Assembly (NCBI GenBank): GCA_036874045.1
Contig: CM072341.1
Coordinates: 4,538,501-4,602,500 of the forward strand
DNA from: Cymodocea nodosa
Taxonomy: Eukaryota; Streptophyta; Magnoliopsida; Alismatales; Cymodoceaceae
Direction of reading: 5' to 3'
DNA length: 64,000 nucleotides
Shown: positions 1 to 64,000 of the stretch, piece after piece
How positions within the stretch are numbered: the first letter of the stretch is position 1
Layout of the letters: each line of letters starts with the position of its first letter
Made by a program: the position numbers and the translations under genes
Notes under the pieces: generated by a model
What the model was told of the DNA's origin: nothing
The model's database searches: none
The model's input: only the letters and a program-made list of their open reading frames with translations

Positions 1-1
1 G

Positions 2-133
2 CAAATTGAAAGTCTTACCAACAGTGAGAAATTCAAAGCAATGACTTTATTGGAAAGAAAAGAACTAGCAGAGCAATTTCTTAGCATCCCAACAGATATG
101 AGGGTAGAATAGATTAAGTATCACAACTTATGA
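2..133 (+). pseudogene. 3' end of Harbinger Myb/SANT-like partner ORF (partial)
   Basis: Reading from base 2, the frame gives QIESLTNSEKFKAMTLLERK, followed by a short hydrophilic tail. This resembles the C-terminal end of the Myb/SANT-like DNA-binding protein that accompanies PIF/Harbinger transposases and helps bring them to the transposon ends. The frame meets TAG at 110-112, then six codons (IKYHNL) and TGA at 131-133. I cannot tell whether the first stop is natural or a mutation. The start and the Myb domain lie outside the window. The position, in the same direction and about 250 bases before the transposase ATG, agrees with the usual paired arrangement. Confidence 0.45.
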
Positions 134-381
134 ATGTACTTTTCTATTGTTGAGTAATGTTGATGGATGTGATGAACTTTATTATTGTGGTGAATAATGT
201 GTAATGTTGAATTTTAGACAATGATGATGACTATTGATTTTCATATGTGAATGCTTTATTGCTTGATATTTTATATAAATATTGTTATGTAAAATAAATG
301 TTTTTATTATTGTTGAAGATTCTTATATATTTTTAGGAAAATGTGTACTAATCTCATTACTTCTTGTAGGTAATAATTATC

Positions 382-1766
382 ATGAATGGTATGGATGGTT
401 TGGAATTGTTAAAGAATATGCTTGAGGAAGAAGAGGAAGAAGCGGGAAGACGACGAACGTTACTTCTTTCACTATGGAACTTCCTTGCAGGTGTTGCATG
501 TATGTCAAGTACATTGACTAATATTACACATCTCATTTATAGTAGAGAAGGGCATGACTACATTAGAAGGTTATTAGATCCATCATTACCACATCAAGCA
601 TATAATTGTCAAAAAATATATAGAATGAGTCAACATGTATTTCTTGACTTCTGTAATTTGTTACGAAGAGAAGGTGGCATGGGAAATACAAGCAATGTTA
701 GTGTTGAAGAGAAGTTTGCAATCTTTCTTGTCACTGTTGGTCAAAACCAACGATATGGAGTAACAAGGGAGCGCTTCTCTCGGTCTACATGGACTGTTAG
801 TACGTACTTCAATGAAGTACTTAATGCAATTTTGAACTTGCATAAACAACTTCTTGCAATGCCTCCAACATCAACTCCAAGTAGAATACTGAATGATTCA
901 AATGTGTATCCCTATTTTAAGGTAAATATATATTTTCATATGAAATTGATTTGTATATTATTTTTTTCTCATTTTCTTATTCATATGTTAACAGAATTGC
1001 ATTGGTGCTATTGGTGGAACACATATTAAGGCAACTATTTATGGACGACAAACAGCAAGATTTAGAAATAGAAAAGGAGAGTTAAGTCAAAATGTTATGG
1101 CCGTATATAATTTTGATATGGAATTTACATATATTCTTAGTGGTTGGGAAGGATCAGCTTCTGACGCAAGAATCCTTTAAGATGCCGTCACAAGACATCA
1201 TCCATTCAAGGTTCCACCAGGTATAAAATGACATTATTGAATATATATTTTTTATTTATACTAATTTTTAATTATTTACAGGAAAGTTTTACTTGGTTGA
1301 TGCTGGTTATCCTAATCGACCTGAATTTATTTGTCCATATCAGGGAGTGAGATATCATCTATCTGAATATGAAAATAATAGAGTTCTAGAAAATGCAGTC
1401 GAAAACTTCAATTACAGACATTCACAATTAAGATTAGTGATTGAGCGATCATTTGGAGTTGTTAAACATCGTTTTGCAATCTTACGAGGACATATGCCGT
1501 ATCCTTATGATACACAAACGAAGATTGTGATGGCTTACTTCCTATTACATAATTTTATACGTAAAGCTGACAGAGCAGATTTATTAGAAGATCTAGAAGA
1601 TGAGTTAGCTGAATTTGATCTAGAAAATGAAGAAATTGGAATTACTGAAGATGAGCTTTCACAGATAGATAGTACATTAGAAATGACACAAGAACGAAGA
1701 AAACAAATAGCAGATGAAATGCGTGACAACATGAAGACTACCATGTGGGATGGACGTGACTTTTAA
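382..1766 (+). pseudogene. PIF/Harbinger DDE transposase, three exons, inactivated
   Basis: Exons are 382-921, 995-1220 and 1282-1766. Both introns are short, AT-rich and GT-AG (donors GTAAAT at 922 and GTATAA at 1221; acceptors end at 994 and 1281). Exon 1 encodes the helical N-terminal region typical of plant Harbinger nucleases, with a Glu-rich stretch near residue 16. Exons 2 and 3 encode the DDE_4 nuclease fold: block NCIGAIGGTHI, block GWEGSASDARIL with the second acidic residue, and block VIERSFGVVKHRF with the catalytic Glu. The first block normally reads DGTHI, so the first catalytic Asp is changed to Gly here. An in-frame TAA at 1178-1180 follows the second block. The C-terminal tail is acidic and ends MWDGRDF. 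With two independent lesions this copy is dead, although the splice sites and most of the frame remain intact, suggesting fairly recent loss. Confidence 0.9.
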
Positions 1767-1869
1767 ATTATTTCATATGTAACTTTGTCAAATTGTTATG
1801 TTACAATATTTGAATATTTGTATGTTGACAATTTATATTTATGTTGTGAATTTTATTTATATATTGGAT

Positions 1870-1979
1870 GTTAGTTAACAATTTTGAAAAGTAATTGTTT
1901 GTGATATGTTATGTTCAAATAGGTAATACACAATACAACTTTTGTTCAATTTGTTCAAATTGATATTATTAATAAATAT
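1870..1979 (+). repeat. Direct repeat, left copy, downstream of the transposase
   Basis: Starts GTTAGTTAACAATTTTGAAA. A second copy lies at 3434-3540 and is about 90% identical by eye, with one short gap. The two copies bracket the satellite-like arrays, so these may have entered by duplication of, or recombination between, this segment. Confidence 0.8.
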
Positions 1980-2044
1980 AAATAAGAAGACTTAATATTT
2001 TTTCTTAAAATATAAGTTTTCTTTTTCTTTTATTTTTTGGGAAA

Positions 2045-2690
2045 CCGTTAGACCACCTTCGATGCGATCGACAAAATTTTCTTCATTTTTATCTTTCTTC
2101 GGTTCAACACTCCGACTAACTTAAGTGTTTTTTGTTTTTTCCTTCGGTCAAACCGAAGTCTGAACTTTAGTCTGACCGAAGTTTTTAAGTTTTTTATTTT
2201 TTTTCGGTTAGACCGAATTTTTTCCTTCGGTCCAATCAAAGTTTTATAGTTTTTTTACTTTTTTTTCAGTTAGACTAAATTTCTTCCTTCGGTCTGATCA
2301 AAGTTTTTTCGTTTTTTTACTTTTTTTTCGGTTAGACCGAATTTTTTCCTTCGATCCGACTGAAGTTTTTTCGTTTTTTTACTTTTTTTCCGGTCAGACC
2401 GAAGTTTTTTATTTTTTTTTAGTCAGATAAAATTTTTTCCTTTAGTCCGACTGAAGTCTTTTAATTTTTTTCTGTTTGATCGAGCTTCGGTTTAAACGAT
2501 TTTTTTTTACTTTTATTTTTTTTTTCAGTCTGACTAACTGAAACTTTTTTATTTTTTTATATTTTTCTTTGGTCAGATCGAAGCTCAGTCTTCGATTGAA
2601 CATAAGTTTTTCAGTTTTTTATTTTTTTCGGTCAGACCGAATCTCAACTTCGGTCTAATTGAAGTTTTTGATTTTTTATATTTATTTTTT
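2045..2690. repeat. Degenerate minisatellite built on TTCGGT...ACCGAA
   Basis: About ten imperfect units of roughly 50-60 bases. Each has T-rich runs separated by a palindromic core of the form TTCGGTC-GACCGAA. One strand is almost pure pyrimidine between cores. No credible coding: the minus-strand frame over 2048-2239 is only low-complexity Lys/Arg sequence. Each core could fold into a small hairpin. Confidence 0.75.
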
Positions 2691-2696
2691 TGATTT

Positions 2697-3180
2697 TAAA
2701 TTAAAATAAAAAGAAAAAAATTTACAATATTTTCGATAGTCAATTCATCATTCAAACACATTATTTTATTTATAAATACATTTATTAATTTTCAATTGTT
2801 AATTTTTTTTATTTATTTTTTTAATTTTAAATTAAAAAAAAAAAATTTACAACGTTTTTGATAATCAATTCATCATTCAAACACATTATTTTATTTATAA
2901 ATACATTTATTAATTTTTTATATTTATTTTTTTTATTTTAAATTAAAAAAAAAAAAAATATATTTACAACGTTTTTGATAATCAATTCATCATTCAAACA
3001 CATTATTTTATTTATAAATAAACTTATTAATTTTCATCAGTTGATTTTTTATATTTGTTTTCTTTATTTTAAATTAAAATAAAAATAAATAAATTTACAA
3101 CGTTTCCGATAATTAATTCATCATTCAAACACATTATTTTATTTATAAATACATTTATTAATTTTCAATTGTTACATCAA
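2697..3180. repeat. Four-copy tandem repeat, about 117-131 bp unit
   Basis: The marker CAATTCATCATTCAAACACA recurs at about 2741, 2866 and 2983, with a slightly altered copy at 3114. The units contain TTTACAACGTTTTTGATAAT and an A-rich/T-rich tail. Units 2 and 3 are the most alike, suggesting local expansion. Confidence 0.85.
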
Positions 3181-3433
3181 GTTCTATGTTTAAACAAGTT
3201 TGTATTACATTTATTAATTTTTTAACAACTTTTACTTTAACATTTATGAATTTTGTATACATCAACCTTTATGTTTACATTTATTAATGTATATAAGAGA
3301 GGTATCATATTCTATTTTTTATTTTTTATTTTTCGTTAGATTTCAACTAGGCCCAAATTGGCCCACGGGCCAGCCTAGGCCCTGCCCGAATCAACCCACG
3401 GACTAACCTAGCTTGGCCGAATAATATATTTAC
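3181..3433. other. Noncoding stretch in the transposon 3' region
   Basis: AT-rich with no ORF. It has one short GC-rich island at about 3350-3420 with GGCCCACGGGCC-like inverted sequence, out of keeping with its surroundings. It could be the end of another small element; I cannot identify it. Confidence 0.4.
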
Positions 3434-3540
3434 GTTAGTTAACAATTTCGAAAGGTAATTGGTTGTAATATGGTATGTTCAAATATGTAATACACAATAC
3501 AACTTTTGTTCAATTTGTTTATGATATTATTAATAAATAA
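3434..3540 (+). repeat. Direct repeat, right copy
   Basis: Partner of 1870-1979, same orientation, about 1.56 kb apart. Small differences between the copies show that the duplication is not brand new. Confidence 0.8.
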
Positions 3541-3805
3541 ATATTTTTATTTTTGATATTTTTTTTAAAAAATGTAAGTATTATGATGTGAAGAAATAGA
3601 GTAAATTAAAATTAATTATTAGAATTCTTTGATTAAAAAAATATATTTCAATTCTGAACATTCCATCTAGCACAAACCCCACTATGGGAATCTTAACTTT
3701 CCTAAGTTTCTAAGACGTGCACAAACAACCCTTCATTTCTCAAGAATCTGGACTTTCTAATTCACAGGAATTTGAACTTTCCATTTCCTTCATTTCTTAA
3801 CTTTC

Positions 3806-3828
3806 CGACATGCACAAACACCCCCTTA
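3806..3828 (+). repeat. Right terminus of the Harbinger element plus TTA
   Basis: The sequence runs into TGCACAAACACCCCC, ending at 3825, which on the other strand reads GGGGGTGTTTG, the usual PIF/Harbinger tip. The next three bases are TTA, as expected for the 3-bp target repeat. A similar but imperfect tip-like motif (GTGCACAAACAACCC) lies inside, near 3717, and could be a subterminal transposase-binding repeat. Confidence 0.75.
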
Positions 3829-4084
3829 GGAACTTATTGGATTTTGGGTGATATTTGACTCTTCATTGTATTTATGTAATTTATACTTATTAATTTGTAA
3901 TTAGAATTTTTAGGATGACTTTAATGAAGTAAATGTCTTGCTAAACAATTATTTTCATGAATTTAATTAAGACAAGCTCCTTTTGGATTGACACGCTCTT
4001 GCATATGCTTAATACAATAGGTACCGTGCACTTGTGGTTTATAAATGTAAAATTTGGGTTTTTCGTGTATTTAATTGAATAACA
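3829..4084. other. Unassigned spacer with a distant LTR-like motif
   Basis: No gene. At about 3990-4050 the run GATTGACACGCTCTTGCATA, followed by AATACAATAGGTACCGTGCA, echoes the Athila LTR segment at 4400-4450. This is probably a decayed fragment of an older, related LTR. Confidence 0.4.
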
Positions 4085-4637
4085 ACAAATTACCTTACAT
4101 TAGTATTGCTTAATGATAAATCTAGTGTTTATTAACATTAAAGAGCTTAATCAATGTTATTTACAATCTATGGAACCGCCTAATAGTTGGCCGAATTCCT
4201 CTGTAAATAACAGTATTAAATAGGAAAGGCAGGCTCGTGGAGTTAACTTAAGTCCACAAGGTTAGTCCGCTAAGTTAGCCATAACTCAATGAACTTAGTC
4301 TGTTGAGTTAATTGTAACTCAACGGAGAGCTTATTGAATATATAAATTTGATTGTTAAAAATGAAACAGTTCGCAATTCTTAAGCAATTCCCTATGGGAT
4401 CGACCTGTACTTGCACACTAATACAATAGACATTATGCACTTGCAGTTAAAATACAAATTAGAATTAATATCTAATTTATATGAAAGGTTGTTTGTTTAC
4501 TTCTAAAAAGGAATTCAGTGATATAAGCATAAAGATAAATTAACTAAGTAAAAACAGAAGTTAACAAATCCAAGTTTTTTTGGCGCATTGCTGGGTAACC
4601 AATCAACTTTTCTAGTGCCATGCTAGAGATCCAAACA
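4085..4637 (+). repeat. Athila 5' LTR remnant (3' quarter only)
   Basis: Matches, in reverse, the primer-site end of the LTR at 36447-38464. It keeps the GGGATCGACCTGTACTTGCA segment, the GTTGAGTTA/TAACTCAAC hairpin at 4301-4324 and an end in AAACA. The first roughly 1.5 kb of the LTR is absent. Confidence 0.8.
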
Positions 4638-4644
4638 AGTTTTC

Positions 4645-4662
4645 TAGCGCCGTTGCCGGGGA
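4645..4662 (+). other. Primer-binding site, tRNA-Asp type
   Basis: Reads TAGCGCCGTTGCCGGGGA, one base off the TGGCGCCGTTGCCGGGGA common to Athila and Tat elements. It lies seven bases after the LTR end. Confidence 0.85.
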
Positions 4663-4738
4663 ATTCATATAAGCAGCTATTAGGGCTGTTTTATTTTAAT
4701 AGCCAGAGTGTTGTGTGTTTTCTTCTATAATTGAGAAT

Positions 4739-5669
4739 ATGGTATATGCTTATGCTCAAAGATTTCTGAAACCTGTAGTTAGCATATGTGAATTCTGGAA
4801 TTCTGAAGGTCACGACATTTCTGACTGTTTAAAACTAAGACGTTTGTAGATGGCTAGATCCCATGAACAACAAATGAATTATCCATAGTATAATAGAGCC
4901 GAGTATGAGAATCCTATAGTTTACCCAACTGATGGTCAGTATAGAATGTGTAATATGTTGAGAGACACAGAAGTTTGTGATAGGTATGAGAGACTGGAGT
5001 GTAGTATAGAGCAAAACCTGGACAAACTAGAATACTTTATGTGTCAACAACAAGAAGTCAACCAATTAAACTATAAGGAAGCATATTCAGAACCTAAAAT
5101 GGATATAATTTATGAAACTGAAAAAACCATAATGAAAATTGATCAAAAATTGAATGCAATGAGATTAGATGATCTAGAAAGAAAACTAAAAGCATTTGAC
5201 GAATATACAATGAAAATACAAGTTATACAATAAGACAATGGAAATTATAATGTTATATAGATCTGCATAATTTTCAAAATACACAACCAAAAGAAAATAC
5301 TAATGCAAGAGAATTTAAAGAATGTACTTTAAAACTAAAAACAATTGAAGATCATAATCACGAAAATGATATACAAGAACATCACGAGAGTAACGAAAAT
5401 CTGGAAGATGTATGTATAACATTAAGATCTAGAACTGATATACCACCAAGAACTCAAAATGAAAATAATATGAAGGTGGATAAGAGTAAAAATCAAAATG
5501 ATAATGAAAATGTAATAGTTGAAAATCTAGAAATCATTGAAGAACAATCTGAATCTACTAATGAGACTAAAAATGATCAAACAAATCAATTGAAAGAAAA
5601 AGAATCTTTTAAATCACAATCTTTAGCACCCTATCATGAAAGATTACAACAAACAATACCTGAAAAATA
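4739..5669 (+). pseudogene. Zinc-knuckle and linker segment ahead of pol (Athila, outer copy 1)
   Basis: The beginning carries a CEF-x5-GH-x4-C pattern resembling a retroviral CCHC knuckle, then a Tyr/Asn-rich part, a coiled-coil-like stretch around 4990-5230 (MIYETEKTIMKIDQKL type) and an acidic Asn/Glu/Lys-rich linker to the protease. In ordinary Athila elements this is the tail of gag. Here no capsid-like gag domain precedes it, because gag lies behind ORF3. Fossil with several breaks. Confidence 0.65.
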
Positions 5670-5736
5670 AGAAAAAATTAGAGAAATTTTTGAAAAAGTG
5701 CAAGTTAACATTCCTTTGTTAGATCTACTGTAGAAA

Positions 5737-8700
5737 ATGCCACCTTGTGCTAAATTTCTGAAGGATTGGTGTACTAAGAAAAGAGAGCGAAAAGTTCTTA
5801 GAAAGGTCTTTTTAGCTGAGCAAAGTAGTTCCCTATTCCTACCACAAATTCCTAAAAAGTTATCTGATCCTGGAATCCCTGTTATATCATGCACCATAGG
5901 AAATACCATTCTAGAAAGAACCTTAATAGACTTAAGTGCAGGTATAAATGTTATGCCAAGTGATATATTTACATCCTTAGGATTAGAAGGCTTAACTCCT
6001 ACTAGTACGGTTATTCAATTAGCTGATAGAAGTATAAGATACCCTAGAGGAAAAATAGAGGATATCTTGATTAAAATCAAAAACTTTATATATCCTATTG
6101 ATATTGTAATTTTGGATTTCCAACAAATTAAGCATAAAAATAGTGATACATCTTTAATTTTGGGAAGGCCATTTTTAGCAACATGAAGGGGTGTTATAAA
6201 TTGTAAAACTGGAGTAATGAAGTTAGCATATGGTAATGAGGATACTCAATTAAATATTTTCAAACCAGAAAGGTTTGAGGAGTTAGAAATATCCTTACAT
6301 ACCATAGACTTTTTAGAGGATGAAGGAGATATGTTAGATGATGTGATTCAAGAAGAATTAAATATGTAAATCAATTCTGAAACTTTAGAGGAAAGTGAAA
6401 GCATAAATATAGAAGGAGATCTGGAAGAAATTAATTTAGAAAATGATGATGTTCAATTAGGAGCTCTAGCTTCTCATGGGCAACATTTAGAATTAAAACA
6501 TTTACCTCCTAAATTAACCTATATATTTCTGGAAGAGAAACGAACATGTCCAATCATTATTGCTTCAAATTTAAAAGATGATCAAATAGCCAAATTAAAA
6601 GATGTAGTAAAAAGTTATAAAGAAGCAATAGATGGACTATGACTGATTTAAAAGGGTTAAGTTCAACTTTATGCTGTCACCACATATATTTAGAAGAGAA
6701 TGCTAAACCTGTTAGAATTCCTGAGAGGAGATTAAATCCAAACCTTAAAGAAGTAGTTAGGAAAGAAATAGTGAAATGGTTAGATAATGACATAATTTAT
6801 CTGATTTCTGATAGCTCGTGGGTTAGCCCAATCCATGTAGTTCCCAAGAAATCAGGATTAACAGTTATTAGGAATGAAAGTCAAGACTTGATACCTACTA
6901 GAATTCAATCAGGCTGGAGAGTATGTATAGACTATAGAAAGTTGAATGTTGTGACTAGGAAAGATCATTTTTTCTTACCTTTTATAGATCAAATGTTGGA
7001 AAGATTAGCAGGGCAATAATATTTTTGTTTCCTAGACAGGTATTCAGGTTATAATCAAATTTCAGTAGCATTAGAGGATCAAGAGAAAACAACTTTCACC
7101 TGTCCTAATGGAACTTATGCTTTTAAGAGAATGCCATTTGGATTATGCAATGCACCAGCCACCTTTCAAAGATGTATGCATGGCATATTTACTGGAATGA
7201 CTAAAGATTTTTTAGAAATATTTATGGATGATTTTACTATTTATGGCAACTCATATGAAGTTTGTTTAAAAAATTTAGACTAAATATTAAAACGCTGTGT
7301 GGAAAAATATTTGGTTTTAAATTGGGAAAAATGTCACTTCATGGTTAAACAAGGAATAGTCTTAGGGCATGTTGTTTCTAAGAAAGGGTTGAAAGTAGAT
7401 AAAGCTAAAATAGAAGTAATTTCTAATCTACCAGAACCTAAATCAGTAAAAGATATTAGATCATTTCTAGGACATGCTGGTTTTTATAGAAGATTTATTA
7501 AAGACTTTAACAAAATAGCTAGACCTTTAACTAATCTATTAAAAGATGTCCCATTCAACTTTGATAAAAATTGCAAGGAATCATTTTTTAGACTTAAAAC
7601 TAGCTTAATTTCAACTCCTATAATTCAAGCACTTGATTGGAGTCATCCATTTGAATTAATGTGCGATGCATCTGATTTTGCTGTAGGAGCAGTGTTGGGA
7701 CAGAAGATAGAAAAATCTCCTAGAGTGATTCATTATGCAAGCAAAACCTTAAATGATTCTCAAGTTAATTACATAACTACTGAAAAAGAACTATTAGCTG
7801 TTGTGTTTGCCTTAGAAAAGTTTAGATCATATCTGATTGGAGCTAAAATAATAGTATACATGGATCATTCAGCTTTAAAACACCTAATAGTAAAAAAAGA
7901 GACTAAGCCTAGATTGATCCGATGGATATTATTATTACAAGAATTTGATTTAGAAATTAAAGATAAAAAAGGTTGTGAGAATGTAGTAGCAGATCATTTA
8001 TCAAGATTACAAATAGAAAAATCAAATATTGAAATTAAGGATAATTTTCCTGATGAACAATTAATGATCATCAACACAATGCCTTGGTATGCAGACATAG
8101 TTAATTACTTAGTTACTGGTTTAACACTTAAGGATTGGAATAGACCGGATAAGAAATTGTTCTTCTCAAGAGTAAAATATTACTATTGGGAAGACCCATA
8201 CTTATTTAAGAAATGTCCTGATCTGGTTTTAAGGTGGTGTGTTCTAGAAACTGAATATCATAGCATATTGTCTTTCTGTCATGACCAAGCTTGTGGAGGG
8301 TATTTTGGCTTAGGGAAAACTACTGTAAAAATTTTGCAATGTGGATTTTATTAGCCAACACTATCCAAAGATGCTCATAAATATTGCTTAAATTGTTTAA
8401 GATGTCAACAAATAGAAAGAATATCAAAGAGGAATATGATGCCTCTTAATCCTATTGTTGAGGTTGAAATCTTTGATGTGTGGGGAATAGATTTTATGGG
8501 TCCATTTCCTATGTCTAATCAATTTAATTATATATTGTTGGGGGTGGATTATGTATCTAAATGGATATAAGCTATTCCTACAAAAACTAATGACAACAAA
8601 GTGGTAATACAATTTATAAGAACCAATATATTTGCTAGATTTGGAATACCTAAAGCTATTAGTGATAGAGGAACTCATTTTTGTCACAGAAGTTTTGAAG

Positions 8701-9383
8701 CCTTAATGAAGAAATATGGAGTAAACCACAAAATTGCAACATCATATCATTCGCAAACAAGTGGACAAGTAGAAAGTGCAAACAAACAAATTAAGTTAAT
8801 CTTAGAAAAAGTAGTAAATCCTACTAGAATAGATTGGGCTAAAAGATTGATAGATGCCCTTTGGGCTTATAGAACTACTTATAAGACAAGCTTAGGTATG
8901 TCACCTTTTAGGGTAGTTTATGGAAAAAGTTGTCATTTACTAGTTGAAATAGAACATAAAGCTTATTGGGCATTAAAAACTTTGAACACTAATTTAAATC
9001 AAGCTGCTAAAAATAGGAAAATGCAATTAATTGAATTAGAAGAATTTAGGAATGAAGCTTATTCGAAGACTATAAGAGAAAAAGAGAAAATGAAATTCTA
9101 GCATGATAGGAAAATTATTCCAAAAATCTTTGAAATAGGATAAGAAGTATATCTTTACATGGCTAGACTCCATAACCATCTAGGAAAATTAAGATCTAGA
9201 TGGGTAGGACCTTACATAATTCGAAATATTTATCCTTATGGAGCTATTGAGATTGAAAATCCTAAAAATCAGAATATCTTTAAAGTAAATGGACAAAGAC
9301 TTAGACTTATTCTGAAAATACCAAAAAGCTCCTTTGGAATTATAGAAGAAGTCAGAGTAGAAGACTACTTGAGCTTTACTTAG
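5737..9383 (+). pseudogene. pol: Athila pol, outer copy 1 (PR-RT-RH-IN)
   Basis: Protease-like part at 5737-6190 (LIDLSAGINVMPSDIF, ending ILGRPFLAT). Reverse transcriptase at about 6640-7520 ([54 protein letters not shown]). RNase H at about 7600-8030 ([32 protein letters not shown]). Integrase at about 8040-9383, with its zinc finger (HDQACGG ... CLRC) and core ([27 protein letters not shown]). The sequence is Athila-like throughout, with no chromodomain at the end. It aligns with the minus-strand copy at 31660-35331. Fossil, with roughly eight breaks. Confidence 0.9.
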
Positions 9384-9990
9384 TAAGAAATTAGTTTTTA
9401 TTTTATTTTCATATAAAAAAAATTAAAAAATATAAAAAATCGTTGCGGTTCAACTGATTGGATCCATCGGTATGACCGGAACATAAAAAATCTATATTAA
9501 TTTTTAGTAAAAAAAAAAAAATTTGGTTTTACCAAAACATAGTATCGGTTCAAACGAAAAAAAAGTTGATCTAATCGAAACATAGTATTGGTTAAACCGG
9601 TAAAAACCAAAAAAAAAAAAAACTATTATCTCTAGTTTTTTTTATTATATTTGTTTATACGGGAGGTCTGTTGAGTTACGCTTAACTCAACGAGCTTACT
9701 CGATTGAGTCTTGAGTTAGTCAATGAGCTTATTCCGTTGAGTTAACTGTAACTCAACGGAGTACTGTAGTTAAGGCCACGGACTTAGTCCATAGAGTTAT
9801 CTGTAATTCCATAGATGAGAGAGTGAGAGTTTTGTTTGAGAAATGACCCGATTATCCGCCTAAACTTAGGACTTATTTAAACTAAAACTTACAGTTTTGG
9901 GGGCATTATCTAGCAAATCATTTAGAACTTAGAACAGAAAGATCAAAGCGATTCCGTACCATTGTATAATTCCATGATGAGGAAGATGAT
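9384..9990 (+). other. Spacer between integrase and ORF3, hairpin-rich
   Basis: No gene. The first half has A-runs separated by CGGTT/AACCG dyads (about 9440-9610). The second half (about 9660-9810) holds GTTGAGTTA/TAACTCAAC dyads. The same layout is found at 31066-31659 and 15891-16449. Confidence 0.7.
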
Positions 9991-11144
9991 GCTCGAGTTC
10001 TAGGAAGATGCGATTGACATATCACAATTTCTGAAAGAGTCAAGAGGAAGAAGAAAGAATAGAAATTGAACAAGAAGCTGAACAAAGCCATATGGACAAA
10101 AATAACTTTATAGATTCGACTGAATTTAATGAAACAATTCAAGACAGAGTGGAGAGTTCTGCTAGCTCACCACCATAGACAAAAGTAGAAGAAAATGTTT
10201 AGGAATCTGTAGAACATTTTCAGCAAGTTCAAGTTCAGCTTATGGAAGAGGAAGATCGAGAACAAACCCCTCTGAAACAATAAAGTCACATTCTTGACCC
10301 AACTGAAGCAATAGTTCTGAATGAAGTATACTTTTGGAGTTAGGAAGCTTATAATAAATACCAAGAGATTAGGGGTTATGATATCATATACAGTAGGCCA
10401 GTAAATTGGGACGGAATGTAAGAAATTAAGGAATTATTTGAATTTCGGGGTCTGCTACAATTTATTTCTCAGTAGAAAGGGCATGCAATATATGAAAATC
10501 TAGTGCCCTGCTTCTATGCTAATTTAAGAGAAAAGGAAGGACAATTAATTTCCAACGTGGAGGAAGCTGATGTACAGATAACACTAGAGCTTCTCCACAA
10601 CATTCTTGGATTGAAGAATGAAGGAAAAGAAATTTTGGAAAGCACAAATGTCGTTGAATGGACAGAGTAGGAAATCAAGGACAGTTTGGCTATCAATCCT
10701 GGTATGCCATTATTAAATAGACTGAAGCATTTAAATGGTAAAGCACACATGATAACTAACAGTTTGATTAAAAATGTCTACCAACGACAAGGCCATGACA
10801 TTGAACTAAGTCAATTTGTCAAGTGGGTCACTTATGCAGTTGTGAATAGAATTCAAGTTAATTGGTGTCAAGTCTTCCTATCCAAGATGAAGTCTGCAAA
10901 GAAGAAATTAGTTTATGGAGATTTGATACCTATATTGATGGTAAATTATATTGATTTCATGAAGTGGACATCCAAAATGATAAGATCAAGAACCATTTCA
11001 GTGAAAGAATACAAAAATTATGTTGCAGCTAAAGTATTTGTACCTTTTGGAGGCATTATTGAAGTTGTAGAAAGGATAGAACAATTAGAGCAACAATTAG
11101 AAAAACTCCAGAAGGAAGTAGATGAAATTAAGAATAGAGGCTAA
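9991..11144 (+). pseudogene. ORF3 (envelope position), outer copy 1, shortened N-terminus
   Basis: Starts in the Glu/Gln-rich middle of ORF3; the N-terminal third present at 16450-17300 and 30100-31065 is missing. The better preserved 3' half (10686-11144) encodes a helical domain with LNGKAHMITNSLIKNVYQR, RIQVNWCQVF, KKLVYGDLIPIL and a C-terminal leucine-rich coiled coil (RIEQLEQQLEKLQKEVDEI). Athila elements often carry an ORF here, called env-like by position; I see no convincing signal peptide or membrane segment, so the name is not supported. It resembles ORF3 of the SIRE-like elements in this window. Fossil, several breaks. Confidence 0.75.
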
Positions 11145-12113
11145 TTGTATAGTTTGTCTACTTGTACTTGTATATATTTGTATGAAAAATATCTGATTTG
11201 ATTGTATTGTAATTGATTCATATGAATGAATATATGTTTTTCAGATATATTTTTCATGCGTGTTTAGAATGATGAAATGGATGAACTATATTGAATGTTA
11301 TATAATTTATGGAACATTATGCATGGATGTTTAAAAAGATTTATAGTTTGCTGAATGACAGGATTAAATAATAGATGCTTGAAAATATCTACATGTTGCA
11401 AGGTAAAATGTAAATTCTGCATAACATGAAATGAACTGCAAGTTAAATATTTATATAATGTTCAGATTTAAACGAATTTTGATTAGAATGCTGCATTAAT
11501 GACATGTATTTAACTTTATTTCAGTTAGTAGAATGTAGGAGAGAAAAAAAAACATAAAGGTATTTACGAGGAGTAAACTTAGAAGTTGCTAAGTGTTAAC
11601 TCAATGAAGTAAGTTCATTGAGTTAAACTTAACTCCATGAGGTCAGTAATATAATATAAGGTCACTCCGTTAAGTTATCTATAACTCAACGAAGTTAGTC
11701 CGTGGAGTTAGCAACAGTAACCGACATTGTTCTATTGAGTTATCTATAACTCAATGAGGTTAGTTCGTGGATTAAGCAGAACAGTTATTCTTTTAACCAT
11801 GAACGAATCTTCATCGGCTTAGCAGTTACCAAAATTTGAAATTAGTAGTGGTACACATACCCATAAAAACAGGAACCACGCTACATACATGTTGCAAGAC
11901 ACGTTCTTGCAATGAGATTTATTTACTTTATGGATGTGCATTATATATATAAAACAGAATGTTATTTATGAGTTACCAGCACTTTTAAAAGAAAGGAGAA
12001 TGCGTTGGGGGAACTGGAAGGAGAAGTAGTTGATTCAACTTCATCCCTCAACAAATATTTACTAAATGGAAAGCTTCAGACTGGTATGTAATTAATCGAC
12101 TGCTATTTTATTT
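11145..12113 (+). other. Spacer between ORF3 and gag, with hairpin cluster and promoter-like box
   Basis: No gene. AT-rich to about 11560, then a cluster of GTTGAGTTA/TAACTCAAC dyads at 11590-11770, then a conserved part with a TATA-like box at 11941 and a splice-donor-like GTATGT at 12084. Counterparts lie at 20437-21496 and 27967-28831. Confidence 0.6.
11941..11954 (+). promoter_or_regulatory. TATA-like box ahead of the displaced gag (copy 1)
   Basis: TTATATATATAAAA sits about 170 bases before the gag ATG at 12114. Its position is kept in the other two copies (21311 and 28127, minus strand). This suggests an internal promoter; it is inferred from sequence only. Confidence 0.4.
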
Positions 12114-13457
12114 ATGAGCACATGGACTCGTTCTCCTAGCACTAAACAATTAGTAAGAACACCTACCTAGGAATATTCAACATAGAGGTGTACTGAAACA
12201 TTTTCTGAATTGGACTTTAACAAAATCCTTAGGGGTGTAGCTAACCTTTCTTTAAAAGAGAATGTAGATATGACTACTCTAGTAGAAAAACCATTAGGAG
12301 AAATTCTATACCCTGAATTAGTTGATGAACCTTTATGTATTCGATTACCAAACTTTGAGGGAGATAGGTTTGAACTGAAATCTAATTATATTAGTCAATT
12401 GCCACATTTTCATGGATTAGAAAGAGAGGATGCCTATTATTTCCTTAGAGAATTTAACGAAGTTTGTCAAATGATGAAAATGCCGAACATGAGTATAGAT
12501 GCTATTAAACTTAGATATATCCCTTTTGCTTTAAAAGACACAGCTAAGAGATGGTTATATACTTTGTCGCCTGATTCAATTTCTGCATGAACTGAATTTT
12601 GCTCTATTTTTCTGGAAAAATATTATCCAACACATCAAACAATTAAAAAGAAAAAAGAAATATTAATGTGTAGCCAAAAATAAGGTGAATCATTTTGGAA
12701 ATATTTTAAAAGATTTAAAGATTTACTGACTCAATATCCACATCATGCAATGAGTAAAGCACAATTAATAGGTATAATTTATGAAGGCATAGATGTTTCA
12801 ACGAAATCTTTATTAGAATCTACTTGTCAAAATGGATTTCTGAAACTATGTAGTGAAGAAGCATGGGCATATTTAGAAAACTTTGCAAAAAGAACTGCAC
12901 TGTGGGAAAACTCGGCTGAAGCTATTATAGATAAAAGAATATTGCCAAGAGGAATGCATGAAATAGATTCAAGTACTATGCTTGAAGTGAAATTAACTGA
13001 GTTAACAAAGAAAATAGAAGAGTTATCATTAAATCAGAAACTAGCAGAAAAGAATGCAAACATTAATGATCTAGATATTATTTATGCTAGAAACCAGAAA
13101 GATAACTTTGGAAATTCTTATAATCCTAATTGGAGAAATCACCCGAATTTATCTTGGAGAAACAACAATTTCCAGGGAGGAGAAAATGTAAATGAGAAGA
13201 ATATAAGTTATGAAGCATTAATTGAACAAGGATCTAGAATATAGAAATTAGAAAAGATAATCTAGCAATTAAACAATCGTCTAGATTTTGTATTTGGAAA
13301 TGCTACAATTCAAAATTAGAATAGAAACATACCACTTAGACAGAAGGAATCAATGGAAGTTAGACCTACTAGAGGATTGCCAATACAAGCAATACCTAAC
13401 CCTATCAATAGAATTGTTAATGAAATTGATACCTCTTCTAGGAGGATAGCTGAATGA
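12114..13457 (+). pseudogene. gag: Athila gag, outer copy 1, located downstream of ORF3
   Basis: Starts at ATGAGC, which in the other copies begins MSTWTRSPSTK. It carries the retrotransposon gag domain: IRLPNFEGDRFELKSNYI, LPHFHGLEREDAYYFLREF, KLRYIPFALKDTAKRWLYTL and EKYYPTHQTIKKKKEI are the classic Athila capsid motifs. A linker, NSYNPNWRNHPNLSWRNNNF, and a short tail ending near GLPIQAIPNP follow. This is essentially a full-length gag apart from the knuckle, which sits upstream with pol. Finding it behind pol and ORF3 is unusual. Fossil, a few breaks. Confidence 0.85.
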
Positions 13458-13643
13458 AGCAGTATAACTAAAGTAACTATATATATATATAAGTTTATTT
13501 ATAGTTAATAGTATTGTAGAGTTGGTCCTTAACTCAACAAATTTAGTCTGTTGAGTTATGACCTAACTCCACGAGGGTGTGCAGTAGTTATGTTAATTTT
13601 TGTCTCTGCTAATTTTTGTGTTTATGTTATACAGAATCAACAA

Positions 13644-13861
13644 ATGGAATTGATGTAATTACCGCTGGATGTACTAAGGGAAGCACTGAGTAACTTGTCA
13701 GCTAAAGATCTGTGCATGTTGTGTTGTGTATCAAAGGAAATTAAAGACTGTGTTGGAGAAAAATATTTTCAAGGACTACAAGCTGCAAAAATGACTAAGA
13801 CTAGAGATGGATTCATATGGAAGTCATTTAATCATAGTTCAATTAGCCATGAATATTTGAA
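13644..13861 (+). pseudogene. F-box gene fragment, outer copy 1 (5' end only)
   Basis: The ATG follows TTATACAG (ends 13634), which looks like a splice acceptor. The frame carries the F-box helix pattern (ALSNLSAKDLCMLCCVSKEI), then LQAAKMTKTRDGFIWKSF, and stops matching the other two F-box copies at about 13861, where protease sequence begins abruptly. Between gag and this start (13458-13643) is a short spacer with one GTTGAGTTA/TAACTC dyad. Confidence 0.75.
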
Positions 13862-15890
13862 TATATATCCTATTAATATTGTGATTTTGGATTTCCAACA
13901 AATTCAACATCAAAATCATGATACATCTTTAATTTTTGGAAGACCATTCTTAGCAACATCAAGGGCTATTATAAATTGTAAAATTGGAGTGATGAAGTTA
14001 GCATATGGTAATGAGGATACTTAATTAAACATTTTCAAACCAAAAAAGTTTGAGGAGTTAGAAATGTCCTTACATACTATAGACTTTTTAGAGGATGAAG
14101 AAGATATGCTAGATGATGTGATTCAAAAAGAATTAAATAGTCAACTAAATTCTGAAACTTTAGAAGTAAGTGAAAGCATAAATGTAGAAGGAGATCAAGA
14201 AAAGATTTATATGGAAGATGAAAATGTTCAATTAGAAGCTCTAGCTTCTGATGGTCAACATTTAGATTTAAAACCTTTACCACCTGAATTAACCTATATA
14301 TTTCTAGAAGAAAAATGAACATGTCCAATCATTATTGCTTTAGATTTAAAAGATGATCAAATTTCTAAATTAAAAGATGTAGCAAAAACTTATAAAGAAG
14401 CAATAGGATGGACTATGACTAATTTAAAAGGGTTAAGTGTAACTTTATGCTGTCACCATATATATTTAGAAGAGAATGCTAAACTTGTTAGAATTCCTAA
14501 GAGGAGATTAAATCCAAATCTTAAAAAAGTAGTCAGGAAGGAAATAGTGAAATGGTTAGATAATGACATAATTTATCCGATTTCTGATAGCTCATGGGTT
14601 AGTCTAATCCATGTAGTTCCTAAGAAATCAAGATTAATAGTTATTAGGAATGAAAGTTAGGACTTGATACCTACTAGAATTCAATCAGGCTGGAGAGTTT
14701 GTATAAACTATAGAAAGCTGAATGCTGTAACTAGGAAAGATCATTTTCCCTTACCTTTCATAGATCAAATGCTAGAGAAATTAGTAGGGCAAAAATATTT
14801 TTGTTTCCTAGACAGGTATTCAGGATATAACCAAGTTCCAGTAGCATTAGAAGATTAAGAGAAAACAACTTTCACCTGTCCTAATGGAACTTATGCTTTT
14901 AAGAGAATGTCATTCAGATTATGTAATGTGCCAGCCACCTTTCAAAGGTGTATGTAGGGCATATTCATCGAAATGACTAAAGATTTTTTAGAAATATTTA
15001 TGGATGATTTTACTGTATATGGAACTTCATATGAAGTGTGTTTAAACAATTTAGACTAAGTATTAAAATGCTGTGTGGAAAAAAGTCTAGTTCTAAATTG
15101 GGAAAAATGTCACTTCATGGTTAAACAAGGAATAGTCTTGGGACATGTTGTTTCAAAGAAAGGGTTGGAAGTAAATAAAGCTAAAATAGAAATAATTTCT
15201 AATCTACCAGAACCTAAATCAGTAAAAGATATTATATCATTTTTAGGACATACAGGATTTTATAGAAGATTTATTAAAGATTTTAGCAAAATAGCTAGAC
15301 CTTTAACTAATCTATTAAAAGATGTCTTATTCAACTTTGATAAAAATTGCAAAGAAACATTTTTCAAGCTTAAGACTAGCTTAATTTCAACTCCTATAAT
15401 ACATGCACCTGATTGGAGTCATCCATTTGAATTAATGTATGACACATCTGATTTTCCTGTTGGAGTAGTGTTGGGACAGAAGATAGAAAAATCTCTTAGA
15501 GTGATTCATTATGTAAGCAAGACATTAAATGATGCTCAAGTTAATTATACAACTACTAAAGAGGAATTGTTAGTTGTTGTCTTTGCCTTATAAAAGTTTA
15601 GATCATATCTGATTGGAGCTAAAGTGATAGTATACACAGATTATTCAGCTTTAAAACACCTAATAGCAAAGAAAGAGACTAAACCTAGATTGATCTGATA
15701 GATATTATTATTACAAGAATTTGATCTAGAATTAAAGATAAAAAAGGTTGTGAGAATGTAGTAGCAGATCATTTATCAAGATTACAAATAGAAAAATCAA
15801 ATATTGAAATTAAGGATAATTTTCCTAATGAACAATTAATGACCATCAACACAATGCCTTGGTATGCAGACATAGTTAATTATTTAGTTG
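13862..15890 (+). pseudogene. pol: Athila pol, second block of the outer element (PR end to RNase H)
   Basis: Begins inside the protease (YPINIVILDFQQIQHQN), continues through the acidic linker, reverse transcriptase (about 14400-15320, with IFMDDFTVYG) and RNase H (about 15400-15800), and ends near [12 protein letters not shown]. The integrase is wholly absent: the sequence passes straight into the hairpin-rich spacer. This half has lost both flanks of pol compared with copy 1. Fossil, about ten breaks. Confidence 0.85.
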
Positions 15891-16449
15891 CAGAAAAATC
15901 TATATATTATATTGTGTAAAAATGTCAATTTCATCGAAGCATAGTATTGGTTCAACCGAAAGAAAAAAAAGAAAAAGTATTTAATTTCAATTCAACCGAG
16001 GAATATAACGGTTTGACTAAAATTTTAAAATGTTGAAAAATTAAGAGTCGGTTAGACCAAAAATTCTTTAGTCTTGACTGAAGTAAAAATTATTATTTTA
16101 AGTATTTTTATTAGTTATAATTTTACGGGAAGTTCGTTGAGTTATGCTTAACTCAACGAACTTACTCCGTTGAGTCTAGAATAAGTTGACAAATTTACCC
16201 CATTGAGTTGACTATAACTCAATAGAGTACTATAGTTAAGTCCACAGACTAGTTAATCGTAACTCCATGGAGAAGTAAGTGGGAGAGCGAGAGTTTGCAC
16301 GGGAAAATGACCCGATTACCTGCCTAAAACTTAAGGTTTATTTATACTAAAACTTAGGATTTGGGGGCATTATCCGTAGAATCATTTAGAACTTAGAATA
16401 GTAGAGATCAGAGCAATTCCATTCTGTTCTGTTACACCACAAAGTCAAG
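15891..16449 (+). other. Hairpin-rich spacer before ORF3, second block
   Basis: Same layout as 9384-9990: a CGGTT/AACCG dyad part (15930-16090) and then GTTGAGTTA/TAACTCAAC dyads (16130-16270). No gene. Confidence 0.7.
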
Positions 16450-18094
16450 ATGACGCTAGAGTTCTGGGAGGAAATTGACACCACGAGATTTCTCGGAGAA
16501 TCAGAAGAATGACATATGAGACAAAAGATCAGGAACACAACAAAGGAAAAGGAACTCCAAAAGGTAGAATCTGACATCTTTTACTAGAGGAAAGCTTTAG
16601 TAGATTTAGATATTACCATACCTTAGATTGTGGAGATGAGGATTAAAGTAGCAGCAGAAGTTGTTGTGAACAAAGAAAGGAAAATCAGGCCAAACAACGA
16701 AGTTGCCCTAGAATTAATCTAGCATAAGCCCAGATTATGGTTTGTACGACATATTAGTGGATATGCTCAGTGGGCAATCTAGGAGCAATAGAGGAAAGTA
16801 GTGGAAGAACCTATAGCTATAGAGCCGACTATTGAAAAACCAGTTACTGAGGAACAGTAGCTAGGACCGTCCATTCCACTACCAAGGTCGATAGAAAGAG
16901 CAGCATTTTTGGGGCCATCAATGCTTGAGGAATGGAGAGAATTTGTAGAGCTTGTTAAAGTTGCCAAGAGCTGAGGAAATTCTAAGGATATGGTTGTGGA
17001 AAAATCGCATTTACTATACGATGCACTCTACAAGAAAAGGGCCATAGATAAGTTGAAGGCCTAGTATAAAATTAAAGTAGAGTAACATCATGAAGCAGCT
17101 AGATCAATAGCTGAAAAAGAAATTGAAGTTGGTCTTTCGAGACTAGTAATTATAGAAAGAGTAAAACAGGAAGAGCTAGTACCTATGGCTCAAGGGCCTA
17201 CAAAGCCTATTTTTGTGGATTTAATCTCAAAGGAGGAAGAGGAAGACCATACATAGCTATTTAGAAGAAGGAAAGGAAAAGAGATAGTGCTTGAAGCTCT
17301 TATAAAGAGTAAACCTGAGCTTAAAATATCAGAAGGGTCTATTGAGCCTATTTTTGTAGACTTGCTATCCGAATCTAAGGAGGAGTAGGAGTAGTAGCAA
17401 TAAGAGCAAAGAGAAGAAGAAAAACAGGCTAAAATTAGTCTATAGCCTGTACAAACAAAAGAAACTGAAATTAGGGCAGAAGCTGATTTGCTTGTGACTC
17501 CATCCCAACCTACCACAGAATCAGAAAGAATAGTGACAATGCAGATTGGTAGTCAAGAGGAAGAAGAAAGAGAAGACACTGAACAAGAGCATATGGAACA
17601 AGAAGGAAATTTCTCGATAGATTCCATTGAAGAGGGAGAGACTCTTTAGCAAATTTTTGAGAGGATTCAAGAAAGAAGAGTGGAGAGTTCTGTTAGCTCT
17701 CCACCACAGATAGAAGTAGAAACAAGGATGCAAGAATCTCTGGATCATTTCTAGCAAATTCAAGTTCAGCACATTGAAGAAGTTCAAGAACAAACCCCTC
17801 TAGAGCAACAAATTCAAATTCCTGACCCTGTTGAAGGAACAGTTCTGAATGAAGTACACTTTTGGAGTTAGGAAGCATACAATAAATATCAAGAGATTAG
17901 GGGTTATGATATTATATATAGTAGACCAGTAAACTAGAACAGTATGCAGGAAATTAAAGAATTATTTGAGTTCTAGGGTCTACTAAAATTTATTTCTCAA
18001 TAGAGAGGGCATGTAGTATACGAAAATCTAGTACCTTACTTTTATGCAAACTTGAGAGAGGAAGAAGGAAAATTAATGTCTAACGTGGAGCAAG
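16450..18094 (+). pseudogene. ORF3, second block, part before the solo LTR
   Basis: Contains the N-terminal third that copy 1 lacks: a charged helical segment (about 16450-16700), an IRPNNEVALELI-like motif near 16690, and a long Glu/Lys/Gln-rich region with two similar EPIFVDL blocks (near 17200 and 17345), which look like an internal repeat. It ends where a solo LTR has split it. Fossil, many breaks. Confidence 0.7.
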
Positions 18095-19854
18095 TGAAAG
18101 GATCGAATGACACACTAGAGGGGGGGTGAATAGTGTCCTAATCAAGTTTATTTTGCTTTTAAAAATTTCGAAAGCTGTTGACACTAATGAACCTTGATTA
18201 ATTGATTTTAGAATTAAAAACTAGCAGAGCAGAAATTAAAGAACACAAAAAGATTTATAGTGGTTCCAAACTAGGTAGTCCACTCCTCAAGGCCACAACC
18301 TTGAGAATTCCACTAAGTGCTTTTAAGGCTAAGCACAAACCTTAAACAAGTTGCTTTTGCAGGCTAAGCAACAACCTTACACAAATTGCTTTTGCAGGCT
18401 AAGCAACAACATTATAGATGTTTTTAAAGGCTAAACAAAAACCTCACACAAAGCACCAACTTTGTGTACTCAAGACCCTAATCTTGAGTAAGTGAAGTAT
18501 CACACTTCACTCTCTTCACCAAGGCCTCGACCTTGTGAAGGTATACTCACAACACCCTTGTGAGTTAAGGTTTTCAAGTAAACAAGAAGACAATTTAAAA
18601 CCAGGAGTCACTAACTCAAAATGAAAATGACACACAACACTAGATCAACTCCTATGAAGAGTTGACACAGAAGCTTTGAGGAGATTTCTTGATTGATCTG
18701 TAGGTGATGATCTTTTGAACTTTGTTGCAGACGAATCTTCAAGGTGTTTGCAAAATCATTGAACAGACAATTTCTCCTCTCGAGTGTTGAAAAAATTCTA
18801 TGTATCTATCTTTCAGTTTTCTGCAAAAATCCTTTTTATTTTTCCTTCGAGATTTGCATAAGTGGAAAGAATTTTGAAATGGTCAGATGCCTTATGCAGC
18901 AATTCATTTTCGGCAACCTTCAATCATATTAAAGTTGAGATCTGCAATCAAAAGATATCTTACCACAAAGATTAGTCAATTAATAATAGTTGCAGTTTCT
19001 GTAAAAATAAAATCTTCGAAGGCTTTCAGAAAATCGGAGACTTAAATAGATAACCTGTTGAAACTCAAAATCATTTTGGATAGTTGGAACTAACTTACTG
19101 AAAGACCACTTAAGTCATGCATTAGAAATGAAACACGTGTCCTTCAAAAACTACGTTAAAAAAATAAACTATCGAATAGAGTGAACATGTTTCAGATACT
19201 TAAAAAGATAACTCTCCGATCCTTAAGTCATTTCAGATAGTTACATAGGTAACCTTCCGAAAAGTCACTTAAGTCAGAAAATAAAAGAAAACTCAACCAT
19301 CCAAAGCTTAAAACAGTTTTCGGATACTTATTGAAGATAACTCTCCGATTCTTAAGAGTTTTCGGATAGTTACATCGTAACCTTTCGAAAAGTCACTTAA
19401 GTCAAGTGATGAGAGACTAACACGTGTCCTTCAGAAGAAAGTAACCGAAAATATATTAAAACAAAGAAACAGCTAACTCTCCGAAATAAAAACTTTAACT
19501 ATCCGAAACCAAAAGGATTTCAGAGACTTACCATAAAAATCATATCCAGACATAAAAAGACTTAACTCATCGAAGATAAATACTTTTGGATAGTTACTGA
19601 TATAACTGTCTCAAAAACCAAGTGAAAGACTTAATTATCTGATTTGTCTTGTTCTGTTCGGTGACTTATAAAATAACTCTCCGATCAATACACTGTAGAC
19701 ATAATAACCTGCCGAAATCTAATTTAAAAGACTTTGAGTACACAATAGTTAGCCAAAATTCATTTGAGTAAAAGGACATCTAAACTATGGCAGAAATAAT
19801 TAAACCACACATTTTGCATCATCAAAATTAACTGATAAAATAAATGAACTAACA
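18095..19854 (-). mobile_element. Solo LTR, Ty1/copia SIRE-like
   Basis: Bounded by TG...CA ends (TGAAAGGATCG on the plus strand, AACTAACA at the right) and by a perfect GCAAG target repeat (18090-18094, 19855-19859) inside ORF3. AGAGGGGGGTGAAT near the left end is the mark of SIRE-like LTRs at their primer-site end, so the LTR points to the minus strand. No internal region or second LTR is present, so the rest was lost by LTR-LTR recombination. The right part is rich in TATCCGA/TCGGATA modules. Confidence 0.85.
18300..18460. repeat. Short tandem array inside the solo LTR
   Basis: About four units of roughly 35 bases built on TTGCTTTTGCAGGCTAAGCA. The unit is itself an inverted repeat (TTGCTT...AAGCAA). 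The two middle units are nearly identical; the outer two are degenerate. Confidence 0.7.
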
Positions 19855-20436
19855 GCAAGTTGATGTATAGATAACACCAGAGCTTCTTCACAACATTTTT
19901 AGATTGAAAAATGAAGGGATAGAAATTCTAGAGAACACAACTACAGTCGAGTGGACAGAATAGGAAATAAAGGACTATTTAGCTATCAATCCTAGTGTGC
20001 CATTATTAAATAGATTGAAGCACTTAAATGGTAAAGCACACATGGTAGCTAACATTTTGATTAAAAATGTCTACCAACGACAAGGCCACAATATTGAACT
20101 AAGTCAGTTTGTTAAATGGGCCACATATGCAATTGTGAACAGAATTTAAATTAATTGGTACAAAGTTTTTATCTCCAAGTTGAGAGCAGCAAAGAAGAAA
20201 TTATTTTATGAAGATTTGATTCCATTGCTAATGGTGGACAACATCAATTTCACGAAATGGACATCTAAAATGATAAGATCAAGAAGCATTTTAGTGAAAG
20301 AATACAGAAATTATGCTGGTGCTGAGATTATTGGACCTTCTAGAGGCATTATAAGGGCTGTTAAGAGGTAAATCAATTAGAACAACAACTAGAAAAGCTC
20401 TAGAAGGAAGTAGATGAACTTAGGAAAAAGGACTAA
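19855..20436 (+). pseudogene. ORF3, second block, part after the solo LTR
   Basis: Resumes with the second copy of GCAAG and carries the conserved helical domain (LNGKAHMVANILIKNVYQRQ, KKLFYEDLIPLLMV) and the start of the terminal coiled coil. Fossil, several breaks. Confidence 0.75.
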
Positions 20437-21496
20437 ATGTATTGTTCGTCTACTTATATTTGTATTGAAAAATATTTGACTATATGTAAATGTAAACTAT
20501 TTATATATATGAATGTTTGAATTTCAAATATTTTTGAAGTCATGTTTAAGAATGAATGATATAATTCAGAACTGTATTGAATATTATACAACTATTTTAA
20601 AGATGTGCAAGACTGTTTAAAAGATTTACAAATTTTATGAATGACATGGTTAAATGCATGATAATTGGTTAATGCCTAAATATATCTCTACATGTTGAAA
20701 AGTAAAATGTAAATTTTGCATAACAAGAAGTGAACTATAAGTTAAATATGCATATAATGTTCAGATTTAAATGAGTTACATTAGAACATTACATTAATGA
20801 CATGTACTTAACTTTAATTAAGTCGACAAAATGCAGAGAAAAAAAAAATATATATATATAGAAGTTAATACAAGGAGAAAGTTTTAGAAAAATTTGCCAA
20901 GTGTTAACTCAACAAAGTAAGTCCGTTGAGTTAACCTTAACTCCACGAGGTCAATAAGAAAATATAAGGTCACTCCGTTGAGTTATCTGTAACTCAACAA
21001 AGTTAGTCCGTGGAGTTAGTAAATAGGCAACGAACCTAGTCCGTTGAGTTAGTTGTAACTCAACGAGGTTAGTTCGTTGAGTTAGAAATAGTAACTGAAG
21101 CTAGTCCATTGAGTTAAATGTAACTCAACAAGGTTAGTTTGTGGATTAAGCTGAACGGTTATTCTTTTAACCACGAACGAAACTTCGTGGGTTTAACGGT
21201 TACTGAAATTTGAAATTAGAAGTGGAACACGTATCCATAAAAATAGGAACCATACTACACGTTACAAGACACGTTCTTGCAACGAGATTCATTTTCTTTA
21301 TGGATGTGCATTATAAATATAGAATAGAATGTTATTTATGAGCTACCAGCACTTGAGGAAGAAAAGAAAATTCGTTAGGGAACTAGAAGGAGAAGTAGCT
21401 GATTCAACTTCATCCGTCAACAACTATTTATTGAAAACAAAGCATCAGACTAGTATGTAATTAATCTTCTGCTATTTTACTTTATGTAAAGAGTTT
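20437..21496 (+). other. Spacer between ORF3 and gag, second block
   Basis: Counterpart of 11145-12113. The cluster of GTTGAGTTA/TAACTCAAC dyads at 20905-21160 is larger than in copy 1 (about five pairs). A TATA-like TTATAAATATAG lies at 21311-21322. The gag that should follow is separated by the inserted minus-strand element. Confidence 0.6.
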
Positions 21497-21501
21497 ATGA
21501 G

Positions 21502-23538
21502 TGTTTGTGTTTTCCCAATACTACACTAGAAAAACTTGGATTTGTTACTTCTATTTTTACTTAGTTAATTTATCTTTATGCCTATTCTTTCTTTTAGAAG
21601 TAAACAAACAACCTTTAATACAATTTAGATATTAATTCTAATTTATACTTTAACTGCAAGTGCATAGTGTCTATTGTATCAGTGTGCAAGTACAGGTCGA
21701 TCCCATAGGGAATTGCTGAAGAACTTGAGAACTGTTCGTTTGTTAATAATCAAATTTATATATTCAATAAGCTCTCCGTTGAATTACAGTTAACTCAATG
21801 GACAAAGTTCGTTGAGTTATGGCTAACTCAACGGACTAACCTCGTGGACTTAATTTAACTCCACGAGCCTGCCTTTTCTTTTTAATACTGCTATTTACAG
21901 AGGAATTTGGCCAACCATTGGGCGATTCCACAGATTGTAAATAACATCAATTAAGCTCTTTAATGTTAGTTAACATTGGATTTATCATTAAGCAATACTA
22001 ACATTCAAATAATTCAAACAGTAACCATTAAAATCTTTAAGTCTTTTGAATGAACCAATTTCAGTAAACTGTAAAACTAAAACAACATAAAACAATCACA
22101 ACACTAACAAAGATAACATTAATCACGATACAACACAAACAATACAACACTCAAATACAATATACAAACATAGATAAATTGTTTTTGGTATTTTTGTTTT
22201 TAATATGAACATGGAAATGGGCGAAAGGTGAAATGTAAAGTAATCTCACTTGACAGTAAATACTTCCGACACTACTTGCAACGCGATTACATCACTGAAA
22301 ATTAAACCACTTACAATTCTGTCTCCTCTCCCTATAGAATCGCGAGTCCAGAATTGCAGGATGATCTCCTCTTCAACATACAGGCATCAACTCGAAGCCA
22401 AGGCTAAAAGCTTTATGATCTCCTGAAATATGAGTCGGCTCTTGGTGAAAATGGCTTCCCGCGATGCGATCACTCCTCACAGTGGTTGTCAAGCATTGTG
22501 TTTGGCTCGAAATCGACCCGACATCAAGAAAGTATTCTCATAGACCTCCGATGGTTGGTGATTGTGGTGGTGGTGATGATGGTTGGTGTGGTACTTCAGA
22601 GAATTGCGACGCTGATCCTCCTTTGCACACATTGTTCGCCCATCGATCACACACCCTTTATTTTTTCTTCTTTTCTTTTATATTTCTTCAGTAGTAACTG
22701 CTTCTGCTTGAATGGTCGGTTGGATTTCCTTCATTCGTATCAACGGTGATGATTTCTTTCCCTGCGCGATACGTGCAAACGTGATTTTTCTCTTCTAACT
22801 GTCTGTTCCTACAACCGCTACAGTGGCATATTAGAAAATATATAGTCCGTGGAGTTACAGATAACTCAACGGACTTTCTTCGTTGATTTAACTATAAAAC
22901 ACGTGCATAGATTTAACTATCCGATGCTCAGGTGCATTTTGGATACTTATAAACTTAACTATCCGATGCTTAGATGCATTTCGGATAGTTATAGATAACT
23001 CATCGATATATAACTTAAGTAAATCTACCAAATCTCGACACGTGTCAGCAACAGTTTAATCATAAAATAACATTTCGGAGAGTTATGGAGCTAACTATCC
23101 GATGCTCAGATGCATTTCGGATAGTTATAGATAACTCACCGAAAGTTCACTTAAGTCATGCATTATGGTTTCGACACGTGTACTTCAGGAAATAATAAAA
23201 TATTCTCTCAAAACATAACTATTCGGCAATTTAAACATAACTATCTGATATGTTTGGCCTGTTAAACATAACTATCCGAAATATGTCCAGTATGTTAAAC
23301 ATAACTGTCCGAAATATCAGAAAATTCGGATACTTAAGAATTTCACAGCCTGCAACTTACCGACAGTTTAGAAATGTACTAAATTAACATTAATTTCCCC
23401 AAATTAAGCAGATTCTTCAATTAAAGTATATAACAATGCAATTATAACATAATGGCTTAATTCTCATATGATAAGCTAAATATTATGCAATTAACCATCA
23501 TTTAACCGTTAATAATATGCACCTTTTCATTCTAAACA
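21502..23538 (-). repeat. Athila 3' LTR
   Basis: 2037 bases, against 2018 for the partner. It contains GTTGAGTTA/TAACTCAAC dyads near 21777-21845 and a run of TATCCGA/CGGATAGTTA modules at 22915-23330. Short frames inside (22464-22749) recur in the other LTR only because the LTRs are copies. Confidence 0.92.
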
Positions 23539-23551
23539 CTTCCCCCATACC
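23539..23551 (-). other. Polypurine tract
   Basis: On the minus strand GGTATGGGGGAAG directly precedes the LTR start TGTTTAGAATG. The outer element has the similar GTATGGGGAAAG at 57581-57592. Confidence 0.85.
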
Positions 23552-25290
23552 TAAATTTTGCTAGTCCCTTAGCAAACTAAGATCTAATTAATTGGTCTTT
23601 CTAAAAGTGCTAGAATTAATTCTTCCCCTTTGTTTTTCTTCTGTTTTGCATAAAAATATATTCTGTATGTTTCAGTAATGAACTTGCAAATATACTTAGA
23701 ATATATGCAAATTACAAACAAAGTATATCATCATCACATAAGTGTTAATTATATTATCGTTTGTTCTTCTTTTCATCATCTGTCATCCTGAATTTTCCAA
23801 TAAGATTTCTAGAAGAAATTTCAACAACATACGAATCAAAGTACAATCCAATTCAATCTGATTAAGACAAGTAGAATAAAGAATTGTATCTCCATTAAAC
23901 AACTTCAAAAGTCAATTCCAGATTCATATTTCAGCAATTCTAGATAACAGAAAATATACTCGATTCATAAGATATCTGTATTTCACAAAACACTTGTATC
24001 TTTTCAGAACAATATATGTTTTTTTTTTTGTACTTTAAAAGTTAATTTGACAAGCTTGAATCATACAAGAGCTTTCTAATGTACCCATGTAACAAGCTTT
24101 CAGTCAACAATCCCAGATTTGATCAGGATCTTAGATTGCCAGATTTCAAGAGTCCTTGTTCAAGTCAACAATCCTTACATACCTATCTGCTCAAGTACAA
24201 AAGGCTCGTTATCAAACAAGTTAATAAACTCTCAAAATTTTCCCCTTTTTTTTGTTTCCTTTTTTTTTTCAATCAAACTACAAACACAAAACAAATATTA
24301 ATCACATACTATATATGTATGTATTTCATTCATACAGATGTAGTAAAACACCAATCTCATATAGTCCTGCTTCTATCATTTACTGAAAATATGAATCCAT
24401 AACAATAAGCTCATACTTTTTCTGTAGTTTAATAAAATCTACACATAAATCATTCTACAAGTTCAATCAGTCAAATTAAATGTATCTTTAATCATATGTG
24501 TTTCATTTAATCTAGAATTCACATCTCAACTCTTTCAGGACTTCAGATAATTTACTGATTTTTCATTAAGCATTCTGATTTCATTTTAAAATCGTGAAAC
24601 TGTTAAACTCATGAAATTCAGAAAAAAAAACATAAGATACCATATCTAGATTTGCATAAATAGTAAATTTTATAGCATCTTATATAACCTTCTAAATATA
24701 ACATTCAAGCAGTTTATAAAAATTTTACAGTCTCAATTATTGGATAGTTACAACAAGTTCATAAAAATTTTCAATTTCCTCAAAACTTTGCAGTACCATT
24801 TTAATTTCTTTAATTAACAAATTTACATGGTTGTTACTTCAATTACCTCCCCCCCATACCTACATTTTGCATTGCCCTTAATGTAAAAGATTTGACAATA
24901 AGTACAGTAATTGAAGCAGGCATGGCTATAGGTTTGTTGATTTAAATTCAGGATGAGTAATTAGTTACATACCTTGTTTCATTTGTATCTCCTTCTGCAT
25001 ATTCTGATTTTTGATTCTGAAAAACTTTTCATTCACAGATAAACGTAGAATATATAACAAAATAACATTTAACAAATATTAATAAATCAGTGTCTTGTGT
25101 GGAACCCATGCTCTTATGCCTTTGGTGGCTCACAAGCAAGTCAGTTGGTTTCCCAGAACAGATACCAACAAACTAGATTGATATTTTGATTTTTTTTTTT
25201 TATAAAATAAAAATGAAAACTAATTTTTTTTTTTTTTTTTCTAAAAATAAATGCAGAATACACACAACATTAAACACACAAAATCACAGC
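23552..25290 (-). other. Long 3' noncoding region, partly shared with SIRE-like elements
   Basis: No gene supported. About 23600-24700 matches the noncoding region between pol and ORF3 of the SIRE-like element at 57644-64000 (there about 62540-63560), in the same orientation relative to each element. The best part is 24034-24240 against 62896-63100. The rest (24700-25290) is AT-rich, with homopolymer runs near 25190 and 25225. Confidence 0.65.
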
Positions 25291-26433
25291 TTAAGAACAT
25301 GATTGAAAAGTGGAAACAAATGGAATAAACGTGTCAACCCAAGCAAACTTTTTAGGCATAGTTCTTCTTGCTATTAATTCTATTTTAATGTAGTTCTTGT
25401 TCCTTCTTAATTTGTAAACATGTAATATATTATAAATTCCAAATACAAGTGTATTACCATTAATGATATGAAATGTAGAAAGGGATCCTTTTCGGTTCCA
25501 AGGTAATGTAGCAGTTTCTATTTCTACATCTATTTCAATATATTCCTCTTCCCACTTCCATTTATTTATGTCTTTCATAATCCATATTTGAAATTTCATC
25601 AATTCATCCCACCATCTTATCAGACATAACGTAGGATCATCATATTCATTATACCACATTCCCATTTGAATTTTATCAAATTCTGCAGATGGTGGTTTAG
25701 CTATTTCTCTCGGTATAGGTAAAATTTCTATATATTCATCATAACAGTCTATGCTCACTATGTATAAGTCAGATCCAAATGCTATTGATATATCTGTGAC
25801 TATATATATATATATCCATCAAGTATGACATGCATATTGTTAATTAATGATTTTTGTCCTAGATATATCATAATATTTTCATTCCAAGATCTATTCAGAA
25901 AATTATACACACTTAAAGCGTAAATCTTCACCCCAATTTCTTGTAGGTCTCCAATAATATAATTTTTAAGGAATTGCAGAATTTTTATTAGAAAATATTA
26001 AAGTCGATCCACAATTTACAGTTGGTACTTCAAATCTATTAGGTTTTCCTATATTCCATTCTTCTCCTGTTATAGGATTTCTTATCAAAATATCAGGTAA
26101 TAATAAACTTGCATACCTTGGTATCGTCTTGTATATGATTAATCCTTCATCTATCCCCATAATATGATTTATTCCTTCTAATGCATTGGGTGGAATTCCA
26201 GTAGTTTCTTCCATAGCCAGATATTCATGGTTAATTGAACTATGATTAAATGACCTCCATATGAATCCATCTCTAATCTTAGTTATTTTTGCAGCTTGTA
26301 GTCCTTGAAAATATTTTTCTTCAATACAGTCTTTAATTTCCTTTGATACACAACACAACCTGTACAAATCTTTAGCTGACAAGTTACTTAGTACTTCCCT
26401 TAGTGCATCCAATGGTAATTGCATCAATTCCAT
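25291..26433 (-). pseudogene. Captured F-box gene inside Athila
   Basis: The N-terminal F-box reads LPLDALREVLSNLSAKDLYR then LCCVSKEIKDC, matching the LPxDxLxxILxxLxxxDLxRxxxVSK plan. F-box proteins bind SKP1 and give SCF ubiquitin ligases their target choice. The remainder resembles plant F-box-associated domains: RNPITGEEWNIGKPNRFEVP in the middle, then MWYNEYDDPTLCLIRWWDEL and FQIWIMKDINKWKWEEEYIE near the end. At about 380 codons it has the usual size of such host proteins. ATG at 26433 follows TTATACAG, an acceptor-like signal, by nine bases. Part of a fossil element, with about one or two breaks, clearly fewer than pol. It is most likely a host gene taken up by the element; the donor is not visible here. 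Confidence 0.8.
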
Positions 26434-26622
26434 TTGTCGATTCTGTATAACACAAACAAAAATTTAGCAGAGACAAAAATTAACATAACTACTGCACACC
26501 CTCGTGGAGTTAAGGCATAACTCAATGGACTAAGTTCGTTGAGTTAAAAACTAACTCTACGATACTATTAACTAAAAATAGAAACAAATATACATATAGA
26601 TAGTTACTTCAATTATACTACT
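26434..26622 (-). other. Spacer between gag and F-box
   Basis: Pyrimidine-rich run before TTATACAG and one GTTGAGTTA/TAACTC dyad (26505-26555). It looks like an intron 3' end. Confidence 0.5.
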
Positions 26623-27966
26623 TCATTCAGCTACCCTCCCAGAAGAGGTATCAATTTCATTAACAGATCTATTGACAGGGTTAGGTATTGCTTGTATTGG
26701 CAATCCTCCAGTAGGTCTAACTTCCATTGGTTCCTTCTGTCTAAGTGGTATATTTCTATTCTGATTTTCAATTGTAGCATTTCCAAATACAAAATCTAGA
26801 CGATTGTTTAATTGTTGGATTATCTTTTCTAATTTCTCTATTCTAGATATTTGTTCAATTAATGCTTCATAACTTATGTTCTTCTCATTTATATTTTCTC
26901 CTCCTTAGAAATTGTTGTTTCTCCAAGATAAATTTGGGTGATTTCTCCAATTAGGATGATAAGAATTTCCCAAGTTATCTCTCTGGTTTCTAGCATAAAT
27001 AATATCTAAGTCATTTATGTTTGCATTCTTTTCTGCTAGCTTTTGTTTTAATGATAACTCTTCTATTTTCTTTATTAATTCATTTAATTTCACCTCAAGC
27101 ATAGTATTTGAATCTATTTCATGCATTCCTCTTAGCAATATTTTTTTATCTGCAATAGCTTCAACCGAGTTTTCCCACTGTGTAGTTCTTTTTGCAAAGT
27201 TTTCTAAATATGCCCATGCTTCTTCACTACATAACTTTAAAAATCCATTTTGACAAGTAGATTTTAATAAAGATTTTGTTGAAACATCTATGCCTTCATA
27301 AATTATACCTATTAATTGTGATTTACTCATTGCATGATGCGGACATTAAGTCAATAAATCTTTAAATTTTTCAAAATATTTCCAAAATGATTTACCCTGT
27401 TTTTGGCTACACATTAATATTTCTTTCTTCTTTTTAATTGTTTGATGTGTTGGATAATATTTTTCCATAAAAATAGAGTAAAATTCAGTCCATGTAGAAA
27501 TTGAATTAGGCAATAGAGTATATAACCATCTCTTAGCTGTGTCTTTTAAAGAAAAAGGGATATATCTAAGTTTAATAGCATCTATACTCATGTTTGGCAT
27601 TTTCATCATTTGACAAACTTCGTTAAATTCTCTAAGGAAATAATAGGCATCTTCTCTTTCTAATCCATGAAAATGTGGCAATTGACTAATATAATTAGAT
27701 TTCAGTTCAAACCTATCTCCCTCAAAGTTTGGCAATCGAATACATGAAGGTTCATTAACTAATTCAGGATACAGAATCTCTCCTAATGGTTTTTCTACTG
27801 GAGTAGCCATCTCTACATTCTCTTTTAAAGAAAGGTTAGCTACACCCCAAAGAATTTCGTTAAAGTTCAGTTCAGAAAATTTTTCAGTACTCCTTTGCAC
27901 TAAAAATTCCTAGGTAGGTGTTCTTACTAATCGTTTAGTGCTAGGAGAACGAGTCCATGTGCTCAT
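26623..27966 (-). pseudogene. gag: Athila gag, downstream of ORF3
   Basis: Capsid-like gag domain with LPNFEGDRFELKSNYISQLP, EREDAYYFLREFNEVCQMMK and KRWLYTLLPNSISTW, then a helical middle (EEAWAYLENFAKRT, LEVKLNELIKKIEELSL) and the linker NSYHPNWRNHPNLSWRNNNF. Most of the protein is open in two long stretches (27346-27900 and 26905-27330). A full Athila gag normally opens the element; here it is the second-last gene. Its start codon context is the same ATGAGC at which this very element inserted into the outer copy. Fossil, a few breaks. Confidence 0.87.
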
Positions 27967-28831
27967 AATTAAATAGCAGAAGATTAATTACATACTAGTC
28001 TGAAGCTTTCTATTCAATAAATATTTGTTGTCGGATGAAGTTGAATCAGCTGCTTCTCCTTCTAGTTCCTCCAACGCATTCTCCTTTCTTTAAAAAGTGC
28101 TGGTAACTCGTAAATAACATTCTGTTTTATATATATACTGCACATTCATAAAGTGAATAAATCTCGTTGCAAGAACGTGTCTTGCAACGTGCATCGTGGT
28201 TCCTGTTTTTATGGGTTTGTGTACCACTACTAATTTCAAATTTTGGTAACCGCTAAACCGATGAAGTTTCGCTCGTGGTTAAAAGAATAACCATTCTGCT
28301 TAATCCACGAACTAACCTCGTTGAGTTACAGATAACTCAACGGAACACAGTTGGTTACTGTTGCTAACTCCACGGACTAACTTCGTTGAGTTAACACTTG
28401 GCAACCTCTAAGTTTTACTCTCGTAAGTTCCTCTCTATGTTTTTTTTCTTTGTCATTCTACTAACTGAAATAAAGTTAAATCTATGTCATTAATGCATCA
28501 TTCTGATTAAAATTCATTTAAATCTGAACATTATATAAAGATTTAACTTGCAAGTCATTTTATGTTATGCATAATTTATATTTTACCTTGCAACATGCAA
28601 AAATTTTTAAGCATTTATCCTGTCATTCAGCAAATTGTAAATATGTTAAAGATTCTTTCATAATATTCCACAAAATATATATAACAGTCAACACATTCCA
28701 TTCATTTTCACATCTAAAACACGTATGGAAATTGCATCTGAAAAATTTACATTCATTAATATGAATCAATTACATTACAAGTACATCATACAATTTCATA
28801 CAATTTTACACAAGTAGACGAACAATACAAT
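27967..28831 (-). other. Spacer between ORF3 and gag with TATA-like box
   Basis: In element order: noncoding AT-rich part, a GTTGAGTTA/TAACTCAAC dyad cluster at 28310-28400, a TATA-like box at 28127-28140, and GTATGT at about 27990-27995, a donor-like site after a Glu-rich stretch. No gene. Confidence 0.6.
28127..28140 (-). promoter_or_regulatory. TATA-like box ahead of the displaced gag
   Basis: Minus strand TATATATATAAAAC, about 165 bases before the gag ATG at 27966, the same distance as in outer copy 1. Position and sequence conservation is the only evidence. Confidence 0.4.
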
Positions 28832-31065
28832 TTAATCTCTATGCCTAAGTTCATCTACTTCCTTCTGGAGTTTTTCTAATTGAAGCTCTAATTGATTAAT
28901 CCTTTCTACTGCTCTTGTAATTCCTCCAGAAGGTACAGCTAGTTCTGTAGCTACAAAATTTCTATATTCTTTCACTGAAATGGTTCTAGATCTGATCCTT
29001 TTTGATGCCCATTTCGTGAAATCAATATAGTCCACCATCAGTAGTGGAATCAAATCTCCATAAAATAATTTCTTCTTAACTATTTTCAGCTCGGAGATAA
29101 AAATTGCAAACCAATTTATTTGGATCTTATTTTCAACTACATATGTGGCCCATTTAACAAATTGACTTAATTCTATGTCATGGCCCTATCGTTGATAGAC
29201 ATTCTTAATTAGAATATTAGCTACCATGTGTGCTTTACCATTTAAATGCTTCAATCTGTTTAATAATGACACTATGATTGATAGCTAAACAATCCTTAAT
29301 TTCCTGTTCAGTCCACTCAACTACAGTTGTATCTTCCAAAATTTTTATTCCTTCATTCTTTAAACCAAAAATGTTGTGGAGAAGCTCTAGTGTTATCTGT
29401 ACATCAGCTTCCTCCACATTTGAAATTAATCCTCCTTCTCCTTCTCTTAAATTTGCATAAAAACAGGGCACTAAATTCTCATATACTGCATGCCCTCTTT
29501 CTTGAGAAATGAATTGCAGTAGACCTTGGAATTCAAATAAATCTTTGATTTCTTACATTCCATCCCAATTTACTGGTCTATTGTAAATAATGTCGTAACC
29601 CCTTATTTCTTGGTATTTAGTATAAACTTCCTGACTATAAAAATGTACTTCATTCAAAATTATTGTTTCAGTCGGGTCAGGAAGGTGACTTTGTTGTTCC
29701 AAAGGGGTTTGCTCTTGCTCTTCCTCTTCTATAGGCTGCATTTGAACATTTTCTACAGATTCTTGAATTTCTGTTTTTGTTTGTGGTGGTGAGCTAGCAG
29801 AACTCTCCACTCTGTCTTGAATTCTCTCCATAAATTGCTGAAGAGTTTCTTGCTCTTCAGTGGAATCTGTGAAATTATTTTTGTCCAAATGGTTTCTTTC
29901 AACCTCTTCATTTTCTACTCTTTCTTTTTCCTCCTGACTACCAATCTGTTCTGTTACTGTTCTTTCTGATTCTGTAACAGATTGGGATGGAGTCACAGGC
30001 AATTCAGTTTCTGCCCTAATTTCTGTTCTTCCTTCTTGTATAAATTGCAGACTAATTTCAACCTAATTTTCTTCTTTTCTTTGCTCCTACTGCTGCAGCT
30101 CCTCCTGCTCCTCCTCAGAATCGGATAATAGGTTAATAAAAATTTGCTCTACAGGCCTTGTAAAAATTGGTACTTCAGATTTAATTTCTTCATTTTTAGG
30201 CACTTTTTCTTTTCCTTTCTTTTTTCTGATTAGTTGTGCCTGTTCTTCCTCTTCATCTTTTGAAATTAAATCTACAAAAGTAGGCTCTACAGGCCTTCGA
30301 GCCATAGGTACTGGCTCTTCCTATTTAACTCTTTTTATAACTACTAGTCTCGAAGGACTAGCCTCTCCTACAGCACTTGATTTAGTTGTTGCCTGATACT
30401 GTTCAACTTTTATTTTCTATTAGGCCCTTATCCTTTCTTCGACCCTTTTTTTCTTAATGGCATCATATAAAATATGTGCCTTAGCCATAGCTATCTCTTG
30501 AGTATCACCTTGGTCTCTTGCTGTCTTGACCAAGCTAGTAAATTCTTTCTCTTCTTTTTCAGTTCTTGGCCAAGCAAATGCAACTCGTGGCAATGGTTCT
30601 GTTGGCTGAACTAGAGGTCCTAACTGCTGTTCCTTAGGAATAGGTCTTTCAGTAGTTGGTTCCTCCTGTTCTTTAGTTGCCTCTTCTTCGTTTTCTTTCC
30701 TTTCTTACTCCTAGATCGCCCATCTAGCTCGTCTACAGATTCGTCTTTTGAACCAGAGCTGGGACTTACATTGGATTAATTCTAGGGCTACTTCATTGTT
30801 TGGCCGTATCTTTCTTTCTTTACTTACTGCAATTTCAGTTGCCACTCTAATTCGTGTCTCCATTATCTGTGGTATTTGTATTTCTAACTCAACCAAAACT
30901 TTCCTCAAGTTAAAGAGTTCTGATTCTACCTTTTGTAGCTCTTTCTCTCTTGTTGTGTTATGGATCTTTTTCCACGTGTGCCATTCTTCAGATTCCTTCA
31001 GAAACTATGCAGTGTCCACTACCTCTTCCTAGAATTCAGGCAACATCTTCCTCATCGTGGAGTTA
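28832..31065 (-). pseudogene. ORF3 (envelope position)
   Basis: Most complete Athila ORF3 in the window. N-terminal third: charged helices (30711-31065). Middle: acidic and Gln-rich, with repeated PVEPTFVDLIS / PVEQIFINLLS blocks (30090-30305), then a Thr/Glu/Gln-rich stretch (29553-30002). C-terminal third: helical domain with YANLREGEGG, FGLKNEG (about 29349-29369), IQINWF (about 29105-29125), KKLFYGDLIPLL and a coiled coil ending at 28832. No membrane segment is apparent, so a structural or nucleic-acid-handling role is as likely as an envelope. Fossil, several breaks. Confidence 0.75.
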
Positions 31066-31659
31066 CACAATAGCATGGAATCGCTTTGATTTCTATTGTT
31101 CTAGATTCTAAATGATTTGATGGATAATGCCCCCAAAACCCTAGGTTTTATTTTAAATAAGCCCTAAGTTTAGGCAGGTAATCGGGTCATTTCCCGATCC
31201 AACTATTACTATTTTATTCACAGTCTTAGCTATAGTACTCCGTTGAGTTACATTTAACTCAATGGAATAAGCTCGTTGACTAACTCAAGACTCAACAGAG
31301 TAAGCTCATTAAGTTAAGCATAACTCAACGGACTCCCTGTACAAACAGATATAAAAATAAAAATACTATAGATAATAGTTTTTCTATTTTACTATTGGTT
31401 TAACCGATACTATGTTTCTATCGTACCTAAATTTTTTTTTTTTTTTTTTTTTTTCGGTTTAACCGATATTATGTTTCAGTAAAACCAACATTTTTTCTAA
31501 AAATTAATATACATATTTTTTTATGTTCTGGTCATACCGATGGATCTAGTCGGTTGAACCGCAACGATTTTTATATTATATATATATGTATATATATATA
31601 TATAATTTTTTTTTTAATGTGTGTTTTTTTTTTTTTATAAACATAAAATTGATTTCTTA
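31066..31659 (-). other. Hairpin-rich spacer between integrase and ORF3
   Basis: GTTGAGTTA/TAACTCAAC dyads at 31235-31335, CGGTT/AACCG dyads at 31385-31560, a long T-run near 31430-31455 and a TA microsatellite near 31574-31600. No gene. Confidence 0.7.
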
Positions 31660-32990
31660 CTAAGTAAAGCTCGAGTAGTCCTCTACTCTGACTTCTTCTA
31701 TAATTCCAAAGGAGCTTTTTGATGTTTTCAGAATAGGTTTCAGTCTTTGTCCATTTACTTTAAATATATTCTGATTTTTAGGATTTTCAATTTCAATAGC
31801 TCCATAAGGATAAATATTTCGAACTATGTAAGGTCCTGCCCATCTAGATTTTAATTTTCCCAGATGGTTATGGAGTTTAGCCATATAAAGATATACTTCT
31901 TGTCCTATTTCAAAACTTTTTGGAATAATTTTTCTATCATGCCAAAATTTAATTTTTTCTTTTTCTCTTACAGTCTTCGAATAAGCTTCATTTCTAAATT
32001 CTTCTAATTCAATTAATTGCATTTTTTTATTTTTAGCACCTTGATTTAAATTAGTATTTAGAGTTTTTAATGCCCAATAAGCTTTATGTTCTATTTCAAC
32101 AGGTAAATGACAACTTTTTCCATATACTAGCCTAAAAGGTGACATACCTAAGCTCGTTTTATAAGCAGTTCTATAAGCCCAAAGTGCATCTATCAATCTA
32201 TTAGCCCAATTTGTTCTAGTAGGATTTACTACTTTTTCTAAGATTAACTTAATTTGTTTGTTTGCACTTTCTACTTGTCTACTTGTTTGCGGATGATATG
32301 ATGTTGCAATTTTGTGGTTCACTCCATATTTCTTCATTAAGGCTTCAAAACTTCTATTACAGAAATGAGTTCCTCTATCACTAATAATAGCTTTAGATAT
32401 TCCAAATCTGGCAAATATATTTGTTCTTATAAATTGTATTACCACTTTGTTGTCATTAGTTTTTGTAGGAATAGCTTCTATCCATTTAGATACATAATCC
32501 ACCCCCAACAATATGTAATTAAATTGATTAGACATAGGAAATGGACCCATAAAATCTATTCCCCACACATCAAAGATTTCAACCTCAACAATAGGATTAA
32601 GAGACATCATATTTCTCTTTGATATTCTTCGTATTTGTTGACATCTTAAACAACTTAAGCAATATTTATGAGCATCTTTGAATAGTGTTAGCCAATAAAA
32701 CCCACATTGCAGAATTTTTGCAGTAGTTTTCCCAGAACCAAAATGCCCTCCACAAGCTTGGTCATGACAGAAAGACAATATGCTCAGATATTCAGTTTCT
32801 AGAACACACCTCCTTAAAACCAGATCAAGACATTTCTTAAATAAGAATGGGTCTTCCCAATAGTAATATTTTACTCTTGAGAAAAACAATTTCTTATCCT
32901 ATCTATTCCAATCCTTAGGTGTTAGACTAGTAACTAAATAATTAACTATGTCTGCATACCAAGGTATTGTGTTGATGGTCATTAATTGTT
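31660..32990 (-). pseudogene. pol: Athila integrase
   Basis: The longest open Athila stretch in the window: 409 codons from 32889 to 31660. It has an HHCC zinc finger (H42, H49, C80, C83 counted from that start) and a DDE core with D112 (WGIDFMGPF), D171 (ISDRGTHF) and E207 (QVESANKQ), giving the normal 35-residue spacing between the second Asp and the Glu. The C-terminal part has the [19 protein letters not shown] fold typical of Ty3 integrases and lacks a chromodomain, as in Athila. Its openness fits the low LTR divergence. Confidence 0.92.
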
Positions 32991-32999
32991 CATCAGGAA

Positions 33000-33440
33000 A
33001 ATTATCCTTAATTTCAATATTTGATTTTTCTATTTGTAATCTTGATAAATGATCTGCTACTACATTCTCACAACTTTTTTTATCTTTAATTTCTAGATCA
33101 AATTCTTGCAATAATAATATCCATTAGATCAATCTAGGTTTAGTTTCTTTTTTCTTTATTAGATGTTTTAGAGCTGAATGATCCGTGTATACTATTACTT
33201 TAGCTCCAATCAGATATGATCTAAGCTTTTCTAAAGCGAACACAACAGCTAATAATTCTTTTTCAGTAGTTGTGTAATTAACTTGAGCATCATTTAAGGT
33301 TTTTCTTGCATAATGAATCACTCTAGGAGATTTTTCTATCTTCTGTCCCAACACTGCTCCTACAGCAAAATCAGAAGCATCGCACATTAATTCAAATGGA
33401 TAGTTCCAATCAGGTGCTTGAATTATAGGAGTTGAAATTA
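33000..33440 (-). pseudogene. pol: Athila RNase H
   Basis: [20 protein letters not shown], then [33 protein letters not shown] and [12 protein letters not shown], the standard order for the Ty3 RNase H domain that removes the RNA strand of the hybrid during reverse transcription. Fossil. Confidence 0.9.
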
Positions 33441-33499
33441 AGCTAGTCTTAAGTCTGAAAAATGCTTCCTTACAATTTTTATCATAGTTAAATGGAACA

Positions 33500-34460
33500 T
33501 CTTTTAATAGATTAGTTAAAGGTCTAGCTATCTTGCTAAAGTCTTTAATAAATCTTCTATAAAAACTAGCATGTCCTAGAAATGATCTAATATCTTTTAC
33601 CGATTTAGGTTCTGGTAGATTAGAAATTACTTCTATTTTAGCTTTATCTACTTCCAACCCTTTCTTAGAAACAACATGCCCTAAGACTATTCCTTGTTTA
33701 ACCATGAAGTGACATTTTTCCCAATTTAAAACCAGATTTTTTTCCACACAGCGTTTTAATATTAAGTCTAAATTTTTTAAACAGACTTCATATGAGTTGC
33801 CAAATACAATAAAATCATCTATAAATATTTCTAAAAAATCTTCAGTCATTCTAGTAAATATGCCCTACATACACCTTTGAAAAGTAGCTAGCGCATTGCA
33901 TAATCCGAATGGCATTCTCTTAAAAACATAAGTTCCATTAGGACAGGTGAAAGTTGTTTTCTCTTGATCCTCTAATGCTACTGGAATTTGATTATACCTT
34001 GAATACCCATTTAGGAAACAAAAATATTCTTGCCCTGCTAATCTTTCCAGCATTTGATTTATAAAATGTAAGGGAAAATGATCTTTCCTAGTCACAACAT
34101 TTAGCTTTCTATAGTCTGTACATACTCTCCAGCCTGATTGAATTCTAGTAGGTATCAAGTCTTGATTTTCATTCCTAATAACTGTTAATCCTGATTTCTT
34201 GGGAACTACATGGATTGGACTAACTCACGAGCTATTAGAAATCGGATAAATTGTGTCATTATCTAACCATTTAACTATTTCCTTACTGACTACTTCTTTA
34301 AGGTTTGGATTTAATCTCCTCTTAGGAATTCTAACAGGTTTAGCATTCTCTTCTAAATATATGTGGTGACGGCATAAAGTTGAACTTAACCCTTTTATAT
34401 CAGTCATAGTCCATCCTATTGCTTCTTTATAACTTTTTACTACATCTTTTAATTTAGCTC
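33500..34460 (-). pseudogene. pol: Athila reverse transcriptase
   Basis: Opens with the WTMTDIKGLSSTLCRHHIYL-type lead-in, then YRKLNVVTRKDHFPL, the MPFGLCNALATFQRCM block, the catalytic region [12 protein letters not shown] and the thumb-like [17 protein letters not shown]. Motif order and wording are Athila-like. Fossil, some of the pol breaks lie here. Confidence 0.92.
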
Positions 34461-34629
34461 TTTGATCCTCTTTTAAATCTGAAGCAATAATGATTGGACA
34501 GGTTTGTTTATCTTCTAGAAATATATAGGTTAATTCAGGAGGTAAAGGTTTTAATTCTAAATGTTTCCCATTAGAAGCTAGAGCTCCTAATTGAACATCA
34601 TCATCTTTTAAATGAATTTCTTCCATATC

Positions 34630-35331
34630 TCATTCTATATTTATGCTTTCACTTTCTTTTAAAAATTCAGAGTTGATTTGCCAATTTAATTCTTCTTGAA
34701 TCACATCATCTAACATATCTCTTTCATCCTCTAAAAAGTTTATGGTATGTAAGGACATTTCTAACTCTTCAAACCTTTCTGATTTGAAAATATTTAATTG
34801 AGTATCCTCATTACCATATGCTAATTTCATTACTCCAGTTTTACAATTTATAACAACCTTTGATGTTGCTAAAAATGGCCTTCCCAAAATTAAAGATGTA
34901 TCACTATTTTTATGCTTAATTTGTTGGGAATCTAGAATTACAATATCAATAGGATATATAAAATTTTTAATTTTAATTAAGAAATCCTCTATTTTTCCTT
35001 TTGGGTATCTTATACTTCTATCAGCTAATTGAATAATCGTACTAGTAGGAGTTAAGCCTTCTAATCCTAAGGATGCAAATATATCACTTGACATAACATT
35101 TATACCTGCACCTAAGTCTATTAAGGTTTTTTATAGAATGATATTTCCTATGGTGTATGATATAATAGGGATTCCAAGATCAGATAACTTTTTAGAAATT
35201 TGTGGCAGAAATAAGAAACTACTTTGCTCAGCTAAAAAGACCTTTCTAAGAACTTTTTGCTCTCTTTTCTTAGTACACCAATCCTTCAAAAATTTAGCAC
35301 AAGGTGGCATTTTCTGCAATAGATCTAACAA
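34630..35331 (-). pseudogene. pol: Athila protease and linker
   Basis: A leader, MPPCAKFLKDWCTKK, then the aspartic protease region, ending at LILGRPFLATS, and an acidic linker to RT (FEELEMSLHTINFLEDERD). The protease would cut the gag-pol products. Fossil. Confidence 0.8.
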
Positions 35332-35376
35332 AGGAATGTTAACTTGTACTTTTTCAAAAATTTCTCTGATTTTTTC

Positions 35377-36324
35377 TTATTTTTTAGGTATTGTTTGTTG
35401 TAATCTTTCAGGATAGGGTGCTAAAGATTTTGATTTCAAAGATTCTTTTTCTTTTAGTTGATTTGTTTGATCATTTTTAGCTTCATTAGCAAATTCAGAT
35501 TGTTCTTCAGTGATTTCTAGATTTTCAGCTATTACATTTTCATTATCATTTTGATTCTTATCCACCTTCATATTATTTTCATTTTGAGTTATTGGTGGTA
35601 TATCAGTTCCAGATCTTAATGTTACACATATATCTTCCAGATTTTCGTTACTCTCATGATGCTTTTGTATATCATTTTCGTAATTATGATCTTAAATTGT
35701 TTTTAGTTTTAAAGTGCATTCTTTAAATTCTCTTGCATTAATATTCTCTGTTTGCTGTATATTTTGCAAATTATGTAGGTTTATAACATTATAATTTTCA
35801 TTGTCCTGTTGCATAACTTGTATTTTCATTGTATATTCGTCTAATGCTTTTAATTTTCTTTCCAGATCATCCAATTTCATTACATTCAATTTTTGATCAA
35901 TTTTCATTATGGTTTTTTCAGTTTCGTAAATTATATTCTTTTTAGGTTCTGAATATGCTTCTTTATAATTTAATTGGTTGACTTCTTGTTGTTGACACAT
36001 AAAGTATTCCAATTTGTCTAGATTTTGCTCTATACTACGCTCCAGTCTGTCATACCTATCTCAAACTTCAATGTCTCTCAACATATTACACATTCTATAC
36101 TGACCATCAGTTGGGTAAACTATAGGATTCTCATACTCGACTCTATTATATTGAGGATAATTCATTTGTTGTTCATGGGATCTAACCATTTGTAAACGTC
36201 TCAGTTTCAAATAGTCAGAAATGTCATGTCCTTCAGAATTGTAGAATTCACATATGCTAATTACAAGTTTCAGAAATCTTTGAGCATAAGCATATGCCAT
36301 ATTCTTAATTATAGAAGAAAACAC
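35377..36324 (-). pseudogene. Zinc-knuckle and linker segment ahead of pol
   Basis: First gene segment after the primer site. The near-start pattern CEFYNSEGHDISDY resembles a CCHC knuckle; a Tyr/Asn-rich part, a coiled coil (about 35700-36010) and an Asn/Glu/Lys-rich linker follow. It corresponds to the tail of gag in ordinary Athila elements, while the capsid domain is found at 26623-27966. Fossil, several breaks. Confidence 0.65.
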
Positions 36325-36374
36325 ACAACACTCTGGCTATTAAAACGAAACAGCTCTAAAAGTTGCTTATATTA

Positions 36375-36421
36375 ATTCAATTCTATTCAATTCAGTTCAA
36401 TTTAATTCAATTCAATTCAAT
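36375..36421. repeat. ATTCA/TTCAA pentamer microsatellite next to the primer site
   Basis: About nine imperfect TTCAA-type units between the primer site and the first gene. The outer element lacks it, so it grew in this copy or its close parents. Confidence 0.8.
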
Positions 36422-36439
36422 TCCCTGGCAACGACGCCA
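36422..36439 (-). other. Primer-binding site, tRNA-Asp type
   Basis: Minus strand TGGCGTCGTTGCCAGGGA, two differences from the usual Athila site. It lies seven bases from the LTR end. Confidence 0.88.
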
Positions 36440-36446
36440 TAAAACT

Positions 36447-38464
36447 TGTTTGTGTTTTCCCAGCACTACACCAGAAAAACTTGGATTTGTTACTTCTATT
36501 TTTACTTAGTTAATTTAACTTTATGCCTATTCTTTCTTTTAGAAGTAAACAAACAACCTTTAATACAATTTAGATATTAATTCCAATTTATACTTTAACT
36601 GCAAGTGCACAGTATCTATTGTATTGTGTGCAAGTACAGGTCGATCCCATAGGGAATTGCTGAAGAACTTGAGAATTGTTCGTTTGTTAATAATCAAATT
36701 TATATATTCAATAAGCTCTCCGTTGAATTACAGTTAACTCAACGGATAAAGTTCGTTGAGTTATGGCTAACTCAACGGACTAACCTTGTGGACTTAATTT
36801 AACTCCACGAGTCTGCCTTTTCTTTTTAATACTGCTATTTACAAAGGAATATGGCCAACCATTGGGCGATTCGACAGATTGTAAATAATATCAATTAAAC
36901 TCTTTAATGTTAGTTAACATTGGATTTATCATTAAGCAATACTAACATTCAGATAATTCAAACAGTAACCATTAAAATCTTTAAGTCTTTTGAACGAACC
37001 AATTTCAGTAAACTGTAAAACTAAAACAACATAAAACAATCACAACACTAACAAAGATAACATTAATCACGATACAACACAAATAATACAACACTCAAAT
37101 ACAACATGCAAACATAGATAAATTGTTTTTGGTATTTTTGTTTTAATATGAACATGGAAATGGGCGAAAGGTGAAATGTAAAGTAATCTCACTTGACAGT
37201 AAATACTTCCGACACTACTTGCAACGCGATTACACCACTGAAAATTAAACCACTTACAATTCTGTCTCCTCTCCTTATAGAATCGCGAGTCCAGAATTGC
37301 AGGATGATCTCCTCTTCAGCATACAGGCATCAACCCGAAGCCAAGGCTAAAAGCTTTACGATCTCATAAAATATGAGTCGGTGCTTGGTGAAAATGGCTT
37401 CTCTTCCCGTGACGCGATCACTCCTCATAGTGGTTGTCAGGCACTGTGTTTGGTTCGGAATCGACCCGACATCAAGAAAGTATTCTCACAGACCTCCGAT
37501 GGTTGGTGATTATGGTGGTGGTGATGATGGTTGGTGTGGTACTTTAGAGAAGTACGACACTGATCCTCCTCTGCACACACTGTCCACCCATCGATCACAC
37601 ACCCTTTCTTTTTTCTTCTTTTCTTTTATATTTCTTCAGTAGTAACTACTTCTACTTGAATGGTCAGTTGGATTTCCTTCATTCATATCAACGACGATGA
37701 TTTCTTTCCCTACGCGATACGTGCAAACGTGGTTTTTCTCTTCCAACTGTCTGTTCCTACAACCGCTATAGTGGCATATTAGAAAATATATAGTCCATGG
37801 AGTTACAGATAACTCAATGGACTTTCTTCGTTGATTTAACTATAAAACACGTGCATAAATTTAACTATCCGAAATGCATCTGCTTAGATGCATTTCGCAG
37901 ATGCATTTTGGATAGTTATAGATAACTCACCGATATATAATTTAAGTAAATCTACCAGATCTCGACACGTGTCAACAGCAGTTTAATCATAAAATAACAT
38001 TTCGGAGAGTTACGTAGCTAACTATCCATGCTCAGATGCATTTCGGAAAGTTATAGATAACTCACCGAAAGTTCACTTAAGTCATGCATTATGGTTTCGA
38101 CATGTGTACTTTTGGAAATAATAAAATATTCTCTCAAAACATAACTGTTCGGCAATTTAAACATAACTATCCGATATGTTCGGTCTGTTAAACATAACTA
38201 TCTGAAATATGTCCGGTATGTTAAACATAACTGTCTGAAATATCAGAAAATTCGGATACTTAAGAATTTCATAGCCTCCAACTTACCGATAGTTCAGAAA
38301 TGTACTAAATTAACATTAATTCCACCAAATTAAGTAGATTCTTTAGTTAAAGCATATAATAGTGCAATTATAACATAATGACTTAATTCTCATATGATAA
38401 GCTAAATATTATGTAATTAACCATCATTTAACCATTAATAATATGCACTTTTTCATTCTAAACA
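36447..38464 (-). repeat. Athila 5' LTR
   Basis: 2018 bases, ends TGTTT...AAACA. Carries the dyads at 36720-36785 and 37795-37825, and TATCCGA modules at 37860-38260. Near 37875-37905 it has a small fold-back of the ATGCATCTGC kind that the 3' LTR lacks, one of the few structural differences between the pair. Confidence 0.92.
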
Positions 38465-38643
38465 ATGAGCACATGGATTCGTTCTCCTAGCACTAAACGA
38501 TTAGTAAGAACACCTACATAGGATTATTCAATACAGAGGTGTACTGAAATATTTACTGAATTAGACTTTAACGAAATCCTTAGGAGTGTAGCTAACCTTT
38601 TTTTAAAAGAAAATGAAGATATGGCTGCTCTAGTAGAAAAACC
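38465..38643 (+). pseudogene. gag: gag of outer element, second block, first part
   Basis: Begins at ATGAGC with the second copy of the target repeat and reads into the start of gag (STWIRSPSTKRLVRTPT, then LDFNEILRSVANLF). It is cut by the Ty1 insertion after AAACC. Confidence 0.85.
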
Positions 38644-40010
38644 TGAAAGGACCTCTAGTTTTTGATAATGCAAAAATCAATATGAGGAATAAAATTGTAT
38701 TTCTCAGGTATAATAGTTCAACAAAAGAGCAGAAGATAATATAGATAGTTCAAAGTTTGCTGCAAGTGATAAAAAAGATTTCAGAAGGTTACTAGGCTTA
38801 ACTATCCAAAAGAGGTAGAATTTCGGTAAGTTATCAGGCTTAAGTATCCGATGAATTAAGCTTTAAGCAACAAAATCACCATCGGATAGTTAGAAAAGTA
38901 ACTATCCGAAATTACAAAACCTTCGGAGGGTTTTTTAAAGATAGTTGGTTGAATGATCGGAGAGTTAAGGAGTTAACTATCTGAAAGCTCAAGGAAAATC
39001 GGAAAGTTAGGAAGGCTAACTATTTGAAATTTAAGTCATTGAATTTCCCACGTGCAGAAATCTAGACAGAAGCTTAAAGCGATTTTTTGGAGAGTTAGAA
39101 AGTTAACTATCCGAAAAATAAGAAGTTTCGGTAGGTTACAGATTTAACTATTCAAAACTTAAGTTGTCCTATTATGAACGTGGCGAAATAAGAAGGCAGT
39201 CAGAAGCTTAGAAGAAGAAAATCGGAGAGTTACTGTAGCTAACTATCCGATAGTCAAGAACATTTCGGTGAGTTATAATTATAAGTATCCGATCTTATGA
39301 TACCTCATGTGTACAGCTTGAAATCCTACGTGGCAAAAGGACTTAAGTGGCTCTTTAGTAAGTTACAAGCATTCTTCGGAGTATTACACAGATAACCCTC
39401 CGAAAAGTCAAAGGAAATCGGAATGGTATCTTGAAACACCTTCCTAAACGGTAACTTACCATATTTGGTTCTGCAAATTTAGTAAGTATAGCAGAATACA
39501 TCCGTTGGAAGTGAATATGATCGTTACACATAATGTTATATATATAAGCAACAGACAACGGGGTTAGACAACTTTTTGCCCATATAAATCTATACACCAA
39601 GCTCAATAGAAGAAAGTCTTCAAGATCAAATCATCATCAGCAAATATAGATTCAAACTAAGAAGCTCTCCACGCAATATACATTGATTTCCTCAAGCAAG
39701 TGTTTTTACTGAAGTACACCAATTGAAAACTTCAGTGAAATGTTGGTTGGAGCTACGACCAGAAAGCTCATTCTGATTGGTTGGTTCTTGCTTTGACCTT
39801 AAAGCAAGTGTTTGTAAGTTTGTGAAAGTTTAGTGAAGCCCAAGTATCCATTGGGGGTAGACTAGCCGTTAGTGGTGAACCACCTAAAAACCTTGTGTGC
39901 ATTACTTTTATTGTGTGCTTACTATTTTACATTGTCAATTAATCATTCACCTTTAAGAAACAAATTTATTACCATTCACCCCCCCTTTGGTAAGCCATCA
40001 GGTCCTAACA
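38644..40010 (+). repeat. Ty1 5' LTR
   Basis: 1367 bases, TGAAAGG...CTAACA. It carries many TATCCGA/CGGAGAGTTA modules (38800-39300), a TATA-like box at 39537 and a C-run (CACCCCCCC) near the primer-site end, as in the other SIRE-like LTRs here. Confidence 0.92.
39537..39547 (+). promoter_or_regulatory. TATA-like box in the Ty1 LTR
   Basis: TATATATATAA about 470 bases before the LTR end, a usual place for an LTR promoter. The 3' LTR copy of this site is degraded. Confidence 0.4.
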
Positions 40011-40012
40011 AT

Positions 40013-40024
40013 TGGTATCAGAGC
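40013..40024 (+). other. Primer-binding site, initiator Met tRNA
   Basis: TGGTATCAGAGC, the standard Ty1/copia site, two bases after the LTR. Confidence 0.95.
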
Positions 40025-40062
40025 AAGGTTGATCTCGTTTATAGATTTAACCATCTGAGATC

Positions 40063-40911
40063 ATGGCTTTCCACACTACAGAGGGTTAGAATATCCATTG
40101 ACCTCCTCTCTTTGATGGTAGCAATTATAGCTATTGAAAAAACAAGATGGAGTGTTTTCTTAGGAGTATAGATGTAAAACTTTGGAAAATGGTTGTACAT
40201 GGTACACCAATTCCAATCAGTCATGAAAGTGACTAGACTGAGGAGGATGAAAGAATCATCTAGATGGATGCTCGTGGGCTTAATTCCATTTACTATGCAC
40301 TAATTGGTGAACAGTATAATAAAATATCTGCTTGTAAATCCTCTCATGAAGCTTGGAAGACTCTTCAAATTACATATGAAGGAACCAGCCAAGTTAAAGA
40401 TACTAAAATTAGCATTTTGTTAAGAAAATATGAATTATTCAAAATGCTTGAAAAGGAGAGTATTACTGAAATGTTTTCTAGATTCACTGAAATTGTAAAT
40501 GAACTAAGAGGGCTTGGAAGGGACTTTTTTAATCGTGAACAGGTACAGAAGAGTTTAAGAAGCCTGATAATTGAATGGAAGTAGAAATCTACTTTCATAC
40601 AAGATTCAAAAGATCTAAACAATTATTTAGTTGAAGATCTATTGGGAAATCTTCTTGCTCATGAAGTCCAAATGAAAGAATGGAAAGAAAAAGAGGGAGC
40701 TACTGAAAGAAAGGCTAAGAAAAAGAAAGAACTAGCCTTTCCCTCAATAGAAGACCAACTAAGCTCGGATGAGGATGAAGTATTACTGCTAGCTAGAAAT
40801 TTTAGAAAAATGATGAGACAAGGAGGCAAAGCTAGTTCTTCAAGATCAAAAATTCCTACATGCTACAAGTGCAAAAAACTAGGACACATTCAACTTTACT
40901 GTCCTTTCTAA
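40063..40911 (+). pseudogene. gag: Ty1 gag with zinc knuckle
   Basis: Opens with the copia gag lead PPLFDGSNY, then LNSIYYALIGEQYNKISACK, EAWKTLQITYEGTSQVKDTK and LFKMLEKESITEMFSRF, all typical of UBN2-type gag. The end has a CCHC knuckle (CYKCKKLGHIQLYC, about 40861-40902). It is similar to the gag at 54500-54982. Fossil, a few breaks. Confidence 0.88.
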
Positions 40912-41640
40912 CAAGAGGAGGACAAACAAAAATGGAAGAAGAAGAACAAGAAGAAAATGGCCTTGAAAGCCATTGGGATAACAGCAGCTCATCTAGCAGC
41001 TCATCAGATTCAAAGGAAGAGGCCTCTACAAACGTGTGTTTTACTACACAAGAGGTATGTTCTACATCCCCTTATTGCTCAAAAAAGGAAAATGATGATT
41101 TAGATGTAGATAGTCTTCTCTATACAGTAGATAATCTATATGTAAAATGTAAGAATTATAAGAAAGAATTAAAGAATTTAAATTCCTATTTAGAAGATGT
41201 TTTTGCTGAATTAGAGAAAGCCCTAGTTGATAACAGGGAATTAAAAACTAAAATGGATAACTATAGTTGTAAAAATTTAGATCTGAAAGAAGAAAATAAA
41301 ATCTATTATCTGAAATGACTGATTTGAAGAACACTATATGTAAATTTACTAAAGGTGAAAACAGCCTAAACAAAATCATAGGATCTCAAAGAACAAGAAT
41401 AAGTAAATTTGGCCTAGAGTATGCTGTACCATAGGAAACTCCCTACTATGGTGGAAAAATTAGATCTTATAGAGATGACACAATTGTTTTTGTCATTAAA
41501 AGAAGATCTACTCATATATGGCTACCAAGAGGCAACAAGTTTAATATGCAAAGGACTAACACTGATGGACCTAAGAAAATATGAGTACCAAAAGTCTTAA
41601 TTTCAACATGATTTGCAGGATTGTAAGGACAATGAAGCTC
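40912..41640 (+). pseudogene. Ty1 gag-protease linker, acidic and coiled
   Basis: A Glu- and Ser-rich stretch (about 40932-41030), followed by a coiled-coil-like region (NYKKELKNLNSYLEDVFAEL). Such a linker is usual in SIRE-like gag-pol. Fossil. Confidence 0.55.
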
Positions 41641-42038
41641 AAACGTTTAAGTGAATTATTGATAGTGGATGCTCAAAGCACATGACAGGTAAGAAAAGAT
41701 TTTTGGAACCTATTAAGTCCATAAATTTAGGATCTGTTAAGTTTGGTAATAATGAAAAATGTAAAATTACTACCGTAGGAAATGTTGCATCTAAAAATGG
41801 AAAAATAGAAAATGTCTTGCATGTAAATGGTTTAAAACAAAATCTGCTAAGTGTAGGTCAATTATGTGACAAAGGTTATAATATACTTTTTATTGCTGAA
41901 AACTATTTTATATTACAACAAGATACACATGAAATCAAATTTACTGGATATAGGGATAATTCAATTTATGCATGGGAATTTCCATATGAGAATATGTCTA
42001 GTAATGCATGTTTAGTTACTTCTAATGAAGATGAATAG
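41641..42038 (+). pseudogene. pol: Ty1 protease
   Basis: The active-site region IIDSGCSKHMTGKKRF at about 41656-41704 is the copia aspartic protease signature, followed by VLHVNGLKQNLLSVGQLCDK, found in nearly all copia proteases. Fossil. Confidence 0.88.
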
Positions 42039-42895
42039 TTATGGCATAAGAGACTAAATCATGTGAATATGATCTTGTTAGAGGTGTGCCTAAACTCAAA
42101 TTCAAAAAGAATAAACTCTATAGTGACTGTACGATTGGAAAACAAAAGAAATCAGTACACAAGAGTATTGAAGACATTGCCATAAGTCAGCCACTAGATC
42201 TATTGCATATGGACCTGTTTGGTCCTACACAGACAACCAATTTAAGAGGAAGAAAATATACCTTAGTGGTAGTTGATGATTACACAAGATTCACTTGGGT
42301 TATTTTCTTAGCACACAAGAATGAAGCTTGCTATGAATTCAAACATCTCTGCATTAGAATTCAAAATAAAAAAGAATCAACTGTGAAGAAGATCAGAAGT
42401 GATCATGGAGGTGAATTTGAAAATTCTGATTTTAAGGACTTATGTAATTCCTTTGGTATATTACATGAGTTTTCATGTCCAAGAACTCTTGCACAAAATG
42501 GAGTTGTAGAAAGGAAAAATAGATTAGTACAAGAAATGGTGAGAATAATTCTTAATGCATCTGATCTACCAAAGTTTTTATGGGCTAAAGCTGTAAATAC
42601 TACGTGTTATTCAATAAACAGAACTCATCTTAGACCTATCTTGCATAAGACACCATTTGAATTATGGTATGGTAAAACACCAAATGTTGGATACTTTAAA
42701 GTTTTTGGATCAAGATATTTTGTGCTTAATACAAGAGATCAAAAAGACAAATTTGATGCAAAGTCTAATCCTACTCTACTAGTTGGATACTCTTCGAGAA
42801 GTAAGGCTTACAAGGTCTATTTTGAATATGAAAGAAGAGTAGAAGAGTCAATAAATGTATCTTTTGATGAAGACCTAGTAGGAAAATTAAAGTAG
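42039..42895 (+). pseudogene. pol: Ty1 integrase
   Basis: Core with LLHMDLFGPTQT, VVDDYTRFTWV, KIRSDHGGEFENSDF and CPRTLAQNGVVERKNRLVQE carries the DDE residues. The tail KVFGSRYFVLN and VGYSSRSKAYKVYF is SIRE-like. One long open stretch remains (42086-42895). Fossil. Confidence 0.92.
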
Positions 42896-43152
42896 TTAAA
42901 AATAGATAATGAAAGTGAATCAGGAAATCAGAAAATTCTATAGAAAAAGGATAATATAACACTGTCTTCACCTACTATGACAGAAAAAGCATGGAAGGCA
43001 AAGTTTGGACATCTCATTGCACAAATTATTGGGAATATAAATCAAGGTATTCAAACAAGAAGCAAAATTCAAAATATTTGTAATTATTGTGCTTTTGTAT
43101 CTGAACTTGAACCTACAACAGTTGAAGAAGCCTGTAATGATGAATACTGAAT

Positions 43153-44156
43153 TATGGCCATGCAAGAGGAACTAAATCAGTTCAAGAAAAATGAAGTTTG
43201 GAATTTAATTGAAAGGCCCATTGAAAAATCAATCATTGGAACTAGATGGGTGTTTAAGAATAAACTAGATAATAATGACAGTATTATCAGAAACAAAGTT
43301 AGACTTGTTGCTCAAGGATACAATCAGTAGGAAGGAATCAATTATGAAGAAACTTTTGCACTTGTTGCAAGACTTGAAGCAATTAGAATGTTGCTTGCCT
43401 TTGCAAGTAGTATGAAAATCAAGCTCTATCAGATGGATGTTAAAAGTGCTTTTCTTAATGGCATTTTGCAAGAGGAAGTATATGTAGAACAACCACCAGG
43501 TTTTAAAGATGAAGAAAGACCAAACCATGTATACAAACTGAATAAAGCTCTTTATAGTCTGAAGCAAGCACTACGTACATGGTATGATAAATTAAAGGGT
43601 TTCCTTCTTGAGAATCAGTTTAACATAGGAACTACAAACAATACTCTATTTATCAAGTTAGAAAATTCTCATATGTTGATCATTCAGATCTACGTTGATG
43701 ATATTATTTTTGGTGCTACACATGAGAAACTTTGTCATGACTTTCAGACTTTAATGAAGAATGAATTTGAAATGAGTCTTATGGGAGAATTAAAATTCTT
43801 TCTAGGATTACAAATTCATAAACTACAACATGACATCTTTCTGAATCAAGAAAAATTCTACAAAGAGATTCTATTGAAGTTTGGTATAGATAAATCCAAA
43901 GTAGCAAATACACCTATGAACTCAAATGAAGAGCTTGATAAAGATATCTCTAGCACTTCTGTATATCAAAAGAAATACAGAGGCATGATTGGATCACTTC
44001 TGTATTTAATAGCTAGTAGACCAGACATAATGTTCAATGTATGTGCTTGTGCAATATATCAAGCCTCTCCAAAAGCATCACATTTAAAAGCAATCAAACA
44101 TATCTTTAAATACTTACAGGGTACCAAAGACTTTAGCTTATTTTATTCATCATAGA
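43153..44156 (+). pseudogene. pol: Ty1 reverse transcriptase
   Basis: MAMQEELNQFKKNEVWNLIE lead-in, IGTRWVFKNKLD, YQMDVKSAFLNGILQEEVYV, the YVDDIIFGA catalytic block and RGMIGSLLYLIASRPDI. This is the usual copia wording in the usual order. Fossil, a few breaks. Confidence 0.92.
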
Positions 44157-44641
44157 ATCATCTGATATTAGCAGGTTATAGTGATGCAGACTATGCAGGA
44201 TGCAAATCAGATTAAAAAAGCACCAATGGTACATGTCAACTACTTGGTCACTCTCTTGTTTCGTGCTTCAGCAGGAAACAAAATTCTATAGCATTATCTA
44301 CAACTAAAGCTAAATACATGGCAACAGGCTTATGCTGTGCACAGATCCTATGGATGCAACAAACTTTGGCAGATTATAAGCTTAAATTTCAAAATACAAT
44401 TATTTACTATGACAATAGTAGTGCCATCAATCTCTCCAAAAATACAGTCTTACACTCTAGAGCAAAACATATTAAGATTAGGCACCACTTTCTAAGAGAC
44501 CATGTTGAAAAAGGTCATATTTCTTTAGAATTTGTCTCTACTAAAGAACAACTAGCAGATATTTTCACCAAACCCTTATCTGAATTTGCATTCAATCATA
44601 TTAGACGAAACTTAGGGATTTGTTCTTTGTATGATTTATAA
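44157..44641 (+). pseudogene. pol: Ty1 RNase H
   Basis: YSDADYAGCKSD near the start, then GLCCAQILWMQQTLADY, IYYDNSSAINLSKN and KEQLADIFTKPL at the end, the normal copia RNase H plan. The frame closes at 44641 and nothing coding follows. Fossil. Confidence 0.92.
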
Positions 44642-45006
44642 TTCAATATCTCTCTACTCTCCAAGCTCACGACTAGGAGCTTGTTCTACTAACATCCCTG
44701 TTTTGTAGCAACTTAGCCACTTTTTCAGGTTAACCAGTTATAATTGCTCCAAAAAGTCAATATCTTCTTCTCACTCCTTTTGAAAAATGGCAGAAAGGGG
44801 GAGAAAAACCATATCTTATTAGCAGGCTGCAGTAAAGTAGAGAGAGTAAACTCAGGGGGAGTAATCTCAAAAATATAGGGGGAGCTTTTCAATTTCAAAT
44901 TCTATATCCTATTCCTTTCTTTGTGCGATTATCTATATAGATATATAGGGAGAGAAATACATGTAATATATTGTAAGGTTTTTGCCATTATCAAAAAGGG
45001 GGAGAT
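44642..45006 (+). other. Ty1 3' untranslated region and polypurine tract
   Basis: No gene. Purine-rich repeats of GGGGGAG near 44797, 44856 and 44878 precede the true tract AAAAAGGGGGAG at 44993-45004, directly before the LTR. Confidence 0.8.
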
Positions 45007-46365
45007 TGAAAGGACTTCTAGATTTTGATAATGAAAAAATCAATGTGAGGAATAAAATTGTATTTCTCAAGTATAACAGTTCAGCAAAAGAGAAGAAGAT
45101 GATATAGGCAGTTCAAAGTTTGCTACAAGTGATAAAAAGGATTTCGAAAGGTTACTAGGCTTAACTATCCAAAAGAGGTAGAATTTCGGTAAGTTACCAG
45201 GCTTAAGTATTCAATGAATTAAGCTTTAAGCAGTAGTAATCACCATCGAACAGTTAGAAAAGTAACTATCCGAAATTACAAAACCTTCAAAGGGTTTTTT
45301 AAAGATAGTTGGCTGAATGATCGAAGAGTTAAGGTGCTAGCTATCCGAAAACTCAAGGAAAATCAAAAAGTTAGGAAGGTTAACTATCTGAAATTTAAGT
45401 CATTGAATTTCCCACGTGCAAAAATCTAAACAGAAGCTTAAAAGGATTTTTCGGAGAGTTAGAAAGTTAACTATCTGAAAAATAAGAAGTTTCAGTAGGT
45501 TACAGATTTAACTATCCGAAACTTAAGTTATCCTATTATGCACGTGCTGAAATAAGAAAGTAGTTGGAAGCTTAGAAGAATAAAATCAAATAGTTACTAT
45601 AGGTAACTATCCGATAGTTAAGAACATTTCGGTGAGTTACAGTTATAAGTATCTGATCTTATGACACCTCATGTGTACAACTTGAAATCCTATGTGGCAA
45701 AAGGACTTAAGTGGCTCTTTGGTAAGTTATGAGCATTCTTTGGAGTGTTACATAGATAACCCTCTGAAAAGTCAAAGGAAATCGGAATGGTATCTTGAAA
45801 CACCTTCCTAACTTACCATATTTGGTTCTGCAAATTCAGTAAGCACAGTAGAATACATCCGTTAGAAGTGAATATGATTGTTACACATAATGTTATACAT
45901 ACAAGCAACAAACAACGGGGTCAGACAACTTTTTGCTCATACAAATCTATACACCAAGCTCAATAGAAGAAAGTCTTCAAGATCAAATCATCATCAGCAA
46001 ATACAAATTCAAACTTAGAAGCTCTCAATGCAATATACACCAATTTCCTCAAGCAAGTGTTTTTACTGAAGTACACCAATTGAAAACTTCAGTGAAATGT
46101 TGGTTGGAGCTACGACCAGAAAGCTCAATCTGATTGGTTGGTTCTTGCTTTGACCTTAAAGCAAGTGTTTGTAAGTTTGTGAAAGTTTAGTGAAGCCCAA
46201 GTATCCCTTAGGGGTGGACTAGCCGTTAGTGGTGAACGACCTAAAAACCTTGTGCATTACTTTTATTGTGTGCTTACTATTTTACATTGTCAATTAATCA
46301 TTCGCCTTTAAGAAACAAATTTATTACCATTAACTCCTCCTTTGGTAAGCCATCAGGTCCTAACA
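45007..46365 (+). repeat. Ty1 3' LTR
   Basis: 1359 bases, TGAAAGG...CTAACA, pairs with 38644-40010. Same TATCCGA modules at about 45150-45700. Confidence 0.92.
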
Positions 46366-46370
46366 AAACC

Positions 46371-47538
46371 ATTAGGGGAAATTCTATATCCTAAATTAGT
46401 TGATGAACCTTCATGTATTTGATTACCAAACTTTGAGGGAGATAGGTTTGAATTGAAATCTAATTATATTAGTCAATTGCCACACTTTCATGGATTAGAA
46501 AAAGAAGATGCCTATTACTTCCTTAGAGAATTTAATGAAGTTTGTCAAATGATGAAAATGTCGAACATGAGTATTGATGCTATTAAACTTAGATATATCC
46601 CTTTTGCTTTAAAAGACAGTTAAGAGATGGTTATATATTCTGTCGCCTGATTCAATTTCTGCATGGACTGAATTTTGCTATGTTTTTTTAGAAAAATATT
46701 ATCCAACACATCAAACAATTAAAAAGAAAAAGGAAATATTAATGTGTAGCCAAAAATAGTGAGAATCATTTGGAAATATTTTGAAAGATTTAAAGATTTA
46801 CTGACTCAATGTCCACATCATGCAATGAGTAAAGTACAATTAATAAGTATAATTTATGAAGACATCGATGTTTCAACTAAATCTTTATTAGAATCTACTT
46901 GTTAGAATGAATTTTTAAAACTGTGTAGTGAGGAAGCATGGGCATACTTAGAAAACTTTGTAAAAAAGACTACTTAGTGGGAAAACTCAACTGAAGCTAT
47001 TATAGATAAAAGAATATTACCAAGGGGAATGCATGAAATAGATTCAAGCACTATGCTTGAAGTTAAATTAATTGAGATAACAAAGAAAATTAAGGAGTTA
47101 TCATTAAATCAAAAACTAGTAGGAAAGAATGCCAACATTAATGACTTAAATATTATTTATGCTAGAAACTAGAAAGATAACTTTGGAAATTCTTATAACT
47201 CTAATTGGAGAAATCACCTGAACCTATCTTGGAGAAATAACAATTTCCAAGGAGGACAAAATATAAATGACAAAAATATATGTTCTGAAGCATTAATTGA
47301 ATAAGGATCTAGAATAGAGAAGTTAGAAAAGATAATTCAATAATTAAACAATCATCTAGATCATGTATTTGGAAATGCTGCCATTTAGAATTATAATATG
47401 AATACAAATATACCCTCTATACAAAAGGAATCAATAGAAGTTAGACCTACTAGAGGATTGCCAATGCAAGCAGTGCCTAACCTTATCAATAGAACTATTA
47501 ATGAAATTGATACCTCCTATGGGAGGGAAGCTAAATGA
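46371..47538 (+). pseudogene. gag: gag of outer element, second block, second part
   Basis: Resumes directly after the AAACC target repeat and runs through the Athila gag motifs (LPNFEGDRFELKSNYISQLP, EDAYYFLREFNEVCQMMK) to the short tail, as in the other copies. More degraded than 26623-27966. Fossil, many breaks. A spacer with one GTTGAGTTA dyad follows (47539-47768). Confidence 0.85.
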
Positions 47539-47768
47539 AGTAGTATAACTAAAGTAACTATGTATAATATAGTAAGTAGAAAAATATAAAAAAAAAGAAA
47601 AAAGAAAAAAATGTAAGTTTAATTATAGTTAGTAATATCGTAGAGTTATTACTTAACTCAACGAACTTAGTCCATTGAGTTATGACCTAACTCCATGAGG
47701 GTATGTAAGTAGCTATGTTAATTTTATCTTTGTTAAATTTTTGTTTATGTTATACAGAATCACAACAG

Positions 47769-48909
47769 ATGGAATTGATGAAATTACCACTAGATGCATT
47801 GAGGGAAGTACTAAGTAACTTATCAGCTAAAGATCTGTGTAGATTGTGTTGTGTATCAAAAGAAATTAAAGATTGTGTTAGAGAAAAATATTTTCATAGA
47901 CTACAAGTTGCAAAAATGACTAAGATTAGAGATGGATTTTTATGGAAGTCATTTAATCGTAGTTCAATCAGCTATGAATATCTGAATATGGAAGGAACTA
48001 CTAGAATTCCACCCAATACATTAGAAGGAATAAATCATATTATGGGGAGAGACGAACGATTAATTATTTATAGAACCAAACCAAGGTATGTAATTCTATT
48101 ACTTGATATTTTGATTAGAAATCCTATCACTAGAGAAGAATGGAATATAGAAAGGCCTAATAGATTTGAAGTACCAATTGAAAATTGTGGGTTAGCTTTA
48201 ACATTTTCTGATAAAAATTTGACCATTCCTAAAAAATTGTATTACTAGAGACCAACTAGAAATTGGGATGAGGATTTACGCTTAAGTGTGTATAATTTTT
48301 TGAATAGATCTTGGACTGAAAATACTATGATATATCTAGGACAGAAAGCACTAATTAACAACATACATGTCATACTTGATGGATATATATATTTAGTGTT
48401 AGATATATCAATTGCATTTAGATCTAATTTATACATAGTAAGTATAGATAGTTATGATGATGACTTTATAGAAATATTGCCTATACCGAGTGATATAGCT
48501 AAACCACCGTCTACAGAATATGATAAAATTCAATTAGGAATGTGGTATAATGAATATGATGATCCTACTTTATGTCTGATAAGATGGTGGGATGAATTGA
48601 TGAAATTTCAAATATGGATTATGAAAGACCTAAATCAATGGAAGTGGGAAGAGGAATATATTGAAATAGATGTAGAAATAGAAACAACTACATTATCTTG
48701 GAACAGAAAAGGATCCCTTTCTGCATTTCATTTCATTAATGGAAATACACTTATATTTAGTATTGATAACATACTACAAGTTTACAAGTTAAAAAAAGAA
48801 AGTAGACTACATTAAAACAAAATTAATAGCAAGAAGAATTATGCTTAAAAAGTTTGCTTAGACTAACACATTTATTCCATTTGTTACTACTTTTCAATCA
48901 TGTTCTTAA
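47769..48909 (+). pseudogene. Captured F-box gene, outer element second block
   Basis: ATG at 47769 lies shortly after TTATACAG. F-box: LPLDALREVLSNLSAKDLCR then LCCVSKEIKDC. The associated region has RNPITREEWNIERPNRFEVP and, nearer the end, MWYNEYDDPTLCLIRWWDEL, FQIWIMKDLNQWKWEEEYIE and SAFHFINGNTLIFSIDN. Two long open stretches cover most of it, so it is much better kept than the gag and pol of the same element. Compared with 25291-26433 it is alike throughout, which shows that the gene was in the family before these two elements separated. Fossil, two or three breaks. Confidence 0.8.
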
Positions 48910-49042
48910 ATTGTGATTTTGTACTTTTAATGTTGTGTGTACTTTATATTTATTTTTAGAAAAGGAAGAAAAAATTTAAGTTTTTGTTTTATTTTATAAA
49001 AAGAAAAAAAGAACAAAACAAAGTATTAATCCAGTTTGTTGG
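48910..49042 (+). other. Start of the outer element 3' noncoding region
   Basis: Matches the minus strand of about 25160-25290 up to AGTTTGTTGG, where the SIRE-like insertion begins. About 1 kb of the family sequence that should come next is missing at the other side (56934). Confidence 0.65.
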
Positions 49043-50655
49043 TGTAGGATCGTATGGCTACACAAGAGGGGGGTGAATTGTGTATTTTTAATATTTTTTG
49101 AAATATAATTGAAACTTTAAAACTCAAAAACAAGTCGAGACATTGTTTTCATAAAATCATTTTTATTCAAGGTTTCAATTACAATATACAATTCAATTCT
49201 CCTCAGAAATTGTAGATGCAATTATATTTCGATACCATGTATCATCTAAACAATTTCATAACTACAAACACAGAAAACTAATTTGCGGAATTTAAAACTT
49301 TTCTCCTTGTTTGAGATCTTTCTTCTTCTTCTTTTTCTTCTTCAGCAATTCTTCAGTGACGAATATCTTGTCTTTTCATGCTTCACCAAATTTGCTTTCT
49401 TCTGATACTTCAAATCTTCAGTGACGAAACACTTACCTTTTTATGCTTCACTAAACTTTCTTCCACTTGAGAGATTTTTTTCGAAGAGGTGTTTTTAATC
49501 CCTGAAAAAGATTTTTCTTTTGGTGTGCAGGGATGGTTTGATCCTTGAAAATATTTTTCGTTTTGTGTGCAAGGATAAATTGATCAACGAGAATTCTATA
49601 CCTTTCATACTGTATCTTCATTTCATGTATATCCTTCACGTTTAACCACCACCAGTTTTCCACTTCTCCACGTCTTTTCTTTTTCCTTCATCGAAACACA
49701 CACGTTCTAACCCACATTTATATTTCGAATTTTCTTTAATCATCAGTCCTGGATCTCTCAAAAATTTCCTGCAAAATAAACTTTCTCGTCCAAAAGTTTT
49801 TCATCAATGTAATAAGAAGTCGTTACTTTAATGTTAACTAAACGAGTAACACAAGTATATATATAACTTAACGTTTCTAACTTAACGAGTTCCTCATGTG
49901 CCATTTCACGTAACAAGTACTATAGCTAACTCAACGAACTATGTCCGTGGTGTTATGATATCTCAACGAACCATCTCCGTTGTGTTATGATAACTCAACG
50001 AACCATCTCCGTTGTGTTATGATAACTCAACGAACCAGTAATAAACAAATGTTTTTATAATAAGAATTTTACCACGTGCAAAAATAACAACTTAAGTTTA
50101 TAACGCTAACCTAACATATTGCCTTAGTGTTCAATATAGCAACTCAACGCGTTTAGTTATGTTAACTTAACGAGTTAAACATGTGCACCTCACGTGATAT
50201 AATACAACATTCGTAACTTATAATTTCACCACGTGTATAACACTAACTTAACGAGTTCGTCTCTTCTTTTACTCACTAACTTAACGAGTTATCACGTGAC
50301 CTATTTTAACCTTTAAGCCTCTAACTTAACGAGTTCTCATGTGACCTCTATACAAACAAAACTCTAACTTAACGAGTTGTCTAAACGTGCACTATTCATG
50401 ATACAGAAGATATAACATTAAAACATATCATGCTTTTCAATAAAAACACACGTTAACTTAACGTTTAGCTAAATGAGAAATTAATGCAACAAAACGACTA
50501 GTTATTAACTTCAGATCCAATACAGACAAGTATTTATATCAGTAAGCTTTTTCTGTATTAATTGATGATTTTAATTTCTTTTCACAAGCAATAGTAATTG
50601 AGCAAATATGATTATTTTCATTCAGCACACATCACCAAAACAAAAATACTCAACA
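49043..50655 (-). repeat. SIRE-like 3' LTR
   Basis: 1613 bases, TGTAGGATCG...CTCAACA on the plus strand. Contains CTT-rich microsatellite (49320-49345), dyads of the GTTGTGTTA...TAACTCAACGAACC kind in three near copies (49920-50040) and many TAACTTAACGAGTT repeats (49850-50360). Close to the LTR at 57644-59253 (about 3% different by eye in the first 480 bases). Confidence 0.9.
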
Positions 50656-51155
50656 ATCTCCCCCTTTTTGATGATGACAAAACCATATTAAATCAATTAT
50701 GAAATATGTATAACTCAACAAAGCACCTTCGTTAGGTTAACTTTTAATTCAATAAACTTGTTTGTTGACTTAAGTTCACTTAAGCTTATTTCTATTGTTT
50801 GTGTAAATTTTACCTCTCAGAACTAAAACTCTCAGATGTCAATAATTATATAAGTATCAGTTTTCTAATTATCATCTGTCAGATTACAATAACCATTCAA
50901 TAGCATCTCCTTTTATAATATATATATATATATGCAATTAAGATCATAATCATCTTTTTATAATATTTCTCCCCCTTTTTGTCATTATTCAAAAAGATAA
51001 TTACAAAGAATATATATACATATATAAGAGAATTACAACAACGATTTTTGCAAACAAGAATAATAATTGAACACATTTACAGAAAATGTATTGTTCAATG
51101 AATCAAACAAGTAATACAAACATTACATTTTGTATTCAGAAACAAACAAAAACAG
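50656..51155 (-). other. PPT and 3' noncoding region of the pol-less element
   Basis: The tract (minus strand AAAAAGGGGGAGAT, 50656-50669) adjoins the LTR, and a second purine block of the same kind lies near 50972. TA-rich runs at 50920 and 51010. No gene. Confidence 0.75.
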
Positions 51156-53423
51156 TTAGCAACCCTTCCTAAGTATATCACTTATAGCATTACATATTTT
51201 ATCTCCTAGATGCCTAATATCATTTCTGATGTCATTAAGCACTGCATCTAAGTCAGGAGGTAGCTGGGTTTGCTGTTCTACTTGAACTGAATAACATTGT
51301 TGTTGTTGTTGTATATGGTCTGTATCAGGTTGTTGTTGTTGTTGTCGTTGAGGTGTATGCATGGCCTGAAATTTTTGCAAATCTTTGACACTAAATGCTC
51401 TCATGCCTTTAGTTTCAGAGGGCCAGTCGGATAAATTCAATTGGCTTGCAAGGATTCTACATACAGCATCACCATAAAATAACTTTGAACTCATATGCTG
51501 TAGTTGAGGCATAAAAACATCAAACCAATTTATTTGAATTCTATTCAGTAGGCCATAAGTTGCATATAAACAGCTTCTGTTGACTTCCAAATTGTGTCCA
51601 ACTCTCTGAAATAAATTTGCATGCAATATATTTGCAATAAACCTTGCCTTTGCATTCAGATTTTCCATTAATCTCATTTCAGAATATACATCTGGAATTT
51701 TTGATAAAGACTGAATGTTCCATTCCAGTTGTCTTATCATGTCAAATCTGTTGGTAACAACAACACCTTCATTCTTTAATCCTAAAACTTCAAAAATTAA
51801 CTCAGGAGACAATATAAACTCCTGTTCATTTATTTGAGTTTTCAGAAAATTTCCATTCTTGACCAGATTGCTATAAAAAGCTGCAATAAGCTTTGTGTAT
51901 TGCTTCCATTTCGTTCCTACTAGCAAGAATTTAATGAGGCCTTGAAACTCAAACAGATCTCTTATTTACATCAAATTTTTGAATTTTATTGGACGAGCAT
52001 GCAGAATCTAACATGCAATCAGATTATTGTATTTCTGCAATTCTTCTTCAGATCTAAAATGAATTGCATTACCTTGAATTTTTAATATTGTACACAAAGA
52101 AGGTGATACCTGAAGCCGTGATTCAGAGTTTAATTCATCTTCAGGAACCTCTTCTGCAAAATGAATGTCATGTTGTTCCTCTTCCAAAATATTATCTTGA
52201 AGTTGCTTAGGTAAGCTTGATTCTTCAGCTTCAACAGTGTTAGGAACATTGTCAATATGCTCAACATTTATCTGTTCAGTCTCTATAGAATGTTCAGAGT
52301 ACAATTTTTCCACAAATTCTACAGCTGGTGTATCTGTCTATAATTGTTCATTTTGTTCAACAGATATTTCCATTGATTCATGCTGTGAATTCTCAGACTC
52401 TGCTTTTATAGATTCTATAGAAGGCTGGTTAACTTTTAGCTCTTCCGGAGTCTTAACATTTTCAATATCTGCTACTCCAGACAATTCAGCCTTTGAACTA
52501 GTTACTGCCTCAACATTGTCAATTATATCTGCAATAACTTGTTCAATGTCAGGTGCTTGATGCTCTGATTTGTCAATTTCTACATCATCAAGACTTGTAC
52601 TAATAGAAAAACTTGAGCTCATATTTGACTTGGATTTCTTCTAATGTTTTCTAGCAAGGGAAAATAAAGTCTCATTATCTTCATTAGTTTCAGTGTGTTC
52701 AGAACTGATGAGTTTATCAGATGCACAATAAGGTACAATGTCTAGACATACATTGTCCTTTGAAGATAAATTTTCATCTGATTTTCCTTTTTCAATAGAC
52801 TTTGTTTCCTTAGACATAATTTTTCTGACCTTCCTTCTTCTATAACATTTTTGTTTCTCCTTTTCAAGTATTGCTGTTTTCTTTTCAAATCGCTCCATAA
52901 AAGTTTTCTGCTTTAATTCTTCTAAGGCACTTTCTATTGCAACAGCCTTTCAAAGACTATCAACTTTTGTTTGGTCTACAACAATATTTGATTCTACTTG
53001 TTTTGAATATAAAGGAGTAGGGATAGCTGATTCATGCTCTTCCTCAAATGCATGTAGTCTTGTACCATTTATAGGAGTTTGAGGAGTTCTATTTGATGAA
53101 CCTACACCTTTTTCCAAATATTTTGCATACTGTTCCAAAAATGCAATCTCAGCACATTTCATTTTGTATTCTCTATCATATTTACTTCGAATACCCATGT
53201 ATGTAATACTTGCATCAGTATGTTGAAGTTCTTGTCTAACTTCATCTAATATATCCAAAGAAAAGAAGTAATCTCTATAAAGTTCTTCTAACCTTTTGTC
53301 CACTCGAAATATTTTCTTGAACCAAGTACGTGGAACTTCATCATTCTCTATTTCTTTTCCTTTTGCATCTCTTCTACTTTTGCTTTTTCATCTGCCACGA
53401 CCTTTGTAGAACTTGGAGACCAT
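51156..53423 (-). pseudogene. ORF3 of the SIRE-like element (pol-less copy)
   Basis: Basic start (MVSKFYKGRGRGKSKSRRD), then a charged region with YRDYFFSLDILDEVRQEL, a Lys/Arg-rich patch (RRRKVRKIMSK), a long acidic Ser/Glu-rich middle and a C-terminal helical domain with KNGNFLKTQINEQEF, LGLKNEG (about 51765-51785), IQINWFDVF and SKLFYGDAV, ending in poly-Gln. SIRE elements are known for an extra ORF here. This domain is related to the Athila ORF3. No membrane segment or signal peptide is evident. Fossil, several breaks. Confidence 0.78.
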
Positions 53424-54455
53424 CGTCGTAGGTTGTAACAGCAACAAGCGGGAAAGATTTTGTTGACAAAGTTTACAAATAACCTAAGTCCCCGTGTAAT
53501 AAGTGTTTAAATAGGGTTTTTAGGCGTATAACTCAACGTGAAGAGAAGTCGGGTTTAGAAATTAAATAAATATTGAATATAGTTTATTCAATCAAGGTAC
53601 CCGAAATATTCAAGTATAACTCGTTAAGTTAACCAACCTAACAAGTAAAACGCTGTCTAGAGGCAGTTTTACACGTTACATTATCTAACATAACGTCTAG
53701 TTAGTACACTTAAACAAGTTTTGGATGCTTCCAACTGAAACGTTCCGAAAACAACACACATGCTAAACTTAACATTATCTTGAGAACATTGTAAACTATT
53801 TGAACATTTTGTCCTTTGAATCTAAAATAGTTTTTTTGTCTTTTTAAATTATTTCATCAAGATTTTAAGAGGACATTAATTCAGATTAACTAAGATTTGT
53901 ATTTTTAATTATATTAATCTGTTTTTGACATTGTTAATGCTCCCCCTACAAATATACTTCAAATATATTCAATCAAAATACAAAATATACTTGTAGTGAC
54001 AATAGATGTTAAGTATAACTATACTTTTACATTTTATTTTCAGAGACTTTCGTTATCCTGACATCATCAAAAATGATTTCCAGAATCAATTCCTACTGTA
54101 TATGAATCAAAACACAACTTTGAACTCAATTCGATTAATTCAAGGAGAATAAAAGAATGTATCTCAAATAAACGTTTTCAAAAGTACTAATGTTGATTCA
54201 ATAAATCAGTAGTCATATTGGTATAAACCATATGCGATTCAAAGATATCTGTAATTAATGAAACAACTTTTTCTTTTCAAAACAGTAAATATTGATAATT
54301 TTCTTTAAAAGTTAGTTTGAAGAGCTTGAATCATACAAGAGCTTTCTAATGTACCATTGTAATGAGCTTTCAATCAACAATCCCAGATCTGATCAGGACC
54401 TTAGGTTGCCAAATTTAAAGAATCCATTTTCAGGACAACAATCCTTACATACTAT
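53424..54455 (-). other. Noncoding block before ORF3, shared with Athila
   Basis: No gene. About 54300-54450 (GCTTGAATCATACAAGAGC and following) is also in the Athila 3' region at 24034-24240 and in the second SIRE-like element at about 62896. The block ends abruptly near 54455, where pol is missing. Confidence 0.7.
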
Positions 54456-54499
54456 TTAGAACTTAGGGATCTGAGAATTTTACTCACCAAATCCTTCTG

Positions 54500-54982
54500 T
54501 TAAAAATTCTTTCCTAAACATTTTAAAGAGTTTATGATATCAAGAAATCTGGAAAACATCTCAGAAATATTTTCGTCTTCATGCATCTTAAAGAGTTCAT
54601 ACTTATGAATCAACATATTTATTTTAGTCTCTTTAACTTGAGAAGTACCTTCATGTGAAACTTCTAATGCATGCCACACCTCATAAGCAGATTTATATGC
54701 CGACACTTTACTGAAATGTTCATAACTTAATGCATAGAATAAAATATTTAAGCCCTTAGCATTCAGAGTTTCATTTTCTTTTTCAGTAATTGTCCAAGTA
54801 TTATAAGGAGTAGTTAACGGAGTATATGGTTTAGAAATCATGAACCACAACTTATGATCTATACTTTGAAGAAAAACAGTCATCCTATATTTCCAATATT
54901 CAAAATGTATTCCATCAAATAAAGGAGGACGATTAAGATTTTGGCCTTCATATAAAGAAAAGTTACCATTTCCAATAGCCAT
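54500..54982 (-). pseudogene. gag: SIRE-like gag, N-terminal part
   Basis: MAIGNGNFSLYEGQNLNRPP then LFDGIHFEYWKYRMTVFLQS, and LFKMHEDENISEMFSRF, all copia gag motifs, about 160 codons. It ends where the internal loss begins, so the knuckle is absent. Close relative of the gag at 40063-40911. Confidence 0.88.
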
Positions 54983-55168
54983 CTTACCTTAGATTTTTCA
55001 ACCTATTTGATTTAAAATAGTCTAAAAACTTTAAAACAATTTGAGCCTTAAATCAATAGAGTTAAACGTATGCTCAGATATTAATTTCTGTTTAAAAACA
55101 AGGAATGTAGAATAAGCAATGATATTAAATAAGTTGGTATAGATTTTATATCAAAGATTATTAACAAT

Positions 55169-55180
55169 GCTCTGATACCA
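55169..55180 (-). other. Primer-binding site, initiator Met tRNA
   Basis: Minus strand TGGTATCAGAGC, two bases from the LTR end at 55183. It fixes the direction of the element. Confidence 0.93.
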
Positions 55181-55182
55181 CT

Positions 55183-56933
55183 TGTAGGATCGTATGGCTA
55201 CACAAGAGGGGGGTGAATTGTGTATTTTTTTAATATTTTCTGAAATATAATTGAAACTTTAAAACTCAAAAACAAGTCGAGACATTGTTTTCATAAAATC
55301 ATTTTTATTCAAGGTTTCAATTACAATATACAATTCAATTCTCGTTAGAAATTGTAGATGCAATTATAACTCGATACCATGTTTCATCTATACAATTTTA
55401 TAACTACAAACAGAGAAAACTAATTTGCAGAATTTAAAACATTTCTCTCTGTTTGCGATCTTTCTTATTCTTCTTTTTCTTCTTTCTTCTTCTTCTTCTT
55501 CTTCTTTCTTCTTCAGCAATTCTTCAGTGACGAATATCTTATCTTTTTATGCTTCACTGAATTTGCTTTCTTCTGATACTTCAAATCTTCAGTGACAAAA
55601 ATCTTACCTTTTTATGCTTCATTGAATTTTCTTCCACTTGAGAGATTTTTCCCAAAGAGGTGTTTTTGATCCCTGAAAAAGATTTTTCTTTTGGTGTGCA
55701 GGAATGGTTTGATCCTTGAAAAGATTTTTCATTTTGTGTGCAAGGATAAATTGATCAACGAGAACTCTATGCCTTTTATACTGTATCTTCATTTCACGCA
55801 TATCCTTCACATTTATCTCCACTACCAATTTTCCACTTCTCCACGTCTTTCCTTTTTCCTTCATCGAAACACACACGTTCTAACCCATGTTTAAATTTCG
55901 AATTTTCTTTAATCATCAGTCCTAGATCTCTGAAAAATTTCCTACAAAATAAACTTTCTCGTCTAAAAATTTTTCATCAATGTAATAAGAAGTCGTTACT
56001 TTAATGTTAACTAAACGAGTAACACAAGTATATATATAACTTAACGTTTCTAACTTAACGTGTTCACCATGTGCCATTTCACGTGACAAGTACTGTAGCT
56101 AACTCAACGAACTAAGTCCGTGGTGTTATGCTAACTCAACGAACCAGCTTAACCTTTCTTTCGGAAGGTCAAACGATAACTCACTGAAAACAGTTTAAGT
56201 TTCGGATAGTTACAGATGTAAGTCTCCGAAAAACTCTTTATATTATAAAACTAGTGAGACACATGTCAAGACCTGAAAACATGGCTTAAGTTACCTTTTA
56301 GATAGTTATGACTATAAGTCTCCGAAAAAACTTTAACTCACCGATTCAGTAATAAACAAATGTTTTTATAATAAGAATTTTACCACGTGCAAAAATAACA
56401 ACTTAAGTTTATAACGCTAACCTAACGCGTTGCCTTAGTGTTCAATATAGCAACTCAACGCGTTTAGTTATGTTAACTTAATGAGTTAAACATGTGCACC
56501 TCACGTGATACAATACAACATTCATAACTTATAATTTCACCACGTGTATAATACTAACTTAACGAGTTATCACGTGACCTATTTTAACCTTTAAGCCTAT
56601 AACTTAATGAGTTCTCATGTGATCTCTATACAAACAAAACTCTAACTTAACGAGTTGTCTAAATGTGCACTGTTCATGATACAGAAGATATAACTTTAAA
56701 ACATATCATGCTTTTCAATAAAAACACATGTTAACTTAACGTTTAGCTAAATGAGAAATTAATGCAACGAAACGACTAGTTATTAGCTTCAGATCCAATA
56801 CAGACACGTATTTATATCAGTAAGCTTTTTTTGTATTAATTGATGATTTTTATTTCTTTTCACAAGCAATAGTAATTGAGCAAATATGATTATTTTCATT
56901 CAACACACATCATCAAAACAAAAATACTCAACA
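55183..56933 (-). repeat. SIRE-like 5' LTR, variant type
   Basis: 1751 bases. The CTT microsatellite is longer (about 55470-55515) and a segment of about 190 bases with TTTCGGATAGTTA modules (56150-56345) replaces the tandem GTTGTGTTA dyads of the other two LTRs. Confidence 0.9.
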
Positions 56934-57592
56934 CCTAAAAAAGGACTCTTTAAATCTGGTAACCTAAGATCCTGATCAGATCTAGGATTGTTGATTGAAA
57001 GCTCGATACATGGGTACACTAGAAAGCTCTTGTATAATCCAAGCTTTTCAAATTAACTTTTAAAGTACAAATATGCATATATTGTTCTGAAAAGATAAAA
57101 GTGTTTTGTGAAATACATAAATCTTTTGAATCAAGTATATTTTCTGTTATCTAAGATTACTGAAGTATGAATCTATATTAGACTTTTGAAGTTGTTTATT
57201 TGAGATACAATTCATTATTCTACTTGTTTTAATTATATTGAATTGGATTGTGTTTTGATTCATATTTAGTTGAAATTCATTTTGGAGATCATATTGGAAA
57301 ATTCCGGATAACAGATGTTTGAAAAGAAGAAAAAATGAATATAATTAACACCTATGTGATGCTAATATATTTTGTATGTAATTTACATATGATTTAAATA
57401 TATTTGCAGGTTGAAGACGAGAAAACAATGTTAAAATAGATTACTTAAAAAATATAGAATATCTATATAGTAATCTAATTTATGTATTCTGAAGAAAAGA
57501 CAAAGTAAGAATTAATTCTAGCAACTTTAGAAAGACCAACTAGTTAGATCTTAGTTTGCTAAGGGACTAGCAAAATTTAAGTATGGGGAAAG
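56934..57592 (+). other. Outer Athila 3' noncoding region and PPT
   Basis: Matches the minus strand of about 23539-24160, ending with GTATGGGGAAAG (57581-57592) before the LTR. No gene. Confidence 0.75.
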
Positions 57593-57643
57593 TGTTTAGA
57601 ATGACAAAGTGCATAATATTAAGGGTTAAATGATGGTTAATTG
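57593..57643 (+). repeat. Start of the outer Athila 3' LTR
   Basis: TGTTTAGAATGACAAAGTGC matches the start of the minus-strand element LTRs. Only 51 bases remain before the next insertion; the rest should lie beyond the right edge of the window. Confidence 0.85.
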
Positions 57644-59253
57644 TGTAGGATTGTATGGCTACACAAGAGGGGGGTGAATTGTGTATTTTTAATATTTTCT
57701 GAAATATAATTGAAACTTTAATACTCAAAAACAAGTCGAGACATTATTTTCATAAAATCATTTTTATTCAAGGTTTCAATTACAATATACAATTCAATTC
57801 TCCTCAGAAATTGTAGATGCAATTATATTTCGATACCATGTATCATCTAAACAATTTCATAACTACAAAAAGAGAAAACTAATTTGCGGAATTTAAAACT
57901 TTTCTCCCTGTTTGAGATCTTTCTTCTTCTTTTTCTTCTTCAGCAATTCTTCAGTGACGAATATTTTGTCTTTTCATTCTTCATTGAATTTGCTTTCTTC
58001 TAATACTTCAAATCTTCAGTGACGAAAATCTTACCTTTTTATGCTTCAATGAACTTTCTTCCACTTGAGAGATTTTTCCCGAAGAGGTGTTTTTAATCCT
58101 TGAAAAAGATTTTTCTTTTGGTGTGCAGGGATGGTTTGATCCTTGAAAATATTTTTCGTTTTGTGTGCAAGGATAAATTGATCAACGAGAATTCTATGCC
58201 TTTTATACTGTATCTTCATTTCATGCATATCCTTCACATTTAACCACTACCAGTTTTCCATTTCTCCACGTCTTTTCTTTTTCCTTCATCAAAACACACA
58301 CGTTCTAACCCACGTTTATATTTCGAATTTTCTTTAATCATCAGTCCTAGATCTCTCAAAAATTTCCTGCAAAATAAACTTTCTCGTCCAAAAATTTTTC
58401 ATCAGTGTAATAAGAAGTCATTACTTTAATGTTAACTAAACGAGTAACACAAGTATATATATAACTTAACGTTTCTAACTTAACGAGTTCCTCATGTGCC
58501 ATTTCACGTGACAAGTACTGTAGCTAACTCAACGAACTAAGTCCATGGTGTTATGCTATCTAAACGAACCATCTCCATTGTGTTATGATAACTCAACGAA
58601 CCATTTCCGTTGTGTTATGATAACTCAACGAACCAGTAATAAACAAATGTTTTTATAATAAGAATTTTACCACATGCAAAAATAACAACTTAAGTTTATA
58701 ACGCTAACCTAACGCGTTGCCTTAGTGTTCAATATAGCAACTCAACGCATTTAGTTATGTTAACTTAATGAGTTAAACATGTGCACCTCACGTGATACAA
58801 TACAACATTTGTAACTTATAATTTCACCACGTGTATAACACTAACTTAACGAGTTCGTCTCTTCTTTTACTCACTAACTTAACGAGTTATCACGTGACCT
58901 ATTTTAACCTTTAAGCCTCTAACTTAACGAGTTCTCATGTGACCTCTATACAAACAAAACTCTAACTTAACGAGTTGTCTAAACGTGCACTGTTCATGAT
59001 ATAGAAGATATAACATTAAAACATATAATGCTTTTCAATAAAAACACACGTTAACTTAACGTTTAGCTAAATGATAAATTAATGCAACAAAACGACTAGT
59101 TATTAACTTCAGATCCAATACAGACAAGTATTTATATCAGTAAGCTTTTTCTGTATTAATTGATGATTTTAATTTCTTTTCACAAGCAATAGTAATTGAG
59201 CAAATATGATTATTTTCATTCAGTACACATCATCAAAACAAAAATACTCAACA
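57644..59253 (-). repeat. SIRE-like 3' LTR, second element
   Basis: 1610 bases, same type as 49043-50655, with the tandem GTTGTGTTA/TAACTCAAC dyads at 58560-58635 and TAACTTAACGAGTT repeats at 58470-58980. Confidence 0.9.
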
Positions 59254-59749
59254 ATCTCCCTCTTTTTGATGATGACAAAACCATATTAAATCAATTATGA
59301 AATATGTTTAACTCAACATAGCACCTTCGTTGGGTTAACTTTTAATTCAACAAACTTGTTTGTTGACTTAAGTTCACTTAAGCTTATTTCTATTGTTTGT
59401 GTAAATTTTACCTCTCAGAACTAAAACTCTCAGATGTCAATAATTATATAAGTATCAGTTTTCTAATTATCATTTGTCAGATTACAATAACCATTTAAAT
59501 AGCATCTCCTTTTATAATATATATATGCATTTAAGATCATAATCATCTTTTTATAATATTTCTCCCCCTTTTTGTCATTAATCAAAAAGATAATTACAGA
59601 GAATATATATATGTATATAAGAGAACTACAACAACGATTTCTATAAACAAGAATAATAATTGAACACATTTACAGAAAAATGTATTGTTCAATGAATCAA
59701 ACAAGTAATACAAATATTACATTTTGTATTCAGAAACAAACAAAAACAG
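59254..59749 (-). other. PPT and 3' noncoding region, second element
   Basis: Tract AAAAAGAGGGAGAT on the minus strand at 59254-59267, then AT-rich sequence close to 50656-51155. No gene. Confidence 0.75.
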
Positions 59750-62014
59750 TTATCGACCCCTCCTAAGTATATCACTTATAGCATTACATATTTTATCTCC
59801 TAGATGCCTAATATCATTTCTGATGTCGTTAAGCACTGCATCTAAGTCAGGATGTAGCTGTGTTTACTATTCTGCTTGAACTGAATAACTTTGTTGTTGT
59901 TGTATATGGTCTGTATCAGGTTGTTGTTGTTGTTGTCGTTGAGGTTTATGCATGGCCTGGAATTTTTGCAAATCTTTGACACTAAATGCTCTTATGCCTT
60001 TAGTTTCAGAGGGCCAGTCAGATAAAGTCAATTGACTTGCAAGGATTCTACATACAGCATCACCATAAAATAACTTTGAACTCATATGCTGTAGTTGAGA
60101 CATAAAAACATCAAACCAATTTATTTGAATTCTATTCAGCAGGCCATAAGATGCATATAAACAGCTTCTGTTGACTTCCAAATTGTGTCCAACTCTTTGA
60201 AATAAATTTGCATGCAATATATTTGCAATAAACCTTGCCTCTACATTCAGATTTTCCATTAATCTCATTTCAAAATATACATCTAGAATTTTTGATAAAG
60301 ACTGAATGTTCCATTCTAGTTGTCTTATTATGTCAAATCTGTTGGTAACAACTACACCTTCATTCTTTAATCCTAAAACTTCAAAAATTAACTCAGGAGA
60401 CAATATAAACTCTTGTTCATTTATTTGAGTTTTCAGAAAATTTCCATTCTTGTCTAGATTGCTATAAGAAGCTGCAATAAGCTCTATGTATTGCTTCCAT
60501 TTCGTTCCTACTGGCAAGAATTTAATTAGGCCTTGAAACTCAAACAGATCTCTTATTTCCATTAAATTTCTGAATTTTATTGGACAAGCATGCAGAATCT
60601 GACATGTAATCAGATTATTGTATTTCTGCAATGCTTCTTCAGATCTAAAATGAATTGCATTACCTTGAATTTTTAATATTGTACACAAAGAAGGTGATAC
60701 CTGAAGCCGTGATTCAAAGTTTAATTCATCTTCAGGAACCTCTTCTTGAAAATGAATGTCATGTTGTTCCTCTTCCAAAATATTATCTTGAAGTTGCTCA
60801 GGTAAGCTTGATTCTTCAGCTTCAACAATGTTAGGAACATTGTTAATATGCTCAACATTCATCTGTTCAATCTCCATAGAATGTTCAGAGTACAATTTTT
60901 TCACAAATTCTACAACCGGTGTATCTGTCTGTAATTGTTCATTTTGTTCAATAGATAATTCTATTGATTCATGCTGTGAATTCTCAGACTCTGCTTCTAT
61001 AGATTCCGTAGAAGGCTGGTTAACTTTTAGCTCTTCTGGAGTCTTAACAATTTCAATATCTGCTACTCTAGACAATTCAGCCTTTGAAGTAGTTACTGCC
61101 TCAACATTGTCAATTATATCTGCAATAACTTGTTCAATGTCAGATGCCTGATGCTCTGATTTGTCAATTTCTGCATCATCAGGACTTGTATTAATAGAAA
61201 AACTTGAGCTCATATTTGACTTGGATTTCCTCTCAAGTTTTCTAGCAAGGGAAAATAAAGTCTCATTATCTTCATCAGTTTCAGAGTTTTCGGAATTGAT
61301 GAGTTTATCAGATGCACAATAAGGTACAATGTCTAGACATACATTGTCCTTTGGAAATAAATTTTCATCTGATTTTCCTTTTTCAAAAGACTTTGTTTCC
61401 TTAGACATAATTTTTCTGACTTTCCTTCTTCTATAACATTTTTGTTTCTCCTTTTCAAGTATTGCTGTTTTCTTTTCAAATTGCTCCATAAAAGTTTTCT
61501 GCTTTAATTCTTCTAAGGCACTTTCTATTGCAACGACCTTTCAAAGACTGTTAACTTTTGTTTTGTCTACAACAATATCTGATTCTACTTGTTTTCAATA
61601 TAAAGGAGTAGGGATAGCTGATTCATGCTCTTCCTCAAATGCATGTAGTCTTATACAATTTATAGTAGTTTGAGGAGTTCTATTTGATGAACCTACACCT
61701 TTTTCCAAATATTTTGCATACTGTTCCAAAAATGCAATCTCAGCACATTTCATTCTGTATTCTCTATCATATTTACTTCGAATACCCATGCATGTAGTAC
61801 TTGCATTAGTATGTTGAAGTTCTTGTCTCACTTCATCTAATATATCTTGAGAAATGAAGTAATCTCTATAAAGTTCTTCTAACCTTTTGTCCACTCAAAA
61901 TATTTTCTTGAACCAAGTACGTGGAACTTCATCATTCTCTATTTCTTTTCCTTTTGCATCTCTTCTGCTTTTGCCTTTTCCTCTGCCACGACCTTTGTAG
62001 AACTTGGAGACCAT
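59750..62014 (-). pseudogene. ORF3 of the SIRE-like element, second copy
   Basis: Best kept ORF3 in the window: 59867-61489 is open for 540 codons. Domains follow the order of 51156-53423: basic start, charged region, Lys/Arg-rich patch (CYRRRKVRKIMSKETKS), long acidic Ser/Glu region, C-terminal helical domain (LFEFQGLIKFLPVGTKWKQY, LGLKNEG, IQINWFDVF, SKLFYGDAV) and poly-Gln (QRQQQQQPDTD). This openness beside an older Athila target suggests a young element. Function unknown; called env-like in SIRE only by position. Fossil, a few breaks. Confidence 0.8.
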
Positions 62015-63601
62015 CGTCGCAAGTTGTAACAGCAACAAGCGGGAAAGATTTTGTTGACAAAGTTTACAAATAACCTAAGTCCCCGTGTAATAAGTGTTTA
62101 AATAGGGTGTTTAGGCGTATAACTCAACGTGAAGAGAAGTCGGGTTTAGAAATTAAATAAATATTGAATAAAGTTTATTCAATCAAGGTACCTGAAATAT
62201 TCAAGTATAACTCGTTGAGTTAACCAACCTAACAAGTAAAACGCTGTCTAGAGGATGTTTTACATGTTACTTTATCTAACATAACATCTAGTTACTACAC
62301 TTAAAATAATTTTCGAATGCTTCCAACTGAATCGTTCCGAAAACAACACACATGCTAAACTTAACATTATCTTGAGAACATTGTAAACTATTTGAACATT
62401 TTGTCCTTTGAATCTAAAATAGTTTATTTGTCTTTTTAAATTATTTCATCAAGATTTTAAGAGGACATTAATTTAGATTAACTAAGATTTTTATTCTAAA
62501 TTATATTAATCTGCTTTCGACATTGTTAATCCTCCCCCTACAAATATACTTCAAATATATTCAACCAAAATACAAAATATACTTGTAGTGACAATAGATG
62601 TTAAGTATAACTATACTTTTACAATTTCTTTTCAGAGACTTCCGTTATCCTGACATCATCAAAAATGATTTCCAGAATCAATTCCTACTGTATATGAATC
62701 AAAACACAACTTTGAACTCAATTCGATTAATTCAAGGAGAATAAAAGAATGTATCTCAAATAAACGCTTTCAAAAGTACTAATGTTGATTCAATAAATCA
62801 GTAGTCATATTGGTATAAACTATATGTGATTCAAAGATATCTGTAATTAATGAAACAACTTTTTCTTTTCAAAACAGTAAATATTGACAATTTTCTTTAA
62901 AAGTTAGTTTGAAAAGCTTGAATCATACAAGAGCTTTCTAATGTACCCGTGTAATGAGCTTTCAGTCAACAATCCCAAATCTGATCAGGACCTTAGGTTG
63001 CCAGATTTAAAGAATCCTTTTCAGGACAACAATCCTTACATACCTATCTGCTCAAGTACAAAAGGCTCGTGATCAAACTATTCAATAAACTCTTAAAGAT
63101 TTTTACTTTGTAAGCACATTTCATTTTAAGCACAGTATATATGTATTCCATTAATACAGATGCAATAAAACACAAATCTCATACTATTTTTACTTCTATG
63201 ATTGTACTGAGAATATGAATCAGTTTCAATAAGCTTATACTTTTGATTAACAGTTTAAGATGAGTTACATATAACTTATTCTACAAGTTTAATCAATTAA
63301 GTCAAATTTATGCATGATCATATGCATTTTCCTTGATTCAAAGAAAACATTTAATCAAAATTTCAGAATGTCAAAAGTATTTAAAGTTTTTCATTTACAC
63401 TTCCACTTAAAATCGTAAAACCTATTAAAATTGATAAACTACTTAAAATCAATAAGATACTACTATGATTTTACAATAAATACATAGTATCTTAAGCAGC
63501 AGTTTAGATATTACTTTAGATATTTATAATAAGTATATAATATCTACGAGGTGAACAACATCATCAATAATATTTATTTTTTTATGTGGAGTTTAAGCAT
63601 T
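62015..63601 (-). other. Noncoding block between RNase H and ORF3, shared with Athila
   Basis: About 62540-63560 is collinear with 23600-24700 in the Athila element. No convincing gene. 62015-62540 is specific to the SIRE-like family and contains one GTTGAGTTA motif near 62215. Confidence 0.7.
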
Positions 63602-64000
63602 TTACACATCACATAGCCTACAAATACCCAAAATTAATCTAACGTTGCAGAATGTATTTTCGTCTAGAGGTTTTGTAAATATATCAGCTAATTGATTTTT
63701 ACTAGACACAAATTCTAATTTAATTTTTCCTTTAATTACGTTATCTCTTAGAAAATGATGTCTAACCTCTATATGCTTTGCTCTTGAATGTAATACAGGA
63801 TTTTTGGAAAGATTTATTGTAGAACTACTGTCACAATAAATCTCAGTTGTATCATATGATAATCCAAAATCTTCTAAAGTTTGCCTTATCCACAGAATCT
63901 GAGTGCAACACAGTGCAGCAGCAACATATTCAGCTTCTGTAGTAGAAAGTGCTACATAGTTTTGCTTTTACTAAACCATGACACCAAATTACTTCCCAAT
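63602..64000 (-). pseudogene. pol: SIRE-like RNase H, C-terminal part (cut by the window edge)
   Basis: Minus-strand reading gives VALSTTEAEYVAAALCCTQI, IYCDSSSTINLSKN, AKHIEVRHHFLRD and NQLADIFTKPLDE, ending GICRLCDV at 63602. This is the standard copia RNase H end and fixes the element as Ty1. It matches the domain at 44157-44641. Confidence 0.93.

Follow-up and report, generated by a model that had tools for sequence, protein, structure and literature searches.

A capsid-type gag behind ORF3 and an F-box gene in a probable Athila-type retrotransposon family of Cymodocea nodosa

In LTR elements, gag before Pol is taken as a fixed rule, and surveys sort by it. In the available part of one survey, 8453 Ty3/gypsy elements were classed by the order GAG-PROT-RT-RH-INT, with GAG not reliably identified in 159, an additional RNase H (aRH) marks Tat, and the Athila ORF-1 domain (pfam03078) occurs in just 16% of Athila elements (PMC6317226). 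Diaspora, according to the accessible text of PMC1142308, has gag and pol as one ORF with gag first, and a zinc knuckle of the CX2CX4HX4C type, as in the family described here. Acquired ORFs between pol and the 3′ LTR are described for orchid 2-ODD/AlkB Ty3/gypsy elements (PMC9289625, in part) and reviewed for plant Ty3/gypsy elements in PMC7264820 (likewise in part), the term "F-box" having no occurrence in the main texts of these two papers, and in Thlaspi arvense an F-box family gene tied to an LTR element is listed as an "LTR-gene" in the sections available of PMC8764390.

The window, that is, the whole 64,000-nucleotide stretch of Cymodocea nodosa DNA that was analysed, holds an inner element, I, on the minus strand at 21502–38464, whose target was the start of the gag of another copy, O2. 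Its LTRs, primer binding site (PBS), polypurine tract (PPT) and the ATGAG repeats on both sides, all named in a sequence-only reading of this DNA, were located again (Table 1), and the order between them is LTR, PBS, knuckle/linker-PR-RT-RH-INT, ORF3, capsid gag, F-box, PPT, LTR. In its LTR pair, PBS, PPT, target duplication and PR-RT-RH-INT order, I is a Ty3/gypsy element; GAG does not precede PROT, the capsid lying solely behind ORF3. The PBS, compared by eye with the published description of Diaspora, we take to be of the tRNA-Asp type, as in the Athila clade. Pfam matches of the pieces of I included no second RNase H, although a diverged aRH could escape such matches. Retrotrans_gag PF03732 was found at 27349–27909 (E 7.7e-13), inside the gag (26623–27966) that had been placed second-last, behind integrase and ORF3; the last gene encodes an F-box protein. 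This layout, with the capsid gag behind ORF3 and the F-box gene next to it, is real.

Table 1. Features of the inner element I and of the outer copies O1 and O2 (positions in the window).
Feature	Position	Strand	Remarks
Target site duplication ATGAG, left copy	21497-21501		
3′ LTR of I	21502-23538	-	self-alignment; TG...CA ends
PPT of I, GGTATGGGGGAAG	23539-23551	-	
Second, internal PPT-like sequence in I	24846-24861	-	
F-box/FBA gene of I, last gene	25290-26433	-	PF00646 8.6e-10; absent from the sequence-only reading
TAACTCAACG/CGTTGAGTTA array between gag and F-box in I	26503-26561	-	
Capsid-type gag of I without knuckle, behind ORF3	26623-27966	-	PF03732
TAACTCAACG/CGTTGAGTTA array ahead of gag in I	28319-28393	-	
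ORF3 of I (env-like position), broken	28835-31059	-	start by eye; from ORF pieces
TAACTCAACG/CGTTGAGTTA array ahead of ORF3 in I	31241-31330	-	
Integrase of I	31663-32898	-	PF00665 1e-14; PF17921 1.4e-11
5′ ORF of I, knuckle/linker-PR-RT-RH-INT	31663-36300	-	single frame with stops, without capsid
Reverse transcriptase and RNase H of I	33127-34224	-	PF00078 1.2e-11 and 1.6e-7; PF17917 7e-31
Protease of I	34633-35130	-	PF13650 2.2e-4, slightly below curated cut-off
Degraded zinc-knuckle-like motif of I	36211-36252	-	16 residues past first Met
PBS of I	36423-36439	-	read by eye
5′ LTR of I	36447-38464	-	self-alignment 93.2% to 21502-23538; TG...CA ends
Inverted-repeat array (TAACTCAACG/CGTTGAGTTA) in LTR leader of I	36721-36809	-	
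Target site duplication ATGAG, right copy	38465-38469		
O1 end of 5′ LTR	4088-4637	+	LTR end by eye; PBS at 4645
O1 knuckle/linker-pol	4739-9263	+	end approximate
O1 ORF3 region	9950-11144	+	start approximate
O1 gag behind ORF3	12114-13457	+	PF03732 1.3e-4 at 12684-13241, slightly below curated cut-off
O1 F-box, cut at O2 junction	13644-13864	+	PF00646 2.1e-8
O2 pol fragment (5′-truncated copy)	13841-15889	+	89.2% to 34978-32932
O2 ORF3 region and gag leader, diverged	16085-21486	+	71-76% in self-alignment
O2 gag, first piece, between I and copia insertion	38465-38643	+	self-alignment, tblastn
O2 gag, second piece	46365-47538	+	self-alignment, tblastn
O2 F-box/FBA gene	47769-48815	+	PF00646 8.9e-11; TIGR01640 2.7e-8, under cut-off
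O2 3′ region, PPT, first 51 bp of 3′ LTR	56934-57643	+	between copia insertions

When the whole window was searched by tblastn with 8 gag queries (E up to 0.01), capsid was found at three places only and never behind a PBS: it lies behind ORF3 at all three loci and in neither of the two surviving 5′ slots, in agreement with the earlier statement that a knuckle/linker segment alone follows the primer site. The 5′ ORF starts just upstream of the knuckle-like motif and reads NC-like/linker-PR-RT-RH-INT; because the PBS and the motif are just ~170 bp apart in I and ~125 bp in O1, the 5′ slot cannot hold a capsid. At CX2CX4HX4C spacing the motif keeps 3 of 4 ligands in O1 and 2 of 4 in I, and its resemblance to the relatives' knuckles is only weak (equally good shuffles: 15 and 14 of 1000 for O1, 243 and 622 of 1000 for I). 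The 3′ gag opens with a start Met, continues through CA and a WRNHPNxSW linker, and reaches an SGR motif; in all three copies it lacks a segment of ~29 residues where the relatives L001, P0005 and P0006 have the zinc knuckle; its post-knuckle piece was compared with that of L001, 12 of 1000 shuffles scoring as high. The post-knuckle region therefore occurs twice, because the 5′ slot also contains a linker, together with a separate LRSG motif (LRSR in O1). An AlphaFold model of the capsid piece was too poor for use (mean pLDDT 54.7).

The order had also been described as occurring twice more in an outer element, and it does recur there unchanged; that "element", however, consists of two joined copies, O1 (4088–13864) and the 5′-truncated O2 (from 13841), which meet between F-box and PR. 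The gag of O2 is interrupted by I and by a copia element (38644–46364), and its 3′ end lies past a further copia insertion. The ORF3-gag and gag-F-box junctions agree in the three copies, and identities of I to O1 and O2 run in step (93.1 and 88.3% for gag, 93.6 and 88.6% for PR-RT, 91.6% over 215 bp and 87.5% for F-box), which supports the proposal that the order was copied as a unit. The copies are mosaics, since divergence in the ORF3 of O2 greatly exceeds that of the adjacent regions. All three are broken and come from one window, in which the two that keep their 5′ end include no gag-first member with the same LTRs.

Synonymous changes were tested against random placement (2000 shuffles). 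In gag, 52 were counted between I and O2 and 49 between O1 and O2 (31.9 and 26.8 expected at random), and in the F-box gene 53 between I and O2 (30.5 expected), with 0 of 2000 shuffles as high in each case. In the two wrong frames of gag, the I–O2 counts were 39 (38.7 expected) and 26 (35.2 expected), and the O1–O2 counts 34 (35.1 expected) and 20 (31.4 expected); one of the wrong frames of the F-box gene also had an excess, though a smaller one (I–O2: 46 vs 35.9, P 0.0155), and LTR control frames gave P 0.07, 0.22 and 0.66. For gag, I–O1 alone was weak (32 vs 23.0, P 0.0135–0.02; third positions 30 vs 28.2), and its Nei-Gojobori ratio, 0.46 in frame against 0.44 and 0.95 in the other two frames, failed to distinguish the coding frame; for the 70 comparable codons of the O1 F-box this ratio was 0.62 in frame and 0.38 and 0.52 out. 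Stops were fewer than random in the F-box gene (2 vs 9.2) and not below random in gag (I–O1 6 vs 5.0, I–O2 9 vs 8.4, O1–O2 6 vs 6.4); nor were they below it in INT (4 vs 4.2) or the 5′ slot (5 vs 4.2). Because gag and the F-box gene diverge in step with pol and show a pol-like in-frame synonymous excess that is absent or weak in wrong frames, both were apparently under purifying selection in their 3′ position.

The F-box gene matches PF00646 above the cut-off, and FBA_1 (0.0021) and TIGR01640 (0.0004 in I, 2.7e-8 in O2) below their curated cut-offs. No homologue was found at 1e-3 among 1019 candidates in the protein database, which is no evidence of uniqueness because that database seems plant-poor, and the F-box piece of I had no match in the PDB. 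One ORF3 piece of I matches PF20167 weakly (0.013), and none of 5 ORF3 pieces matches PF03078 (Athila ORF-1) at E up to 0.1, a domain that not all of the clade possesses. An alignment of ORF3a between I and O1 (45% identity) was discarded as misaligned. Splice acceptors ahead of ORF3 and gag were rejected as proof of splicing, not being conserved in all three copies; TTATACAG ahead of the F-box gene is identical in all of them.

We consider that I probably belongs to a Ty3/gypsy family of the Athila type whose gag is split. Of the earlier proposal that gag had moved, possibly through a circle or template-switch event, the 3′ position stands. A simple relocation, in which a single event took the sole gag out from between the PBS and the knuckle and placed it behind ORF3, would match the complementarity of CA and knuckle between the two parts, but we regard it as quite unlikely, since the linker-to-SGR region of the 3′ gag is doubled by the linker and LRSG of the 5′ slot. 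We therefore prefer to read the 3′ gag as a second gag, the two copies having undergone reciprocal loss, a reading that the doubled region fits. The family would have acquired this gag behind ORF3 from its own RNA or from a related element, strand transfer being one conceivable route; loss of the capsid from the 5′ copy and of the knuckle from the 3′ copy would have followed, leaving each copy to supply one half today. The capsid part is a separate gene without a knuckle, followed by the F-box/FBA gene, in a set that lies between LTRs and was inserted as a whole with target duplication. Spliced mRNAs, or mRNAs started internally, could serve to express the 3′ genes; this would permit an excess of capsid over Pol without a frameshift, and the F-box protein would recruit a host SCF ubiquitin ligase. 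A bolder version, which we hold to be possible yet rather doubtful, is that the lineage broke the gag-first rule for good, with the capsid as a late gene in its own right after the env-like ORF, the nucleocapsid fused to Pol, each late gene with its own array-marked leader, and a captured host F-box protein turning an SCF ubiquitin ligase on a host factor that would otherwise silence or block the element.

The broken state of all copies and the undepleted stops of gag would also suit a gag-less family that relies on capsids made by other elements, its 3′ gag and F-box gene being recombination-gained passengers without a role; gag-less plant elements do exist (7 of 63 Retand clusters without GAG and 2 more without GAG and AP, in the available part of PMC11963269). 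The in-step divergence, the in-frame synonymous excess of gag and F-box similar to that of pol, and the depleted F-box stops make this unlikely in our view. We give similarly little credence to an old nested insertion, by which another Athila-like fragment and a host F-box gene in the 3′ region of an ancestor were carried along: a second PPT-like sequence lies downstream, and upstream of gag there is a separate leader that carries an LTR-like inverted-repeat array, but no PBS was seen by eye in that leader, and the similarity of the leaders to the family LTR is confined to short segments within and next to the arrays, for which reason the gag leader was also rejected as a displaced LTR. That the layout reflects an assembly error or segmental duplication instead of a transposing unit is highly improbable, for all the density of this nest of repeats, given the junctions shared by three copies, the 7–12% by which O1 and O2 differ from I in gag, and an LTR pair with a 5-bp duplication.

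If the 3′ capsid gene of the split-gag family is selected, the gag-first rule can be broken, the family would let the setting of the Gag:Pol ratio be tested in a natural system, and some "gag-less" elements may hold their gag elsewhere. Retention of an F-box gene by a retrotransposon would point to a host factor that the element needs to degrade.

The closest relatives found, L001 (one 2004-aa ORF) and L002 (one 1998-aa ORF), are plant-type contigs filed under bacterial assemblies that perhaps do not contain whole elements. Both resemble I in RT (67% identical over 246 aa), and L001 also in INT (59%) and capsid (39%); unlike I, both have gag first, and the gag of L001 includes the knuckle. Neither an F-box match nor the inverted-repeat motif was found in these perhaps incomplete contigs, and pieces of gag, INT and RT used as queries against viral_contigs retrieved no relatives. 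With Athila, Calypso and Diaspora, I shares a tRNA-Asp-type PBS, long LTRs and the PR-RT-RH-INT order, and with the Athila/Calypso lineage an ORF behind pol, which Diaspora lacks; from Diaspora it differs in having the capsid behind ORF3 and an added F-box gene. Plant elements with acquired ORFs, as far as the sources cited above describe them, similarly gained a gene behind pol that the family keeps, whereas their gag is first. The Thlaspi arvense F-box LTR-gene is a single, tandemly duplicated gene, gag displacement being unmentioned in the available part of PMC8764390. Gag-less elements such as BARE-2 and some Retand share a 5′ slot without capsid and differ in that, in the portion of PMC11963269 at hand, gag elsewhere is not reported. 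The sequence-only reading knew of no plant LTR element with such a layout, and among the matches listed in our literature search no LTR element of this kind was found in print. Foamy viruses produce Gag and Pol from separate mRNAs, as I would do by the expression proposed above, whereas in foamy viruses, and not in I, gag stays first.

On the minus strand, the inner Athila-type element I is bounded by LTRs that are 93.2% identical in the self-alignment of the window; both have TG...CA ends, ATGAG flanks the element on either side, the PBS begins 7 bases past the 5' LTR and the PPT abuts the 3' LTR. The LTR distance of 0.071 corresponds to ~2.7 million years at an assumed rate of 1.3e-8 substitutions per site and year. 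The coding strand has 24 stop-to-stop pieces 60 aa or longer, and Pfam scanning of 20 of them gave the order protease, RT, RNase H, integrase, ORF3 (weak matches only), Retrotrans_gag and F-box, which bears out the gag position and gene order of the sequence-only reading. The last gene, left unnamed there, is by its domain matches an F-box/FBA gene (F-box-associated domain TIGR01640 of NCBIfam: 0.0004 in I and 2.7e-8 in the outer copy O2, both under the curated cut-off).

Positions of features in the window
Element	Feature	Position	Remark
I	LTR pair	21502-23538 / 36447-38464	
I	Retrotrans_gag	27349-27909	Pfam, 7.7e-13
I	F-box	25969-26463	Pfam, 8.6e-10
I	second PPT-like sequence	24846-24861	1.3 kb upstream of true PPT
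I	10-mer matches inside ORF3	30885, 31056	one mismatch each
O1	LTR end	4088	
O1	PBS	4645	then pol, ORF3, gag, F-box
O1	end	~13864	within F-box
O1/O2	junction	13841-13864	between F-box and protease; short sequence common to both sides
O2	start	13841	inside protease region
O2	copia element in gag	38644-46364	
O2	F-box	47769-48815	
O2	copia-type insertion	49043-56933	between F-box and 3' region
O2	LTR, first 51 bp	57593	after 3' region and PPT; cut by second copia-type LTR element
	second copia-type element	57644-64000	
	PIF/Harbinger-type transposase piece	382-1766	DDE_Tnp_4 at 1293-1766 (2.2e-13); 382-1029 without Pfam match
	62-bp tandem array	2179-2410	adjoins transposase piece

We searched all six frames of the window (E up to 0.01) with eight gag sequences: the capsid piece of I, residues 1-440 of the L001 ORF, and P0001-P0006. 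Matches fell in three places and nowhere else, namely the gag of I at 27909-26842, 12171-13175, and 38522-38644 with 46360-47268. None matched the 5' slots, i.e. the regions after the PBS, of I and O1, the two copies retaining a 5' end, which agrees with the proposal that the usual gag place holds a knuckle/linker segment only; the PBS lies ~170 bp (I) or 125 bp (O1) from a knuckle-like motif.

The outer element does carry the same gene order, as had been proposed, but it is actually two copies, O1 and O2, probably joined by a deletion between them. ORF3 of O2 is strongly diverged (71-76%), and its gag is interrupted twice, by I at its start codon and by a copia element further on. The ORF3-gag and gag-F-box junctions can be aligned in all three copies, and identities to I are in step among gag (O1 93.1%, O2 88.3%), PR-RT (93.6%, 88.6%) and F-box (91.6% over 215 bp only, 87.5%), so the layout is older than the divergence of these three broken copies from one window. 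The copia-type elements at 49043-56933 and 57644-64000 both contain an ORF3-like ORF (PF20167, 0.00093 and 0.013, under cut-off), together with a segment that shares 70-74% identity with the Athila-type 3' region and has the same orientation; the ORFs of at least 150 aa in the former are this ORF and a copia gag only. Modules seem to have been exchanged between Ty1 and Ty3 elements.

Selection was evaluated by re-placing the observed substitutions randomly on like bases 2000 times and comparing synonymous changes (observed / expected). Excesses appeared in gag (I-O1 32 / 23.0, P 0.02; I-O2 52 / 31.9; O1-O2 49 / 26.8) and F-box (I-O2 53 / 30.5, or 55 / 31.1 when O2 served as reference), roughly as large as those of pol (PR-RT-RH: I-O1 46 / 33.6, I-O2 79 / 53.2; INT: I-O1 32 / 18.5), as well as in the 5' slot (I-O1 37 / 26.4) and ORF3b (I-O1 73 / 45.4, I-O2 73 / 54.5). 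The LTRs read in three frames gave 39 / 31.4, 36 / 32.1 and 29 / 30.4 (P 0.07, 0.22, 0.66). The two wrong frames for six of the tested pairs showed no excess (gag I-O1 30 / 26.0, 18 / 24.5; gag I-O2 39 / 38.7, 26 / 35.2; gag O1-O2 34 / 35.1, 20 / 31.4; PR-RT I-O2 59 / 58.9, 40 / 53.3; INT I-O1 19 / 21.6, 20 / 19.4), the single exception being one F-box I-O2 frame (46 / 35.9, P 0.0155; the other 34 / 33.1). In frame, the excess fell on third positions in gag I-O2 (55 / 40.4), gag O1-O2 (46 / 31.1) and F-box (56 / 42.2), though not in the gag I-O1 pair (30 / 28.2). Simple Nei-Gojobori ratios were less clear than random placement (in frame vs out of frame: gag I-O2 0.33 vs 0.50, 0.84; gag I-O1 0.46 vs 0.44, 0.95; F-box I-O2 0.37 vs 0.43, 0.65; F-box I-O1, 70 codons, 0.62 vs 0.38, 0.52). 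Stops were depleted in F-box (2 / 9.2, P 0.0025), and not in gag (I-O1 6 / 5.0, I-O2 9 / 8.4, O1-O2 6 / 6.4), the 5' slot (5 / 4.2) or INT (4 / 4.2). Our reading is that the copies would have been selected before insertion and decayed afterwards.

The 10-mer TAACTCAACG/CGTTGAGTTA occurs 116 times in the window with at most one mismatch (1-6 times in each of ten first-order Markov sequences), as 25 clusters or single hits. In I it clusters within both the leader and U3 parts of the LTRs and in the intervals ahead of ORF3, gag and F-box, and O1 and O2 have clusters ahead of the same genes. The leaders resemble the LTR only over short segments within and next to these arrays, whose single strands fold into hairpins (no shuffle control). 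The array, a possible strand-transfer site, is common to the leaders of these three genes and the LTRs of one Athila-type and one copia-type family. An acceptor-like site, TTATACAG, ahead of F-box is identical in all three copies, and those ahead of ORF3 and gag are not. We infer separate mRNAs for the late genes. LTR-started genomic RNA would then give an NC-PR-RT-RH-INT protein, and capsid would come from a late mRNA in amounts adjustable independently of Pol, the two halves coming together in the particle. The F-box protein would enter SCF via its F-box and deliver a target to the ligase; plant viruses counter silencing with F-box proteins, as poleroviruses do with P0.

An RT piece of the window matched three contigs (L001-L003) from bacterial assemblies labelled Solirubrobacter, Geminicoccus and Labilibacter, whose plant-type Ty3/gypsy sequences are evidently contamination; the 10-mer was not found in them. 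L001 and L002 have single open frames (2004 and 1998 aa). L001 encodes gag, protease, RT, RNase H and integrase in this Pfam order, i.e. gag first, whereas the window, to which it is 39% (capsid, 140 aa), 67% (RT, 246 aa) and 59% (INT, 406 aa) identical, has the capsid behind ORF3. The L001 knuckle, CX2CX4HX4C at residue 363, is followed by a NPGWKNHPFLQW stretch, and P0005 and P0006 have a knuckle at the same place. The 3' gag, in contrast, aligns to L001 on either side of a 29-residue gap, whose position shifts slightly between two alignments, and lacks the knuckle in all three copies by alignments and gag-query matches. In the 5' slot an initial Met is followed, after 16 residues, by a knuckle-like motif with three (O1) or two (I) of four ligands. 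This motif is weakly similar to L001 and P0005 (shuffles scoring as high, out of 1000: O1 15 and 14, I 243 and 622), and the slot then runs through a linker and an LRSG of its own to the protease.

Gag may have been cut out and moved, or a second gag may have been acquired with reciprocal loss. The tail of the 3' gag extends to an SGR; in its comparison with L001, 12 of 1000 shuffles scored as high, and in that of the 5' piece with the same L001 stretch 698 of 1000. Because an LRSG-type stretch is present twice, the second of these readings fits better, judging from these short motifs.

Among the matches listed from the open literature, we found neither a gag-displaced LTR element nor a like F-box element. 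A Thlaspi arvense study names an F-box 'LTR-gene' (PMC8764390), so F-box capture by LTR elements is not new in itself.
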